In this document: positions 1 through 64,000 of the stretch, one piece after another | How the letters are laid out: every line of letters starts with the position of its first letter | Position numbering within the stretch: position 1 is the stretch's first letter | Assembly: GCF_002914585.1 (NCBI RefSeq) | Contig: NZ_PDDM01000006.1 | Location: forward strand, 124,001 to 188,000 | Length of the DNA stretch: 64,000 bases | Direction of reading: 5' to 3' | DNA from: Pseudanabaena sp. BC1403 | GTDB lineage: Bacteria; Cyanobacteriota; Cyanobacteriia; Pseudanabaenales; Pseudanabaenaceae | Translations under genes and position numbers: made by a program | The notes under the pieces: generated by a model | What the model was told of the DNA's origin: nothing | Database searches by the model: none | What the model saw: the letters and a program-made list of their open reading frames with translations, nothing else

Positions 1-2509
1 GCGGAAAGAAGCAAGCGATCGCACTAGTCGTTTTAAAGCTGAGCGTGAAGGTTTAGATAAAGTCCTTGAAGGGATGCAAGCGCCAACTATTGAAGAGGTG
101 AATGCTCAACAAACAGAATTAGAAAATCTTGAAGTTGCGATTCCTGAATTGGATATCAAAGCGAAAAATAGCCGCAAGCTGTTAGAATCCGAAGAAAGAT
201 TGTTTACTCAAATTCAGCAATATAGCCAACTTTCAGTAAAATTAGAGCAGCTTCAGCAAGATGCTCCAAAAGTCCAAGATTTAGAAGTTAAATTCCGTAA
301 TGCTCAGTTAGCTAACTCGATTGTAGGAACTTGGACAATTTTGCAAACTACTCGCAAGCGCGTAGAAAATGCGATCGCCGATCTGACAACTGCCAATAAA
401 CAGTTAGAAATAGCTAAGTTTGATCTTGAAAAGCAACAACAAATTTTGGAGCAATCTCGCACCAACCAAATTGAAGCTCAAAGCCATATAGAATCTCAAG
501 AACGTAGCCTTGCTCTAGCGGAAGCTCTGCATACGCAACAACAGCAATGCATTGCCGAGCTAGAACGTGCTCATAAGAATGCTCTAGAGCGATCGCAACA
601 GCTTGAAAAAGCAACAAAGGCAACAAAACAAGCTGAACTAGAATTGCAGAATTCTACTCAGCAATTACAAAAAATTGCAACTGCGATCGCTAATTCCCAT
701 AACGATCCTCAGCGTCTCGAAAGTCTGCGCCAAGTTGCCGAGCCGCTTGCTCAGCAGCAAATGTTGCAAGATGGGCTTGTGAAGCTAAAGCAAAAATCTA
801 CACAATTACAAACGGAAAGCAGTAACCTCACGCAGCAATTAGAGAAATCGAAACAAACGATCTCGAAGGCTGAAAATGAATTTCAAACTGCAAATATCGC
901 CCTGACAAAAGCCGAAGCTTCAAATTTACAAGCCTTACAAAGTAGTCATGTCAGTGCTTTGCGTGCTGAACTCCATGATGGTGACAACTGCCCCGTTTGT
1001 AATAATCTTTATGTTATAGAGGGATTGCCAGAGCTTCTCAAAATGGAACTAATCGATACAGATGTACTCAAAAAACAGCGAGATGTCAACGAGAGACAGT
1101 TAGCAAAACTGCGTGAAGACAGGGCAAAGCTGGAGGCGAATTTAGAGACATCGCAACTACAACTGCAAATCCAAACTCAGGAAATTGCAGAGTTAGAAAC
1201 TGAGGTTGCAAAATTCCAAGAACAGATCGATCGCATTCTCCAAACTGCATGGACAGCCGCAGATATTCTCCGCGATCGCCAAGAATTAGAGAGACAAGAA
1301 TTAGCCTATCAAAAACTGATTAACGAGCAAAAAGAAATTGCGATCGCTTGTCGCAATGCTGAAAGCAAGCTAAATATCAATCAAGAAAACCGACAATTAG
1401 CTCAAACAGAATTTCAAAAAGCTGAACAAGAGAGAGCGCATCGTCAATCCCAACTACAAGAAATTTCGCAACGGTTGCAAGAAATTACCGCAGGCAAAAG
1501 TTATGAGTCATTGCGTCAAAGTATCTTGCAAGCAAAATCTGAACTAAGCGATCGCCTCCAAGCTATCGAAAAATCCTATCAAAAAGCTCGTGAAAACTTT
1601 GTAAAACGCGAAGAAGCTGCCACAAAAGCTCAAGAAAATCATGATATCGCAATTGCTGAACGCACTCAACAAGAGACAAACTGGCTCAATGAACTACAAT
1701 CTATCAACTTTACTGAATCAGAATTTCTGGCTGCTCAAACTACGCGATCGCAAATGGAGTCATGGCAAAAAGAAATTGAAACCTATCAACGCCAAGAACA
1801 GGATTTAACTACTCGTCAGCAAATGTTTGCGGAGGCGATCGCAGATCAACATACTGATGAAATTGCGATCGCAAATCTTCGCGCAGATTTACAACAAATA
1901 GAACAGGATCTCCAACTAGCTAGTGAAAATCGTGCTTCGATCAAAGCATGGCTAGAACAAGCGCAGCAAAGGCGGCAGGAATCACAAGATTTAGAAGAGC
2001 GAAAGGTTGCTCTACAGGCTCAAGAGCAGATTTATCATACTCTCTCCCAAGATCTGCAATCCAACAAGTTCCAAGAATATATTCTCGATAGTCTGCAACA
2101 GGAACTCGCCAACCGCGCTTCAGTTCTATTGCAACAGCTTTCTGAAGATCGTTATATTCTCCAAATCGAAAGTGGCGATTATTGGGTGTCTGACAACTGG
2201 AATGGTGGCGAAAAACGTCGTATTCGCACTCTCTCAGGTGGTGAAACCTTTGCTGCTTCGCTATCAATGGCTCTAGCTTTATCAGAAAAATTATCAATGG
2301 GAATTGAACTAGGTAGCCTCTTCTTAGATGAAGGCTTTGGTACGCTCGATAGCGAAACCCTCGAATCTGTCACTCAAATCCTCGAATCCTTGCGCCAACA
2401 GGATCGTCTCATCGGTGTAATTACCCATATTCAATCGTTAGCCGAGAGATTACCCACGCAAATCCATGTTCGTAAATCTATAAACGGTTCTGAATTGGTG
2501 AGACAATAG
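1..2509 (+). CDS. sbcC: SbcC-type SMC-like DNA repair ATPase/nuclease subunit (5' truncated by window edge)
   Basis: Large subunit of the SbcCD (Mre11-Rad50-like) complex, which opens and degrades hairpin and blocked DNA ends in the cytoplasm. The reading frame is open from base 2 without a start, so the N-terminal Walker A part lies outside the window. Counting from the first ATG (base 74), long glutamine- and glutamate-rich coiled coil runs on both sides of a CPVC zinc hook (about residues 306-309). The C-terminus holds the ABC signature LSGGETFAASLSMALALSE (about 720) and the Walker B/D-loop LFLDEGFGTLD. No sbcD is visible in the window. The last codons and the stop lie inside an 81-bp tandem duplication. 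It is a fitting neighbour for a palindrome-rich genome, since SbcCD cleaves hairpins, but that link is inference. Confidence 0.93.
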   Translation, partial: RKEASDRTSRFKAEREGLDKVLEGMQAPTIEEVNAQQTELENLEVAIPELDIKAKNSRKLLESEERLFTQIQQYSQLSVKLEQLQQDAPKVQDLEVKFRNAQLANSIVGTWTILQTTRKRVENAIADLTTANKQLEIAKFDLEKQQQILEQSRTNQIEAQSHIESQERSLALAEALHTQQQQCIAELERAHKNALERSQQLEKATKATKQAELELQNSTQQLQKIATAIANSHNDPQRLESLRQVAEPLAQQQMLQDGLVKLKQKSTQLQTESSNLTQQLEKSKQTISKAENEFQTANIALTKAEASNLQALQSSHVSALRAELHDGDNCPVCNNLYVIEGLPELLKMELIDTDVLKKQRDVNERQLAKLREDRAKLEANLETSQLQLQIQTQEIAELETEVAKFQEQIDRILQTAWTAADILRDRQELERQELAYQKLINEQKEIAIACRNAESKLNINQENRQLAQTEFQKAEQERAHRQSQLQEISQRLQEITAGKSYESLRQSILQAKSELSDRLQAIEKSYQKARENFVKREEAATKAQENHDIAIAERTQQETNWLNELQSINFTESEFLAAQTTRSQMESWQKEIETYQRQEQDLTTRQQMFAEAIADQHTDEIAIANLRADLQQIEQDLQLASENRASIKAWLEQAQQRRQESQDLEERKVALQAQEQIYHTLSQDLQSNKFQEYILDSLQQELANRASVLLQQLSEDRYILQIESGDYWVSDNWNGGEKRRIRTLSGGETFAASLSMALALSEKLSMGIELGSLFLDEGFGTLDSETLESVTQILESLRQQDRLIGVITHIQSLAERLPTQIHVRKSINGSELVRQ

Positions 2510-2655
2510 CCCTGCACTCAAGTGCGGGCTAAAAGCTCAAGTCCACTGAAGTGGACTGAAGAATACTTTTCCGTATTGGTGAGACAATAGCCCTGCACTC
2601 AAGTGCGGGCTAAAAGCTCAAGTCCACTGAAGTGGACTGAAGAATACTTTTCCGT
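2494..2655. repeat. 81-bp tandem duplication spanning the end of sbcC
   Basis: The stretch beginning ATTGGTGAGACAATAG occurs at 2494 and again at 2575 with a period of exactly 81 bp, and the two copies appear identical. Each copy contains the last codons plus stop of sbcC, a GCACTCAAGTGC hairpin, the core GGGCTAAAAGCT and a TCCACTGAAGTGGA hairpin. The second copy of the sbcC tail has no coding role. Confidence 0.93.
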
Positions 2656-2704
2656 AACCCGTTTCAACGGGTTTTAGCTTTTAGCCCGCACTTGAGTGCA
2701 GGGC
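2590..2704. repeat. Inverted repeat closing the sbcC/cca convergent junction
   Basis: Two 29-bp arms (2590-2618 and 2676-2704) are perfect reverse complements, containing GCCCTGCACTCAAGTGCGGG. Between them lie the palindromes TCCACTGAAGTGGA and CCCGTTTCAACGGG. The right arm runs into the 3' end of the CCA-adding enzyme gene. The layout resembles the interior of the MITE copies at 6 kb, 17.6 kb and 37.2 kb, but without their TAGGACTTACGCA ends. It sits between two convergent genes, so it could also act as a transcription barrier. Confidence 0.85.
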
Positions 2705-3931
2705 TTCCACAAAAGCGATCGCTTCTTGTTTTGATGAAATCTTGCCTTCGACTTGAGCGATTTTCACAATTTCTAATAGTTCGCCAATTTTAGGACTAGG
2801 CGCAATTCCCAATTCTTTTCGCAAATCATCGCCAGTAATTAACGCTACAGGATAAGCGATCGCATCTTGAGGATTGAGCCAGCGCTCCAACCAAGGTGCG
2901 ATCGCATCTTGGTCAAAATCACTAGCTATAGCCAAAGCCGCGATCGCAGGAAAAAATTCCAAAGTTGGCTGAAAAAATTTATATTGCTCTTTGAGTGAAG
3001 CTTGCTCTAAAAGCTTGATGAATTGAGGCAGATAACGCAGAATCCCGATGAGCCAGCGCTGCTCGGCACGGCTTAATCCAAGAGATTCCAAGGCTGTCGC
3101 GCTATTGGTTAATGCAGCTAATTTGATAACCACGAGAGCATAGCGATCGCCTGATAATTGCTTACTAAAAAATGATTCTAGATTCGGGAATTTGACTGTT
3201 AAGCTCAAAATCACATGCTCAATTTTGGCAAATCGTTCTAGATTCAAATGTTGGCTTGGCAACCAATCCTCTAAAATGCGATCGCCGATAGCAGCCATCA
3301 TTCCTTGACTACCATTCGAGATTGATAGCAAATAACCTAGTTCTGTCCGTACTCTTTCAGCCGCCATAGACTTTAACTTGGGCGCAAATTTAATCAAAAC
3401 TTGCCGAGTCAAACTTTCAATTTCAAAGCCTAACTGAGCCGCTTGTCGATATCCCCGCAAAATCCGCAAAGGATCATCCGCCAAATTCTCAGGCGCAACC
3501 ATCCTAATTCGCTTGGCTTTTAAATCACCAATTCCATCAAAAGGATCAATAAAATCTTCTCCCACCGACAATCCATCGCCAATACCCAATGACCGATTAC
3601 CAATTAATTGATGACATTCTAAGGCGATCGCATTCATACAAAAGTCGCGCCGCCCTAAATCTGCTTCTAAACTACGCCCCATTTGTTGAGCAAAATCCGC
3701 CGTTCCATTTTTAAAAACAACTCGCGCAATTTGACGCTCTGCGTCTAAAATCACAAATCCTGCTTTATACTTACGGGCGATCGCATTAGCTATTTCAACT
3801 GCTTTCTCTGGCAAAACAAAATCTAGATCAAGATATTTACCTTGACGATTTAGTATGCGATCGCGTACCCATCCACCCACCAAATAAGCAGGAGTTGGTA
3901 AATCATTAAAATCAAATGGGAACTGTTGCAA
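2681..3931 (-). CDS. cca: CCA tRNA nucleotidyltransferase / poly(A) polymerase family
   Basis: Adds or repairs the 3' CCA end of tRNAs. The 416-residue protein begins with the class II nucleotidyltransferase signature: a GGWVRD loop, then the LDLDFV acidic pair that binds the metals (about residues 19-40). RRDFCMNA follows near residue 95 and DPLRILRGYRQAAQLGF near residue 155, both family hallmarks. The remainder is helical and ends in the usual weakly conserved tail. Transcription converges on sbcC. The last residues (LHSSAG) and the stop are encoded inside the inverted repeat at 2676-2704, so a repeat has supplied the C-terminus. It could be an A-adding or CC-adding specialist; the full CCA activity is assumed. 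Confidence 0.9.
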   Translation of the reverse strand: MQQFPFDFNDLPTPAYLVGGWVRDRILNRQGKYLDLDFVLPEKAVEIANAIARKYKAGFVILDAERQIARVVFKNGTADFAQQMGRSLEADLGRRDFCMNAIALECHQLIGNRSLGIGDGLSVGEDFIDPFDGIGDLKAKRIRMVAPENLADDPLRILRGYRQAAQLGFEIESLTRQVLIKFAPKLKSMAAERVRTELGYLLSISNGSQGMMAAIGDRILEDWLPSQHLNLERFAKIEHVILSLTVKFPNLESFFSKQLSGDRYALVVIKLAALTNSATALESLGLSRAEQRWLIGILRYLPQFIKLLEQASLKEQYKFFQPTLEFFPAIAALAIASDFDQDAIAPWLERWLNPQDAIAYPVALITGDDLRKELGIAPSPKIGELLEIVKIAQVEGKISSKQEAIAFVEALHSSAG

Positions 3932-3999
3932 AATCTATTTATAGTCCACTTTTTTAAAGGTTTTGGCTACTTAAGATATGTTATACGATCAACGTCAAA

Positions 4000-4060
4000 C
4001 GAACCACAACAAATTTTTGAAAGTGTTGCTTTGCAACACTTTCAAAAATTTGTTGGTTCG
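4000..4060. repeat. Long hairpin between cca and the SDR gene
   Basis: Arms at 4008-4029 and 4033-4054 are 22-bp perfect complements, extended by CGAACC/GGTTCG after a 2-nt bulge. The loop is TTT and the tip reads TTGCTTTGCAA. It lies in a divergent promoter region, so it is not simply a terminator. A short AGCGC-AAA-GCGCT palindrome follows at about 4067-4079. Confidence 0.88.
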
Positions 4061-4094
4061 GATTTGAGCGCAAAGCGCTGTAGTACGGTTACAC

Positions 4095-4835
4095 TTGTTA
4101 AGTAGGGTTTTGGGTTCAGCCTTGTCACTTAAAGATAAAAGCATTGCGATTACAGGCGCTTCAGGCACAATGGGCAGAGCATTAGCCACAGAGCTTTCTA
4201 AGCAAGGAGCAAGGGTTATTGCACTAACAACTTCGCCTAATCCTAATTTTCAAATTGCAGACAGCGATAATCAGCACAATCAAGCAGTTGAAGTTTTGAC
4301 TTGGCAACTAGGGCATGAAACAGAACTACGCGATCGCTTACAACAAGTCGATATTCTCATTCTTAATCACGGTGTAAATGTTTTAGGAGTAAGAGACTCT
4401 ATATCAATTTATAAATCCTACGAAGTCAATACCTTTTCTGTTTTTCGTTGGATCGATTTATTCTTAGAAACTGTAACTGATGCTCAAGCAATTAGCAGCA
4501 AAGAAGTTTGGGTAAATACTTCCGAGGCTGAAGTCAATCCTGCCTTCAGTCCATTGTACGAACTCTCAAAACGTGCGATCGGAGATTTGGTGACCTTACG
4601 CCGCCTTGATTCCCCTTGCAAAATCCGCAAACTAATTTTAGGCCCCTTCAAAAGTGATCTCAACCCCTATGGGGTCATGTCAGCAGATTTTGTGGCTTGG
4701 GCGATCGTCGCTTTAGCGAACCTTGGTCTCCGCGATATTATTGTTACGATTAATCCGATTACGTTTATTGCTTATCCGCTTAAAGAATTTTGGCGATCGC
4801 TATACTTTCGCGCATTTTCTCGTTCTCTCAAATAG
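4095..4835 (+). CDS. Short-chain dehydrogenase/reductase (SDR) family protein
   Basis: Probable NAD(P)-dependent oxidoreductase of 246 residues. The dinucleotide-binding glycine motif TGASGTMGRAL lies near residue 20, an NHG segment (LNHGVN) follows, and YELSKRA supplies the YxxxK catalytic pair. The C-terminal stretch resembles the SDR half of the cyanobacterial bifunctional sterol desaturase/SDR proteins, a resemblance from memory only. There is no upstream ATG: the frame opens with TTG at 4095, and a second TTG about 25 bases later would also keep the whole fold, so the start is uncertain. The gene diverges from cca across a long hairpin. Substrate unknown. Confidence 0.8.
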   Translation: MLSRVLGSALSLKDKSIAITGASGTMGRALATELSKQGARVIALTTSPNPNFQIADSDNQHNQAVEVLTWQLGHETELRDRLQQVDILILNHGVNVLGVRDSISIYKSYEVNTFSVFRWIDLFLETVTDAQAISSKEVWVNTSEAEVNPAFSPLYELSKRAIGDLVTLRRLDSPCKIRKLILGPFKSDLNPYGVMSADFVAWAIVALANLGLRDIIVTINPITFIAYPLKEFWRSLYFRAFSRSLK

Positions 4836-4850
4836 CTAGAACTCATGCAG

Positions 4851-4893
4851 TGGATAGATATGATGTGGGCAAAGCCCACACCATATCTATCCA
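4851..4893. terminator. Hairpin after the SDR gene
   Basis: 20-bp arms with one mismatch (4851-4870 and 4874-4893) around an AAA loop; the tip is GTGGGCAAAGCCCAC. It lies 16 bases after the SDR stop and before the phosphatase gene. No strong T-run follows, so the termination role is inferred. Confidence 0.7.
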
Positions 4894-4944
4894 AAAATCC
4901 CATAAATTTCAAAAAGTTACTTAAGTTTATTCTCTTTAGTTATT

Positions 4945-5808
4945 ATGAATCCTGCATTACAAACAGAAATTTGTCAGTTTATTCGTGAAATCGGTCAAAA
5001 GGCAATTCATTTGAGAGAGTTGGGTTTTCAAGTGGATGAAAAAGGTTTTGATGATTATGTAACAAATGTCGATCGCGAACTTGATCACCTCTTAAGTCAA
5101 CGTTTTCAGGCGTGGTTTCCCAATGATGGAGTAATTAGCGAAGAGAACCAGCGATCGCTAGAACTCTGGCAACAAAAATCAAAAGTTAATCAGAAATTCT
5201 GGTTTATCGATCCCATTGATGGCACTGATGACTTCATTCATGGGCGTGAATTCTATTCAGTTATGGTCGGTGTTTTAGAGTCATTTCAGCCAGTTCTCGG
5301 CTGGGTATATGCACCCAAAAGCGATCGCTTATATTTTGGCGGAACTGCAATCAATGGTTTATTTATCGCTACGAATGGAAATGTCCCTGAGGTTTTATAT
5401 CCCCATGAACCAATTGGCGCAAGTTGCGATCGCATAATTGTGAGCAAAAAAGATGATCTCGCCTATGGCGATGCAATTCGTGCTGCTATTCCCAATGTCG
5501 AGTTTTATAGTCTCGGTAGTTTTGGCTTAAAGGTAATGGAAGTTGTCCAAGGTCGGGCAAGTGCATATATATACCTCAATCGCCGTGTTAAGCTTTGGGA
5601 TACGGTTGGGCCCCTAGCGATCGCGAAGGCGGCAGGGTTAATTTGTTGTGATCTCGAAGGTCGCGAAATTGGATTTGGATACGATGATATTGATCCTGAA
5701 AAGCTGACTCACAATCAATTAATCGTGATTGGCTGGTCAAAATTTATCGATGAATATCTTGAGATAATTTCCCAAGAGCTAGGTAAAAAGGAAGCTAACG
5801 CATATTAA
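4945..5808 (+). CDS. Inositol monophosphatase family phosphatase (CysQ/IMPase-like)
   Basis: Mg-dependent sugar- or nucleotide-phosphate phosphatase of 287 residues. The acidic metal site is seen as EEN near residue 66 followed by the family signature WFIDPIDGTDDFIHG near residue 90. The second signature is LWDTVGPLAIAKAAGL near residue 218. These two motifs place it in the IMPase/fructose-1,6-bisphosphatase/CysQ superfamily. It could act on inositol phosphate, 3'-phosphoadenosine 5'-phosphate or a sugar bisphosphate; the sequence does not let me choose. It stands alone between two hairpins. Confidence 0.88.
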   Translation: MNPALQTEICQFIREIGQKAIHLRELGFQVDEKGFDDYVTNVDRELDHLLSQRFQAWFPNDGVISEENQRSLELWQQKSKVNQKFWFIDPIDGTDDFIHGREFYSVMVGVLESFQPVLGWVYAPKSDRLYFGGTAINGLFIATNGNVPEVLYPHEPIGASCDRIIVSKKDDLAYGDAIRAAIPNVEFYSLGSFGLKVMEVVQGRASAYIYLNRRVKLWDTVGPLAIAKAAGLICCDLEGREIGFGYDDIDPEKLTHNQLIVIGWSKFIDEYLEIISQELGKKEANAY

Positions 5809-5892
5809 TTGAAGTTCCGTGGAAGGAATTCAGGATCGGGGCTGGCACAGGGGCATAGCCCCTACAAGAACAGCAATTCTCATTATGAAACT

Positions 5893-5979
5893 GATTTTGG
5901 TATTTCCAGCGCCGAAGGCAGTGGAAATACCAAAATCGGTTGTTTGAGAGCCCGCCAACGGCGGACTCTCAAACAACCG
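5893..5979. terminator. Two consecutive long hairpins after the phosphatase gene
   Basis: The first hairpin has 16-bp arms at 5893-5908 and 5922-5937 (GATTTTGGTATTTCCA) with an inner GCC-GAA-GGC. The second uses CGGTTGTTTGAGAG (5937-5950) against its complement ending at 5979, with an inner CCGCC-AAC-GGCGG, followed directly by TTTTT. The second is a good rho-independent terminator. The stretch 5809-6170 has no credible gene: it holds these hairpins and the repeat element that follows. Confidence 0.8.
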
Positions 5980-5990
5980 ATTTTTATAAT

Positions 5991-6130
5991 TAGGACTTAC
6001 GCAAATCAACCAAGAACTAAAGTTCTTGGCTCAAAGCTCAAGTCAGTTAAAACTGACTAAATAAAGCTTCAAACCAACCTGTTTCAACAGGTTTAAGCTT
6101 TTAGCCCGCAATTTATTGCAGGGCAGATGC
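5991..6130 (+). mobile_element. MITE copy 1 (right end decayed)
   Basis: Starts with TAGGACTTACGCA and carries the same internal series of palindromes as the copies at 17.6 and 37.2 kb: GAACTAAAGTTC, CAGTTAAAACTG, CCTGTTTCAACAGG and GCAATTTATTGC. The right terminal inverted repeat is no longer recognisable after the GCAGGGC core. It is non-coding and would need a transposase in trans. Confidence 0.85.
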
Positions 6131-6170
6131 TTTTGTGAATTAGTATTACGGGGAAGAGAGTATCTGTAAA

Positions 6171-7793
6171 TTAGAATGAAAATACAGTTCTCAATGTACC
6201 CACAGTGATAGTGCTATTGCCACTGTTGTTATTAGGATTGAAGATCAACTGCAAATCAGGAGTGATGCTGATATTGTCAGAGATAGGGAAGCGATAGAAC
6301 AACTCCACATTGGTTTGAGTGGCATTGCCCACATTGCTCTCAATGAAAGGTTGTCCAACTGCGATCGCAGCCATTGCACCTTCCTTAAACAAATCAGGGA
6401 ACGCGAAACCCGCAGACCAAGTTTGAGGACTTAGAGAAGTATTACCTGAAACCGTGTAGCTGGGGAGTGCTGCGGAAATTGCATTGCTACGATTGCTGAT
6501 ATTGCCAAATCCATAGCGCCCAAAAAGCGCCACAGATTTATTGAAAGCCCACTCAAGGTTTACGCCGCCCGTATTGTAGTCAAGATTATTTACTGAAGCA
6601 CGAGTATATTGCAAGCGGATTGCAAACGGACTCTCATCATTCGCATTTTTCGGCGCAAATTCTAGCTCAACCGTACCTTGGTAAGGATCACCAAATAAGC
6701 CTCGATTGATAGTTCCATCGGTCGTAGGACTATTAGCATTCTGGGCAACATAACCTGCTCTCAGGGTAAAAGCACTACCACCAAAGTTCCATGCGATCGC
6801 AGCACCAGCACCATCATTTACGGGCAAAATCAATGGATTATTGATAAACATGCCGCTAGAGAAATCGGCTGACTCGTCATTAGCAAAGCTATTGGCATCA
6901 AGATGATCATTCAACGACATATTTGTCCCAATCGAAGCACGGATATCTTTGCCAATCGGGAAATCGTAACGCAATCGATTTAATGTTGCGTTTGTGCCAA
7001 CACCGCTGTAATCAAATCTAGAACTGTTTCCAAATCCTGTGAAACCTAATAAGCTTGCAGTAGGATCTAGCTGATTATTAAGCCCTGTGCCGCCATTGCC
7101 AAGTTCGATCCGCGTTAACAACAAATCTTCGCCCGTGAAACTGGTGTTGAAATTCAGTCGCACGCGGCTGATCACAGTTGCATTCACTTTCCCAGCATTA
7201 GTTGTAGGCGCACCAGTTGAGTCCAGCAGAAAATCAGTCCCTGAGCTTCCCGCAGAGACAGCCGCGATCACTTGACCTGTGAGCTTAGTCGTAGTTGAAA
7301 ATTGCTGTGCTTCAAGTTTGGCAGTTTTAGCATCAAGGGCATCGACACGACCACGCAAAGTGGCAAGTTCGGCAGCAAATTCTTCTTGCAATTTCTGTAA
7401 TGTGGCAAGGTCTTCTTTGCTAACCTTATCGGCTAACCCTGCGGAAATAATTTCGTTGATTTTGTCGAGACAAGCATTTAAACCTGCGGCAAATTCATAG
7501 CGACTGGTGGCTTGCTTTCCACGAAAGGTGCTATCGGGGTAACCTGCGATACATCCGTAGCGCTCAACAAGAGACTGCAAGGCGGTAAAAGCCCAATCAG
7601 TTGGACGTACATCACTAAGTTGTGAGACTGATGTGACATTTTGCGTTAAGACATCTTTTGTAGGTGGTAATGACTGAGCCGATACGCTAAACATGTTGCT
7701 GGGAAATACTCCGATCGCAGAAAAGGCGATCGCGCCAACCAAAGAATTTTGTACTTGTTCAAACCAAATTTTCGACATTGAGTAACTCCTCAC
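6171..7793 (-). CDS. SLH-domain OprB-type porin (cyanobacterial iron uptake porin family)
   Basis: Outer-membrane beta-barrel protein of 540 residues, expected to let small solutes, including inorganic iron, cross the outer membrane. A hydrophobic N-terminal segment is followed by an S-layer homology domain (LSDVRPTDWAFTALQSLVER through about residue 115), which anchors to peptidoglycan-linked polymer. A coiled coil (about 125-165, LRGRVDALDAKTAKLEAQQ) comes next, then a long beta-rich barrel ending in FSF; a terminal aromatic residue is the barrel-assembly signal. The start at 7793 is followed within three codons by MSKIW, an alternative start. A perfect Fur-type palindrome lies about 200 bases upstream, supporting iron control. 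Confidence 0.88.
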   Translation of the reverse strand: MRSYSMSKIWFEQVQNSLVGAIAFSAIGVFPSNMFSVSAQSLPPTKDVLTQNVTSVSQLSDVRPTDWAFTALQSLVERYGCIAGYPDSTFRGKQATSRYEFAAGLNACLDKINEIISAGLADKVSKEDLATLQKLQEEFAAELATLRGRVDALDAKTAKLEAQQFSTTTKLTGQVIAAVSAGSSGTDFLLDSTGAPTTNAGKVNATVISRVRLNFNTSFTGEDLLLTRIELGNGGTGLNNQLDPTASLLGFTGFGNSSRFDYSGVGTNATLNRLRYDFPIGKDIRASIGTNMSLNDHLDANSFANDESADFSSGMFINNPLILPVNDGAGAAIAWNFGGSAFTLRAGYVAQNANSPTTDGTINRGLFGDPYQGTVELEFAPKNANDESPFAIRLQYTRASVNNLDYNTGGVNLEWAFNKSVALFGRYGFGNISNRSNAISAALPSYTVSGNTSLSPQTWSAGFAFPDLFKEGAMAAIAVGQPFIESNVGNATQTNVELFYRFPISDNISITPDLQLIFNPNNNSGNSTITVGTLRTVFSF

Positions 7794-7994
7794 TTGACAT
7801 ATTTGTGAAACTTAATAGTAATTTATCTCATTACTTAGAGAAATATTTTAAACAGATATAGAGCTTCAATTCTTACAATAAACTGAGTTTTAATGCAAAT
7901 ATATGATTATTACTGTCAATAATATCTCTGTTATGTCTGCCGCAATCAGCTTTTGTGTCAATAATTATATTTTACTGATTGCATCCACCAAGAA

Positions 7995-8009
7995 TGATAA
8001 TCATTATCA
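7995..8009. promoter_or_regulatory. Perfect Fur-box palindrome
   Basis: TGATAATCATTATCA matches the 7-1-7 Fur consensus at every position and the palindrome extends to 17 bp (7994-8010). It sits in an AT-rich 401-bp divergent region (7794-8194) between the porin and a small gene. It would repress one or both under iron sufficiency. Apart from this site I see no gene in the region. Confidence 0.85.
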
Positions 8010-8194
8010 TACAAGATGTGGTGATAGATATAGTAATTTCCCCATCTCTTTTAACACCTAAGCTATTTTTCACTTTTTTTACATGACTTATAATTATTGT
8101 TTCTAAACTCACAGAAATCAGATGTTTTTTGTAATTTTTTATACAATACAAAGGATTCAAGTATGTAATTGCAAGCCAAAAGAGATTTAGTATT

Positions 8195-8398
8195 ATGTTT
8201 GGTCGTACCCGTATTAGAGAGACTCATTATCGAGAAGGTTTGCGCGATCGCAATGCTGGAATCCTGCCACGCAAAAATGATGCTGATTATTTAGAAGCTT
8301 ATCTAAATGATAGGCCAGGTGGTTTAGATGCGGTTATGCAGTATTTTCCGACAATCCAAGAATATTTGCATTGGAAATTAAATCAATCAAGTTTTTAA
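8195..8398 (+). CDS. Small unknown protein (67 residues)
   Basis: I do not recognise this family. The protein is hydrophilic with a basic start (MFGRTRIRETHYREGLRDR) and an acidic, aromatic-rich second half; there is no signal peptide, no cysteine pair and no membrane segment. It carries a HIP1 octamer in frame like its neighbours. It begins 186 bases after the perfect Fur box and reads away from it, so it may be iron-regulated with the porin. No clear Shine-Dalgarno sequence is seen. It could be a conserved cyanobacterial small protein; its reality rests on coding-like composition and context. Confidence 0.6.
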   Translation: MFGRTRIRETHYREGLRDRNAGILPRKNDADYLEAYLNDRPGGLDAVMQYFPTIQEYLHWKLNQSSF

Positions 8399-8508
8399 GT
8401 CAGATTGCAAACCGCTAAATTTATCATCACCAAACAATTCCAATTGACTACTTCAATGGATATCCCCACCTTCACAAGGATGTAACATATTACCCCTTTC
8501 AATTCATG

Positions 8509-9570
8509 CTATTCACTGGTTGGTAATATCTGTTTTTTTAGTTCATTTAGATAGAGATCAGCACCAATAGAGCCTGGTAAACCTAGGCAAATATAGGTAG
8601 GAATGAAATAGACCTTTCCAGACTTGCTAACATTAAGAGACTGCGCGATCGCACTCTTTGACCAAGCTTGCTTGAGATTAGCAAGTTGCGAATCTTCAAA
8701 ATTGCTTGCTTGCTTTAACTGGTTCGGTTTACTAAAGTTATTTCCGAGGAAAATCACCATATCAGCCTGACCGAGTTGAGGAAGTGTTTCTAATGAAATC
8801 GGAACAAAAGGTGCTTTCGGATTGCGGGGAAGTTGGGGTGGAGATACCAGTTCAAATCCTAAATCTTGGGGTAAAGAGCTACAAAGACCATGTTTATTGG
8901 TAACTAAAAAAATCTCTTTTAAATCACTAGAACTCAGTAACAGCAAATTTGGGGAAGTCTTTACAACTGAGGAAAAGACTTGACGGGCTGTAGCAATTTG
9001 CTGTTGCTTTTCTTTTAAAATTTGCTCGGCTTGATCAGAACGATTTACAGCTTTTGCGATCGCCTTGAGATTCATATCTGGCTCAGTCCACTTTAAAATC
9101 AATGTTGGGGCGATCCTCGCCAAGGTAGCATATTGTCTAGTATTGTTAATATCAAGTCCCAAAATCAAATCTGGTTGGACTTTAAGAATCGCTTCGATGG
9201 AGGGAGCATAAACTAGCCCGACATTTACCATCGGTTGTGTAATCCGCAATCCTATATAGGGAATCTGTTTACTAGGATCAGTATAGTCATGTCGGTGAAA
9301 GGATCCCTGATCAGCAAAGGCAACCGCTTGGACATTGAGCGCAAGTAAAGGCTCTAGAAGATAGGGGCCAAGTACGACAATCCTTTGAGGCTGACCACAT
9401 ACTTTGGTCTTTCCCATCACATGCTCAATGTCACGACAGTCAGTCCGCAGAGAATTAGCAGCTTGGATCGAGTCACCACGCATATAGCTGGGCGTACTTT
9501 GGCAGGATGCGATCGCAACTGTAATCACGATCATCAAGACTACCCATTGAATCGACTTCGTTAGTTTCAT
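8509..9570 (-). CDS. Iron-siderophore ABC transporter substrate-binding lipoprotein (FecB-like)
   Basis: Periplasmic binding protein that captures the ferri-siderophore and hands it to the permeases. From the ATG at 9570 it has a lipoprotein signal, MKLTKSIQWVVLMIVITVA, ending in a lipobox with Cys (IASC). The frame is open to 9630 but that extension overlaps the upstream ATPase gene and hides the signal peptide, so I choose 9570. The mature part contains the typical QRIVVLGPYLLEPLLAL start and a DLILGLD segment of the class III binding-protein fold, about 350 residues in all. It is the last gene of a four-gene minus-strand operon, 19 bases after the ATPase. Confidence 0.9.
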   Translation of the reverse strand: MKLTKSIQWVVLMIVITVAIASCQSTPSYMRGDSIQAANSLRTDCRDIEHVMGKTKVCGQPQRIVVLGPYLLEPLLALNVQAVAFADQGSFHRHDYTDPSKQIPYIGLRITQPMVNVGLVYAPSIEAILKVQPDLILGLDINNTRQYATLARIAPTLILKWTEPDMNLKAIAKAVNRSDQAEQILKEKQQQIATARQVFSSVVKTSPNLLLLSSSDLKEIFLVTNKHGLCSSLPQDLGFELVSPPQLPRNPKAPFVPISLETLPQLGQADMVIFLGNNFSKPNQLKQASNFEDSQLANLKQAWSKSAIAQSLNVSKSGKVYFIPTYICLGLPGSIGADLYLNELKKQILPTSE

Positions 9571-9589
9571 AGGTGTAAAAAACAGATAC

Positions 9590-10399
9590 TCAAAAATTTT
9601 GGATAGAACTTGCTGAATTCTTGGCTCCAATGGGAATACACATGGGAGTACCTGCGATTGGATCTGGATAAATACGGCATTTCAAATTGAATACAGTTTG
9701 GACAATCTCCTCAGTAATCACTTCTTGGGGCTTACCTGATGCAAAGATTTGTCCTGCTTTGATCGCCACTAAATGGTCAGCATAGCGACAAGCCTGATTT
9801 AAATCATGTAATACCATCACAATCGTGCGTCCTTGTTGCTGATTGAGATGATGGAGCAGATCTAATATTTCAATTTGATGAGCGAGATCGAGAAAAGTAG
9901 TTGGCTCATCTAGGAGGAGTAGTTTCGTGTTTTGAGCAAGTGCCATCGCAATCCATGCCCTCTGCCGCTGACCACCCGATAGATTATCAAGAGGATGATC
10001 GCATAGTTCCATTAAGTCTGTCATTTCTATGGCTTGCTGAACAAACTTTTCATCCTGAGTTGACCATTGCTGCATCCAGTTTTGATAAGGATAGCGTCCT
10101 TGAGAAACTAGATCGCGGATGGTCAAGCCTTCGGGAGCAACTGGACTTTGCGGTAATAATCCTAACTGCTGAGCAACAGCTTTAGATGATCGCTTCATAA
10201 TTGATTTGCCATCGAGGTAGACTCCACCACTTTTAGGTTTGAGTAATCGTCCAAGACCTTTCAGCAAAGTGGATTTGCCGCAGCCATTTGCGCCCACTAA
10301 TACCGTGATTTTTTCCGTAGGAATTGCTAATGTCAAATCCTGAATAATGGTATTGCCTGCATAGGCTAAGGATAATTTTTGAGCAGTAAGTTCTAACAT
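9590..10399 (-). CDS. Iron-siderophore ABC transporter ATP-binding protein (FecE-like)
   Basis: ATPase that powers siderophore import. The 269-residue protein has Walker A GANGCGKST near residue 33, signature LSGGQRQRAWIAMALAQ near residue 136, Walker B LLLLDEPT and a switch His (VLHDLNQA). The start at 10399 is chosen because it overlaps the upstream permease stop by one base (TAATG), the normal operon coupling; the longer open frame to 10510 lies entirely inside the permease gene. The C-terminal tail after residue 230 is typical of FecE/FhuC-like ATPases. Confidence 0.92.
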   Translation of the reverse strand: MLELTAQKLSLAYAGNTIIQDLTLAIPTEKITVLVGANGCGKSTLLKGLGRLLKPKSGGVYLDGKSIMKRSSKAVAQQLGLLPQSPVAPEGLTIRDLVSQGRYPYQNWMQQWSTQDEKFVQQAIEMTDLMELCDHPLDNLSGGQRQRAWIAMALAQNTKLLLLDEPTTFLDLAHQIEILDLLHHLNQQQGRTIVMVLHDLNQACRYADHLVAIKAGQIFASGKPQEVITEEIVQTVFNLKCRIYPDPIAGTPMCIPIGAKNSASSIQNF

Positions 10400-11436
10400 T
10401 AACGTTGGCGATTGTGAATGAGTAGGAATAGAAAAAATGGCGCACCGATCGCAGCAACTACCACGCCACAGGGAATCTCGATAGGGGCAAATAGAACCCG
10501 TCCGATCCAATCAGCGATCGTGACTAAAAATCCACCAATTAGGGCAGCCACAGGCAAAAGGTTTTGATGATTTGTACCGATCAGTTTGCGCCCGATATGG
10601 GGAGCCATCAATCCGACAAAGCTAATCGTGCCTGCGGTGGCAACTGCGGCTCCAGCCAGAGCCACTGCCACGACCACTAACAGACTGCGTTGCCATTCCA
10701 CTCGACTCCCCAATCCTTTAGCGACATCATCGCCAAGGTGTAACACATTTAACTGACGTGATAGCCCCAAAGCAAAGGGAACACCACCAAGACACCAAGG
10801 TAAAAATGCAAAAAACTGTTCCCATGTGCGTCCATACACACTTCCTGCTAACCAGACTATGGCTTGGCTGACATTAGCAATGGAACCCAAGGTAATCAAT
10901 AAACTGATGAAGGCACTAGCGATCGCGGACAAGCCAATCCCTAATAAAATCAATAAAATTGGTGAACTGCCACCATTCCACGCCAAGCTATAGATGATGG
11001 CTGCCATAGCCAAAGCACCAATAAATGCAGAGATTGGTAGGGCATATATCGGAACTTCGGGAAACAAGACAATAGTGGCAACGGCTGCCAAACTAGCGCC
11101 TGCATTGATACCAATGATGCTGGGATCAGCGAGAGGATTGCGAGTTAAGCCTTGAAAGATGGTTCCCGAAATCGCAAGGGTAATTCCCACCATAAAAGCA
11201 ACTAAAGTTCGTGGCAATCTGAGGGTATGAATGATGAAGAGATGATCGGGATTACCTGTATCAATTGCTAGCAAGCTTTTGATAATATCAGCGATCGCAA
11301 TCGGATATTCACCTTGCCCAACATCCAAGAGAATGGAAACAAAACTAAGTCCGAGCAAAATTGTCAAGATCGCTGGTAGACGACGATCCACCTGCAAGGA
11401 GACGACTGGATTGCGAATTGTTAGCAAGGATTTCAT
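10399..11436 (-). CDS. Iron-siderophore ABC transporter permease (FecD-like)
   Basis: Inner-membrane permease of the FecCD family, 345 residues with roughly ten hydrophobic segments. Family motifs seen: LRLPRTLVAFMVGITLAISG, the QGLTRNPLADPSIIGINAGAS region near residues 94-113, and a GLMAPHIGRKLIGTNH loop near residue 277 that couples to the ATPase. It overlaps the partner permease by four bases and the ATPase by one, showing a tight operon. It presumably forms a heterodimer with the next permease. Confidence 0.92.
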   Translation of the reverse strand: MKSLLTIRNPVVSLQVDRRLPAILTILLGLSFVSILLDVGQGEYPIAIADIIKSLLAIDTGNPDHLFIIHTLRLPRTLVAFMVGITLAISGTIFQGLTRNPLADPSIIGINAGASLAAVATIVLFPEVPIYALPISAFIGALAMAAIIYSLAWNGGSSPILLILLGIGLSAIASAFISLLITLGSIANVSQAIVWLAGSVYGRTWEQFFAFLPWCLGGVPFALGLSRQLNVLHLGDDVAKGLGSRVEWQRSLLVVVAVALAGAAVATAGTISFVGLMAPHIGRKLIGTNHQNLLPVAALIGGFLVTIADWIGRVLFAPIEIPCGVVVAAIGAPFFLFLLIHNRQR

Positions 11437-12467
11437 TTTCTGACCTTGGATTTTACAAGATAGACAAATACTGGCGCACCAATCAGTGCAGTCATTACTC
11501 CCACTGGCAATTCTTGAGGCTTGAGTAATACTCTGGCAGCAATATCTGATAACAACAAGAGAATGGAACCAAAAATAGCTGAGTATGGAAGGATCCAGCG
11601 ATAATCAGTTCTGATAAAAAAACGGACTCCATGAGGTACAACTAATCCAATAAATCCAATTGGCCCTGCGATCGCCACCGAACTTCCTGCTAACAAAACC
11701 ACACTTGCGGCTGTCAAGAGCTTAATTAAAAGGGTTTGCTGACCTAAACTAGTGGCAATTTCTTCACCTAAACTCATAGTTGTAATCTGTCTACCCAGCA
11801 GCAGCGCAAGGAGCATCCCCAAAACCATGCAGGGAAATAAATTCAAAAACAGCTCAAAATCTCTACCAGCTAATGAACCTGCTAACCAAAATCGAATTTC
11901 TTCTAAGGTTTGTTGGCTGACAATTAATATGGCAGTAGTAATGGAAGATATAAATGCGGTGATTGCCGCTCCTGCAATGGTGAGATTTAATGGTGTTAAT
12001 CCTCCAGAGCCGAGCGAGGCTAAACCATACACCACCACTGCGGCGATCGCTGCACCCACAAAGGCGGCTCCTGCATAAACCGTGAGGGAAGAACTTCCCC
12101 CAATAAATAAGGTTCCAACGACAGCTAATGCACCACCTGCACTAATCCCTAAGATCCCAGTTTCCGCTAAGGGATTACGGGTTAAGCCTTGCATCAATGC
12201 ACCTGACACAGAGAGTGATGCACCAACCGCGATCGCAATTAGCGATCGCGGCAGTCTTACAGTTTGGATGATCAGATGATCAAAGGAGCTATCAAAATCT
12301 GTAAAAGATTTGAGGATAGAGTCTAAGGCTATCTCACGCGCTCCCAAAGTAACGCTATAGATTAGGCAAATTATTAAGGCGATCACCCCTAGTCCTAATC
12401 CTAACATCAGCGCTATTGGTGATGGTTTTAGCTGTTTAGACATCCTCAAGAAAGTGGGGTAGGACAT
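11433..12467 (-). CDS. Iron-siderophore ABC transporter permease (FecC-like), first gene of the import operon
   Basis: Second FecCD-family permease, 344 residues. It shows VRLPRSLIAIAVGASLSVSG, QGLTRNPLAETGILGISAG and the coupling loop GLVVPHGVRFFIRTDYR. A second in-frame ATG eight codons in (12443, MSKQLKP) is a plausible true start because the first codons add little. It overlaps the downstream permease by an ATGA junction. The promoter must lie in the 595-bp region shared with the receptor gene; no clean Fur palindrome is seen directly upstream, only a weak AT-rich match. Confidence 0.92.
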   Translation of the reverse strand: MSYPTFLRMSKQLKPSPIALMLGLGLGVIALIICLIYSVTLGAREIALDSILKSFTDFDSSFDHLIIQTVRLPRSLIAIAVGASLSVSGALMQGLTRNPLAETGILGISAGGALAVVGTLFIGGSSSLTVYAGAAFVGAAIAAVVVYGLASLGSGGLTPLNLTIAGAAITAFISSITTAILIVSQQTLEEIRFWLAGSLAGRDFELFLNLFPCMVLGMLLALLLGRQITTMSLGEEIATSLGQQTLLIKLLTAASVVLLAGSSVAIAGPIGFIGLVVPHGVRFFIRTDYRWILPYSAIFGSILLLLSDIAARVLLKPQELPVGVMTALIGAPVFVYLVKSKVRK

Positions 12468-12846
12468 TGAGCAAAGTTGGGGAATGACAGTATTGCTGTA
12501 AAAACTAGACTATGTAAATCTAGCACTTAATTATTGATATTAACTTGCAATTAGTCAAAATTACTGCTATTAATTTAATTAACTATTGACAGTACTTTCT
12601 AATAAATTTCTCTAATAGTATATTACTTTAGGCTCTGTCTATAGTTTATATGAATTATAGAAATATATTAGCTATTGCTGAGAGTCTTAGAGGTGTTCTA
12701 AGAATAATTGATATCTATTCTTAATATGGAATGGGTGTTTGCGTACATTTGTATACAAGCCCCCATTCCTCATGCTCCAACTAAGCTTCCTATAGCGTTT
12801 TGGGACTAAGCGCATACTCATTCTCAAAACAATCAATCACAGTAAT

Positions 12847-12885
12847 CCCAAAGCACAAAGTGGCTACGCCACTTTGTGCTTTGGG
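12847..12885. repeat. Perfect 18-bp-arm hairpin with GGC-TAC-GCC tip
   Basis: Arms 12847-12864 and 12868-12885 are perfect complements around a TAC loop. It lies about 180 bases before the receptor start, so it is within the possible leader rather than at a gene end. Confidence 0.85.
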
Positions 12886-13029
12886 AACCCTTACTGGGTT
12901 TGGGTTTCAATTCACAAAAATGTCATCACACTTTTGTGAATTTGGATAAAAAGTCTGCGGCTTTCATTTTGCCCACAACAAAATGAAAGCCACTTCATAA
13001 AAAAAGGGCAAGCGCCAACTTGCCCCGAA

Positions 13030-13046
13030 ATTATCAATATCAAATC
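13030..13046 (-). promoter_or_regulatory. Candidate Fur half-sites before the TonB receptor
   Basis: On the minus strand two adjacent Fur-type hexamers read GATATT and GATAAT; on the plus strand this is ATTATCAATATC. It ends 16 bases before the receptor ATG. The match is partial, and the assignment rests on the iron-uptake context. Confidence 0.4.
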
Positions 13047-13062
13047 GATACCTAACATCATA

Positions 13063-15636
13063 ATGAAATCCGATCGCGTTTTACTCGCTAGTTTCGTCTT
13101 TGCAATCGCCAGTATTGCGTCACCCGAATTTTTTAAATTCCATATTTCCTCTGCCTCAGCCGAGAATCTGAGTAAGCCATCTAGTCAAATAGACTCCATA
13201 GAAAATGGAAAAGTTCAAAGTGTGCAGGACTTAAGACAAGTTTCCACCAGCGCTTCAGAATTACTTGCCGAAACCTCTACTAACTTAGTCCAGATCACAG
13301 GTGTCAAGCTCAACCCCACAGCTAATGGTCTTGAAGTTGCCTTAGAAACAACCAGTAGTAGCATCAGTCCACCCGCTCCACAAACTTCAGGCAAGTTGCT
13401 CTACTTTGATATTCCCAACGCCAAATTGGCACTACCCAATAGCGATCGCTTTCTTGCCGAGAATCCTGCTGATGGCATTGCAAATGTATCTGTTATTCAG
13501 GCAAATGCTAGTTATGTAAGGGTAATCGTCAGAGGAATTAATGCTGTTCCCAAAGCTATGGTGACTACAGGCAATCCCAATTCTGTCGCCCAAGTATCTA
13601 ATGAGGCTAAAGAAGAAGAAGAAGAAATTACCATTACAGGAGAAACTGATCGCAAAACCACCTATCGCGAGCCGAATGCTTCCACAGCAACTCGTACAGA
13701 TACAGCGATTATTGACACACCACAATCAATTCAAGTAGTTCCCCAACAGGTTTTAAAAGATCAGCAGGTTGTCCGAGTCGATCAAGCCCTCCGAAATGTC
13801 AGTGGTGTCACAGGCGAACTCTCTGGGTTTTCATCGGCTCAAAGTCTCACGATTCGTGGATTTGTCACCGAGAGCTTTGCAAATATTCCAATTTTGCGCG
13901 ATGGCTTTCGTACTTATTCCAATCTTAGTCCACAGGAAACAACCAACCTAGAACGTATTGAGGTACTTAAGGGCCCTGCATCCGTACTTTATGGACAGGC
14001 TGATCCTGGGGGGATTATCAATCTGGTTACTAAACAGCCTTTAGCCAAGCCTTTCTATGATTTGCAATTGCAAGCAGGTAGTTTTGGGTTTATACGCCCT
14101 AGTGTTGATTTATCTGGGCCTCTAGATACGGATGGCAATGTCCTTTATCGCCTCAATGCGGCATATCAGCGATCGGATGGATTTCGCAATTTTGACACCA
14201 AATCTGAACGATTCTTTATTGCTCCAGTTGTGCAATGGAAAATCAGCGATCGCACCAAGATCAACTTTTTCCTAGAATATACGAACGACCAGATTCCATA
14301 CGATGTGGGACTACCTGCCTTTGGCAGAGGTGTCCTTGATGTGCCACGCGATCGCATCTTGGGAGAACGTGATGACAGTCTCAAAAGCAGAGCATTTTCC
14401 ATTGGCTATAAATTAGAACATCAGTTTGATGACAATTGGAAGATCCGAAATGCTTTTAGGTATTCTGATCAAAATCTCAAAGTTGAATCAACATTACCTT
14501 TCATATTCAATGAAGCCACAGGGACTTTAGCAAGGTTATACGGTAGACGTGAACTACAATCGAATGACTATTCGCTCCAAACTGATGTAGTTGGCAAATT
14601 TGAGACAGGCTCTGTAAAACATACTCTATTAGCAGGAGTGGATTTGAATTGGAGTGTGTTTAACGATGTATTCACCAAAATTAGTCGTGCTCAAATCTTG
14701 CCCCTCAATGTCTTTAATCCAACCTACGGGCTATTCTCTCGTCCCAATTTTGATACAGTGCCGCAACTTCCCGAAAGTGATACGGCGATTAGTCGCACAG
14801 GCGTATTTCTGCAAGATCAAATTGCTTTTAGTGACCAATTGAGCGTGATCGCAGGAATTCGTTTTGATGGAGTGACTAACCGCAATACCTTTGCGGGTAC
14901 AAGTCGTTACGATAGCGCTTGGAGTCCTCGCCTCGGCTTGGTGTATAAACCGATTGAAACAGTAGCTTTATTCGCTAACTATTCTCAATCTTTTACGCCT
15001 AATGTGGGGCAAGATGTTAATGGTAATTTTCTAGAACCTGAAAAGGCTCAAGGTTATGAGTTTGGGATTAAAGCTGAGTTAACCAAAAAACTATTTGCCA
15101 CTCTGTCGTACTTTAGTATCACCAAACAAAATGTGGCAACACCTGTATCAATACTTGAACCCTCTGTCTCAGTAGCCACTGGCAAACAACAGAGTCAGGG
15201 AATTGAGCTTGATATCTCTGGCGAAATTGCGCCAAATTGGAATCTAATTGCCTCCTATGCTTACACTAATGCCAGAGTTACAGAAGACAATAGCATTCCT
15301 GTGGGTAATCGTTTACCAGGTTCTCCTTACAATTCTTTTGGAATATGGACAACTTACCAAATTCCTGATGGTGATTTGCAAGGACTCGGCTTTGGTTTGG
15401 GTGTAAATTATGTGGGTAATCGTACAGGCGATCGCGAGAATACTTACGAAGTTGGTGATTATTTCCTTACCAATGCGGCAATTTTCTATAAGCGGGATCA
15501 ATGGCGCTTTGGATTGAACTTCAATAATCTCTTTAACATTAACTACATCAGTGGTGTTGGTGGTACAAGCCGCACTTTTGGCAATTCCCCTGGAGCACCA
15601 TTTTCAGTGGTTGGCTCCATTGGCATCCAGTTTTAA
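13063..15636 (+). CDS. TonB-dependent siderophore receptor with N-terminal AMIN domain
   Basis: Outer-membrane gated receptor importing the ferric siderophore, 857 residues. A signal peptide at 1-33 is followed by an AMIN domain (about 75-165; ITGVKLNPTANGLEVALET through VIVRGINAV), typical of cyanobacterial receptors. A glutamate run EEEEEITITGE near 186 serves as a TonB-box-like segment. The plug covers about 215-330 (DTPQSIQVVPQQVLKDQ, LRNVSGVTG, ERIEVLKGPASVLYG). The 22-strand barrel follows and ends in GSIGIQF with terminal Phe. It diverges from the FecBCDE-like operon and adjoins biosynthesis genes, so its likely ligand is the siderophore made here. Confidence 0.93.
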   Translation: MKSDRVLLASFVFAIASIASPEFFKFHISSASAENLSKPSSQIDSIENGKVQSVQDLRQVSTSASELLAETSTNLVQITGVKLNPTANGLEVALETTSSSISPPAPQTSGKLLYFDIPNAKLALPNSDRFLAENPADGIANVSVIQANASYVRVIVRGINAVPKAMVTTGNPNSVAQVSNEAKEEEEEITITGETDRKTTYREPNASTATRTDTAIIDTPQSIQVVPQQVLKDQQVVRVDQALRNVSGVTGELSGFSSAQSLTIRGFVTESFANIPILRDGFRTYSNLSPQETTNLERIEVLKGPASVLYGQADPGGIINLVTKQPLAKPFYDLQLQAGSFGFIRPSVDLSGPLDTDGNVLYRLNAAYQRSDGFRNFDTKSERFFIAPVVQWKISDRTKINFFLEYTNDQIPYDVGLPAFGRGVLDVPRDRILGERDDSLKSRAFSIGYKLEHQFDDNWKIRNAFRYSDQNLKVESTLPFIFNEATGTLARLYGRRELQSNDYSLQTDVVGKFETGSVKHTLLAGVDLNWSVFNDVFTKISRAQILPLNVFNPTYGLFSRPNFDTVPQLPESDTAISRTGVFLQDQIAFSDQLSVIAGIRFDGVTNRNTFAGTSRYDSAWSPRLGLVYKPIETVALFANYSQSFTPNVGQDVNGNFLEPEKAQGYEFGIKAELTKKLFATLSYFSITKQNVATPVSILEPSVSVATGKQQSQGIELDISGEIAPNWNLIASYAYTNARVTEDNSIPVGNRLPGSPYNSFGIWTTYQIPDGDLQGLGFGLGVNYVGNRTGDRENTYEVGDYFLTNAAIFYKRDQWRFGLNFNNLFNINYISGVGGTSRTFGNSPGAPFSVVGSIGIQF

Positions 15637-15675
15637 CAAATAATATGCAGCGCTTTGCGCTGCATATTATTTGTT
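15635..15675. terminator. Bidirectional hairpin terminator
   Basis: 19-bp perfect arms (15635-15653, 15657-15675) around TTT; the tip is GCAGCGCTTTGCGCTGC and TTT follows. It includes the receptor stop codon and separates it from the convergent STAS-like gene. Confidence 0.85.
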
Positions 15676-15676
15676 T

Positions 15677-16120
15677 TTATACTTGTAGAGAGATTAGCCA
15701 TTGTTCAGCTTCTACTTGACTAGCAAATACTTGTCCTAAGCATCCAAATATACCTGCGATGGTTTTGGGAGTAGCCTTTTTGCGCTTTTCCAAATCATCG
15801 CCATCATAGACAATTGCCATACCAAGGCAGAATTGCATAATTCTGTCTTTATTTTGCTTTGCCCATTCAACAGTTAAGCGATGGACTGCTTCGATTTCTG
15901 ATGGATTATGGTTGACTTCAGCTACCTGTGCTGATTCCTGTTTTTGAGAAGTCGATTGATCGAGAATTAGCCCAAATTTTTGATTAGAGGAAAGCCATTT
16001 ATCAAAATGGGCTAAATACTTTTCAGTATCTTCTAATGTTGATGCATTCTCAAAATGGACAGATACAATCGGATAGTTGGATTCGTTGATGTCAATCATA
16101 TTAACTATAATATTTTGCAA
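15677..16120 (-). CDS. STAS/SpoIIAA-like small protein in the siderophore island
   Basis: A 147-residue soluble protein without signal or membrane segment. An internal ATG at 16099 (MIDINESNYPIVSVHFEN) looks like the real start because the first seven residues are uninformative. The pattern of an N-terminal beta-rich half, then a helix with RIMQFCLGMAIVYDG and a terminal VFASQVEAEQWL, recalls STAS/SpoIIAA-like proteins that adopt a thioredoxin-like or STAS fold. That resemblance is weak and from memory. It lies 16 bases downstream of the thioesterase gene on the same strand, suggesting co-transcription; a role in regulation or assembly cannot be read from the sequence. Confidence 0.55.
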   Translation of the reverse strand: MQNIIVNMIDINESNYPIVSVHFENASTLEDTEKYLAHFDKWLSSNQKFGLILDQSTSQKQESAQVAEVNHNPSEIEAVHRLTVEWAKQNKDRIMQFCLGMAIVYDGDDLEKRKKATPKTIAGIFGCLGQVFASQVEAEQWLISLQV

Positions 16121-16136
16121 TTAGTATCTAGTAATT

Positions 16137-16910
16137 TCAGACTTGATTCTCACATACTATTGATAATCTCTGCAATTTGTAATCCAATAATTGCAATAAA
16201 TCAGGTTGAGCATTGTGCAAGAAAAAATGATCCCCTTGCAGCATATGCAGCTCAAACTCAGCGCTGGTTTGGGATCTCCATGCTTCGAGCAATTCGATAC
16301 TTGCTTCAGGATCTTGATCGCCACCAAAGACAGTGATAGGACAATCTAGTGGAGCTTTAGGGCTATAAACATAGGTCTCAACGACAGCAAGATCTGCTCT
16401 TAGGGTGGGCAACAGCAACTGCATCAGTTCCTGATTGTCCAATACCTCTGCGGGTGTACCATTGAGGCGACGTAGTTCGGCGAAAAATTCTGGTTCTGGC
16501 AAATCATAGGTAGGCGGATTAATGCTAGGAATTTGTGGCGATCGCCGACCAGAAACATACAGATGCAATGGCGCTCGTTGGTGATTATCACGCAAAAATC
16601 TGGCTAATTCAAAACTTAATAAAGCACCCATGCTATGACCAAAGAAAGCAAAAGGCTTGTCCATCTCTGGTAAAAGCGCAGATGCGATCGCTTGTATTAG
16701 AGGTTCAAGTTGAGTAAAAGCAGGCTCTTGAATTCGCAATCCTCTACCAGGTAAATCGATTGGACAAACTTCCACATTCGTGGGAAGAGATCTCGACCAA
16801 TTCCGAAAACTGAGGCTACCGCCCCCTGCATATGGAAAACAAAATAGCCGCAAAACCGCCTCAGCATTGGGCTGAGCATAGTTTATCCATCGATTTAAAG
16901 TCTGTGTCAT
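16137..16910 (-). CDS. Type II thioesterase (alpha/beta hydrolase) of the NRPS/PKS line
   Basis: Editing thioesterase that clears stalled or mis-primed carrier domains, 257 residues. Diagnostic motifs are LFCFPYAGGGSLSFRNWS near residue 22, the nucleophile elbow GHSMGALLSFELARFLRD with Ser about 93, an acidic GGDQDP near 200 and the catalytic His in LQGDHFFLH near 232. This is the RifR/GrsT-type family, not a fused release domain. A strong Shine-Dalgarno AGGAGG (complement at 16926-16931) precedes the ATG, with a HIP1 octamer squeezed between. It diverges from the carrier-protein gene, so it shares the promoter region holding a Fur-like site. No fused TE is seen elsewhere in the line, so it might also assist release. 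Confidence 0.88.
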   Translation of the reverse strand: MTQTLNRWINYAQPNAEAVLRLFCFPYAGGGSLSFRNWSRSLPTNVEVCPIDLPGRGLRIQEPAFTQLEPLIQAIASALLPEMDKPFAFFGHSMGALLSFELARFLRDNHQRAPLHLYVSGRRSPQIPSINPPTYDLPEPEFFAELRRLNGTPAEVLDNQELMQLLLPTLRADLAVVETYVYSPKAPLDCPITVFGGDQDPEASIELLEAWRSQTSAEFELHMLQGDHFFLHNAQPDLLQLLDYKLQRLSIVCENQV

Positions 16911-17220
16911 CGTCGCGATCGCGCTCCTCCTGTGAGCTTTGCTGCCTATTAAGGCTTTACGGGGGGCAAGAAATTTTTTAATGCTTACTGTGCAAGACTT
17001 TTAAAAAATTTCTTAGGATTTAAGAAAGCGCAAAGCGCTGTAGCTAGCCAAAGAAGTGAAATGATTTACACCAATCTTATTGACATTTAGTTGTATTAGG
17101 ATATAGTATCCTTATTGATAATAATACTAATAGAGATTGTACACCAAGTGATTAATAACAGATCAATTAATACCCTCATAAACTCGTGTGACAATTACTT
17201 TCCCCATAAGAGGTAATTAA
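16911..17220. other. Divergent promoter region of the biosynthetic genes
   Basis: No gene in these 310 bases. A 14-bp-arm stem-loop (16968-16981 with 17001-17014) and a short AGCGC-AAA-GCGCT palindrome (17027-17039) are followed by AT-rich DNA with a Fur-like site, and AAGAGG just before the carrier-protein start. Confidence 0.65.
17116..17130. promoter_or_regulatory. Candidate Fur box of the biosynthetic operon
   Basis: TGATAATAATACTAA agrees with the 15-bp Fur consensus at 11 positions, with a perfect left half (TGATAAT). It lies about 90 bases before the carrier-protein start and could control the divergent thioesterase too. Confidence 0.5.
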
Positions 17221-17499
17221 TTGGAACCAACAATAGATACATTGAAAGGAATTGTGGCAGAACTTGGAATTGACCAAGATCTGCTTAATGCAGACACTTT
17301 GCTGTATGCAGATTTAGGGCTTGACTCTGTTGAGGCAGTACAGCTTTCCCTAGCAGTAAAGCGAAGACTGGGGATTGACTTAAAGCTAGGAACTCGTAAC
17401 GACATGACCTTAGCAGACATTTGCAACATGGCTAAAGAGGAGCCTGTGACATCTTCATACAGCGCTTTGCTCTCCAATCCAAACCAAGAAATTGTGTAA
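17221..17499 (+). CDS. Stand-alone acyl/aryl carrier protein
   Basis: A 92-residue carrier protein with the phosphopantetheine site LGLDSVEAVQL (Ser about 36) and helices fitting the four-helix carrier fold. The start is TTG at 17221, supported by an AAGAGG Shine-Dalgarno eight bases upstream; no ATG lies in frame before it. As the first gene of the plus-strand biosynthetic run and next to an aryl ligase and salicylate synthase, it probably holds the salicyl starter. The D-S-V site is more like ACPs than aryl carrier domains, so acyl rather than aryl loading remains possible. The tail (about 75-92) is disordered. Confidence 0.85.
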   Translation: MEPTIDTLKGIVAELGIDQDLLNADTLLYADLGLDSVEAVQLSLAVKRRLGIDLKLGTRNDMTLADICNMAKEEPVTSSYSALLSNPNQEIV

Positions 17500-17605
17500 A
17501 AGTATTGCAAATGCTTTTTAAAATTACGCAAAAATGCCCCGAAAGCCTCATATAGCGTTTTTCATTTTGCCTTCTGCAAGATGAAAAACACAAACCCTTA
17601 ATCTG

Positions 17606-17755
17606 TAGGACTTACGCAAATCAACCAAGAACTAAAGTTCTTGGCTCAAAGCTCAAGTCAGTTAAAACTGACTAAAGAAAGCCTCAAACTAACCTGTTTC
17701 AACAGGTTTAAGCTTTTAGCCCGCAATTTATTGCAGGGCAAATGCGTAAGTCCTA
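17606..17755 (+). mobile_element. Intact MITE copy 2
   Basis: 150 bp with perfect 13-bp terminal inverted repeats: TAGGACTTACGCA at 17606-17618 and its complement at 17743-17755. The flanks ATCTG (17601-17605 and 17756-17760) are a 5-bp target duplication. It lies between the carrier-protein and aryl-ligase genes. The remainder of the 397-bp gap up to the ligase start at 17897 holds only a decayed palindrome around 17822-17860 related to the one at 19438-19483. Confidence 0.92.
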
Positions 17756-17896
17756 ATCTGATTATTTTTTGTTTTGCAAATAAGTCCGCTCTCATTTACA
17801 AAACCCTATAGTTCTAAAGAAGTAATAATGTGCCGCGCGGAGTACGGGACATCATTACAACAAAATCATTACTTCTTGCTCCATCCCAAAATTCAA

Positions 17897-19444
17897 ATGG
17901 AAAGTATTTCTGCAAGCTTGCCTAGCACCTTTAACGTGGCAGCTCATTTTCTGGAAACCAATATTAAACCAGAATGGAATGAGCGAGTTGCGTTTTACTA
18001 TCGAAGCACAACCTATAGCTATGAACAGGTGAAAATATGGGTACAGCGTATGGCTGGCCTGCTTAGCGAGTTGGGACTAGAGCGTGAAAATCGCATCGCC
18101 ATTCTTTTACCTGATACACCAGAGTTTGTCTTTACTTTCTGGGGATCAGTTTGGCTTGGCGCTATACCAGTCCCAATTAACACTGGTTACACTTTGGAGG
18201 AGATTCAATACATTCTCCAAGACTGTCGTGCAAAAGTGCTAGTGACCAATCAGGGCTGGTGCGAAAAGCTCGCGCCAATTCAGTCTCCGCACTTGGAGCA
18301 TATTCTCCAAATAGATGGAGAAACCCCCTTACTATCGCAATTATCTCAACAGAAAGAACAGATTCATTGGGTGAAAACTCATCGAGAAGAGCCTGCCTTC
18401 TGGCTTTATACATCAGGTAGTACAGGTAAGCCAAAAGGTGTAATTCATTTGCATCAAAGCATGGTAGTCTGTGCCGAGCAATATGGCAAAGTCGCGATCG
18501 GGCTAAAGGAAGATGACGTAATTTATTCCGTTGCTAAAATTCCTTTTGCATATGGTTTAGGCAACACCTTGTATATGCCGATGTCAGTGGGTGCGGCGGC
18601 GATCCTCTCCGATGCTGCCAATGCCTTTGACATCATTACCGATATTCAATCCTATGAACCAACAGTTCTATTTGGAATTCCTGCAATCTACGCTAGCATC
18701 CTGTCTGTTCATGAAATTGCGCCTCTCAATTCCTCTTGCTTGCGTCTATGTCTATCAGCAGCAGAACAATTGCCCAAAACAATTTGGCTAAAGTGGAAAG
18801 AAACTTATGGCATGGAGATTTGCGAGGGCATTGGGACAACTGAGTTACTGCATATTTTTCTGTCCAACCGACCTAATCAATGTCAACTGGGTAGCTCTGG
18901 TTATCCAGTCGCAGGCTATGAAGTGCAGGTAGTTGATGAACTAGGAAAGCCCGTCCCAGCAGGTGAAATTGGGGATCTCCAAGTGACAGGAGATAGCCTA
19001 ATGATCGGTTATTGGAATCGTTTAGAAGCTACTCGTAAAGCTCTATATGGAATGACGATGCGGACTGGAGATAAATATGTCCAAGATGCGGATGGTTATT
19101 TTCGATTCATGGGACGCAACGATGACTTTTTTAAAGTCAATGGCATGTGGGTATCACCCTTTGAGATTGAAGATATTTTACTCAAGCATGATGCTGTACT
19201 TGATGCGGCAGTTTTGCCTACTTCTGACTGTGATGAAGCTTTGACGCAGATAATTGCTTATATTAGTCTGAAATCTGGGTTTTCACCTTCGGTGGAGCTA
19301 GAAAATAAGCTGCGTCAAATGGTAAAGGCAAACTTACCTCACTTTAAAGCACCTAAGAGTATTCATTTTCTAGAAAATTTGCCTCGGACATCCACTGGTA
19401 AAGTGCATCGCCAAGCACTTCTCAAACACAAGCTTAAGAAGTGA
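17897..19444 (+). CDS. Aryl-CoA/aryl-carrier ligase of the benzoate-CoA ligase family
   Basis: Adenylate-forming enzyme expected to activate an aromatic acid, here most likely salicylate. The frame is open from 17774, but residues before MESISASLPSTFNVAAHFLE come from a palindromic repeat, so I start at 17897, giving 515 residues, normal for the family. Motifs: [19 protein letters not shown] (P-loop), KIPFAYGLGNTLYMPMSVGA, EGIGTTELLHIFLSNRP, SSGYPVAGYE, RTGDKY, and the catalytic Lys in RTSTGKVHRQAL. The FAYGLGN and TELLHIFLSNRP segments are those of benzoate- and hydroxybenzoate-CoA ligases rather than DhbE/MbtA stand-alone A domains. It may transfer to CoA or directly to the small carrier protein. 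Confidence 0.85.
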   Translation: MESISASLPSTFNVAAHFLETNIKPEWNERVAFYYRSTTYSYEQVKIWVQRMAGLLSELGLERENRIAILLPDTPEFVFTFWGSVWLGAIPVPINTGYTLEEIQYILQDCRAKVLVTNQGWCEKLAPIQSPHLEHILQIDGETPLLSQLSQQKEQIHWVKTHREEPAFWLYTSGSTGKPKGVIHLHQSMVVCAEQYGKVAIGLKEDDVIYSVAKIPFAYGLGNTLYMPMSVGAAAILSDAANAFDIITDIQSYEPTVLFGIPAIYASILSVHEIAPLNSSCLRLCLSAAEQLPKTIWLKWKETYGMEICEGIGTTELLHIFLSNRPNQCQLGSSGYPVAGYEVQVVDELGKPVPAGEIGDLQVTGDSLMIGYWNRLEATRKALYGMTMRTGDKYVQDADGYFRFMGRNDDFFKVNGMWVSPFEIEDILLKHDAVLDAAVLPTSDCDEALTQIIAYISLKSGFSPSVELENKLRQMVKANLPHFKAPKSIHFLENLPRTSTGKVHRQALLKHKLKK

Positions 19445-19483
19445 TGATGACCTGTCTGTGCTTCGCACGGGACATCATCACTT
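19438..19483. repeat. Hairpin overlapping the ligase stop codon
   Basis: AAGTGATGATG pairs with CATCATCACTT and the tip is GTGC-TTC-GCAC. It covers the TGA stop and lies between two co-directional genes, so it may attenuate rather than end transcription. A related palindrome sits upstream of the ligase at about 17822-17860, sharing CGGGACATCAT. Confidence 0.7.
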
Positions 19484-19525
19484 CCATATTTTTATCCTTT
19501 CATTTAGATATTTAGGTAATCAGCT

Positions 19526-20845
19526 ATGTCTTCTACTGCTACTCAGTCTCTTGTTTATCATGAATTATTTGTTCCCACTCCAAAAGATCCACAATCGTTA
19601 TTGCAGAATCTATTGGATGTTGGTCTTTTTTCTAGTTATATGCTTTACCAAAGCGATCGCGATACACGCATTGCTGGAAATGCCTTGGCTAGCGTTTCGG
19701 TTAATACTGAAACTGTGACATGCAACTACATGGGACAAACGCAATCTTTCCCCGTCACTGATCCACTCAAACAAGTAGAAACTGCTTTAGCATCTTTGCC
19801 AATCGAAAACTGGACAGCATACGGATACACCAGTTTTGATATTTCGCGTTTCTACTCTCCCTACACCAAAGCAATTCAGCAATCGCTACTGCATTTTTTC
19901 ATTCCTGAAACTGAACTTCATATCACCGAGAAAGGCATCCGTATCAGAAGCATCAAGCCAATGACAAAAATTATTGAGGCTCTGTCCATTGATTGTCCAC
20001 TTCGCAGCTACACAGCCACACCTCCAGTTGTTGATTTTGCTGATCGCGAAGAATATCAAACTCAGGTGCGTAATTTAATCCAAGCAATTCAAGCTGGTAA
20101 GCTGCATAAAGCGATCATCGCGCGTTCAGTCAAGATCAAAGGAGAGATTGATTTATTGGGAACCTATTGCCTCGGTTCTCAAAGTAATAATTCAGCGCGA
20201 TCGTATTGTTTGCACATTGATAATGTAAGCGCTGTTGGATTCAGCCCTGAGATCTTGATGACAGTGGATGCCGATCGCCATGTGATCACCAATCCTTTAG
20301 CAGGTACAAGACCTCGCTCCCAAAATCTAGATGAAGATCAGCAATTAAATGATGAGTTGTTTACCGATGCCAAAGAAGTAAAAGAACATGCGCTATCGGT
20401 CTGGCTTGCCCAAGATGAGATTGCCGAAGTTTGTATTCCAGAAACAGTGCGCGTATTTGATTTTATGCAGGTGAAGAAATATCGTTGTGTGCAGCATCTG
20501 TCATCTCGCGTTGGCGGTGAACTGAAGCCTAACAAAACCCTCTGGGATGCGTTAAAGGTTCTTTTTCCTGGTATTACAGTCTCTGGCATTGATAAACAAA
20601 GTGCCTTGGCATGGATTGATCGATTGGAAACAGAGCCAAGAGGTTTGTATGCAGGTGGGATTGGTTGGGTTGATAGCAATGGAACCGCAGATTTAGCGAT
20701 CGCAATTCGTTCGGTCTATCAATACGATGATTGCATCTATTTCAATGCTGGCGCTGGCATTGTGGGTGAGTCTGTCCCAGAAACTGAGTATTTAGAATCT
20801 GTCAATAAAATGAATACGATGCTAACAAATCTAGTTTTAAAATAA
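19526..20845 (+). CDS. Salicylate synthase (MbtI/Irp9/YbtS-like)
   Basis: Chorismate-utilising MST enzyme converting chorismate via isochorismate to salicylate, 439 residues. Seen: KAIIARSVKI near residue 195, GFSPEILM, NPLAGTRPRSQNLDED near 260, KEVKEHALSVWLAQDEI, FDFMQVKKYRCVQHLSS, TVSGIDKQSAL, EPRGLYAGGIGW and AGAGIVGESVPETEY. The arrangement and the SVW/VQHL wording fit salicylate synthases better than anthranilate or isochorismate synthases, and no separate isochorismate-pyruvate lyase is needed or present. It supplies the starter for the adjacent ligase. It ends at a bidirectional hairpin shared with the exporter gene. Confidence 0.9.
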   Translation: MSSTATQSLVYHELFVPTPKDPQSLLQNLLDVGLFSSYMLYQSDRDTRIAGNALASVSVNTETVTCNYMGQTQSFPVTDPLKQVETALASLPIENWTAYGYTSFDISRFYSPYTKAIQQSLLHFFIPETELHITEKGIRIRSIKPMTKIIEALSIDCPLRSYTATPPVVDFADREEYQTQVRNLIQAIQAGKLHKAIIARSVKIKGEIDLLGTYCLGSQSNNSARSYCLHIDNVSAVGFSPEILMTVDADRHVITNPLAGTRPRSQNLDEDQQLNDELFTDAKEVKEHALSVWLAQDEIAEVCIPETVRVFDFMQVKKYRCVQHLSSRVGGELKPNKTLWDALKVLFPGITVSGIDKQSALAWIDRLETEPRGLYAGGIGWVDSNGTADLAIAIRSVYQYDDCIYFNAGAGIVGESVPETEYLESVNKMNTMLTNLVLK

Positions 20846-20848
20846 ATA

Positions 20849-20891
20849 CCAAATAGGGAAAGCGGTGCTTTGCACCGCTTTCCCTATTTGG
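20849..20891. terminator. Bidirectional hairpin terminator between salicylate synthase and exporter
   Basis: 20-bp perfect arms (20849-20868, 20872-20891) around TTT with tip GGTGCTTTGCACC. The right arm encodes the last residues and stop of the exporter gene. Confidence 0.85.
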
Positions 20892-22212
20892 CATCGTGAT
20901 CTAGGAGCAGTACCTCTGCATTTCGGAGCGTCGGAAAAGCATAACCGCTGAAACCTATCAGCATCATGCTAATGGCTGCGATCATCAGGAATAGTGCAAT
21001 TCCCGATCCTTTCCCGACACCGATAATAGGAGCAAAAAATGACGTAATGAAATTTCCTGAATTCATTGCTGGTTCAAAAACTTGATCTGCTAGTGGTCCT
21101 GCGATCGCACTGGCAACAGCACTAACCGTCAAACCAAGCGTATGTGCCGAGGCTAAAACTCTTCCTTGTATTTCTGGCGGGACTTTGGCGTACCAGACCG
21201 CATAACTAGAACTGTAAACTAAAGGGATACTACATGCTGCGAAAAACTGAGCACCGATCCAAATCCACGGAGTTTGACCTAAACCTACGATGAGGATACC
21301 GAAACCAACACTGATAAATCCGATCAGCATTCCTTGAATTTGCCGCTTAAAGCCACCGAAAACACTCAGGCTCACACCACCAACCACACCACCAATCCCT
21401 GCCGCAGTTACAACCATTCCCAAAATTTGGGTGCTGCCACCTGTCCGCGCTAGAATCATCGGTCGGTATAAAGTCTCACTGATGTGATAGGTAAACAGAA
21501 ACAAGCAAAAAATGGTTGTCATCGCTAATAAACTAGGTCTAACGCGGATGTAATTGATTCCCCAAAATAGTTGTTGCCAGATGGTTTTGCTATTGATTTT
21601 GATGGTGATATGTTCTGGTTGAGGAATATTCACGATTAACACAGTGATAATCCCAACGACAAAAGTTGCGAGATCAATCAGAATGATGCCCATGAGCCCG
21701 ATCAATGGATAAAGGCTACCCACTAAAGCGGGAGCAATAATTGTAGAGCTGTAATTTATGAGCGTTCTCATACTGCTCACACGAGTATATTGATGCTTGG
21801 GTACAATCAATGGGATAGAAGCCGAAAAAGCTAGTCCTTGAGTTTGTCCACAACAGCCATAGATAACGGCTAAGGCATATAGATGCCAAATCTGAAGATG
21901 TTGAGTAGAATAAAGCAACCCAATTAAAATCGTACATAGAGCCACACCAACATCACTCAAAACCATCAAATATTGGCGATTAAAACGGTCAATAATTAAT
22001 CCTGCAAAAAGGGCGATCAATATTTGAGGAAGAAAAAAGAAGAAACTGAGCAACGCAATCGCTGTAGTTTCTTGAGTTTGTTGCCAAATCCAAATTGTGA
22101 GTGCAAATTGAGTCATTTCTGTCCCAATCGCAGAAGTCATCTGCCCACTCCAAAGAATTGTGAAAATACGCACAGTAGCAATCTTGAAAAGTAATATGCA
22201 GACATAATACAC
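20884..22212 (-). CDS. MFS exporter, EntS-like (probable siderophore export)
   Basis: Major facilitator with about 12 membrane segments in 442 residues. Its opening FTILWSGQMTSAIGTEMTQFALTIW and the loop LIIDRFNRQYLMVLSD are typical of the EntS/MFS-3 exporters. The start is uncertain: a GTG about 13 codons in (VRIFTILW) would match homologue lengths better. It is encoded against the biosynthetic genes and diverges from the KASIII-carrier gene over a Fur-like site, which fits secretion of the apo-siderophore under iron limitation. The substrate is inferred from context only. Confidence 0.85.
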   Translation of the reverse strand: MYYVCILLFKIATVRIFTILWSGQMTSAIGTEMTQFALTIWIWQQTQETTAIALLSFFFFLPQILIALFAGLIIDRFNRQYLMVLSDVGVALCTILIGLLYSTQHLQIWHLYALAVIYGCCGQTQGLAFSASIPLIVPKHQYTRVSSMRTLINYSSTIIAPALVGSLYPLIGLMGIILIDLATFVVGIITVLIVNIPQPEHITIKINSKTIWQQLFWGINYIRVRPSLLAMTTIFCLFLFTYHISETLYRPMILARTGGSTQILGMVVTAAGIGGVVGGVSLSVFGGFKRQIQGMLIGFISVGFGILIVGLGQTPWIWIGAQFFAACSIPLVYSSSYAVWYAKVPPEIQGRVLASAHTLGLTVSAVASAIAGPLADQVFEPAMNSGNFITSFFAPIIGVGKGSGIALFLMIAAISMMLIGFSGYAFPTLRNAEVLLLDHDAK

Positions 22213-22216
22213 TTAT

Positions 22217-22231
22217 TGATAAAGATTATTA
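22217..22231. promoter_or_regulatory. Candidate Fur box between exporter and KASIII-carrier gene
   Basis: TGATAAAGATTATTA matches the 15-bp Fur consensus at 12 positions and is followed by further AATAATT runs. It is 5 bases upstream of the exporter start and about 130 bases before the KASIII-like gene. Confidence 0.55.
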
Positions 22232-22362
22232 ATAATTAAAATTAATTTATTCTCCAAAATCTCTGCAAGCTTAGGTTGCAACCAGTAAACAACTATGATA
22301 CTGTCAATTTACACTCTTGAGAATATTAATCAAGAAGGCTATCAACTTTTGAAAAATTTGTG

Positions 22363-23913
22363 ATGATTATGCAGTCGGCAGGTATTCTTTCACTGGCGGT
22401 CAGATTCCCTCAGACCATTCGATCTAATCAATATTGGCTACAAAACTTTCCTGAATTATTTGTTCATGCGACTCCAAGGCAAAGAGAAAGACAGACAAGA
22501 ATACCTAAACCTGTTGAGTTAGATCCCACTACTAACGGAATTGATCTCTGGTTACAGGAAGCTATGCCTTATCTAGCAGATCCATTCAGAGGTAGCGTTG
22601 ATCGCCGTGTGGTGAGTGATGATGAGACTTCTTTACTACTAGAATTTCATGCAGCAGAGGAAGCGATCGCTGCCGCGAAGTTATCTGCTAATCAAATTGA
22701 TTTAGCGATCGTTACTTCACTCTTCCCAGATACTGTAGGTACTGGACTAGCGGCTCATCTTGCTCAAAAATTAGGGCTAAATTGTCCAGCTTGGAATTTG
22801 GAATCTACCTGTGCAAGTGCCTTAATTGCTCTACATACAGCCCAAGCATTTCTGCAATCGGGAATCTATCAACATATCTTGATTGTAGTTTCCCATATTG
22901 GCTCTCAGGCGGTGAATGAAGCAGATACTCTCTCATGGTCAATGGGAGATGGGGCTGGAGCCTTTATTGTTGGCAAAGCTAAACCTAATCAAGGGATTCT
23001 CAGCACCAAAATTATGCCGACAACCGCAACCTGTGGTGCATATGTCCATGAGTTGGTGATTAATGATCAAGGCAAGCCCCGCATCCAAACAAGTACAGGG
23101 GAGAATGTCAGTAGCCTTGCAACAACAGCAGTAGATCAGGTGTGTCAATGTTGTCTAGAAGCAGTGAAAGAAGCAGGTGTCCGCCTCGATCGCATTGATT
23201 ATTTTGCTTTTAATACCCCAACAGCTTGGTATGCCAGTGTTTGCGCTCAAGCCCTTGGAATTGACCCAGAGCGAATCATTAATCTCTACCCGATATATGC
23301 AAATATTGGCCCCGTTTTTCCCATTGCTAATCTCTATCATGCGGCAGCAAATGGCAAAATTCGGGAAAATGATCTGGTGTTGGTATATGCCAATGGAGCT
23401 TCGGCAACGGCGGCAGCAATGGTAATTCGATGGGGCGATACGGCTTTAGGCTCATCTGCTCCTGATAACTTCGTTCTGACTCAGAGCAAAACCCCAATCC
23501 CTGTAGAGATCAAGATTCCCTCAAAAAACAATGGACAAGCGATCGCTTTATCAGAAATTAAATCAGATATTCAAGAAAAACTATTTACTGCAAATCTAGG
23601 CGATCGTCATGCCATCTTGGTCACTTACTTATTGGAATGGTTAGCAAATCTTCAACAACTTACAGTTGTTGATCTCAGTTCTGACGAATACCTCGCAACG
23701 ATGCTGGACTCTTTAATGGCAATTATATTTCGTCGCCAAATTGAAATGGATTTACAAATTTGCGTTCCTATGGAGCAATTCTTTGGTGACATTACGATTC
23801 ATCATCTCGCTGATTTTTTACTCAACCAACTGGCTATTGCCAAAGTTATTCATACAGAAGAGATCTCTGTAGCTTCCACAAATCAGATAGCGAGAGAAGT
23901 TATCAGCCTGTAA
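22363..23913 (+). CDS. KASIII-like acyltransferase fused to a C-terminal carrier domain
   Basis: Thiolase-fold protein of about 516 residues. With numbering from the GTG at 22360, the nucleophile sits in ESTCASALIALH (Cys about 151). The position that carries His in FabH and HMG-CoA synthase-like relatives reads FNTPTAWYA, with Asn (about 285), while the following Asn region is YANIGPVFPIAN. After residue about 375 a linker leads to a carrier-like domain with LDSLMAI (Ser about 451) and a helical end. Loss of His argues against decarboxylative condensation and for an acyl-transfer role, as proposed for CerJ/DpsC-type relatives. It directly precedes an NRPS with a TubC docking domain. ATG at 22363 or 22369 is preferred over the GTG. 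Confidence 0.78.
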   Translation: MIMQSAGILSLAVRFPQTIRSNQYWLQNFPELFVHATPRQRERQTRIPKPVELDPTTNGIDLWLQEAMPYLADPFRGSVDRRVVSDDETSLLLEFHAAEEAIAAAKLSANQIDLAIVTSLFPDTVGTGLAAHLAQKLGLNCPAWNLESTCASALIALHTAQAFLQSGIYQHILIVVSHIGSQAVNEADTLSWSMGDGAGAFIVGKAKPNQGILSTKIMPTTATCGAYVHELVINDQGKPRIQTSTGENVSSLATTAVDQVCQCCLEAVKEAGVRLDRIDYFAFNTPTAWYASVCAQALGIDPERIINLYPIYANIGPVFPIANLYHAAANGKIRENDLVLVYANGASATAAAMVIRWGDTALGSSAPDNFVLTQSKTPIPVEIKIPSKNNGQAIALSEIKSDIQEKLFTANLGDRHAILVTYLLEWLANLQQLTVVDLSSDEYLATMLDSLMAIIFRRQIEMDLQICVPMEQFFGDITIHHLADFLLNQLAIAKVIHTEEISVASTNQIAREVISL

Positions 23914-23951
23914 AAAAGTTGGGATTTAACTAACATTTATTAATCTAATCT

Positions 23952-23977
23952 ATGAATATACATTATGAATATACATT
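23952..23977 (+). repeat. 13-bp tandem duplication creating two start codons
   Basis: ATGAATATACATT occurs twice in tandem. The two ATGs are in different frames; only the second (23965) opens the NRPS frame. Confidence 0.9.
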
Positions 23978-26900
23978 CACTTTTAAACTCGCTCTCTAAA
24001 GTCGGCATAAAATTATCGACTGATGGAGATGCTCTACTAGTCGATGCGCCACAAGGAACATTAACAACCGAATTGCGCAACCACCTGATTCAGAGCAAAG
24101 CCGAAATTTTGACATTGCTGCATCAACATAGTGTGAGTCCTCCTGAAAATGATTTACCTGCGATCGCACCTGATCCAGAGTCACGCTTCGATGCATTTCC
24201 TCTGACCGATATGCAGCACGCTTTTTGGATTGGGCGCAGTGGTATATTAGCTTTGGGTAATGTTTCTAATCATGGTTATTATGAAATCGAGGGACAGACG
24301 CTAGATCTAGAAAGACTCAATAGAACTCTGCAACAATTAATTGAACGCCATGATATGTTGCGAGCGATTGTCTTACCCGATGGACAACAACGCATTCTCA
24401 AGGAAGTTCCCCCTTATCAGATCAAAGCTGTGGATTTGCGTGGGAAAGATCAGACGGAGATCGCTTCTCAATTGGATGCAATTCGTGATGAGATGTCCCA
24501 TCAAGTTCTTCCAGCAGATAAATACCCCTTGTTTGACTTTCGCGTGACCTGTTTAGATGGCGATCGCACTCGTCTCCACGTTAGTTACGACTTACTTGTA
24601 TTTGATGCATGGAGCCTATTTCGACTGTTTGAAGAATGGTTCCAACTCTATAAGTCATCCGATACGATTTTGACACCCTTAGAACTTTCATTTCGGGATT
24701 ATGTAATCGCTGAGCAATCTCTACCGAATACAAAACTTTATCAGCGATCGCAGGAATATTGGTTGAATCGGATTGACAAATTGCCCCCCGCCCCAGACCT
24801 ACCCCTTGCCAAAAAGCCTCAAGAGCTACAACAGCACCGATGTCGCCGTTATCACTCCCAAATGGAAACAGGCGATTGGCAAAGGCTAAAGCAGAAGGCG
24901 AAAAATATTGGTCTGACTCCTTCAGGGCTATTACTAGCTGCTTTTGCGGAAATCTTAACGCTGTGGAGTCACAATCCTCAATTTACCCTTAATCTTGCTC
25001 TATTTAATCGCTTGCCCATGCATTCCCAAGTTAATCATCTCTTGGGGGATTTCACCTCTGTAACTTTGCTAGCGGTTGACAATTCCACTAGTGAACCTTT
25101 TAAAGATCGCGCCCTCCGACTGCAAAAGCAACTTTGGCAAGATCTTGAACATCGCTATTTCAGTGGCGTGCGTGTGACTAGAGAAATCACCCGTCGTAAA
25201 GGCGGGGTTCCCAATGCTATGCCTGTCATTTTTACCAGCACCCTTGGATTTGCCGCAATGGGACAGGAAACCTTGACCTTCAGTCATTTTGGTGAGTTAG
25301 TATATGGGATTAGTCAGGCTTCGCAAGCATGGATGGATGTACAGGTTTGGGAAGAGAAAGAGATATTATCTTTCAATTGGGATGTCGTTGAAGAACTTTT
25401 CCCTGAAGGAATGATTGCGGATATGTTTGCTGCTTACTGCGATTTTCTTAAACATCTCGCCGATGCTGAAGAAAATTGGATTCAAACTGATCGCCAAATA
25501 ATTCCTCCTGCTCAATTAGCTCAGCGGACGGCAGTTAATGATACCGATGCACTGATCTCTAATGCATTACTGCATGAGATGTTTGCTGAACAAGTATCTC
25601 AACGTCCTGAACATCTTGCGGTGATCACCTCTCAACAATCGTTGACTTATCAAGAATTAAGCGATCGCGCTAATCAAGTTGGGCATCGCTTACGCTATCT
25701 CAATGTAAAGCCAAATCAGTTAATTGGTATTGTCATGGATAAAGGATGGGAACAGATTGTGGCAGTAATGGGCATTTTGGCATCTGGGTCTGCCTATGTG
25801 CCGATCTCGCCCGATCTACCTCCAGAACGCCTGCAATACATTCTCAAAAATAGCGACATCAAGATTGTGTTAACTCAATCTTGGCTAGATCAACAATTAC
25901 TTTGGGATGAAAGCATCTGTCGAATTTGTGTTGACGCAGACGACTTAGCGATAGAACTGAAAGAATCACTTAAACCTGTACAAATTCCCGATGATTTAGC
26001 CTATGTAATCTATACCTCTGGTTCCACTGGTTTACCCAAAGGAGTAATGATTACACATCGCAATGTTGCCAATGTGGTGGTTTATACCAATCAACGGTTT
26101 CAGGTTGGACCTAGCGATCGCATTCTTGCTCTAACTGCTCTTAATCATGATCTATCGGTTTATGACATTTTTGGCATACTCAGCGCAGGCGGTGCGATCA
26201 TCATGCCTGACGCGAAGCAAGTCAAAGATCCTAGCCATTGGGTCGAATTAATCCAAAGAGAAAAGATCACATTATGGAACTCAGTTCCCGCGATGATGGA
26301 AATGTTGGTAAATGAGGTAAGCGATCGCCCTGAACCATTCTCTACAAATTTACGCTTAGCCATTCTCGGAGGAGATTGGCTGCCCATTTCGCTCCCCAGC
26401 CGCCTTAGAGATATAGCGCCAAATATCAAGATCTTGAGTATCGGTGGTCCCACGGAAACTACGATCTGGAATATTGGCTATCAAGTGGAAGTAATTGATC
26501 CCAATTGGAAGAGTATTCCCTATGGTCAACCAATGGCAAATTCTAAATATTACATTTTAAATGAAGCTTTAGAGGATTGTCCTACGTGGGTTGCGGGTCA
26601 GATGTATTGTGCGGGAGTACAGGTTGCTAAAGGGTATTGGCGCGATGAAGCCAAAACTAACGCTAACTTTATCACCCATCCTCGCACAGGTGAACGACTC
26701 TATCGCACAGGCGATCGCGGTCGTTATTTACCAGATGGCACGATTGAATTTTTAGGACGTGTAGACTTTCAAATTAAACTGCGTGGTTATCGCATCGAAG
26801 CTGGTGAAATTGAAGCATCTTTAATGCAGCATCCCAAGGTGCAAACTGCGATCGTTAAAATTGTTGGTGAGCATCAGCAAGCGCATCTAGCCGCTTACAT

Positions 26901-27456
26901 CGTGCCACAACTTCTTTCTCCCAATGAGGAGTTGCCAACTATCGAAGATCTCAGTCAATTTCTCAGTCAAAAACTCCCCAGTTATATGATTCCTTCGGTA
27001 TTTCTGTTTCTGGAAGCCTTACCACTGTCAGCAAACGGAAAGGTTGATCGCCAAGCCTTACCTACTCAAGACGCTGCATTTCAAACAAGATCAGTGGTAT
27101 ATACCGCTCCTCAAAACGAAATTGAACAAGCGATCGTAGAAATCTTTAAGGCAGTATTAGAACTAGAAAAAGTAGGAGTTAACGATAATTTCTTTGACCT
27201 TGGCGCGAACTCTCTACTGATCACAAATATTTATCGCAAGCTTGGGATGGTTTTACCTGAAGAGAGCAAGCTGATTTCTCTTGTGGACTTATTTAGTTAC
27301 CCCACGGTGAGAAGTCTGACCCAACGCTTGACACAAGCCCAAAATGCGAATGCTCTAGATCAGCAACAGACAGAATCTGCACAGAAACTCAGTGAAGGAA
27401 AGATTCGGCTCAAGCAAAGGCTAAAACAATCGAGATTGTCTCATGGACTAGCTTAG
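23965..27456 (+). CDS. NRPS: TubC docking - heterocyclisation (Cy) - adenylation (Cys-like) - PCP
   Basis: 1163-residue module that adds and cyclises an amino acid. Order: TubC-type N-terminal docking domain (1-55), Cy domain (about 75-495) with FPLTDMQHAFWIGR and the Cy signature DLLVFDAWS (DxxxxDxxS instead of HHxxxDG), A domain (about 520-1000) with YTSGSTGLPKG near 685, GGPTETTIWN, YRTGDRGRY and the catalytic Lys in SANGKVDRQAL, then a PCP with DLGANSLL (Ser about 1083). My manual reading of the ten specificity positions is D-L-Y-N-I-G-I-I-W-K, closest to published cysteine codes of the D-L-Y-N-L-S-L-I-W-K type. A Cy domain plus Cys gives a thiazoline; with salicylate as donor the product would be hydroxyphenyl-thiazoline. 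No methyltransferase or epimerase domain is embedded. Confidence 0.9.
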   Translation: MNIHSLLNSLSKVGIKLSTDGDALLVDAPQGTLTTELRNHLIQSKAEILTLLHQHSVSPPENDLPAIAPDPESRFDAFPLTDMQHAFWIGRSGILALGNVSNHGYYEIEGQTLDLERLNRTLQQLIERHDMLRAIVLPDGQQRILKEVPPYQIKAVDLRGKDQTEIASQLDAIRDEMSHQVLPADKYPLFDFRVTCLDGDRTRLHVSYDLLVFDAWSLFRLFEEWFQLYKSSDTILTPLELSFRDYVIAEQSLPNTKLYQRSQEYWLNRIDKLPPAPDLPLAKKPQELQQHRCRRYHSQMETGDWQRLKQKAKNIGLTPSGLLLAAFAEILTLWSHNPQFTLNLALFNRLPMHSQVNHLLGDFTSVTLLAVDNSTSEPFKDRALRLQKQLWQDLEHRYFSGVRVTREITRRKGGVPNAMPVIFTSTLGFAAMGQETLTFSHFGELVYGISQASQAWMDVQVWEEKEILSFNWDVVEELFPEGMIADMFAAYCDFLKHLADAEENWIQTDRQIIPPAQLAQRTAVNDTDALISNALLHEMFAEQVSQRPEHLAVITSQQSLTYQELSDRANQVGHRLRYLNVKPNQLIGIVMDKGWEQIVAVMGILASGSAYVPISPDLPPERLQYILKNSDIKIVLTQSWLDQQLLWDESICRICVDADDLAIELKESLKPVQIPDDLAYVIYTSGSTGLPKGVMITHRNVANVVVYTNQRFQVGPSDRILALTALNHDLSVYDIFGILSAGGAIIMPDAKQVKDPSHWVELIQREKITLWNSVPAMMEMLVNEVSDRPEPFSTNLRLAILGGDWLPISLPSRLRDIAPNIKILSIGGPTETTIWNIGYQVEVIDPNWKSIPYGQPMANSKYYILNEALEDCPTWVAGQMYCAGVQVAKGYWRDEAKTNANFITHPRTGERLYRTGDRGRYLPDGTIEFLGRVDFQIKLRGYRIEAGEIEASLMQHPKVQTAIVKIVGEHQQAHLAAYIVPQLLSPNEELPTIEDLSQFLSQKLPSYMIPSVFLFLEALPLSANGKVDRQALPTQDAAFQTRSVVYTAPQNEIEQAIVEIFKAVLELEKVGVNDNFFDLGANSLLITNIYRKLGMVLPEESKLISLVDLFSYPTVRSLTQRLTQAQNANALDQQQTESAQKLSEGKIRLKQRLKQSRLSHGLA

Positions 27457-27457
27457 C

Positions 27458-27757
27458 AACCATTTAAGAAATACTTTCTGCGGTCAAAAGCTCTAAGAGA
27501 TCCCCCTCAATCCCCCTTAAAAAGGGGGAAGAATTTAATTCTCCCCCCTTTTTAAGCTACGTTGTACACACAAGTCAGTTTGTGCGTGAAATCAAAGAAA
27601 TTACCCCACCCTAACCCTCCCCTTGCAAAGGGGAGGGAACAAGATTTCTAGTCTTCCCCCTTTGCAAGGGGGAATTAAAGGGGGTAAGTCCGACTTGTGT
27701 GTACACGGTAGCTTTTTAAGGGGGGCTGGGGGGATCTAGACAATTCTTAAATGGGTT
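27458..27757. repeat. Repeat element A (GGGGG-palindrome family), interrupted copy
   Basis: Ends AACCATTTAAGAA (left) and AATTCTTAAATGGGTT (right) with CCCCCTTAAAAAGGGGG inside. It is the same element as 33570-33711 but split by a 155-bp insertion. It begins one base after the NRPS stop. The gap 27457-27808 between NRPS and PKS holds only this composite element. Confidence 0.9.
27557..27711 (+). mobile_element. Nested 155-bp MITE-like insertion with 9-bp target duplication
   Basis: The element starts CTACGTTGTACACACAAGTC and its other end is the reverse complement of CTACCGTGTACACACAAGTC (18 of 20 matching). It is flanked on both sides by CTTTTTAAG (27548-27556 and 27712-27720), which occurs once in the uninterrupted copy at 33.6 kb. 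A CCCCTTGCAAAGGGG hairpin lies inside. It is non-coding. Confidence 0.93.
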
Positions 27758-27808
27758 CTTAAATATCTCAACCTAATAAACAACAAAATATTTTTACTAA
27801 AAAACGAC

Positions 27809-30800
27809 ATGAATTCTGATCAAAACGGCTTGGAAATTGCAGTAATTGGACTTGCAGGAAAGTTTGCAGGTAGCAAGACAATTGATGATTTTTGGAAAAA
27901 TCTGGAAACTGGAAGAGAGGTAATCTCTCCCTTTGATCAAAATCAACTACTCGACAAAGATCATGCATCATCACCAAAGGCGATCGCTAGAGTTGGTTCG
28001 ATATTGCAAGACGTGGATAAATTTGATGCTGCCTTTTTCGGGTTCAATCCCAGAGAAGCAGAAGCAATGGATCCGCAACATCGCCTATTTTTAGAATCTG
28101 CTTGGGAAGCCCTTGAAGATGCGGGTTGTCGCTCAGAAACCGAAACTAGACCCATAGGCGTATTTGCTGGCGTGGGAATGGGAACCTATTTGCTCTACAA
28201 CCTTAGCCCTAATTTGGGATTGATCGAGTCGAGAGGTTTTTTGCAGACATTAGTAGGTGTGGATAAAGATTATCTACCAACTCGTGTTTCCTACAAATTG
28301 AATCTCAAAGGGCCCAGCATGAGTGTGGGTACTGCTTGCTCAAGCTCAATGGTCGCAGTGCATTTAGCCTGTCAAAGTTTGTTGAGTGGCGAATGTGATA
28401 TCGCATTAGCAGCAGGAGTCTCGGTCAAAGTCCCACAAAGTGAATTAACTCTATCTCCCGATGAAATTGTTTCTCCCGATGGGCATTGCCGCGCCTTTGA
28501 TGGCAAGGCAAATGGCACTATTGGAGGCAATGGCATCGGTGTGGTGGTATTAAAGCGATTGGAGGATGCGATCGCTGATCGCGATCAAATCTATGCTGTA
28601 GTAAAAGGTTCTGCTATTAACAATGATGGAGCGATGAAGGTTGGCTACACTGCACCCAGTCAGGAGGGTCAAGCTAAAGTCATTCGCGCCGCCCAAATGA
28701 TGGCAGAAGTGGAGCCTGAAACAATTACCTATATGGAAGCTCATGGCACAGGTACGGCTCTGGGCGATCCGATTGAGGTGGCGGCGATGACACAAGCTTT
28801 TCGGGCTAATACTGATCGCTATCAGTTCTGTGCGATCGGCTCCGTGAAAACCAATGTAGGACATTTAGATGCGGCAGCTGGTATCACTGGCTTCATCAAA
28901 ACAGTACTAATGCTACATCACCAGAAAATTGTGCCTAGCCTCAATTTTGAAGCACCTAATCCCCAAATTGACTTTGCCCATAGCCCATTTTTTGTGAATA
29001 CTAAACTCACTGAGTGGAAAACTAATGGGCATCCTCGTCGAGCGGGAGTGAGTTCCTTTGGCTTTGGCGGCACAAATGTTCATGCGGTTTTAGAAGAAGC
29101 GCCTCAGCCTATTCCAGTTTCAAGTATTCCACTTTCAAGTATCCCAAAAAGAGCATATCAAATCCTCCCCATTTCCACAAAAACAGCTACGGCTTTGGAG
29201 CAAGCCACTGTGAATTTAGGCAATCACCTCCAGCAAAAAAAAGACCTCAAATTAGGAGATGTGGCTTATACGCTAGGGATGGGACGTTGGGCTTTACCGC
29301 ATCGTCGCATTGTGATTGCCCAAACTTCTACAGAGGCAGTGACAACCTTAAAGTCTGACAATGCCCAAAGTCTATTTACAGGACATACCGAAGCGAACAA
29401 TCCACCTGTCATTTTTATGTTCTCTGGTCAGGGTTCCCAATATGTGAATATGGCGCGAGGACTATATACCAGTGAATCCACCTTTCGAGAAGAATGCGAT
29501 CGCTGCTTAACGATTCTCCTCGAACAACATAATCTTGATCTGCGCTCTATTCTATTTAACGATTTTACCAAGGACGTAAATCAACCGTCGGCTTCCGAGC
29601 AACTAATGCAGACAGAGATCGCCCAACCTGCCTTATTTACGATTGAGTATGCCCTTGCGAAACTTTGGATATCTTGGGGTGTAAAGCCCCAATCCATGAT
29701 TGGACATAGTATTGGGGAATATGCCGCCGCCTGTCTAGCAGGAGTATTTTCGCTTGCAGATGCATTATCTTTAGTGGCGGTACGGGGGCAATTGATGCAG
29801 AAACAGAAAACTGGAGCGATGCTGTCAGTTAATTTGTCTGCTCAAGATGTCCAACCCTTTCTGAGCGAACATCTCTTCCTAGCAGTTAGTAATAGCCCAT
29901 CTCTGAGCGTTGTTTCAGGGACAATGGAAGCAGTTCTAGCACTACAATCACAATTATCTACTCAGGGCATTATTTCCCGTCTTTTGCATACCTCCCATGC
30001 TTTTCATTCCCCAATGATGGAAGAGGCGATCGCCCCATTTGTGGAGCATTTGCGTGGGATAACTTTGAGCCCTCCTCAAATTCCATTTATTTCCAATGTC
30101 ACAGGTACTTGGATTACCGCTAGTTCTGCCACCGACCCTCTCTACTGGGCGGAGCATCTACGTCAGCCCGTAAAGTTTTCGCAGGGAATCGCTGAGCTAT
30201 TAACCAACTCCGAAGCGATTTTCTTGGAAGTAGGAGCAGGACGGACGCTCAGCACTTTTACAAAACAACAAGCAAGCGATCGCATTATCCTCTGTTCCTT
30301 ACCCCATCATCAAGAGAAATTATCGGATGCAGCAGATTCGGAATTTTTGCTCAAAACATTAGGACAGCTTTGGATCAACGGCGTAGAAATTGATTGGAAA
30401 AGTTTTTACGATCAGCAACCATGTCAAATTGTTTCTCTTCCCACCTATCCCTTTGAACGTCAGCGCTATTGGATCGATCCACCCTCAGAAAATCATGAAA
30501 CAAATTTAAGCGATCGCCATATCGCTCAACCCTCCAAAAAGTCCGACATTGGCGAATGGTTTTATAGTCCCTCTTGGAATCGCGCCATTTTACCAACAAG
30601 GCAGAGCAACGAACAGAAACGTTGTTGGGTAATATTTAGCGATCGCGCAGGTGTAGCCTCTGCCATGACTCAACGCTTAAAACAGCAAGGACATCGAGTA
30701 ATTCAAGTGCTTGTCGGTACGGAGTTTCGCCAAAATGATCGTGATCTGTACACCATAAATCCTAGCGATCGCAACCACTATGAGAATTTAATCCGCGAGA

Positions 30801-32485
30801 TTTTCTCTTTTGAGCAATCACCGATCATTGCTCATCTCTGGACTTTAACCGCCAATCTCGAATTTACAGAATCCCAAACTCTGGGATTCTATAGTTTGCT
30901 CTATTTAGCCCAAGCGATCGGGCAACAGAATCAGGAGCATTCGCTCCACATTGGCGTTGTTTCTAGCAATATTCAAGATGTCATAGGGACAGAAGTCATT
31001 CTGCCTGAAAAGGCAACTATCTTAGGGGCTTGTCAAGTGATGCCACAGGAATACGCCAATCTCACTTGTAACATGATCGATGTCGTCGTACCCGCATCCG
31101 AAGTCATTGAACAGCAACCCTTAGTTGAGCAAATCATCACCGAGATTTTGTCTCAAGCTGGCGAAGTCTCTGATCCGATTGTTGCCTATCGTGGTAATTA
31201 TCGTTGGTTACCGACCCACGTTCCCCTTTACTTAAAGCCAGTCACATCACCAGCGCCATACCGCCATCAAGGAGTTTACTTGATTACAGGTGGAATGGGA
31301 GGGCTTGGGATGACTATTGCCGAACATCTTGCTCACAATTTCCAATCCAACCTCGTCCTGATCAGTCGCACTCCTCTACCATTACAAAATGAATGGGAAG
31401 AATGGCTAGATAATCACCCTGAGCAGGATGCGACCAGTATCAAGATTCGCAAAATCCAATCTTTGGAAACGAGTGGAGCCAAAGTCCTAGTTCTTAAAGC
31501 TGATGTTTCTGATTCGGAGCAGATGCAAGCGGTACGCGAGCGCATTCAACAAACCTTCGGTGAACTGCATGGCATCTTCCATACGGCAGGAGTTGCAGGT
31601 GATGGCATCATCCAGCTCAAAACACCTGAGAATGCAGCAAAGGTTATGCGCCCAAAAGTTCAAGGGACTATCGTACTCCAACAGATTTTCCAAACAATGA
31701 ACCTTGATTTCTTGGTACTGTTTTCTTCACTCAGTGCGCTTCTAGGCGGCTTAGGACAAGTAGATTATAGCGCCGCAAACTGTTTCCTAGATGCTTTTGC
31801 AAGATCTCAATCTGCAATGAACCATCGTACTATCTCGATTAATTGGGATATTTGGCAGGAGGTAGGGATGGGAGCAAATATAACAGGACTGCCAGATCGC
31901 CTCAAGCAAGAACGCTTAGAAGCACTAGAAATGGGGATTTCTCCCCAAGAAGGCTTGGATGGATTACAGCGAATCCTCCAAAATGCTGGTCATCAAATCA
32001 TGATTTCCACTCAGGATTGGCAATTGGTACAGAAGCAAAAACAAAGAACCATTACTGCCCCGATTAACCTTGAGCCAGCAAATCATCCCACCAAGACAAC
32101 ACAATCACCAGACACAGGACATCAGCGATCGCTACAATCCACCACTTATCTGGCTCCTAGCAATGCGATCGAACAACGAATAGCCGAACTTTGGCAAGCG
32201 CAACTGGGGATAGCACAAGTGGGAATCCATGATAACTTCTTTGAATTAGGCGGACATTCCCTATTAGCGGTGCGCTTAGTATCACAGATCCGTGAAATGT
32301 ATCCTGTTGAATTGTCGTTGCGAACTTTGCTATCGGAAGCGCCAACGGTATCAGGATTAGCCAATGTCATTGCTGAGCAAATATCTGAGCCTGACAACTC
32401 AGATGAAATGGCACAGATTTTGGCGGAGATTGAGAAATTGTCACGAGATGAAGTAACAGCAGAATTAGCTCAAGCTAAGGATTAA
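27809..32485 (+). CDS. Type I modular PKS: KS-AT-KR-ACP
   Basis: 1558-residue single module. KS (about 8-430): GTACSSSMVAVHLAC with Cys about 175, EAHGTGTALGDP and NVGHLDAAAG. AT (about 530-840): GQGSQ, GHSIGEYAAACLAG with Ser about 634, and HAFHSPMM, the malonyl-CoA type signature. KR (about 1150-1370): TGGMGGLGM cofactor loop, catalytic Ser in LFSSLSALLGG and YSAAN; AGDG at the LDD position keeps the third Asp, suggesting a B-type alcohol, tentatively. ACP (about 1455-1525): ELGGHSLLAVRL with Ser about 1483. No DH, ER or methyltransferase is seen, so it should add a beta-hydroxy acetate unit to the thiazoline. It follows the NRPS after a repeat and is 14 bases before the monooxygenase gene. 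Confidence 0.92.
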   Translation: MNSDQNGLEIAVIGLAGKFAGSKTIDDFWKNLETGREVISPFDQNQLLDKDHASSPKAIARVGSILQDVDKFDAAFFGFNPREAEAMDPQHRLFLESAWEALEDAGCRSETETRPIGVFAGVGMGTYLLYNLSPNLGLIESRGFLQTLVGVDKDYLPTRVSYKLNLKGPSMSVGTACSSSMVAVHLACQSLLSGECDIALAAGVSVKVPQSELTLSPDEIVSPDGHCRAFDGKANGTIGGNGIGVVVLKRLEDAIADRDQIYAVVKGSAINNDGAMKVGYTAPSQEGQAKVIRAAQMMAEVEPETITYMEAHGTGTALGDPIEVAAMTQAFRANTDRYQFCAIGSVKTNVGHLDAAAGITGFIKTVLMLHHQKIVPSLNFEAPNPQIDFAHSPFFVNTKLTEWKTNGHPRRAGVSSFGFGGTNVHAVLEEAPQPIPVSSIPLSSIPKRAYQILPISTKTATALEQATVNLGNHLQQKKDLKLGDVAYTLGMGRWALPHRRIVIAQTSTEAVTTLKSDNAQSLFTGHTEANNPPVIFMFSGQGSQYVNMARGLYTSESTFREECDRCLTILLEQHNLDLRSILFNDFTKDVNQPSASEQLMQTEIAQPALFTIEYALAKLWISWGVKPQSMIGHSIGEYAAACLAGVFSLADALSLVAVRGQLMQKQKTGAMLSVNLSAQDVQPFLSEHLFLAVSNSPSLSVVSGTMEAVLALQSQLSTQGIISRLLHTSHAFHSPMMEEAIAPFVEHLRGITLSPPQIPFISNVTGTWITASSATDPLYWAEHLRQPVKFSQGIAELLTNSEAIFLEVGAGRTLSTFTKQQASDRIILCSLPHHQEKLSDAADSEFLLKTLGQLWINGVEIDWKSFYDQQPCQIVSLPTYPFERQRYWIDPPSENHETNLSDRHIAQPSKKSDIGEWFYSPSWNRAILPTRQSNEQKRCWVIFSDRAGVASAMTQRLKQQGHRVIQVLVGTEFRQNDRDLYTINPSDRNHYENLIREIFSFEQSPIIAHLWTLTANLEFTESQTLGFYSLLYLAQAIGQQNQEHSLHIGVVSSNIQDVIGTEVILPEKATILGACQVMPQEYANLTCNMIDVVVPASEVIEQQPLVEQIITEILSQAGEVSDPIVAYRGNYRWLPTHVPLYLKPVTSPAPYRHQGVYLITGGMGGLGMTIAEHLAHNFQSNLVLISRTPLPLQNEWEEWLDNHPEQDATSIKIRKIQSLETSGAKVLVLKADVSDSEQMQAVRERIQQTFGELHGIFHTAGVAGDGIIQLKTPENAAKVMRPKVQGTIVLQQIFQTMNLDFLVLFSSLSALLGGLGQVDYSAANCFLDAFARSQSAMNHRTISINWDIWQEVGMGANITGLPDRLKQERLEALEMGISPQEGLDGLQRILQNAGHQIMISTQDWQLVQKQKQRTITAPINLEPANHPTKTTQSPDTGHQRSLQSTTYLAPSNAIEQRIAELWQAQLGIAQVGIHDNFFELGGHSLLAVRLVSQIREMYPVELSLRTLLSEAPTVSGLANVIAEQISEPDNSDEMAQILAEIEKLSRDEVTAELAQAKD

Positions 32486-32499
32486 GCAGGATTAACATT

Positions 32500-33564
32500 A
32501 TGGAATTCAGTCTATTTTATTTTTCTGGTGATGGTTCCACCACTAGTCACGACAAATATCGTCTGTTAATTGAAGGTGCAAAGTTTGCCGATCGCCATAA
32601 ATTTGCGGCGGTTTGGGTTCCCGAACGTCATTTTGATGCCTTTGGTGGACTATATCCCAACCCCTCCGTGGCAGGTGCTGCGATCGCCATGATTACCGAG
32701 CATATCCAAATTCGTTCTGGCAGCGTCGTGATGCCCTTGCAAAATCCTCTGCGCGTAGCAGAAGAATGGGCGATGGTCGATAATCTTTCTCAAGGTCGAG
32801 TTGGTCTGTCTTTCGCCCCTGGTTGGCATCCTAACGATTTTGTGCTTTTCCCCGAAAAGTATGCCGACAAGAAGGAAATTATGTGGAGCGATATCCAAGT
32901 TGTAAAGCAACTTTGGCAAGGAGAAGCGATCGCCCTCACGGGGGGCAATGGTAAACCTGTGAATATTTCCACATTTCCTCGACCGCTACAGTCACGTTTA
33001 CCCATTTGGATTACTGCTCTTTCTGACGAAACGTTTATTGATGCAGGAAAAATTGGTGCGAATATCCTCACTTCGCCTCTATATCAAAGCTTAGATGAAA
33101 TCCTCCGCAAAATCACTCTCTATCGTCAATCACTCACCCAACATGGTCACGATCCCAAAAGTGGCAAGGTGGCGATGATGATCCATACATTTATTGATAA
33201 CGACCTAGATGCTGTCCGCAGGAAAGTACGACAACCATTCAAAAACTACCTGAAAACGCATTTTGATCTGGTGGTCAAATCTGCGGGGGATTTACGGTTT
33301 TCCATCGACCCTAAGACCATGACGGCTCAAGATTTGGATGACTTACTTGATTTCAGTTTCGAGACTTATTTCAACGGCAAAGTCTTAATGGGAACTCCCG
33401 CTCATTGCCAAACCATGATTGATAGTCTGCAACAAGCAGGAGTTGATGAAGTTGCTGCTCTCATTGACTTTGGCGTTGAATTCGACTGGGTAATGGAAAG
33501 CTTAGATTTTCTCAAAGATCTAAAAAATAGTTGTGCATCACGTCAACCAGTCAAAGTTTGTTAG
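32500..33564 (+). CDS. Luciferase-like flavin-dependent monooxygenase (MupA/Atu3666-type LLM)
   Basis: 354-residue TIM-barrel oxidoreductase using reduced FMN. The opening MEFSLFYFSGDG, the VWVPERHFDAFGGLYPNPSV stretch and GRVGLSFAPGWHPNDFVLFP are characteristic of the LLM subfamily found as free proteins or domains in NRPS/PKS lines (MupA-like). It is 14 bases after the PKS stop and so probably translated from the same mRNA. Likely role: hydroxylation or oxidative tailoring of a carrier-bound intermediate; the exact position is unknown. Confidence 0.88.
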   Translation: MEFSLFYFSGDGSTTSHDKYRLLIEGAKFADRHKFAAVWVPERHFDAFGGLYPNPSVAGAAIAMITEHIQIRSGSVVMPLQNPLRVAEEWAMVDNLSQGRVGLSFAPGWHPNDFVLFPEKYADKKEIMWSDIQVVKQLWQGEAIALTGGNGKPVNISTFPRPLQSRLPIWITALSDETFIDAGKIGANILTSPLYQSLDEILRKITLYRQSLTQHGHDPKSGKVAMMIHTFIDNDLDAVRRKVRQPFKNYLKTHFDLVVKSAGDLRFSIDPKTMTAQDLDDLLDFSFETYFNGKVLMGTPAHCQTMIDSLQQAGVDEVAALIDFGVEFDWVMESLDFLKDLKNSCASRQPVKVC

Positions 33565-33569
33565 CCCTA

Positions 33570-33711
33570 AGAAACCATTTAAGAATTAATTTCTGCGATC
33601 AAAAGCTCTAAGAGATCCCCCTCAATCCCCCTTAAAAAGGGGGAAGAATTTAATTCTCCCCCCTTTTTAAGGGGGGCTGGGGGGGATCTAGACAATTCTT
33701 AAATGGTTTCT
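33570..33711. repeat. Repeat element B, intact 142-bp copy
   Basis: Perfect 18-bp terminal inverted repeats (AGAAACCATTTAAGAATT at 33570-33587, complement at 33694-33711), with CCCCCTTAAAAAGGGGG and its mirror forming nested hairpins inside. It begins five bases after the monooxygenase stop. I could not identify a clear target duplication. Confidence 0.9.
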
Positions 33712-33714
33712 AAA

Positions 33715-33749
33715 AGATAATACACTGCGCAAAGTGCGGTGTATTATCT
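33715..33749. terminator. Hairpin after repeat element B
   Basis: 16-nt arms with two mismatches around AAA; tip CTGCGCAAAGTGCGG. It lies between the monooxygenase and membrane-protein genes, possibly an attenuator. Confidence 0.6.
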
Positions 33750-33788
33750 GCCCAAAGCATTACTTCATTTAGTTAAAAGAGGCTAGAT

Positions 33789-34535
33789 ATGAACATTAAC
33801 TGGAGTATTTTGGTCGCCGCAATCGGTGGTGCATCAATTGATTTTTTAGAGATTGCGGTAATTGCTTATGCGATCGCCAGATCGGGCTATCAGCGAGAAG
33901 CTGTTTGGGGCAGCATCTTAGGAGTACTACTAGTTGCAGCAATTGCTTTTCCTTTTAGCGAGATCTTGGGATTAATTCCGCTCCATTGGCTAGAAATTCT
34001 GGTCGGGATAACTCTGATTTGGGTTGGTTGGCGCTGGGTGAGCAAATCGATCAAACGTCAGGCGCAGGGAAAACGCGCTGGTTGGATGTCCGATGATCCG
34101 CTAGCCGCTGAAGAGATTGTGCTAGACAAGCAAAATTCAGGCTTTAGCAATCTGAATTTTTGGGTGATGACCAAAAGTGCAATCCTCGAAGCTTTGGAGA
34201 TTGCGATCCTCGTGGTCACCTTAGGATTAGCTTCAGGAGCATGGTATGAGTCTTTAGCTGGAACTGCGATCGCCCTCATATTTGCGGTAGTCATTGTCGC
34301 TGCCTTGCATAACTATTTGCTCAATGTTCCAGAAGTATTGATTAAGTTAGGATCTGGGATCTTACTAGGTGCATTAGGAACGTTTTGGTTAGGAGAGGGA
34401 CTGGGAGTTACATGGATGTTTGCAGATTTCGCGATCGTGGCAATTGTCGCAGCTTACAGTGGTTTAGCCATGCTGTTCCTGTGGTGGTCAAAGCGTCAAC
34501 ATATGGAAGTTACCATCGCCAATCAAGTGGAATAG
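33789..34535 (+). CDS. Polytopic membrane protein with internal duplication (COG4280-like)
   Basis: 248 residues with about seven hydrophobic segments in two similar halves. Each half carries an acidic motif inside a helix: DFLEIAVIAYA near residue 18 and EALEIAILVV near residue 138, joined by a polar loop with GWMSDDPLAAEE. The repeat-with-acidic-motif layout recalls UPF0016/GDT1-like and COG4280 membrane proteins; I recognise it only at that level. It lies inside the biosynthetic run, between the monooxygenase and the last condensation gene, so transport of the product or of a cation is possible. No enzyme motif is visible. Confidence 0.65.
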   Translation: MNINWSILVAAIGGASIDFLEIAVIAYAIARSGYQREAVWGSILGVLLVAAIAFPFSEILGLIPLHWLEILVGITLIWVGWRWVSKSIKRQAQGKRAGWMSDDPLAAEEIVLDKQNSGFSNLNFWVMTKSAILEALEIAILVVTLGLASGAWYESLAGTAIALIFAVVIVAALHNYLLNVPEVLIKLGSGILLGALGTFWLGEGLGVTWMFADFAIVAIVAAYSGLAMLFLWWSKRQHMEVTIANQVE

Positions 34536-34597
34536 GTTTCTGACAGACAGATTCCACAATTAAAACCAATTAAACAGAATTGATAGAGAGTTAAAAG

Positions 34598-36946
34598 ATG
34601 AATGATTTATCCAAACGCATTGCGGCTTTGTCTCCAGAGCAACAGGCTTTATTAAAGCGGCGCATCAGCCAAAAGCAAGTCCAACAACCTAAGTCTTGGA
34701 CAATTCCCAAAAGAGATCTATCTAAACAGAATCATCTTGTCGTCTCCTTTGAACAACAAGGAATGTGGTTTCAACATCAATTAGGAACCACCAGTGCAGT
34801 CTCCAATAATGTTTCTATATCTCTGAAAATCACAGGGAATCTCAATGTAGATGCTCTGGAGCAAAGTATCCGAGAAATCATTCAGCGCCACGAAATTCTC
34901 CGCACAAACTACCAAACGACTACGGGAGAATTAACTCAAATTATTATCCCACCCAGAAACTGGACGCTAAGGATGATTGATCTACAAATGTACCAGATTC
35001 CCGAACGAGAAAGGGAAATCAATCGCATTGCATCCTTTCAAGCTTGTCAGCCGTTTGATCTAGCAATAGATTCATTATTGTTGCGAACAACATTAGTCCA
35101 AAGTGATGTTTGCGAATTCGTACTGATCTTAACTATCCATCACATTGCTATGGATGCTTGGTCTCTGGGCATCTTTTTTGGAGAATTGAATGTTCTGTAT
35201 GCGGCATTTTCCTCAGGTAAACCTTCTCCTCTGGAGCCTTTACCAATTCAATATGCTGATTTTGCAGTTTGGCAGCAACAGCACTTACAGGGCAAAGCAC
35301 TAGAGAATGATCTCGATTACTGGAAGCGACAATTAGCTAATTCTCCCGATTTATTATCCCTCACAAGCGATCGCCCCCGTCCTTCTATCCAATCTTTTAG
35401 GGGTAAAACCTTATCTTTTTTAATACCAAAAACGCTCGCTGAATCCCTCAAATCTCTATCCGAGCAGAATGAAGCTACTTTATTCATGATTTTATTAGCA
35501 GCTTTACAAACACTCCTATTTCGTTATACAGGACAAAATGACATTGTAGTAGGTTCGCCGATCGCTAACCGTCATCAATCAGAAATCGAAAACCTAATCG
35601 GTTGTTTTATTAATACATTAGTTCTCCGAACTGACTTATCAGGAAATCCCAGTTTCCGAAATTTACTAAAGCGAGTACGCGAAACAGTCCTAGGAGCCTT
35701 AGCTCACCAAAGCCTGCCCTTTGAAAAGTTAATAGTTGAATTTGAGCTAGGGCAGAGTTTAACCTATGCGCCATTATTTCAGGTGATGTTAATTCTCCAA
35801 AATGCTTTTTCGACAAAGAGTATTGAGTTGTCAGGACTCAAAGTTGAATATGAACGCATTAACAATCAGACATCTGATTTAGATCTAACCATGCACTTGG
35901 TGGAAGGAGATACGGGATTAATCGGGAAATTGGAATACAACACAGATTTGTTTGATGAGTCTCGAATGAATCGAATGTTAGCGCATTTTCAGACCTTGCT
36001 AGCAGCTATTGTCGAAAATCCTGATTGCACTATTTCGGCACTTCCAATCCTAACATTGACAGAACAAGAACAGTTAGCAACATGGAATCAAACAAGCTCC
36101 ATCGATTTGGCAAAGCTAATAATTCCAGAATTAGCTGGACGCGAATTGCCTATTGATAAATCAGTCCGTAAGTTTAGTACCTATATTCTCGATCCATGCT
36201 TACAACCTACTCCTATTGGTATTCCTGGAGAGCTTTATATTGGCGGTCTCGATGCCGCTATCTATAAAACTGGCGATCGCACGCTCTACTCATCAGACGG
36301 AACGATTCAGTTTTTGGGACGAATTGAGCATCAAATAAAAATACACAGATTCTATATTCAACTAGAAGATATTGAAGCTATACTGATGCAACATCCTCAA
36401 ATACAGGAAACTATTGTCATTGAGCAGATTGATCGTGCAGAGCTTGTAGATGATCAACAACTAATTGCCTATATTGTACCGATCTTGGGCTATACGCTCA
36501 ACTCTCGCAACCTCCGCCGTTTTCTAGAAAAAAGGTTGCCGAAGTATATGATTCCTACCGAGTTCATCCTATTGAAATCATTCCCTATTGATGAGAATGG
36601 AAGAGTGAATCGTCATAGTTTACCGCTAGCAGAGTCAATTAGCATTGACTTAGCCATAGATTTCATCGCACCACGCACCGCCACAGAGAGAGAAATTGCC
36701 CAGATTTTTATGAAGGTCTTGGAAATTAATCAGGTGGGTATCGATGACGACTTCTTTGAGTTAGGAGGACATTTTTTATTGGGAAACAAATTGGTAAATC
36801 GATTACTTCTAGTCTTTCAAGTTAAGATCACCATCGTCGATTTATTTCAGTCACCCACAATTGCTGGTTTAGCAGAGCGTATTGAGCAACTCCAAAACTT
36901 GACTGCTTCTGAGAGTTTTGAACTTACGCAAAATGACAGAATATAG
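34598..36946 (+). CDS. NRPS condensation protein with degenerate adenylation and carrier domains (C-A*-PCP*)
   Basis: 782 residues. The C domain (about 45-465) looks intact: HHIAMDAWSLGIFF near 181-194 keeps the catalytic second His and Asp. Directly after the C-A linker (LATWNQTSS, about 495) the adenylation domain jumps to its last third: GELYIGG, YKTGDR, FLGRIEHQIKI. Motifs A1-A5 are absent, about 330 residues of a normal A domain, without a frame break. The A10 Lys is Arg (ENGRVNR). The carrier motif reads ELGGHFLLGNKL, with Phe (codon 36773-36775) where Ser should be, so it cannot hold a phosphopantetheine arm. Only the C domain can be active, perhaps as a terminal releasing or amide-forming domain. 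A non-functional relic is the alternative. Confidence 0.88.
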   Translation: MNDLSKRIAALSPEQQALLKRRISQKQVQQPKSWTIPKRDLSKQNHLVVSFEQQGMWFQHQLGTTSAVSNNVSISLKITGNLNVDALEQSIREIIQRHEILRTNYQTTTGELTQIIIPPRNWTLRMIDLQMYQIPEREREINRIASFQACQPFDLAIDSLLLRTTLVQSDVCEFVLILTIHHIAMDAWSLGIFFGELNVLYAAFSSGKPSPLEPLPIQYADFAVWQQQHLQGKALENDLDYWKRQLANSPDLLSLTSDRPRPSIQSFRGKTLSFLIPKTLAESLKSLSEQNEATLFMILLAALQTLLFRYTGQNDIVVGSPIANRHQSEIENLIGCFINTLVLRTDLSGNPSFRNLLKRVRETVLGALAHQSLPFEKLIVEFELGQSLTYAPLFQVMLILQNAFSTKSIELSGLKVEYERINNQTSDLDLTMHLVEGDTGLIGKLEYNTDLFDESRMNRMLAHFQTLLAAIVENPDCTISALPILTLTEQEQLATWNQTSSIDLAKLIIPELAGRELPIDKSVRKFSTYILDPCLQPTPIGIPGELYIGGLDAAIYKTGDRTLYSSDGTIQFLGRIEHQIKIHRFYIQLEDIEAILMQHPQIQETIVIEQIDRAELVDDQQLIAYIVPILGYTLNSRNLRRFLEKRLPKYMIPTEFILLKSFPIDENGRVNRHSLPLAESISIDLAIDFIAPRTATEREIAQIFMKVLEINQVGIDDDFFELGGHFLLGNKLVNRLLLVFQVKITIVDLFQSPTIAGLAERIEQLQNLTASESFELTQNDRI

Positions 36947-37117
36947 AACCCATTCGATATCTTGTCCATATACTACAAGCCTTTCAGGTATCTAGGTTGT
37001 ATCGGTTTGGTTATACACCCCTCTTGTTCCTGATGATTGAGCAGTTGCTTGCAAACTATTAGAAATTTCTAGAACAGTTAGTCAGCAACCCCAACAAGAC
37101 TTTAAGCCTCAGGACAT

Positions 37118-37170
37118 AAAGCCCAAAAGAGAAAGGCGGCGCGAAGCGCCGCCTTTCTCTTTTGGGCTTT
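37118..37170. terminator. 25-bp perfect hairpin with GCGC-GAA-GCGC tip
   Basis: Arms 37118-37142 and 37146-37170 are fully complementary around GAA. It is 171 bases after the last cluster gene and TTTT follows within the tail. It is the likely transcription end of the cluster and for the opposing cupin gene. Confidence 0.85.
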
Positions 37171-37187
37171 TCAGATTGTTGATTTGT

Positions 37188-37337
37188 TAGGACTCACGCA
37201 TCTGCCCTGCAATAAATTGCGGGCTAAAAGCTTAAACCTGTTGAAACAGGTTGGTTTGAGGCTTTCTTTAGTCAGTTTTAACTGACTTGAGCTTTGAGCC
37301 AAGAACTTTAGTTCTTGGTTGATTTGCGTAAGTCCTA
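37188..37337 (-). mobile_element. Intact MITE copy 3 (inverted relative to copies 1 and 2)
   Basis: 150 bp. Ends TAGGACTCACGCA (37188-37200, one mismatch to its partner) and TGCGTAAGTCCTA (37325-37337). The flanks TTTGT at 37183-37187 and 37338-37342 are a 5-bp target duplication. The interior is the reverse complement of copy 2. Confidence 0.92.
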
Positions 37338-37357
37338 TTTGTCTTACAGTCATTGAG

Positions 37358-37675
37358 TTACATTTGCCCATGTACTGCTAGCCAAATGCAAGGTGGCTCG
37401 ATACTGGTATATTCAACACGATGCTTTGTATGCGCGGGGATGAGCAGATAGTCGCCTGCTTTTAGTTTTATCCTCATATCATCAGCATAGGATAGCTCCG
37501 CTTCGCCTTGAAGTAAAATCACCCATTCATCGGTATTTTGGTCATACCATTGTCCAGAGGTCGTAGTTTGCCCTGTAGAAATAATGCGCTCAATCTGGAT
37601 GTTTTCACCAGTAACTATTTGCTCAAATTTTTCTAGATGATTTAGGTTGTTGGGAAGTTTGAAGATGTTTGTCAT
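37358..37675 (-). CDS. Small cupin-domain protein
   Basis: 105-residue single-domain cupin. The beta-barrel motif 2 is clear in LKAGDYLLIPAHTKHRVEYT, with metal-type His residues; motif 1 is seen around GQWYDQNTDEWVILLQGEAEL, where the usual His pair is replaced by a DEW segment with one Glu. Such one-cupin proteins bind small ligands or metals and have varied roles. It converges on the siderophore cluster across a MITE; no functional link is shown. Confidence 0.82.
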   Translation of the reverse strand: MTNIFKLPNNLNHLEKFEQIVTGENIQIERIISTGQTTTSGQWYDQNTDEWVILLQGEAELSYADDMRIKLKAGDYLLIPAHTKHRVEYTSIEPPCIWLAVHGQM

Positions 37676-37857
37676 GGCTTCAATAAGTTTTACCTATTCT
37701 GAATTAAAGTTTCGATTTCTGCTAGTGGCTTAGCAATCTTTTTATTTTTTTAGGATTATCCCAGATCTTAGATTTTTGACTTCCCAAATGCTATTACAGG
37801 GTTTTACTCCCTCTTTCTATCTTCATTTTTTGGCGACTATCTTGCTTTCTATTCTCT

Positions 37858-38094
37858 TTAGACTGTCACGATAAATTTAACGGGTAGCCCTTCTTGTAGT
37901 TCTCCTTCTTGCCATTCATAGGGTTCATAGTTGTCTAAACTTGACAAGTCGCTCTCTAGCCAGTCTGTATCTTCTAGAGTGCGTGAGTTTTCAGTTTGCC
38001 AGACAAGATAGTTTAAAAAGCTAAGAACTTCTCGCAGCTTATCATCAGAAATAATTTCTAAGCGTTGTACTATCTCACTTTTAATTGTGTTCAT
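37858..38094 (-). CDS. Small antitoxin-like protein (DUF2281-like), orphan
   Basis: 78-residue acidic protein. The first half (EIVQRLEIISDDKLREVLSFLNYLVWQ) has the pattern of DUF2281-type antitoxins, where LPxxKLxEVLxFxxFL forms an N-terminal helix pair; the second half is acidic. No toxin gene sits directly beside it: downstream is the cupin gene about 180 bases away and upstream is gene-free. The family assignment is weak. Confidence 0.55.
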   Translation of the reverse strand: MNTIKSEIVQRLEIISDDKLREVLSFLNYLVWQTENSRTLEDTDWLESDLSSLDNYEPYEWQEGELQEGLPVKFIVTV

Positions 38095-38395
38095 ACTACT
38101 TTTCTCGACTCACGCTCAAGTTAGTTTTAGTTTAGCAAAACCCTAATAATAAATGCGATCACCTATTCACTAATCCATAACTAGCGATCGCCTTTTGTCA
38201 TCATCAAGCGCGATCGCTAACAGATCCTTACAGACAAAAATAATCGCCTAAAATGTCAGAATTTCAGTAGGGTAGAAATAGGCGATCGCACTTTTTTTAG
38301 TTCTCGTCAAGAGAAATTGATTTGCTAAAGATACCTTTATATCACTAATTATTGATTGTCATAATATACTTACAAATTTCTATTGATTGCTGCAA
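38095..38395. other. Gene-free stretch
   Basis: 301 bases, AT-rich with several HIP1-type GCGATCGC sites. I see no gene, RNA or clear terminator. Confidence 0.6.
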
Positions 38396-39145
38396 TTAGA
38401 AAAAGTATTTTGTATCTAACTGTGTAGCTAATCCAAATACAATTTCTTCAGTTTCATGCCAACATTCCATAACTTCATCCAATGATGGTCTATACGCATA
38501 TTTGTGAACTACTTGGTTTCGCAAAGATGAGACTTTCATCTTTTTTAATCTAATTAGTAGATCAGCTGTCTCTGCACCACTTGAATTTATGATATCTATA
38601 TCCTTTAAATTATCAGCATAGTTCTTAAATTTCTTTTCTTTTACTTCTGTATTTAAAAAAGCTAAAATCTCATTTTTTGATGTAAATTTTCTATCATTTA
38701 GATATAGCCAAAAGAACATATCTATAAGTGGTTTAAATGTTAGCCTCTCCATCTTTTTACCAATCTCGGCATAAACAACATCAAAATCTTCTTCTCTAAG
38801 AAATTTGTTTTTATAAGGATGATATAATAGTTTAATCCAAATGCTATGATTTAAAAAGCATTCTATTGCCTGAGCTAGATTTAGGATACAATACATATAC
38901 TGTTTCTGTTTTAATAGTTGACGAATCCCAAGAATTAAATACTCGTATGGCTCTCCTATTTGGTCATAGTTTATATTGAACAACTGTTCACAATAAATGC
39001 ATTGAACTGTTTTAAAGCAGATTGGATCAATTGTTTTTAGATCTGTTATACGGTTATATATATTCCATTGCTTGCAAGTTGGACAGACGGCTGCAAAGTT
39101 CTCATAGTCACACTTTCTTTCAGCTGCATAGAGATAGCGATCCAT
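38396..39145 (-). CDS. Unknown protein with N-terminal zinc ribbon and HEPN-like C-terminus
   Basis: 249 residues, unusually AT-rich and Lys/Asn/Tyr-rich with almost no HIP1 sites, unlike its neighbours. Two cysteine pairs, CPTCK near residue 21 and CIYCEQ near residue 49, form a zinc-ribbon-like unit. The body is helical, and near residue 206 it has LRNQVVHKYAY, an R-x4-H motif as in HEPN nucleases and HEPN-type toxins, followed by a helix ending in ATQLDTKYFF. This suggests an RNA-targeting or nucleotide-related protein acquired by transfer. I do not know a named family; the HEPN call rests on one motif and helical context. Confidence 0.5.
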   Translation of the reverse strand: MDRYLYAAERKCDYENFAAVCPTCKQWNIYNRITDLKTIDPICFKTVQCIYCEQLFNINYDQIGEPYEYLILGIRQLLKQKQYMYCILNLAQAIECFLNHSIWIKLLYHPYKNKFLREEDFDVVYAEIGKKMERLTFKPLIDMFFWLYLNDRKFTSKNEILAFLNTEVKEKKFKNYADNLKDIDIINSSGAETADLLIRLKKMKVSSLRNQVVHKYAYRPSLDEVMECWHETEEIVFGLATQLDTKYFF

Positions 39146-39353
39146 TTTATATACCTTCTATATATTCTGTATATAATTTATATCATTTTAATTAATGAAC
39201 ATGTATAAATTTAGCTGGTTTACAATATTCAATAACTTGTCTAGGCAGAAAAAATACCGTTAAAGAAATAGATGGTTAATAGCTCCCAAAAGCACTTTAT
39301 TTTAACAATGCTTAGAAATACGAAACTCCATAACTCATTTATACTAGAGAAAA

Positions 39354-39590
39354 GTGATAGAGAAAATGCCAGACCTACTTAAAAGAATCACCATCAGCCC
39401 CAAACAATGCAGCGGTCGTCCCTGCATTCGTGGCATGAGAATTCGCGTTTCAGACGTTCTCGACTTGTTTGTGGCAGGACTTAGTGCCGAAGAGATTTTA
39501 GAAGAAATGCCCGATCTAGAAAGAGATGACCTAAAAGCAGCAATAGCGTATGCATCTCGTAAACTTAATCATCCTGTATTAGTCGCATGA
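39354..39590 (+). CDS. DUF433 antitoxin-type protein
   Basis: 78 residues with the complete DUF433 pattern: RITISPKQCSGRPCIRGMRI, then VSDVLDLFVAGLSAEEILEEMPDL and DDLKAAIAYASRK. DUF433 proteins are usual partners of DUF5615 PIN-like toxins. The stop (TGA) overlaps the ATG of a truncated toxin reading frame by four bases, the normal layout for the pair. The frame is taken from 39354; an internal ATG at MPDLLK, four codons in, is equally plausible as the start. Confidence 0.85.
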   Translation: MIEKMPDLLKRITISPKQCSGRPCIRGMRIRVSDVLDLFVAGLSAEEILEEMPDLERDDLKAAIAYASRKLNHPVLVA

Positions 39591-39664
39591 CCATCTGGAT
39601 TGATGCCCATTTATCACCAGCGATCGCCCCTTGGCTCTCTAGAACCTTTAACATAGCTATCTAG
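39587..39664 (+). pseudogene. Truncated DUF5615 PIN-like toxin remnant
   Basis: Starts ATG inside the antitoxin stop and reads MTIWIDAHLSPAIAPWLS, the characteristic N-terminus of DUF5615 toxins, then stops after 25 codons. The usual length is about 110 residues. No continuation is seen downstream before the Sir2 gene. Confidence 0.75.
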
Positions 39665-39789
39665 TCTTTTACTGAAGTGATTTAACCATAATTGGCTTAA
39701 CTTTCTAGTTTATTGGTGAAGCGAACTTGTCTAGTTTGGGAATGTTATTGATAAACCTGTAACTCAATATAGATAATGCAAGCTATTTC

Positions 39790-40524
39790 ATGAAAGCCAT
39801 AAACTTTTCTCATTATCGCAAAATTGTTGTTTTAACTGGCGCTGGAGTATCTGTTGCTTCGGGAATTCGACCTTTTCGAGGTAAAGGAGGATTATGGAAT
39901 GAAATTAATCCAATTGAATATGCAGATAGTTCTTTACTTAAAACCAATCCAAGAGCAATCTGGCAACTAGATGGAGCCTTGAGAAAGCAATTAGCAACAG
40001 CACAACCCAATGTCGCTCACATTAAGCTGGCACAGTTTGAAGCTAAATTGTCTCCAGATAAGCAATTCACGCTTATTACTCAAAACATTGATGGACTACA
40101 TCAACTTGCAGGTAGCTCAAACGTTATTGAGATCCATGGTAACGTTTGTCGCACTCGATGCAGTAACCCTACCTGTAATCTGACAGCTTATTTAGACAGT
40201 AACCCTTATGATGATGTGCTACCTATTTGCCAGATTTGTAGTTCCCCACTGCGTCCAGATATAGTACTGTTTGGCGAACACCTACCAGTTAAGGAAGAGT
40301 GGTTAACGAAACGAGCCTTACGGGATTGTGACCTTTTTATCGCGATCGGTACTTCTGGAACTGTCTATCCAGCCTCTGGATTTGTCCGATCAGCCGATTA
40401 TGCTGGAGCTAGAACTATCCTGATCAACTTAGAGCCGATGGAACCTAAGAATCCTTACTTTAAAGAGGAGTATTTAGGAGCTGCTGAAGAAATTGTCCCC
40501 CTTTTGTTTGGTGCAACATCATAA
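39790..40524 (+). CDS. Sir2-family NAD-dependent protein deacylase
   Basis: 244-residue sirtuin that removes acyl groups from lysines using NAD. Motifs: LTGAGVSVASGIRPFRG near residue 16, TQNIDGLHQLAG near 97, the catalytic His in IEIHGNV near 118, zinc cysteines in the CRTRCSNPTC and CQIC pairs, and LFGEHLP followed by GTSGTVYPASGF. The FGExLP/GTSxxVYPA wording is that of the class III (SIRT5/CobB-like) group, which often prefers malonyl- or succinyl-lysine. It stands alone; no defence partner such as an Argonaute or ThsA-type domain is fused. Confidence 0.9.
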   Translation: MKAINFSHYRKIVVLTGAGVSVASGIRPFRGKGGLWNEINPIEYADSSLLKTNPRAIWQLDGALRKQLATAQPNVAHIKLAQFEAKLSPDKQFTLITQNIDGLHQLAGSSNVIEIHGNVCRTRCSNPTCNLTAYLDSNPYDDVLPICQICSSPLRPDIVLFGEHLPVKEEWLTKRALRDCDLFIAIGTSGTVYPASGFVRSADYAGARTILINLEPMEPKNPYFKEEYLGAAEEIVPLLFGATS

Positions 40525-40631
40525 ATTATGAAGAATCTATTTCCTCTTTTGAATATCTTGATCGCCCCATCCACCAAACATTGAGTTAAAGTTAAACTTA
40601 CTGCACAAAGCCCGATCGCAAATAATCACCC

Positions 40632-41621
40632 ATGAATATTACAGTCAAGCTTCGCCGCCAAACATCGCGCAATAGTGAACCCACTTATCAAACCTATCAA
40701 ATCGAAGCCGACCCCGATCGCACAACTGTACTTGATGCATTAATCAAAATTCAAGGTGAACAGGATGGCTCCATTGGCTTTCGGCGCAACTGTCGCAACG
40801 CCATTTGCGGATCTTGCTCGATGCGAATTAATGGGCGATCGGGCTTAGCTTGTCAGAAACATATCAGCGAAGTAATGAGCGATCGCGATACCGAACTGGT
40901 CATCGAACCAATGCAAAATCTACCCGTGATCAAGGACTTGATCGTAGACATGACTAAGTTTTGGGATAATCTCGCCAAAGTCGATCCCTACGTCTCCACC
41001 GCATCACGGCAAATCAGCAAAACTGAATACCTCCAAACCTCAGCCCAACGCGCCAAACTCCAAGCTGCTGCCAATTGCATTCTCTGCGGTTCCTGCTATT
41101 CCGAATGTAATGCTGCGGCTGTCAGCGATCGCTTTGTTGGCCCCCACGCCCTAGCCAAAGCATATCGAGTCATGGCAGATAATCGCGACGATCGCACTGA
41201 GGAAAGGGTAGAGAAATATAACGAATCAGGATTTGTTTGGGACTGCACGCGCTGCTATAACTGCAATGAAGTCTGTCCAGTAGAAGTACAACCTCTAGAT
41301 CGAATTTCTCAAATCAAACATGAGATCCTCGCTAATACAGATTTACCAGAATCCACCGCTCAGCGTCATCGACACGCGATGGTTGAGCTAGTCAAAGAAG
41401 ATGGATGGATCGACGAAAGTAAATTTGGGGTGCGCGTAGTTGGTGATAACTTCCGCGATATCAAAGGATTACTAAGTATTTTTCCTCTCGGTATCCGCAT
41501 GGTTTTACATGGCAAAATGCCCTATCCTTGGGAGTTTCAGAAGTCAGAAGGTGCATCTGAAGCTAAAGCTTTAATTGAGTCTATCTATTCTGCAAAAAGT
41601 AATCGTGAAAGCAAACAATAA
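40632..41621 (+). CDS. sdhB: Succinate dehydrogenase/fumarate reductase iron-sulfur subunit
   Basis: 329-residue electron-transfer subunit. The N-terminal plant-type ferredoxin domain has CRNAICGSCSMRINGRSGLAC for the [2Fe-2S] cluster (about 58-78). The C-terminal part has CILCGSCYSEC (about 153) and CTRCYNCNEVCPVEV (about 204) for the [4Fe-4S] and [3Fe-4S] clusters. No flavoprotein or membrane subunit is adjacent, as is common in cyanobacteria where sdhA and sdhB are separated. It is slightly longer than E. coli SdhB (238), with an extended C-terminus. Confidence 0.9.
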   Translation: MNITVKLRRQTSRNSEPTYQTYQIEADPDRTTVLDALIKIQGEQDGSIGFRRNCRNAICGSCSMRINGRSGLACQKHISEVMSDRDTELVIEPMQNLPVIKDLIVDMTKFWDNLAKVDPYVSTASRQISKTEYLQTSAQRAKLQAAANCILCGSCYSECNAAAVSDRFVGPHALAKAYRVMADNRDDRTEERVEKYNESGFVWDCTRCYNCNEVCPVEVQPLDRISQIKHEILANTDLPESTAQRHRHAMVELVKEDGWIDESKFGVRVVGDNFRDIKGLLSIFPLGIRMVLHGKMPYPWEFQKSEGASEAKALIESIYSAKSNRESKQ

Positions 41622-41693
41622 ATTTATCCAAACCGTGAACGGGACAACTCAAGATTGCATAATTATAGTTGTAATAATTTTTTAATCGCAATC

Positions 41694-42782
41694 ATGACGA
41701 ACCCTCTGAAACGCACTCCTCTTTATGATCTCCATGTTGCTTCTGGTGCGCGGCTAGTGGAATTTGGCGGTTGGGAGATGCCCGTGCAGTATAAAGGGCT
41801 GGTCGCAGAACATAATGCCGTGCGATCGCAGGTGGGGATGTTTGATGTGTCGCATATGGGTAAATTTGCGATCACAGGCGAAGGCGTTCTCGAAACTTTG
41901 AACAAACTTGTACCATCGAACTTAGGGCGCTTAAAAGTGGGGCAAGCGCTATATACAGTTTTACTCAATGAGCAAGCAGGAATTATTGACGATGTGATTT
42001 TTTATCGTCATGAACCTGATGGCGATCGCGAAAATTGGTCAGTAATTGTCAATGCCTCGACCACTGACAAAGACAAAGCATGGTTGCAACAGCATTTAGG
42101 CGATCGCTTGATTGATAACTCGGCTTCGCAAATCTTGATTGCCGTACAAGGTAAAACTGCGATCGTCACTATTCAAGATCTCGTGACAGCGGATTTATTG
42201 AAATTACCGCGTTTGCGATTTGGGCATACTCGCACCGATATTTTAGGAACACCCAGCTTTATTGCGCGGACGGGCTATACAGGGGAAGATGGCTGCGAAA
42301 TCATGACCGATATCGAAACGGGTAAAGCGCTTTGGCAAAAATTACTCGATCTTGGTGTTGTACCTTGTGGCTTAGGTTGCCGTGACACCTTGCGTCTGGA
42401 AGCAGGAATGCATCTCTATGGACAGGATATGAATGACACGATCACACCTCTCGAAGCCGATCTTCAGTGGATCGTGCATCTCAAAGAGAAAGGTGATTTT
42501 ATTGGGCGTGAGGTTTTAGAAGAGCAGAAACAAAATGGAGTCACCCGCAAATTAATCGGCTTAGAATTAGAAGGACGCAATATTGCCCGCCATGATTACC
42601 CAATTCGCTATGAAGGCGAAACTGTCGGCATTGTCACCAGTGGCACAATGTCCCCAACTTTGGGCAAGGCGATCGCCTTTGGCTATGTCCCATCTGAACT
42701 AGCAAAAATGGAGCAAATTCTCCAAGTCCAAATCCGCAACAATGATTTTCCTGCCAAAGTCACAAAGCGTAATTTCTTGTGA
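41694..42782 (+). CDS. gcvT: Glycine cleavage system T protein (aminomethyltransferase)
   Basis: Transfers the methylene group of glycine from lipoyl-H-protein to tetrahydrofolate. From the ATG at 41694 it has 362 residues, the family length; the frame is open to 41655 but those 13 residues lack family character. Motifs: RTPLYDLHVASGARLVEFGG, MFDVSHMGK, ARTGYTGEDGCEIM, RLEAGMHLYGQD and the C-terminal VTSGTMSPTLGKAIAFGYV. No gcvH or gcvP lies nearby and no glycine riboswitch fold is evident in the short leader. Confidence 0.94.
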   Translation: MTNPLKRTPLYDLHVASGARLVEFGGWEMPVQYKGLVAEHNAVRSQVGMFDVSHMGKFAITGEGVLETLNKLVPSNLGRLKVGQALYTVLLNEQAGIIDDVIFYRHEPDGDRENWSVIVNASTTDKDKAWLQQHLGDRLIDNSASQILIAVQGKTAIVTIQDLVTADLLKLPRLRFGHTRTDILGTPSFIARTGYTGEDGCEIMTDIETGKALWQKLLDLGVVPCGLGCRDTLRLEAGMHLYGQDMNDTITPLEADLQWIVHLKEKGDFIGREVLEEQKQNGVTRKLIGLELEGRNIARHDYPIRYEGETVGIVTSGTMSPTLGKAIAFGYVPSELAKMEQILQVQIRNNDFPAKVTKRNFL

Positions 42783-42784
42783 TC

Positions 42785-42850
42785 TTTTTATGACCCAATT
42801 TTAAGATTTGTCACGACGGTGCGACAAATCTTAAAATTGGGTCATAAAAA
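42785..42850. terminator. 28-bp-arm terminator before rpoB
   Basis: Arms 42785-42812 and 42823-42850 are perfect complements flanked by T and A runs, so it can act in both orientations. The loop ACGACGGTGC differs from the triloop style of most hairpins here. Confidence 0.85.
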
Positions 42851-42857
42851 AAATAGC

Positions 42858-42887
42858 TTGACAATCAGATCACAGCTGCGTTAGGAT
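42858..42887 (+). promoter_or_regulatory. Probable sigma-70 promoter of rpoB
   Basis: TTGACA (42858-42863), 18-bp spacer, TAGGAT (42882-42887). It lies about 70 bases before the rpoB ATG and immediately after a strong terminator, so it probably starts the rpoB-rpoC1-rpoC2 transcript. Confidence 0.6.
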
Positions 42888-42955
42888 AATGTGCTTATGT
42901 CTTGAGTCAAACCTAGACATATACTCCGCCCACTAAAACTGCAGTCACTTAGTGC

Positions 42956-45900
42956 ATGAATAAGCCTACTCTTGTTACTCCTGCCTTCGTTCTACCAGAT
43001 CTTGTAGAAATCCAGCGGGAGAGTTTTCGATGGTTCCTAGAAGAAGGACTTATTGAAGAGCTTGAGAGTTTCTCACCGATTACAGATTATACGGGCAAAA
43101 TGGAACTCCATTTCATTGCCAAAGATTATAAACTCAAGCGCCCAAAATATAGTGTTGATGAGTCCAAACGTCGGGATGCCACCTATGCCGTACAGATGTA
43201 CGTTCCCACGAGGCTTATTAACAAAGAAACAGGAGAAATAAAGGAGCAAGAAGTTTTTATCGGCGATCTGCCTCTAATGACAGATCGTGGAACATTTATT
43301 ATTAACGGTGCTGAGCGAGTCATCGTCAATCAGATTGTGCGTAGCCCTGGGGTTTATTACAAACAAGAGATTGACAAGAATGGTCGCCGCACTTACAACG
43401 CCAGCCTTATTCCTAACCGAGGAGCATGGCTGAAATTTGAAACCGACAAGAATGATCTTGTCTGGGTTCGTATTGACAAAACTCGTAAACTTTCTGCGCA
43501 GGTACTACTCAAAGCGATCGGCTTGAGTGATGCCGAAATTCTTGATGCTCTTACTCACCGTGAGTACTTCCAGAAAACAATTGACAAAGAAGGTCAGTTT
43601 GACGAAGACGAAGCACTCAAAGAACTTTATCGCAAGCTCCGCCCAGGTGAGCCACCTACCGAGTCGGGTGGTCGTGAACTTTTGCGATCGCGCTTTTTTG
43701 ACCCCAAACGTTATGACCTCGGAAAGGTTGGACGTTATAAGCTCAACAAGAAATTGCGCTTAAATACCCCAGACACCATGCGGGTATTGACCGAGAAGGA
43801 TATTCTCACTGCAATCAACTATCTGATCAACCTCAAGTTTGACATCGGTGAAATCGATGACATTGACCACTTGGGCAACCGTCGCGTTAGGTCAGTTGGT
43901 GAATTGCTACAAAACCAAGTCCGTGTTGGCTTAAATCGTCTAGAACGGATCATTCGCGAACGGATGACTGTGTCTGATGTTGACGCTCTCACGCCAGCCT
44001 CGTTGGTTAATCCCAAGCCGCTAGTAGCCGCAATCAAAGAATTCTTTGGTTCCAGCCAACTGTCTCAGTTCATGGACCAAACCAATCCTCTTGCTGAGTT
44101 AACTCACAAACGCCGTCTTAGCGCTCTTGGCCCTGGTGGTCTAACTCGTGAACGTGCAGGCTTTGCAGTGCGGGATATTCACCCAAGCCATTACGGTCGC
44201 ATCTGCCCCATTGAAACTCCTGAAGGTCCTAACGCAGGGTTGATCGGTTCTTTGGCAACTCACGCTCGTGTTAACCAGTATGGATTCATTGAGACTCCTT
44301 ACTACGCGGTCGAAAACGGCAAAGTTCTAAAAAATCAAGAGCCTGTCTATATGACGGCTGATGAAGAAGATGAATTCCGTGTCGCCCCTGGTGACGTAGC
44401 TACCAACGACGAAGGCTATATCTTCCTTGAAATCGTGCCAATTCGCTATCGTCAAGAATGGGGTACGGCAAGTCCCGAAGAAATCGACTATGTCGCGGTT
44501 TCGCCTGTACAGATTATCTCGGTGGCAACATCGCTGATTCCATTCCTTGAGCATGATGATGCTAACCGAGCCCTGATGGGCTCGAACATGCAGCGTCAAG
44601 CCGTTCCACTATTGCGTCCTGAGCGTCCTCTTGTTGGTACTGGGCTAGAAGCTCAAGCCGCTCGTGACTCAGGTATGGTGATCGTCTCGCGAGTTACAGG
44701 TGAAGTCTCCTATGTATCTGCGGATGAGATTCGCGTCAAGGCTGATGATACTGGACTAGAGAGCAGCTACCGTCTGCAAAAATATCAGCGATCAAACCAA
44801 GACACCTGCTTAAATCAGCGTCCTCTGGTCTGGGTTGGCGATACGGTGGTTTCAGGACAAGTTCTTGCCGATGGTTCAGCAACCGAAGGCGGCGAAATCG
44901 CTCTTGGACAGAACATTCTCGTTGCTTATATGCCTTGGGAAGGCTACAACTACGAAGACGCAATTTTAATTAATGAGCGCCTCGTAATTGATGATGTGTA
45001 CACTTCGATTCACGTTGAAAAATATGAAATTGAAGCAAGACAAACCAAACTCGGTCCCGAAGAAATCACTCGCGAAATTCCTAACGTCGGTGAAGATTCT
45101 CTGCGTAATCTTGATGAGCAGGGCATTATCCGCATCGGTGCTTGGGTAAGTTCTGGAGAAATCCTTGTCGGCAAGGTCACACCAAAGGGTGAATCTGATC
45201 AACCACCTGAAGAAAAACTCCTAAGAGCAATTTTTGGTGAAAAGGCTCGTGATGTTAGAGACAACTCATTGCGTGTGCCTAACGGTGAAAAGGGTCGTGT
45301 TGTCGATGTGCGCGTATTTACTCGCGAACAAGGCGATGAGTTACCCCCTGGGGCAAACATGGTCGTCCGCGTCTATGTTGCTCAAAAACGCAAGATCCAA
45401 GTCGGCGATAAGATGGCAGGTCGCCACGGCAACAAGGGCATTATTTCGCGCATTTTGCCGAAAGAAGATATGCCATTCTTGCCCGACGGCACTCCTCTTG
45501 ATATCGTGCTGAACCCTCTGGGTGTGCCTTCACGGATGAACGTAGGACAAGTGTTTGAATGCTTGCTCGGTTGGGCAGCCGAAAACTTGAATGCTCGCTT
45601 TAAGATCGTGCCATTTGATGAAATGTACGGAGAAGAAGCTTCAAGAGAGTTGGTGAATGGTCAGCTAGAACATGCTCGTAATCACACTGGCAAAGACTGG
45701 ATCTTTAATGATGAATTCCCAGGTAAGTTGGTCGTCTATGACGGACGTACAGGTGAGCCATTCGATCAGCCCGTGACTGTTGGTAAAGCATATATGCTGA
45801 AACTAGTTCACCTTGTCGATGACAAGATCCACGCTCGTTCGACTGGTCCTTACTCACTAGTTACGCAGCAGCCACTTGGCGGTAAAGCTCAACAGGGTGG

Positions 45901-46258
45901 TCAGCGCTTTGGAGAAATGGAAGTATGGGCGTTGGAAGCATTCGGTGCTGCCTATATTCTCCAAGAGTTGCTCACAGTTAAATCTGACGATATGACGGGA
46001 CGTAACGAAGCACTCAATGCGATCGTTAAAGGTCACGCAATTCCTCGACCTGGTACGCCAGAATCATTCAAGGTATTGGTGCGTGAGCTTCAATCTTTAT
46101 GTTTGGATGTGTCAGTCCACAAGCTATCTGAGGACGGTAGCAACCAAGATACTGAAGTGGATTTGATGGTGGATACTGGCTCACGCCGTACACCAAATCG
46201 TCCTACCTATGAGTCTGTCTATCGAGGCGATATCAATTTTGATGAGGATGATGACTAA
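42956..46258 (+). CDS. rpoB: RNA polymerase beta subunit
   Basis: 1100 residues, usual for cyanobacteria. It begins [20 protein letters not shown] and contains [21 protein letters not shown], the [17 protein letters not shown] rifampicin-region segment, [31 protein letters not shown], and the catalytic [15 protein letters not shown] and [17 protein letters not shown] segments. The residues around the rifampicin pocket look wild type as far as I can read. It is first of the rpoB-rpoC1-rpoC2 set and ends in an acidic tail (DINFDEDDD). Confidence 0.98.
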
Positions 46259-46269
46259 TTAAATCAGAC

Positions 46270-46329
46270 AATTCGTAATTCGTAATTCGTAATTGATAAT
46301 TACGAATTACGAATTACAAATTACGAATT
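46270..46329. repeat. Palindromic 7-bp tandem repeats between rpoB and rpoC1
   Basis: AATTCGT is repeated three times, then inverted, giving a 20-bp perfect stem (46275-46294 with 46298-46317) around GAT, plus a further inverted unit. AT-only arms make a weak terminator; it is probably a repeat scar inside the operon. Confidence 0.85.
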
Positions 46330-46387
46330 TATTGATAATCAGTTGAAGAATTTATAAATAGTCAATTTACTAAGGACGTTGTAACGT

Positions 46388-48424
46388 ATGGCGAAAGTGG
46401 AACAGCGATTTGACTATGTCAAGATTGGCTTGGCATCACCCGATCGCATTCGTAAATGGGGCGAACGAGTTCTACCAAATGGCAGTTTGGTTGGCGAAGT
46501 CACAAAACCTGAAACTATTAACTACCGCACATTGAAGCCAGAAATGGATGGCTTGTTCTGTGAACGGATTTTTGGTCCCGCAAAGGATTGGGAATGTCAT
46601 TGCGGTAAGTATAAACGTGTGCGTCATCGCGGTATTGTCTGCGAACGCTGCGGTGTAGAAGTGACAGAATCACGAGTACGTCGTCATCGCATGGGCTTTA
46701 TTAAGCTAGCTGCCTCAGTTACCCATGTGTGGTATCTCAAGGGTATCCCTAGTTATATGGCTACTCTGCTGGATATCCCTCTACGTGATGTTGAGCAAAT
46801 TGTTTACTTCAATGCCTACGTTGTCCTTAATCCTGGGATTCAGTCTGAGGTCGATGGCGAAGTTACCGTAGTCAATAGCCGTGAAATTATTGTGCGTGGC
46901 ATTGATGGCGTTGAAATAGCTTACCCTCTACATCCCAAGCATACTCCAACTACATCAGAAGGAAAAATTGTTGAAGTTGGAGAAGTGCTTGCTACTGCCT
47001 ATAACCTCTCTTATAAGCAATTGCTTTCAGAGGATCAATGGATTGATCTTGAAGATCAAATTTATGCTGAAGATCCTGTACTAGATGGGATTGAAGTAGG
47101 TATTGGAGCAGAAGCAATCAAGCAGCTATTGCAAAATATCAATCTTGAGAAAGAAGCAGAGCGTCTCCGCACCGATATCGAAAACTCTAAAGGTCAAAAA
47201 CGCGCCAAGTTAATTAAGCGTCTGCGCGTGGTTGATAACTTTGTAGCGACAGGTTCTAGACCAGACTGGATGGTATTGGATGTAATTCCAGTAATTCCTC
47301 CAGATTTGCGTCCGATGGTACAGCTTGACGGTGGACGCTTTGCCACGAGCGATTTGAATGATTTGTATCGTCGAGTAATTAACCGTAATAATCGCCTAGC
47401 TCGATTACAGGAAATTCTTGCGCCTGAAATTATCGTCCGTAACGAAAAGCGGATGTTGCAGGAGGCTGTTGATGCGTTGATCGATAACGGTCGTCGTGGA
47501 CGCACGGTGGTTGGTGCAAATAATCGCCCACTCAAGTCTCTCTCGGACATCATCGAAGGCAAGCAGGGTCGTTTCCGTCAAAACTTGCTCGGTAAACGGG
47601 TTGACTATTCTGGACGTTCGGTAATCGTTGTCGGACCTAACCTGAAGATTCATCAATGTGGTTTGCCCAAGGAAATGGCGATCGAGCTATTCCAGCCTTT
47701 CGTGATTCATCGCCTGATTAAAACAGGGCTGGTGAATAACATTAAAGCGGCGAAGAAACTGATTCAACGCAATGACCCAGCTGTTTGGGATGTCCTTGAA
47801 GATGTGATCCGCGAACACCCCGTCATGTTAAACCGTGCCCCGACGCTGCACAGATTAGGTATTCAAGCTTTTGAACCTTTGCTGGTAAGTGGTCGTGCAA
47901 TTCAACTGCATCCGCTTGTCTGTCCTGCCTTTAACGCTGACTTCGACGGTGACCAAATGGCGGTTCACGTGCCTCTGTCGATTGAAGCACAGGCGGAAGC
48001 GCGTCTATTGATGCTTGCATCTAATAACATTCTCTCGCCTGCTACTGGTCGTCCGATCGTTACACCTAGCCAAGATATGGTTTTGGGTTGTTACTATCTC
48101 ACAACTGATAATCCTTACAAACAGAAGGGTTTAGGACGTTACTTCTCCAACTTCAATGATGTCGTGATGGCATACGAACAAGGCGAAATCGATATTCACG
48201 CCAGTGTTTGGGTACGTTTTGAAGGAATTCTTGAAGGTCAAGGCGAAGAAAAAGACGATGAAGAACCCAAGGTCACAGTTCTAGAAGATGGTACGAAAGT
48301 AAAGGAATTTGATTTCCGTCGTATTCGTGAAGATGCTGAAGGCGGTTTGATTTCTCAATACATTAAAACCACTCCTGGGCGTGTGATTTTCAATCAAGCA
48401 ATCTATGCATCCCTAGCGAGTTAA
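46388..48424 (+). CDS. rpoC1: RNA polymerase gamma subunit (N-terminal part of beta')
   Basis: 678 residues corresponding to the N-terminal part of bacterial RpoC, split off as in all cyanobacteria and chloroplasts. The zinc site [23 protein letters not shown] lies at about residues 59-82, [20 protein letters not shown] (switch region) follows, and the Mg-binding catalytic loop [15 protein letters not shown] is near residue 519. It ends with the usual short tail. It is separated from rpoC2 by a hairpin. Confidence 0.98.
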
Positions 48425-48425
48425 C

Positions 48426-48464
48426 TGTTTTTAGTCACATCGCTTAGCGATGTGACTAAAAACA
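48426..48464. repeat. Hairpin between rpoC1 and rpoC2
   Basis: 18-bp perfect arms (48426-48443, 48447-48464) around TTA; tip ATCGCTTAGCGAT. It is inside an operon whose genes must be co-expressed, so it may process or attenuate rather than stop transcription. Confidence 0.8.
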
Positions 48465-48511
48465 TAGAATTTCGATTAATTACTCCAAAGATTATTTAAT
48501 AGCTTAATACC

Positions 48512-51500
48512 ATGGCAGATTTCACGACTAGCAACACGGACTCGCCTGAACAAAAGAAGCCTCAGCGCTTTATTAATCGCACAATTGACAAAGGCCAACT
48601 GAAAAAGTTAATTGCTTGGGCTTTTACGAATTATGGAACAACTAGCGCTGCCAACGTTGCTGATCAACTTAAGGCGTTAGGTTTTCGCTATGCAACTCAG
48701 GCAGGTGTTTCAATTAGTATTGAGGATTTGCAGGTTCCTGCTAGTAAGAAAGCTTTGCTAGCGGCGGCAGAACTGGAGATTGAAGAAACAGAAAGCCGTT
48801 ATACAAGGGGCGAAATTACCGAAGTAGAACGCTTCCAAAAAGTAATTGATACTTGGAACGTTGCTAACGATAACCTCAAGGATGAGGTGGTGAAAAACTT
48901 CAAAAGCAACAATCCCCTCAATTCTGTTTACATGATGGCGTTCTCTGGTGCTCGCGGAAATATTTCGCAGGTGCGTCAGCTAGTTGGTATGCGTGGGTTG
49001 ATGGCCGATCCACAAGGGCAAATCATCGATTTACCGATTAAAACGAACTTCCGCGAAGGATTGACAGTTACTGAATACATTATTTCGTCATATGGTGCGC
49101 GTAAAGGTCTGGTAGATACTGCGTTACGGACAGCTGACTCTGGATATCTTACTCGCCGTCTGGTAGACGTATCACAAGATGTAATCGTCCGCGAAAATGA
49201 TTGCGGCACAGCTCGCGGCATTCGTCTGAAAGCAATGAAAGACGGGGAAAAGACCCTGATCAAGCTTTCCGATCGCTTATTTGGTCGTGTAGCGGCTGAG
49301 GATATTATCGATCCCAAAACAGGCGAAGTGATTGTTTTTCATAACCAAGAAATTTCTGAAGACTTGTCTTTAGCCGTAGCCAAAGCTGGTGTCGAAGAAG
49401 TTTGTGTACGTTCTGCCTTTACTTGCGAATCTACTCGCGCAGTTTGTCAGATGTGCTATGGCTGGAGCTTAGCTCATTTAGAGTTGGTAAACATCGGCGA
49501 AGCCGTAGGGATTATCGCGGCGCAGTCCATTGGTGAGCCTGGTACACAGCTAACCATGCGGACATTCCACACGGGTGGTGTATTTACTGGGGAAGTTGCA
49601 GAACAGCAACGCGCTCCCCATGATGGCACAATCAAATACAACAAAAAGTTAAAAGTTCGCCCCATGCGTACTCGCCACGGTGAAGATGCCTTTATCGTTG
49701 AGTCAAATGGTGACTTTTCTTTAGAAAGTTCTGAAGGCAAAAAAGTCTATGCGATCACCCAAGGTTCGACATTATTAGTGCGCGATGGACAGAAAGTAAC
49801 TCAAAACCAATTGATGGCTGAGGTATCGATCACTGGTAAAACCTCTCGTAAAACCACCGAAAAAGCAACTAAAGCGCTGAATACTGGTTTAGCTGGCGAA
49901 GTATTATTCTCAGATCTAGCGATCGAAGAGAAAAAAGACCGTCAAGGTAATACCAGCTACGTAGCTCGTGGGGAAAAAGGTCGGGTTTGGGTATTGGCTG
50001 GTGAAGTCTATGACTTACCGCCAACTGCGGAACCAACCGTCAAAAATGAAGCCCAAGTCCAAGAGGGCGATGTGCTTGCGGAAACTCGCTTGATTACTGA
50101 GCATGGTGGAGTTGTCCGTCTTAGCGAAGAAGATAGTCGCCATAACCGTGAAGTGGAAATTATCACAGCTTCGGTCATCTTGGATCAGGCGATCGTCAAA
50201 GAAGAAAGCTATCAAGGTCGTGAGCATTATGTGCTTGAGACTCAAGGTGGTCAAAGCTTCTCCCTGAAAGCTTCTCCAGGCTCAAAACTGATTAACAATC
50301 AAGTCGTTGCTGAACTGATTGATGATACTTATCAAACTAAGAGCGGCGGTATTATCAAGTTTGCTGGTGTAGAAGTCGCTAAGCGTAGCAAGGGCAAGCA
50401 GGGTTATGAAGTCGTTAAAGGCGGCACATTACTCTGGGTTCCTGAAGAAACCCATGAGGTGAACAAAGATGCTTCCCTGTTGATGGTCGAAGAAAATCAG
50501 TTCATCGAAGCTGGTACTGAAGTCGTCAAGGATATCTTCAGTCAAACTGCTGGTGTGGTCGAAGTATTCCAAAAGAACGATATTTTGCGTGAAATCGTGA
50601 TCAAGCCAGGTGACTTACATTTGGTCGATGATCCACAAACGGCGATGCAAAAGAATGGGTCTTTGGCTTATCCCGGAACGGAAATCATGCCTGGATTAGT
50701 TTCTCCTGAGCTGCGCTATGTGGAATATCTGGACTCAACCGAGGGGCCAGCATTGTTGTTGCGTCCTGTGGAAGAATACCAAGTCCCCGATATTCCAACA
50801 GTTCCTAGCCAAGAATCGGTTAATCAAGAAGGTCGTTCAATTGGTCTCCGTGCAGTTCAGCGTATTCCTTACAAGGATGGCGATCGCGTGAAGGCGATCG
50901 ACAGCGTTGAGCTATTGAAGACGCAATTATTGTTAGAAGTTGATACTGATGCCCCTCAATTAGCTGCGGACATCGAGTTTATTCCTAACGACACCGATCC
51001 AGGCAGTCTACGCTTGCAATTGGTAATTCTCGAATCGTTGGTGATTCGTCAAGACAACTCTGGCGATCCTGCCCATAGCAACTCGCGGACAAGACTATTG
51101 GTAAATGACGGCGATCGCATTGAGCCTGGCGCAGTTGTCGCCCGTACCGAAATTCTCTGTAAGAAACCAGGTCAGATCCGTGGTATTCGTCAAGGCTCGG
51201 AAGTAGTTCGTCGTTTGCTGGTAGTCACTGAATCAGATTGCATTACGACACATTGTCCTAGTCCCACAGTTAAAGTTGGCGATCTCTTGCGATCGGGTGA
51301 TGAAATTGGCGATGGTGTGATTACTGAAGAGTCTGGACAAGTCCTCAGGATTGAGAATGACTCAGTCGTATTTCGCATCGGTCGCCCCTACCTCGTATCC
51401 CCTGGAGCCTTGTTGCAAATCCATGACGCTGACCTTGTTCAGCGTGGAGACAACATTGCGCTGCTGGTATTTGAACGTGCCAAAACTGGAGACATCATCC

Positions 51501-52489
51501 AAGGGTTACCTCGGATTGAAGAACTACTAGAAGCACGTAAACCCAAGGAAATGTGTGTACTTGCACGGACAACAGGAACTGCTCAAGTTACCTACGACTC
51601 TGACGACAATCCTGAAGTGAAGATTCTTGGTGATGATGGCGTTCTGGATGATGACTATTCATTCAATGCTGGTCAGAGTGTGATTATTTCTGATGGTCAG
51701 AAGCTCTTGGCTGGTGAAGCACTTACCGATGGGCCTGCTAATCCGCATGACATTCTCGATATCTATTTCCATACTTACAAGGAATCTCTTGGAGTCAGAA
51801 AAGCGGCTCTAATCGGGTTGCAAAAGGTACAAGAGTTCTTAATGAACGAAGTCCAGTCGGTATACCAATCTCAAGGTGTAGATATTTCCGATAAACACAT
51901 TGAGGTAATCGTTAAGCAGATGACCTCTAAGGTTCGGATCGAGGATGGTGGTGATACTACTCGTCTTCCTGGTGAGTTGGTAGAACTTCATCAAGTTGAA
52001 CAAATCAACGAAGCGATGGAAATTACGGGCGGCGCACCTGCGGATTACACACCTGTATTGATGGGTATTACGAAGGCAAGTTTAAATACCGACAGCTTTA
52101 TCTCGGCGGCGAGTTTCCAAGAGACCACTCGTGTTCTCACTGAAGCTGCGATCGAAGGTAAGTCTGACTGGTTGCGCGGCTTGAAAGAGAACGTGATTAT
52201 CGGTCGTTTGATTCCTGCGGGTACGGGCTTTAATGCTTACGATACGCCAATTGTTGATGTCGATAATGGCTATGAGCCAGAACTCGGCTATGACGAAGAA
52301 GCGGATGATGTGATCATTGATGACAATACTGCACGTAATTATCAAATCATTGAGCCTCGGATCGAGCCAATTCGCGTTGTCGATAAACCACGTAGCCGTC
52401 GCAGTTTTGACGATGAGCTAGTGGATGATGATGTCGAATTTGAAGATGATGACGAGGAAGATGATGATGAGTTTGAGGATGAAGACTAG
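48512..52489 (+). CDS. rpoC2: RNA polymerase beta' subunit (C-terminal part)
   Basis: 1325 residues, the C-terminal part of RpoC with the large cyanobacterial insertion (SBHM repeats, about 350-1000). Seen: [21 protein letters not shown] (bridge helix, trigger loop start), [18 protein letters not shown], the zinc cysteines [20 protein letters not shown], and [28 protein letters not shown]. Near the end [21 protein letters not shown] is the conserved C-terminal region. The protein finishes with an unusually acidic tail of Asp and Glu residues. It is followed by three hairpins in a row. Confidence 0.98.
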
Positions 52490-52493
52490 ATAA

Positions 52494-52520
52494 AAAAGGC
52501 GGTGCTAAGCACCGCCTTTT
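52494..52520. terminator. rpoC2 terminator hairpin 1
   Basis: 12-bp arms AAAAGGCGGTGC around TAA, ending in TTTT. A classic rho-independent form four bases after the rpoC2 stop. Confidence 0.88.
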
Positions 52521-52525
52521 AAAAC

Positions 52526-52570
52526 TTATTTTGGGAGATGGTTTGCTACGCAAACCATCTCCCAAAATAA
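52526..52570. terminator. rpoC2 terminator hairpin 2
   Basis: At least 19-bp perfect arms (52528-52546, 52550-52568) around TAC; tip TTTGCTACGCAAA. Confidence 0.85.
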
Positions 52571-52599
52571 AAAAAGCCTTGCTTAGCAAGGCTTTTTTT
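52569..52599. terminator. rpoC2 terminator hairpin 3
   Basis: 14-bp arms around TTA, GCCTTGC/GCAAGGC, with A7 and T7 flanks, so it works in both directions and serves the opposing 52636 gene. Confidence 0.88.
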
Positions 52600-52635
52600 G
52601 TTTTGTAAACTTTGCAAACTCAATCCAAACTGGTG

Positions 52636-53082
52636 CTAGAGATTACGCAGAGATGCGATTGCTTGGTTAAGCGATCGCATCTCTTGCAAAATTTCTCGTA
52701 ATAGTCGATTAGTCTCGTTTTGGGCTGGCTCTTGTACCTGAATGGTCACCTGTTTCATTTTCAGGACATCCCTTGCAAATCTTGATACCTCGGTAGGATG
52801 AAACAATAAAGGTTCGCGATCGCTTTGGCGTAGTTCAGGATTTAATCTTGTGGGGTCGTAAGGTAAGTTCAGTAAACCTTGTGCTGGATCGGTATGGGCA
52901 TAGCGATATATAGAGGCACGCGATCGCCCTAATGCCTTTTGGATCGCTTCTACATCCATTAGCTCGTAAGTATGATCAGATTTTAGTTCAGCGCGAGAAA
53001 TCAGAGGACTCATATCATCGCTTATATTCATAATGCTCAAGGAAACAGAAAAAATTATGCTTTTGGAGGTAGATGTAGGCAT
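52636..53082 (-). CDS. Conserved cyanobacterial helix-turn-helix-like protein of unknown function
   Basis: A likely start is ATG 53031 (MNISDDMSPLISRAEL), because the 17 residues before it run into a palindrome; that gives 131 residues. The middle part YELMDVEAIQKALGRSRASIYRYAHTDP has the spacing of a helix-turn-helix as in small resolvase- or excisionase-like DNA-binding proteins, then comes a conserved LLNLPYDPTRLNPELR stretch and a C-terminal coiled coil (NRLLREILQEMRSLNQAIASL) suggesting oligomers. A regulatory or nucleoid role is possible; I cannot name the family. It converges on rpoC2. Confidence 0.7.
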   Translation of the reverse strand: MPTSTSKSIIFSVSLSIMNISDDMSPLISRAELKSDHTYELMDVEAIQKALGRSRASIYRYAHTDPAQGLLNLPYDPTRLNPELRQSDREPLLFHPTEVSRFARDVLKMKQVTIQVQEPAQNETNRLLREILQEMRSLNQAIASLRNL

Positions 53083-53115
53083 AGCATAATAGCTACAACT
53101 ATTATGCTATGCCTA
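53076..53115. repeat. Palindrome in the divergent promoter of the HTH-like and M16 genes
   Basis: 17-bp perfect arms TAGGCATAGCATAATAG (53076-53092) and complement (53099-53115), with a 6-nt loop. It lies between two divergent genes rather than at a gene end, so it could be an operator for the HTH-like protein. Confidence 0.75.
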
Positions 53116-53177
53116 AAACCTGAGTAAACTATCGCATAAGCAATAGCACTAGAAGTAACTTGTCTTGTTAGCCTGTC

Positions 53178-53183
53178 TATAAT
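53178..53183 (+). promoter_or_regulatory. Candidate -10 box of the M16 peptidase gene
   Basis: TATAAT, preceded by TGTC, an almost extended -10. A matching -35 is poor. It is 26 bases upstream of the preferred start at 53210. Confidence 0.4.
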
Positions 53184-53209
53184 AAAAACTGTATTTCGTG
53201 GAGATTTCG

Positions 53210-56056
53210 GTGAAGCGTAATTTTATGCTCTCTTTTTTGAGTCGAGGACTAGCCACCGCGATCGCAGTGGTGATGTTCAGTAACTTGCCCCTATCTTGGC
53301 AATCATTTTTGGGGCAATTGTCTGGTGGTCAAGCATATGCTGCTCAACCTGATCTAGTTGCCAAAACTACTACAATTACTAACCAATCGCCCGAATCTTT
53401 GACAGGAAATGTGATTAAAACTGTCTTAGATAACGGTTTGACGGTGTTAACTAAGCAAGTGAATACAGCTCCTGTAGTGAGTGTGCAGGTCTGGTATCGC
53501 GTTGGTTCCCAAAACGAGAAAGCGGGAATAACAGGTATTTCTCACCAGCTCGAACATTTAATGTTTAAAGGGACAAAAGAGCGTCCGATTCAGTTTGGGC
53601 GCTTATTTAGTGCCTTAGGTAGTGACTCTAATGCTTTTACTAGCTATGACATGACCGCCTATGTGGGGACAGCAGGAAGCGACAAGCTGGATGCGATGCT
53701 TAGGCTGGAAGCCGATCGCATGGTCAATACTGTCGCTGGTGAAGCCGAACTCAAAAGTGAACGTACTGTGGTTTTGTCAGAACTAGATGGTGGTAACAAC
53801 AGCCCAGGGACTCGGCTCTATCGACAGGTAATGTTAGCGGCTTATCCTGATAGTTCTTACGGTTGGCCAGTGATTGGCTATCGTCCTGATGTTGAGAACT
53901 ATACAGTTGAGGATATTCAAAATTATTACCGTACTTTCTATCGCCCTGATAATGCGACTTTGGTGATTGTTGGTAATTTTGAGACAGAAGCCACGCTGAA
54001 AAAAGTGCGAGAGATCTATGGCGCGATCGCCGCTCCAACGAAACCCAAAGTTTTAATTACTCCTGAAGATCAGCAGAACAAGCCTAAACCGCCGACTCCA
54101 AAATCTACTCAGGAACCAATTCGACTCAAAGAGCCTGGTAGCGTGCCATTTTTGCAAGCAGTCTATCCAGATTTGCCTAAAGTTGATGGTGCTGATGTCG
54201 CCGCGATCGATGTGATGCATAGCATTCTGACCTCTGGAAGAAGCTCACGACTCTATCAAGCTCTAGTGGAAACAGGCTTAGCAAGTAGTGCCAGTGGTAA
54301 TGCCTCATCCATGATTGGCACGGGTTGGTATTTTATGAGTGCGACACCGACAGCAGGTAAATCTCTCGAAGAGCTTGATCGTCTTTTATTAGCTGAAATT
54401 GACAAATTGCAAACGCAGTCAATTACCCCAGAAGAACTAGAACGAGCTAAAACTAGTATGCGAGCTAGCTATATTTTGGGCAATCGTGATGTTAATTCTC
54501 AAGCAATTCAGATCGGCTACAACCAAACTGTCGCTAAGGATTATCGCTATAGCGATCGCTATTTGAGTGCTGTCGATAAAGTCACGAGCGCGGATGTCAA
54601 GCGCGTCGCCAAGCAATATTTGCAACGCGATCGTCGAGTGGTTGGATATTTCGAGCCATCGGTGATTACGGCTGGGGCTGGCACAACTCCCAGTAATGCT
54701 CATTCTTCTGAAGCATTTAAACCTAGCTCTCCTGTCGATCCGTCAGAAGTAGCGAAGTATTTACCAGAAAGCGCTTTAAATAATAAAGTCGATATTCCCC
54801 CAGCGGTTCAGCCTGATAAGTTCACGCTATCTAATGGTTTGAAAGTTCTGTTATTGCCCGATCGCAGTACACCGACTGTAACCCTAGTGGGTGAAATCAA
54901 TGCAGGTTCAGGCTTTGACTCAATTGACAAAGCTGGGTTGGCAGGAATTACGGCGCAAAATCTTACCAATGGCACAACCACCAAAGATGCGTTGACACTT
55001 GCATCACGTTTAGAAAATCGTGGCGCAAGTTTAGGATTTTCGGCAGGTCGGGAAAGTGTCGGTATTTCTGGCATCGGCTTAGCTAAAGATCTGCCAATTG
55101 TGATCGATCAATTAGCCGACTTGTTGCAAAATGCAACTTTTCCAGCGAAGGAATTTGACCTCAATCTCCAACGCAATCTCCTAGCCTTTAAGTCAGAGCT
55201 GGATAATCCTAATGCCTTAGTGCGGCGGATCTTCCAGTCAACGCTCTATCCTAAAGGGCATCCTTTTAATGCTATGCGAACTGAAGCAACTCTCAAATCT
55301 TTAAAACGAGAAGATTTAGCGAAGTTCTATAAAACCTATTATCGTCCTGACAGTACGATTCTCACACTCATGGGAGATTTCGATCCTGCGACTATGAGAG
55401 CCTTACTCGAAGAAAAATTGGGTAAATGGAAAGCTACAGGCAAAGCACCAAAGTTCCAATTTCCTAATGTGCCTAACCTTGCTGCAACCAATGAGAAGCA
55501 AACATCTCTAGCTGGTAAAACTCAAGCGGTCACGATCATTGGACATCCAAGTATTTCTCGCTCTGATCCACAGTACTATCCAGCACTATTGCTAAACCAA
55601 GTTTTAGGCGGTGATACATTATCCAGTCGCCTTGGTACGGAAATACGCGATCGCCTTGGTTTGACCTATGGCATTTACAGCTATTTCCAAGCGGGTAGAC
55701 CGCCACAGGGCGCATTTATCGTGCAGATGCAAACCAGTGGCAAGGATACAGAAAAGGCGATCGCCGCAACGGTGGCTTTGCTTAGATCTGTCCGCGATAA
55801 GGGCATAACTCAAGCTGAATTTGATGTGGCAAAGAAGAGCTTGATCAACAATTTCTCTACTGAGTTTGCCAATCCTGATAACATTGCTAGTTCTTTACTG
55901 AGCGATGAGATCTACGGCTTACCAGTTGGCGATTTTTACAAGTTTCCTCAGCGCATTCAATCCGTGACTTTTGAGCAGGTCAATCGCGCTGCTAAGGAAT
56001 TATTACAACCCGATAATCTTTTGATTGTGTCGGTAGTTCCTAAAGCTGAGAAATAA
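53210..56056 (+). CDS. M16-family zinc peptidase with two M16 domains
   Basis: Periplasmic or exported insulinase-like peptidase. The frame opens at GTG 53198, but GTG 53210 is preferred because GGAG lies six bases before it and the protein then starts with a proper signal peptide (MKRNFMLSF, ending near AYAA), giving 948 residues. The first M16 domain has the inverted zinc motif HQLEHLMFKG (about residues 112-116) and the downstream Glu region. The second domain (from about 545, FTLSNGLKVLLLPDRSTP) lacks HxxEH and should be the inactive partner half, ending GLTYGIYSYFQAGRPPQG. Both halves in one chain resemble cyanobacterial processing-peptidase-like proteins. Confidence 0.9.
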   Translation: MKRNFMLSFLSRGLATAIAVVMFSNLPLSWQSFLGQLSGGQAYAAQPDLVAKTTTITNQSPESLTGNVIKTVLDNGLTVLTKQVNTAPVVSVQVWYRVGSQNEKAGITGISHQLEHLMFKGTKERPIQFGRLFSALGSDSNAFTSYDMTAYVGTAGSDKLDAMLRLEADRMVNTVAGEAELKSERTVVLSELDGGNNSPGTRLYRQVMLAAYPDSSYGWPVIGYRPDVENYTVEDIQNYYRTFYRPDNATLVIVGNFETEATLKKVREIYGAIAAPTKPKVLITPEDQQNKPKPPTPKSTQEPIRLKEPGSVPFLQAVYPDLPKVDGADVAAIDVMHSILTSGRSSRLYQALVETGLASSASGNASSMIGTGWYFMSATPTAGKSLEELDRLLLAEIDKLQTQSITPEELERAKTSMRASYILGNRDVNSQAIQIGYNQTVAKDYRYSDRYLSAVDKVTSADVKRVAKQYLQRDRRVVGYFEPSVITAGAGTTPSNAHSSEAFKPSSPVDPSEVAKYLPESALNNKVDIPPAVQPDKFTLSNGLKVLLLPDRSTPTVTLVGEINAGSGFDSIDKAGLAGITAQNLTNGTTTKDALTLASRLENRGASLGFSAGRESVGISGIGLAKDLPIVIDQLADLLQNATFPAKEFDLNLQRNLLAFKSELDNPNALVRRIFQSTLYPKGHPFNAMRTEATLKSLKREDLAKFYKTYYRPDSTILTLMGDFDPATMRALLEEKLGKWKATGKAPKFQFPNVPNLAATNEKQTSLAGKTQAVTIIGHPSISRSDPQYYPALLLNQVLGGDTLSSRLGTEIRDRLGLTYGIYSYFQAGRPPQGAFIVQMQTSGKDTEKAIAATVALLRSVRDKGITQAEFDVAKKSLINNFSTEFANPDNIASSLLSDEIYGLPVGDFYKFPQRIQSVTFEQVNRAAKELLQPDNLLIVSVVPKAEK

Positions 56057-56095
56057 ATCATTCAAGGCGGCGCAATGCGCCGCCTTGAATGATTT
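56055..56095. terminator. M16 gene terminator hairpin
   Basis: 19-bp perfect arms around AAT; tip GGCGGCGCAATGCGCCGCC, followed by TTT. It overlaps the stop region of the peptidase gene. Confidence 0.87.
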
Positions 56096-56152
56096 TAAAA
56101 AGTAGTTAAAACTGTTACGATCAATCTTAATTAAGTATTTTGAAATTTAAAT

Positions 56153-56449
56153 TTGGTTACTGTCGTGGACGCGATCGCCATTAGCTCTTTAGCACTCAAT
56201 ATTGTGTTGGGACTATTCATCCTCATGTATATCTTTCGCATCGTGATGACATGGTATCCCCAGATTCCCCTCAAGCAATTTCCCTATAGTCTGATTACTT
56301 TTCCCACTGAGCCTTTACTATTTGTGCTACGGAAATTAATCCCACCCATCGGCGGCATTGATATTTCCCCTGTGATCGGTGTGGGTATTTTCAGCCTTTT
56401 GCGCGAAATGTTGCTAGGTCAGCAAGGAATTTTAACGATGATGCAATAG
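56153..56449 (+). CDS. YggT family small membrane protein
   Basis: 98 residues with two hydrophobic segments (about 8-28 and 75-92) separated by the typical YggT sequence MTWYPQIPLKQFPYSLITFP followed by EPLLFVLRKLIPPIGGIDISPV. The frame starts with TTG at 56153; GTG at 56165 (VDAIAISS) is an alternative and no Shine-Dalgarno decides. In cyanobacteria YggT proteins (such as YlmG-like) are linked to thylakoid or nucleoid organisation; the role here is by family only. Confidence 0.85.
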   Translation: MVTVVDAIAISSLALNIVLGLFILMYIFRIVMTWYPQIPLKQFPYSLITFPTEPLLFVLRKLIPPIGGIDISPVIGVGIFSLLREMLLGQQGILTMMQ

Positions 56450-56484
56450 AAAGACGGCGCGAAGCGCCGTCTTTCTATTTTTGA
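56445..56484. terminator. YggT gene terminator hairpin
   Basis: 16-bp perfect arms (56445-56460, 56464-56479) around GAA with tip GGCGCGAAGCGCC, followed by TTTTT. The left arm contains the stop codon. Confidence 0.9.
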
Positions 56485-56549
56485 GTTGTAGCTATAGCAG
56501 AGAAAATTTGCTATAGTTATAAATTGTGATTATTCCAAGAGCGTAAATC

Positions 56550-57845
56550 TTGATAGAACGCTATACACTGCCCGAAATGGGGCGATTATGGACAGATCGG
56601 CATAAATATCAAACTTGGTTGCAAGTTGAGGTCGCCGTTTGCGAAGCACAGGCAGAATTAGGCTATATACCTGCCGATGCCGTCGAAGAAATTAAGGCGA
56701 AAGCAAACTTTGATGCCGATCGCGTCAATGAAATTGAATTAACGGTCAAACACGACATGATCGCGTTTTTGACCAACGTAAATGAATATGTGGGTGATGC
56801 AGGACGCTACATTCACCTTGGCTTAACTAGCTCTGACGTGCTAGATACGGCTCTTGCAGTGCAATTAGTCGATAGCTTAGAAATCATCCAAGCCCAGTTA
56901 GAAGAAGCAATCCAAGCCATTCGCTACCAAGCCCAACAACATCGCTATACGATTATGTCGGGTCGGACGCATGGTATCCATGCAGAGCCAATTACTTTTG
57001 GCTTCAAGTTGGCGGGTTGGTTAGCAGAAATGCTCCGCCATCGCGATCGCCTATTGTGCTTAAGCAAAAATATTGCCGTCGGTAAAATCTCAGGTGCAGT
57101 CGGAACTTATGCCAATGTCGATCCGCGTATTGAGGCGATCGCTTGCCAAAAGTTAGGACTCCAGCCCGACTGTGCATCGACGCAGGTAATTTCTCGTGAT
57201 CGCCATGCGGAATATTCGCAAGTATTAGCGCTGATCGGTGCATCGATCGAGCGCTTTGCAGTAGAAATTCGGAACTTGCAGCGTACCGATGTTCTGGAAG
57301 TGGAAGAGCATTTCACCAAGGGACAAAAAGGATCTTCGGCAATGCCACACAAGCGTAACCCAATTCGCTCGGAGCGGCTAACAGGAATGGCGCGTTTGCT
57401 ACGCGGCTATGCGACGACAGCTTTAGAGAATGTGGCGCTATGGCATGAACGCGATATTTCCCACAGTGCGGCAGAACGGGTACTCCTACCCGATAGCTGT
57501 ATCCTCACCCATTTCATGCTTAGGGAAATCACCGATTTGGTCAAAAATCTGTTGGTGCATACTCACAACATGGAGCGTAATCTCTATTGTTATGGTGGTG
57601 TGGTCTTTAGTCAGCAAGTGCTACTAACCTTGGTTACAAAGGGCTTGAGCCGCGAAGATAGCTATGCGATCGTCCAGAAAGCCGCGCATCTTGCATGGAA
57701 TAAACCTGAAGGTGATTTCCGCAAGCTAATTAGTGAAGATGAAACCGTGCGATCGACTTTATCCGATGAAGAACTAGCAGCTTGTTTTGATCCGAATAAG
57801 CATCTCAAAAATCTTGACCAAATCTATCAACGTTTGGGGATTTAA
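56550..57845 (+). CDS. purB: Adenylosuccinate lyase
   Basis: Cleaves SAICAR and adenylosuccinate in purine synthesis, 431 residues. Signatures: GRYIHLGLTSSDVLDTA, SGRTHGIHAEPITFG with the catalytic His, and the fumarase-superfamily loop GSSAMPHKRNPIRSE with the active Ser. It starts with TTG at 56550 (MIERYTLPEMGRLW), which is the correct N-terminus for the family. Twin hairpins follow. Confidence 0.96.
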   Translation: MIERYTLPEMGRLWTDRHKYQTWLQVEVAVCEAQAELGYIPADAVEEIKAKANFDADRVNEIELTVKHDMIAFLTNVNEYVGDAGRYIHLGLTSSDVLDTALAVQLVDSLEIIQAQLEEAIQAIRYQAQQHRYTIMSGRTHGIHAEPITFGFKLAGWLAEMLRHRDRLLCLSKNIAVGKISGAVGTYANVDPRIEAIACQKLGLQPDCASTQVISRDRHAEYSQVLALIGASIERFAVEIRNLQRTDVLEVEEHFTKGQKGSSAMPHKRNPIRSERLTGMARLLRGYATTALENVALWHERDISHSAAERVLLPDSCILTHFMLREITDLVKNLLVHTHNMERNLYCYGGVVFSQQVLLTLVTKGLSREDSYAIVQKAAHLAWNKPEGDFRKLISEDETVRSTLSDEELAACFDPNKHLKNLDQIYQRLGI

Positions 57846-57876
57846 AGAGAGGCGGCGCTTCGCGCCGCCTCTCTTT
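57844..57876. terminator. purB terminator hairpin 1
   Basis: 15-bp perfect arms around TTC; tip GGCGGCGCTTCGCGCCGCC, with T5 following. The left arm includes the stop codon. Confidence 0.9.
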
Positions 57877-57898
57877 TTGGGATAGTGTTTAGGGATTT

Positions 57899-57933
57899 AA
57901 AAGAAAAGCGGCGCGGAGCGTCGCTTTTCTTTT
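57899..57933. terminator. purB terminator hairpin 2 (partial duplicate)
   Basis: 16-bp arms with one G-T type mismatch around GGA. Both hairpins are followed by TTTTTGGGATAGTG, so the unit looks duplicated and then diverged. Confidence 0.85.
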
Positions 57934-58025
57934 TGGGATAGTGCTAGCGATTCTGATATAATACATATCTGAAAAATAAATGTTTTGCTGAATGCTTTTA
58001 AGGCAAATCCATTAAGAAAAGTTAA

Positions 58026-59027
<1,002 letters not shown>

Positions 59028-59044
59028 TTGTTTTACCCTCAACC

Positions 59045-59752
59045 ATGAACGCAAAAGAACTTCTTGAAAGTTACGCTTTGGGCGATCGCGACTTTAGTAG
59101 GCGATCGCTCATTGGATTGATTCTGACTGGAGCGAATTTGTCTGGAGCAAATTTTATTGAATCAGATCTCGAAGAGATTACGCTGGATATTGCTAATTTA
59201 GAGGATGCGGAACTAAATCTAGCTAATTTAATCAGAGCGAACCTGAGTGGTTCAATTTTGATTCAAGCAAATCTCAATGGCACAATTCTTGAACAGGCTT
59301 CATTGATCGGCGCAAATCTTTCTGAAGCTTTTTTGATTGAAGCAGATCTCAGTGATGCGGTCTTAGTAGAAACAAATTTTAGTCACGCTTTTTTGACTAG
59401 CGCAAACCTGACGCGATCGCGCCTATGTCGAGCGAATCTATCGAATGCTTTTTTGACAGGCGCTTGTTTGAACGGCGCGGATCTGCGTGGTGCAAACCTC
59501 ACGGAAGCAGATTTAACAAGAGCAAATTTGACTGGTGCAAATCTGGCTGGTGCGGATCTTAGCCGCGCAAACTTAACTAATGCCAAGCTAAATTGGGCAA
59601 ATCTTGCCAATGCCAAGTTAACTGGTGCAGATTTGACAGGAACTTATCTATCAACACTGAAAAGTATTGAAGGAACGGATTTTACTGATGCGCGTAACGC
59701 CCCGAACTCCGTCGAGCTTGTTAATATGGAAGAGTCAAACTCTGAAGAATAG
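59045..59752 (+). CDS. Pentapeptide repeat protein
   Basis: 235 residues, mostly A(N/D)LxxA-type pentapeptides from about residue 28 to 200 (LTGANLSGANFIESDL, LRGANLTEADLTRANLTGAN), predicted to form a right-handed beta-helix. The N-terminal 20 residues (MNAKELLESYALGDRDFSRR) are the common cyanobacterial cap. No signal peptide or extra domain. Function unknown; it follows hemB by 17 bases and may be co-transcribed. Confidence 0.92.
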   Translation: MNAKELLESYALGDRDFSRRSLIGLILTGANLSGANFIESDLEEITLDIANLEDAELNLANLIRANLSGSILIQANLNGTILEQASLIGANLSEAFLIEADLSDAVLVETNFSHAFLTSANLTRSRLCRANLSNAFLTGACLNGADLRGANLTEADLTRANLTGANLAGADLSRANLTNAKLNWANLANAKLTGADLTGTYLSTLKSIEGTDFTDARNAPNSVELVNMEESNSEE

Positions 59753-59787
59753 AATTTTTACGGTCAATAACGTAAATTAAAAAGTTT

Positions 59788-60885
59788 ATGCCCTTGTTTC
59801 GCTCACTCACCAAACTCACCAATCTCGCTCTAGTAATGACAATCACTACAGCGATCGCTATGCCGATTACTGAAAGTGCCTATGCCCAAGCCAAAAAAGA
59901 TGCTACGGAATGGATCAGGCAGGGGCGACAACTGTGGCAAAACAATAACATTTCAGGCGCGATCGCTGCTTATCAACAGGCTGCGAATTTAGAGCCAAAA
60001 AATTCTCGCATTTTAACTAGTCTTGGCTTTTTACTCACCCAACAGAATAATTATTCTGGGGCGATCGCTGCTCTAGATAAAGCCACTAAATTAGATGCCA
60101 ATAATGCTAAAGCCTTTAATGCATTAGGTTTTGTCTATGTCCGCATTAAAGACTATCCTAGCGCGTTAACCGCCTATCGCCGCGTGATCGCATTGGAACG
60201 CCAAAATATAGATGCTTACAACAGTGTGGGTTTTTTATTGACTGAACAAAAACAATATGCCGAAGCCACTAAGATTTATCGTCAAGCGATCGCGGTTGCT
60301 CCTAGAAATGCCAAGATTTATCTGAATTTGGGCTACGTTTTAAAACTCTCAGGAGATCGTAAAGGGGCTTTTGCTGCCTATAACCAAGCTGATAAAATTG
60401 CACCTTTTGACGCTGATGTATTGGTTGCTCTTGGTGGTTTATTTGCTGAGCAAAATCAATATGAAGAGGCGATCGCTAAGTACAAACGAGCTTTAGAAGT
60501 CGATCCTCGACACCCTCAAGCCAATCTTGCCATTTCTAAGGTCTTTCAAAGTGAAGGCAATTATGCTGAAGCGATCGCCTCTCTGCGCCGTGCCGCAGGA
60601 GCGCGAAATATCCCTACTAATAATTTAGTCGAGATTCAAAAGGCGATCGCTGATCTGTATATTCAGCAGGGTTCTCTATCGGGTGCGATCGTTGCCTATC
60701 GGCAAATTCTTGAGGCTGAGCCAGAGAATGCGCCGACTTATCTGGCTTTAGGGAAGCTTCTGGCAACCCAACAACGTGAGATCGAAGCTCGCAAAATGCT
60801 AGAAAGTGCTGAGCGTTTCTTTAATCAACAAGGCAATATTGATGGTTTAGCTCAAGCTCGTAAGGCTCTAGCTGAACTCAAATAA
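59788..60885 (+). CDS. Tetratricopeptide-repeat protein with signal peptide
   Basis: 365 residues. A signal peptide (about 1-34, ending ESAYAQAKK) is followed by some nine TPR units (GRQLWQNNNISGAIAAYQQA, LGFLLTQQNNYSGAIAALDKA, LGFVYVRIKDYPSALTAYRRV and so on) that fill the rest. Such exported TPR proteins serve as assembly or scaffolding factors in the periplasm or thylakoid lumen. It lies 35 bases after the pentapeptide gene and is closed by a bidirectional terminator. Confidence 0.9.
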   Translation: MPLFRSLTKLTNLALVMTITTAIAMPITESAYAQAKKDATEWIRQGRQLWQNNNISGAIAAYQQAANLEPKNSRILTSLGFLLTQQNNYSGAIAALDKATKLDANNAKAFNALGFVYVRIKDYPSALTAYRRVIALERQNIDAYNSVGFLLTEQKQYAEATKIYRQAIAVAPRNAKIYLNLGYVLKLSGDRKGAFAAYNQADKIAPFDADVLVALGGLFAEQNQYEEAIAKYKRALEVDPRHPQANLAISKVFQSEGNYAEAIASLRRAAGARNIPTNNLVEIQKAIADLYIQQGSLSGAIVAYRQILEAEPENAPTYLALGKLLATQQREIEARKMLESAERFFNQQGNIDGLAQARKALAELK

Positions 60886-60921
60886 AAAAGGGGAGGTGGC
60901 TTGCTCCACCTCCCCTTTTTT
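60884..60921. terminator. Bidirectional terminator between TPR gene and acs
   Basis: 16-bp perfect arms AAAAAAGGGGAGGTGG (60884-60899) and complement (60906-60921), loop CTTGCT. It overlaps both stop codons. Confidence 0.9.
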
Positions 60922-62890
60922 AAGCTCCTTCGCGTAACTTATCTAGAACTGAACGATCTTCTAATGTAGAAGTATCACTGGTGATTTCTTGACCAGAAGC
61001 AAGCGATCGCAATAATCTTCGCATGATTTTACCCGATCGCGTTTTTGGTAAAGCTTCGGCAAAGCGAATCTCACTCGGACGTGCGATCGCGCCAATCTCC
61101 GCGACAACATGTTTCTTTAATTCCTTCGCGAGTTCATCACTAGGCTTATGATCGCCTTCAAGAATTACAAAGGCAAAGATATCTTCACCCTTTAATTCAT
61201 CAGGCTTACCAACAACGGCAGCTTCAGCAACCGCAGGATGCGAAACTAGCGCAGATTCTATTTCCATGGTTCCTAAACGGTGACCAGCGACGTTAATTAC
61301 ATCATCGACACGACCCATCACCCAATAATATCCATCCTCATCCTTACGAGCGCCATCACCCGCAAAATAGACATAGTTGCCATCCTTGGGCGGAATATGT
61401 TCCCAATAGCTCTTACGGAAGCGATCGGGGTCGCCATAGACAGTACGCATCATCCCTGGCCAAGGATGACGGACGATCAAATAGCCACCTTCATTGTCAT
61501 GGGCAGGATTGCCCTCAAGATCGACAATATCAGGAATAATCCCAGGGAAGGGAAGTGTGGCGGAACCTGGTTTCGTGGGTACGGCTCCAGGAAGCGCGGT
61601 TATCATAATTCCGCCTGTTTCCGTTTGCCACCATGTATCCACAATCGGACAGCGACCGCCGCCAATCACACGGTGATACCACATCCAAGCTTCAGGATTA
61701 ATCGGTTCACCCACAGTTCCCAATAAGCGCAGCGAAGTTAAATCGCGAGTATTAGGATGATGTTCGCCCATTTTGATAAAAGCGCGAATCGCCGTAGGTG
61801 CGGTGTAGAAAACACTGACTTGATATTTCTCAATTACATCCCAAAAACAGCCGAGATTAGAAGGGCGTGGCGCTCCTTCGTACATCAATGTCGTTGCGCC
61901 ATTAGATAATGGCCCATACACAATATAGCTATGTCCAGTAATCCAGCCTACATCTGCCGTACACCAATACACATCGGTATCTTTGAGATCGAAAATCCAT
62001 TTGGTGGTCATGTGGCTATAGAGGTTATAACCAGCGGTAGTATGCACGACTCCCTTCGGTTTACCAGTACTGCCAGAAGTGTAGAGAACGAACAGCATAT
62101 CTTCGCTATCCATTGGTTCTGCTTCACATTTAGCGGAAACACCCTGCTGCAAGTCATGCCACCAATGATCGCGCCCTGCGGTCATGTGCGTATTTTGACC
62201 TGTACGTTTTACAACTAAGACATCGGTAACGGAAGGAGCGGCTCCATTAGCGATCGCTTTATCCACCTGTGCTTTTAAAGGCACGATCGCATCTTTGCGC
62301 CAACCACCATCAGCAGTAATGACGAGTTTTGCTTCAGCATCGACAAGGCGATCGCGTAAAGCCTCAGCACTAAATCCACCGAATACCACTCCATGCACTG
62401 CGCCGATTCTGGCACAGGCAAGCATGGCGATCGCAGCTTCAGGAATCATCGGCATATAAATACCAACGCGATCGCCTTTTTGAACTCCTAATTGCTTGAG
62501 TGCATTGGCAAACTGACAAACTTCGCGATGCAATTGAGCATAGGTCAGCGTGCGCGAGTCGCCATTTTCGCCTTCCCAAATTAGGGCAGCTTTGTTTTTA
62601 CGCCAAGTGGTCAAGTGGCGATCGAGACAGTTATAGGAAATGTTGATTTTACCGCCATCAAACCATTTCACCGATGGAGGTTGCCAATCGAGAACGGTGT
62701 GCCATTTCTCAAACCAATGTAGTTCTTGCTCGGCTAGTTCTGCCCAGAATGCAGCAGGATCGGCTTTGGCGCGATCGTAAATTTGTTGATATTCAGCAAG
62801 ACTTTTAATATGGGCAGCTTGCGAGAACTCCGCAGAAGGCTCAAACAAGCGCTTTTCTTGTAAAACAGATTCAATCGTGGGTTGTGACAT
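60920..62890 (-). CDS. acs: Acetyl-CoA synthetase (AMP-forming)
   Basis: Activates acetate to acetyl-CoA via acetyl-AMP, 656 residues, the family length. Motifs: [29 protein letters not shown], the [20 protein letters not shown] hinge region, [20 protein letters not shown] and the catalytic Lys in [15 protein letters not shown] (normally acetylated, a plausible target of the Sir2 protein at 39.8 kb, by inference). It converges on the TPR gene. Confidence 0.96.
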
Positions 62891-63036
62891 AGGTATAAGG
62901 TTAGTAATTACAACAAATTGAGTTTAGAAAGACTAATAATTCATGTAATAAGTTGATAGCTATGCCCCTAGTGTAAATTACTAAGAATACTTAATTGAGA
63001 AACGGTAAAGTTCCGCAACGATTAGCAACATAGCAA

Positions 63037-63174
63037 TCAATAATTACTATCAGCAACACAAATACCTTGGCATTTAATGCCATTAGTAGCTGTACGCAAA
63101 CAGTGATTACAGAGAATGGGTTCTTGCTTTGTCTCAGGGTTAGGTTGCTTATCAGGTTGATCTTGAGTAGTCAT
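63037..63174 (-). CDS. 45-residue cysteine-rich small protein
   Basis: Short frame found by direct reading of the minus strand: starts MTTQDQPDKQ, hydrophilic for about 20 residues, then ILCNHCLRTATNGIKCQGIC and a short end ADSNY before TGA. Two cysteine pairs (CxxC and CxxxC) would bind one zinc or iron. The charged start followed by a compact Cys knuckle resembles small conserved cyanobacterial proteins, recalled but not verified. It fills the otherwise gene-free 335-bp gap 62891-63225 between acs and recN. Confidence 0.6.
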   Translation of the reverse strand: MTTQDQPDKQPNPETKQEPILCNHCLRTATNGIKCQGICVADSNY

Positions 63175-63225
63175 ATATTTGATTTAGCGAGAAAGAGCAT
63201 CGTTATCCGCAGCTACCTTAATATT

Positions 63226-64000
63226 TTAGCTACTAGCTTTGATAGCAGCAGCCTGCTCCAGTAAAGACTCAGCAAACGCGATCGCCTGAGACACCGTACT
63301 ACTAACATTCTCCTTATCCAAACTTTTTCCTTTTTCCTTTTTCCTTTTTCCTTCTTTCCCCTCTTTCCCTTCCTCAACAGTCATTCCTGAAGCAATCTGA
63401 GCAAGCTCCTGTTTCCGCTCTTCTAATTCTAAGAGACGGATTTGCACTTGAGTTCGATCTCCGATTACCTGCTTACTGACATGGAAATGCCGATCAGCGA
63501 TCGCCGCAATTAATGGCTGATGAGTTACACAAAGTACTTGAGAACTTCGGCTCAGTTGCCAAAGTTGGGTAGCGATCGCTTGCGCAACTCGACCTGATAC
63601 CCCTGCGTCAATTTCATCAAATACCATTGTGCCGACATTCGCATGATTAAATTCCGCAGATATCGGTTGAGCTTCTTGATTTTTCTGTTTCACAAAACAA
63701 GTTTTGAGCGCCAATAAAAATCGACTCATCTCACCGCCTGAAGCAGTTTCAGCCAGAGGTTGCAAAGGTTCGCCAAGGTTAGGGCTAAACTCAAAGACAA
63801 TGCGATCGCCTCCTAGTACAGTTGGTTCTGTCGGATAAATACCAACTTGAAAGCGGACTTTTTCCATTGCCAACATTTTTAGAGCATCGATTTGCACTTG
63901 TTCGAGGGCGATCGCAGTTTGGCGACGTAATTCCGTAAGTTTTTTACATGCCTTAAGCAAAGCCTGTAAATCAGCCGTCGCTTTACGTTCCAAATCTTCA
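63226..64000 (-). CDS. recN: DNA repair protein RecN, C-terminal part (continues beyond window)
   Basis: SMC-like ATPase of double-strand-break repair. Only the C-terminal part is in the window: the frame stays open through 64000. ABC signature TASGGEMSRFLLALKTCF, Walker B/D-loop MVFDEIDAGVSGRVA and the switch VLCVTHQPLIAAIADRHFHV are all present. Near the C-terminus the expected run from LAQIASG to QAIAFAESLL is broken by about 30 low-complexity Glu/Gly/Lys residues (EEGKEGKEGKRKKEKGKS) coded by a tandem TTTTTCC tract. Confidence 0.93.
   Translation of the reverse strand, partial: EDLERKATADLQALLKACKKLTELRRQTAIALEQVQIDALKMLAMEKVRFQVGIYPTEPTVLGGDRIVFEFSPNLGEPLQPLAETASGGEMSRFLLALKTCFVKQKNQEAQPISAEFNHANVGTMVFDEIDAGVSGRVAQAIATQLWQLSRSSQVLCVTHQPLIAAIADRHFHVSKQVIGDRTQVQIRLLELEERKQELAQIASGMTVEEGKEGKEGKRKKEKGKSLDKENVSSTVSQAIAFAESLLEQAAAIKASS

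Follow-up and report, generated by a model that had tools for sequence, protein, structure and literature searches.

According to the accessible parts of the glidonin study (PMC10587159), module 13 of the Schlegelella brevitalea assembly line is organized as C-A*-T-TE, with A* reduced to the C-terminal subdomain of the A domain (Asub). Its C13 domain condenses free putrescine with the chain and A*T13 stabilise the protein; S9963, D9965 and E9984 are given as acceptor-pocket residues, and the T13 mutant, in which Ser10255 was changed as the active site, lost the product in vivo. Among cyanobacterial assembly lines, the fatuamide salicylate/Cys-thiazoline line ends, in the available text of PMC11877528, with FatP-FatQ as KS-AT-KR-PCP followed by C-A(Gly)-P-C. 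Lusichelin is the product of a salicyl-capped PKS/NRPS metallophore line with Cys heterocyclisation and four NRPS modules carrying Cys-type A domains, and the available portion of PMC12210259 mentions no truncated end module. Within Pseudanabaena, strain BL-A-41 carries an antiSMASH NRPS-like cluster on its chromosome and no siderophore pathway, as far as the accessible part of PMC12472891 goes. No publication on the protein described below was found among the matches listed, as judged from titles and the starts of abstracts.

The window analysed here is a 64-kb stretch of DNA from Pseudanabaena sp. BC1403. In it, positions 34598-36946 of the + strand form a single open frame of 782 codons, which closes a salicylate/thiazoline-type PKS-NRPS metallophore cluster; the encoded protein (C-A*-T*) probably serves release of the product rather than representing a broken gene. 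The same truncated protein is encoded in SR411 (95% identity; locus NZ_NDHW01000164.1, also G394) and in a second Pseudanabaena species, G398 (91%). The principal genes of the region are:

13063..15636, + strand: TonB-dependent receptor (Pfam)
16137..16910, - strand: stand-alone (type II) thioesterase (PF00975, E 8e-53; conserved in SR411, G398, L071 and L072)
17774..19444, + strand: benzoate-CoA-ligase-family enzyme, presumed salicylate-AMP ligase (TIGR02262, over its cut-off)
19526..20845, + strand: salicylate synthase (TIGR03494, over its cut-off)
22360..23913, + strand: KAS III-like protein with a C-terminal carrier domain (Pfam)
23965..27456, + strand: TubC-docked C/Cy-A-PCP module (Pfam; sequence)
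27809..32485, + strand: PKS module KS-AT-KR-ACP (Pfam; ACP motif GGHSLL)
32500..33564, + strand: MupA/Atu3671-family luciferase-like monooxygenase, LLM (TIGR04020, E 3e-146, over its cut-off)
33789-34535: membrane-protein gene inserted between the LLM gene and the C-A*-T* gene
34598..36946, + strand: C-A*-T* end-module protein, 782 aa (open frame; Pfam; truncated likewise in SR411 and G398)

An MFS protein gene sits between the salicylate synthase and the KAS III-carrier fusion, and FecCD and periplasmic-binding genes were matched by Pfam further upstream of the cluster. The putative Cy assignment and Cys-like specificity code of the 23965..27456 module were read by eye from known motifs. The GGHSLL-bearing ACP of the PKS module is the final serine-bearing carrier of the assembly line. 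Among the next genes downstream of the C-A*-T* gene no further NRPS/PKS gene was present in BC1403, SR411 or G398, and the genes closest downstream in the three included none in common that would suggest an acceptor.

Pfam assigns residues 43-493 of the 782-aa protein to Condensation, 592-668 to AMP-binding_C and 699-762 to PP-binding, with no match to the AMP-binding core. The parts of the protein are:

34598..34723, + strand: N-terminal 42 residues, presumed to dock to the upstream PKS (N-[DN]-[LF]..RI-[AT]-ALSPEQ common to seven aligned proteins)
34724..36076, + strand: Condensation domain, residues 43-493 (PF00668, E 2.8e-108; 61/64 conserved columns; pLDDT mostly >90)
34760..34762, + strand: Gly55 codon, Arg-to-Gly at the acceptor-channel gate in the C1 motif (aligned with fuscachelin C3 R2577)
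35138..35164, + strand: HHIAMDAWS active-site motif, residues 181-189 (sequence)
36094..36095, + strand: point at which about 310-330 aa covering A1-A5 were deleted in frame (alignment with full-length relatives)
36095..36256, + strand: leftover A-core piece, predicted to be disordered (alignment; pLDDT <50 for most of 501-557)
36257..36667, + strand: Asub and its lead-in, residues 554-690 (PF13193; sequence; pLDDT; omega)
36668..36892, + strand: carrier domain without its serine, residues 691-765, Phe codon at 36773-36775 (PF00550; GGHFLL)

A sequence-only reading of this DNA had already given the coordinates, the open 782-codon frame, the intact HHIAMDAWS and the GGHFLL carrier motif, all of which agree with our reading of the sequence, and its claim that A1-A5 are missing in frame is borne out by alignment with four full-length relatives. 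The size of the large deletion varies with the relative compared, and the same four-relative alignment reveals that the A6-A7 spacer has also lost about 25 aa in frame, at about 36250. His181, His182 and Asp186 of HHIAMDAWS are kept in BC1403, SR411 and G398. All three also carry GGHFLL in place of GGHSLL, and in an 80-row alignment, 45 rows of which stop short of the site, Phe occurs at the carrier-serine position only in these three proteins, with Ser in 32 of the 32 other rows that have a residue there. The A10 Lys-to-Arg change (ENGRVNR, 36602-36604), which had also been counted among the losses, is real in BC1403 and SR411; G398 retains Lys (DGKVNR), so it was not one of the founding losses.

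Across the genus set, 13 of 26 genomes returned some match and five were judged orthologous on the basis of identity (64-100%, the rest <50%) together with synteny; the same five genomes are those that carry the cluster LLM gene at E up to 1e-90 among 38 genomes of the order. The truncated form is found in three orthologous genomes (BC1403, SR411 and G398), with open frames of 778-782 codons that contain neither stops nor frameshifts. At the same place, G386 and G393 encode a C-A-PCP-C protein, and G338 and G199 encode the LLM and a full C-A-PCP followed by a TubC-docked NAD_binding_4 reductase. Because these four relatives keep a full C-A-PCP at the same place, the truncation is the derived state. 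A tblastn search of the BC1403 window at E up to 1 found no G338-type reductase; its sole match was the TubC-like docking region, against the Cy-A-PCP protein. The putative specificity code of the lost A domain, read by eye in its relatives, is DAEDIGSIVK-like in G386; no paper on such code strings was found in a literature search, and we claim no substrate. Outside the genus, eight cluster regions from a 386-genome phylum search were inspected, two of them those of G338 and G199 and the other six covered over 19.9 kb and thus possibly stopping before the cluster end; the number of truncated copies found in that search, which scored at most two places per genome, is a lower bound. In a scan of named genomes, SR411 was the single truncated relative among 12 loci returned.

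Both deletions lie at identical places in the alignment of BC1403, SR411 and G398 and, taken with the Ser-to-Phe change, would most simply reflect one inherited event. Separate origins in the three species are ruled out by the shared deletions and the common clade, and the losses, which had been proposed to be independent, were passed on as one set by a laterally exchanged gene; assuming a single loss event, the differences among the three copies postdate it. The deletions and the Ser-to-Phe change occur in three separately assembled genomes, and SR411 and G398 show the same joint, so that the joint at 36.1 kb is no assembly collapse; chance or sequencing error as the source of the Phe codon is likewise ruled out by its recurrence in three genomes.

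An AlphaFold2 model of the protein, built with 80 alignment rows, has a mean pLDDT of 83.5, with most of the C domain above 90. Most blocks of Asub (591-670) lie at pLDDT 86-93, with a single block at 57, and the carrier is helical at 84-97 apart from the one block that surrounds the Phe (69). Scores fall under 50 for most of residues 501-557 and stay low (56-67) across 561-590. Foldseek comparison against the PDB returned ordinary NRPS C-A and PCP-C structures as best matches. A* and T* are thus predicted to be largely folded domains and not junk. The view that only the C domain had been kept is right about the integrity of that domain and too strong in its 'only', given a confidently folded Asub and a helical carrier.

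Selection was estimated by the Nei-Gojobori method from pairwise comparisons among BC1403, SR411 and G398 with 1000 bootstraps, on three sequences that are partly mosaic. Omega over residues 1-765 was 0.216-0.228, with 95% CIs below 0.35. Values for the C domain were 0.216 (BC1403-SR411), 0.162 (BC1403-G398) and 0.153 (SR411-G398), those for the A remnant (residues 494-690) 0.289-0.363, for the carrier 0.176-0.288 and for A* and T* together 0.274-0.310. No bootstrap reached 1 for residues 1-765, the C domain, A*+T* or the A remnant; for the carrier the fractions by pair were 0.013, 0.009 and 0, and for the short 494-545 stretch 0.066, 0.013 and 0.239. The C domain, Asub and the carrier fold have thus diverged under purifying selection, and three frames free of stops and frameshifts, with omega values far from 1, do not look like those of a pseudogene. 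The recurrence of the deletion and the Ser-to-Phe change in two related species and the low dN/dS over the C domain are as the sequence-only reading anticipated for a functional gene; of its further suggestion that A and PCP decayed while C was kept, the constraint on C stands, and A* and T* prove to be conserved as well (omega about 0.18-0.36) and largely folded.

The best-surviving alternative, which we nevertheless regard as unlikely, is that the protein is decaying slowly: the module function would have gone with A and PCP, the stand-alone thioesterase of the cluster or spontaneous hydrolysis would free the chain from the PKS ACP, and the gene would be a leftover for which little time has passed. 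Several observations favour it. Each of the three truncated-gene clusters includes a thioesterase gene, and omega exceeds that of the intact relatives G386 and G393 (C 0.10, Asub 0.11 and PCP 0.14, computed by hand from dN and dS) by a factor of ~1.2-3, which indicates looser constraint than on a full module, with the largest gap in the A remnant (0.29-0.36, compared with about 0.11); nine other cluster genes compared between SR411 and G398 gave 0.08-0.22. In addition, the C domain keeps 61 of the 64 columns that are >=85% conserved in 65 other C domains, the exceptions being P256T, V379I and R386Q, and in looser columns a run of changes at 379-389 is specific to BC1403, SR411 and G398. These changes could signify partial loss of C-domain function; P256T, R386Q and those at 379-389 strike conserved sites of the domain. 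Against slow decay stand omega values well below 1 for the C domain and the A remnant, less firmly so for the carrier, and the complete absence of stops where simulated neutral drift at a divergence of 0.1-0.2 yields 9-16 on average. Neither relaxed selection across all domains nor an assembly collapse, the two outcomes named beforehand as refuting function, was seen, although constraint is weaker than in the intact relatives.

The history of the gene also bears on slow decay. The exchanged segment is:

34583..36915, + strand: laterally exchanged island (blastn boundaries; dS contrasts)

Its left border falls 15 bp ahead of the ATG and its right border about 30 bp short of the end of the frame. 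Inside the island, DNA identity is 96% to SR411 and 93% to G398, against 82% in the adjoining LLM gene. Between BC1403 and SR411, dS is 0.11 in the truncated gene and 0.93-1.26 in eight other cluster genes (LLM, PKS, Cy-A-PCP, KASIII, MFS, MbtI, ligase and TEII), with 0.48 for TonB and 0.61 for rpoB, a contrast from which lateral exchange of the truncated gene follows; it moved as a single-gene cassette between differently evolved cluster copies. Over codons 561-640 the BC1403 gene resembles G398 more closely than SR411, which suggests that exchange was repeated, and between SR411 and G398 the cluster dS of 0.18-0.35 falls below that of rpoB (0.61), which indicates that the whole cluster is mobile too. 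The inserted membrane-protein gene is not supported as the vehicle, being present in one of the 26 genus genomes (BC1403 only). Exchange placed the truncated allele in two differently evolved cluster versions, and its arrival and retention there are more easily explained by use than by chance hitch-hiking of a dead leftover.

The acceptor gate of the C domain may offer a further clue to the role of the protein. In fuscachelin C3, R2577 narrows the acceptor channel and the R2577G variant admits an unloaded PPant arm to the active site; the gate Arg favours aminoacyl-PPant, and 73% of LCL domains have Arg at the gate, while 80% of DCL domains have Gly, according to the accessible parts of PMC8097023. 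Through the wild-type and R2577G PDB chains (7KVW, 7KW2), R2577 maps to position 55 of the BC1403 protein, where the C1 stretch reads VSFEQQGMW, compared with LSHFQRRLW in wild-type fuscachelin C3 and LSHFQRGLW in R2577G. The site is Gly in BC1403, SR411 and G398 and Arg in all four full-length orthologues and in 53 of 65 other C domains, so that opening of the gate accompanies loss of the aminoacyl carrier. With a non-Arg residue in the remaining 12 of 65 and Gly typical of DCL domains, Gly55 has other possible meanings, and the change may be mere relaxation. BC1403 thus carries naturally the same gate Gly that was engineered in fuscachelin C3, whereas C3 itself elongates the chain inside its assembly line and has working carriers. 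A new Asp at 427 was considered as an acceptor-pocket residue and dropped, as the fuscachelin-based mapping places it outside the pocket.

A C domain lacking a loaded acceptor of its own can end a chain only through a free nucleophile, water or an outside carrier. Release onto a free amine or hydroxyl, as the sequence-only reading had suggested, is plausible and now better supported: it has a direct experimental precedent in glidonin module 13 and would fit the change at the gate. We infer the following chemistry. An elongation module would have become a release module by losing its A core and its carrier serine and by the Arg-to-Gly opening of the gate. Its C domain would accept the acyl chain carried by the ACP of the upstream PKS, a free small nucleophile (most likely an amine, possibly an alcohol) would enter the un-gated acceptor channel, and coupling of the two would end synthesis without a TE domain, while Asub and the dead carrier would be retained for protein stability, as in glidonin module 13. 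That a former C-A-PCP elongation module now acts as such a release module, with its C domain joining the chain to a free nucleophile, has in our estimation an even chance of being right; the fuller account, in which a release module arose naturally in this way and was then swapped singly between Pseudanabaena metallophore clusters, we put a little below that.

The likeness to glidonin module 13, within the accessible text of PMC10587159, lies in the end position and in a C domain with an intact HHxxxD followed by an Asub-only A domain and a carrier. Coupling to a free nucleophile is demonstrated for glidonin C13 and is proposed for BC1403. Unlike the glidonin module, the BC1403 protein has Phe in its carrier, no TE, a PKS ACP as donor and a setting of cyanobacterial genes, whereas the glidonin module depends on T13 in vivo, is followed by two putative TE domains and has a peptide donor. 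Since GGHFLL has no active serine, we do not class the protein as a glidonin-type member, only as one that would work like it, and a naturally serine-less carrier set beside the required T13 counts against the release-module reading. Fatuamide shares with BC1403 a cyanobacterial salicylate/Cys-thiazoline line in which KAS III, Cy-A-PCP and KS-AT-KR feed the last NRPS protein, and the G386 and G393 relatives share the C-A-P-C layout of FatQ; FatQ, in the portion of PMC11877528 available, keeps its A domain, carrier and terminal C, whereas BC1403 is without the A core, the carrier serine and a terminal C. The likeness to lusichelin, as far as PMC12210259 was available, lies in the salicyl-capped cyanobacterial PKS/NRPS metallophore line with Cys heterocyclisation.

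A catalytic C domain could also release the chain without an outside amine, by hydrolysis or by attack of a hydroxyl of the chain itself to form a lactone. The KR domain should leave a beta-hydroxyl on the chain and salicylate a phenol, cyclising terminal C domains are known (PMC11546977, in the part available), and the open gate might admit water. In a quick C-domain tree with long branches near the outgroup, whose sequences did not include an LCL or releasing reference set, the C domains of BC1403, SR411 and G398 are sister to the first C domains of G386 and G393, and then to those of G338 and G199, all four of which precede a complete A-PCP; the terminal C domains of G386 and G393 form a separate clade. 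Identity as a terminal, releasing C domain of that kind is accordingly rejected, and in our judgement the predicted chain is short for cyclisation. Release by hydrolysis or lactone formation is thus rather improbable, more so than slow decay.

Still less probable is a split module, in which a separate A-PCP protein would provide the C domain with an aminoacyl carrier in trans. Dead A domains can be complemented in trans (PMC8949500, in its accessible part; kutzneride as cited in PMC10587159), and contig C1 of BC1403 contains three more Condensation matches. With its own carrier serine gone, however, a whole A-PCP would be needed in trans, no A-PCP gene besides the Cy-A-PCP was seen in the clusters of BC1403, SR411 or G398, and the gate Arg that favours aminoacyl-PPant has been lost from all three proteins. 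The least probable reading, that the protein is a non-catalytic scaffold recruiting, for example, the LLM much as X domains recruit P450s, draws on an LLM gene lying upstream of the end module in the truncated three and in full-length relatives, on the description of X domains as C-like platforms and on X-domain structures in the Foldseek list, far below many C domains, but X domains have a mutated HHxxxDG (PMC8949500, in the part available), and the intact His-His and Asp of HHIAMDAWS rule out X-domain identity here.

If the release-module reading is true, the BC1403 protein would add to the C-A*-T-type release modules one from another phylum that follows a PKS, and the carrier serine would be dispensable for this kind of chain ending. 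It would also be a natural case of an engineered gate mutation, and sibling enzymes that differ at the gate make the hypothesis testable. We expect that annotation tools would label a C-A*-T* protein an incomplete module. A release module that spreads as a portable single gene would bear on product prediction and on NRPS engineering, and nature would already have performed the 'release-module swap' of the engineers.

The interval between the gene for the MupA/Atu3671-family luciferase-like monooxygenase and that for the truncated end-module, the last gene of the metallophore PKS-NRPS cluster, is interrupted in the window by a membrane-protein gene (33789–34535), which gives a weak match to OFeT_1 and is present in one of the 26 genus genomes, that of the window itself. 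Between the monooxygenase gene and this inserted gene lie nested inverted repeats (33555–33726), in which 38 nt arms with a spacing of 1 nt are enclosed within 33 nt arms. Stretches resembling these repeats occur at other places in the loci of two Pseudanabaena genomes, SR411, which shares the truncated end-module, and G393, which carries a C-A-PCP-C protein in its place; the nested repeats look like a miniature mobile element. Approximately 170 bp 3′ of the end-module, at 37118–37170, two perfectly complementary 25-nt arms enclose a loop of 3 nt and are followed by a short T run; this arrangement is that of a strong terminator, or else of a repeat element.

Elsewhere in the cluster, the thioesterase gene is adjoined by a gene for a small protein of 147 aa (15677–16120), for which Pfam and NCBIfam searches at E 0.001 returned no match, and whose counterparts in SR411 and in G398, the other genome with the truncated end-module, show ~80% conservation.

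Outside the genus, the version in G338 (L066/L067) is a rearranged relative that includes additional PKS-like and A-PCP-like proteins. Its counterpart of the Cy-A-PCP module is 816 aa long, with the best alignment limited to its first 519 residues.

Between SR411 (L097/L098) and G398 (L099/L100), dS is lower for the metallophore cluster (0.18–0.35) than for rpoB (0.61), which suggests that the cluster itself is passed from one species to another.
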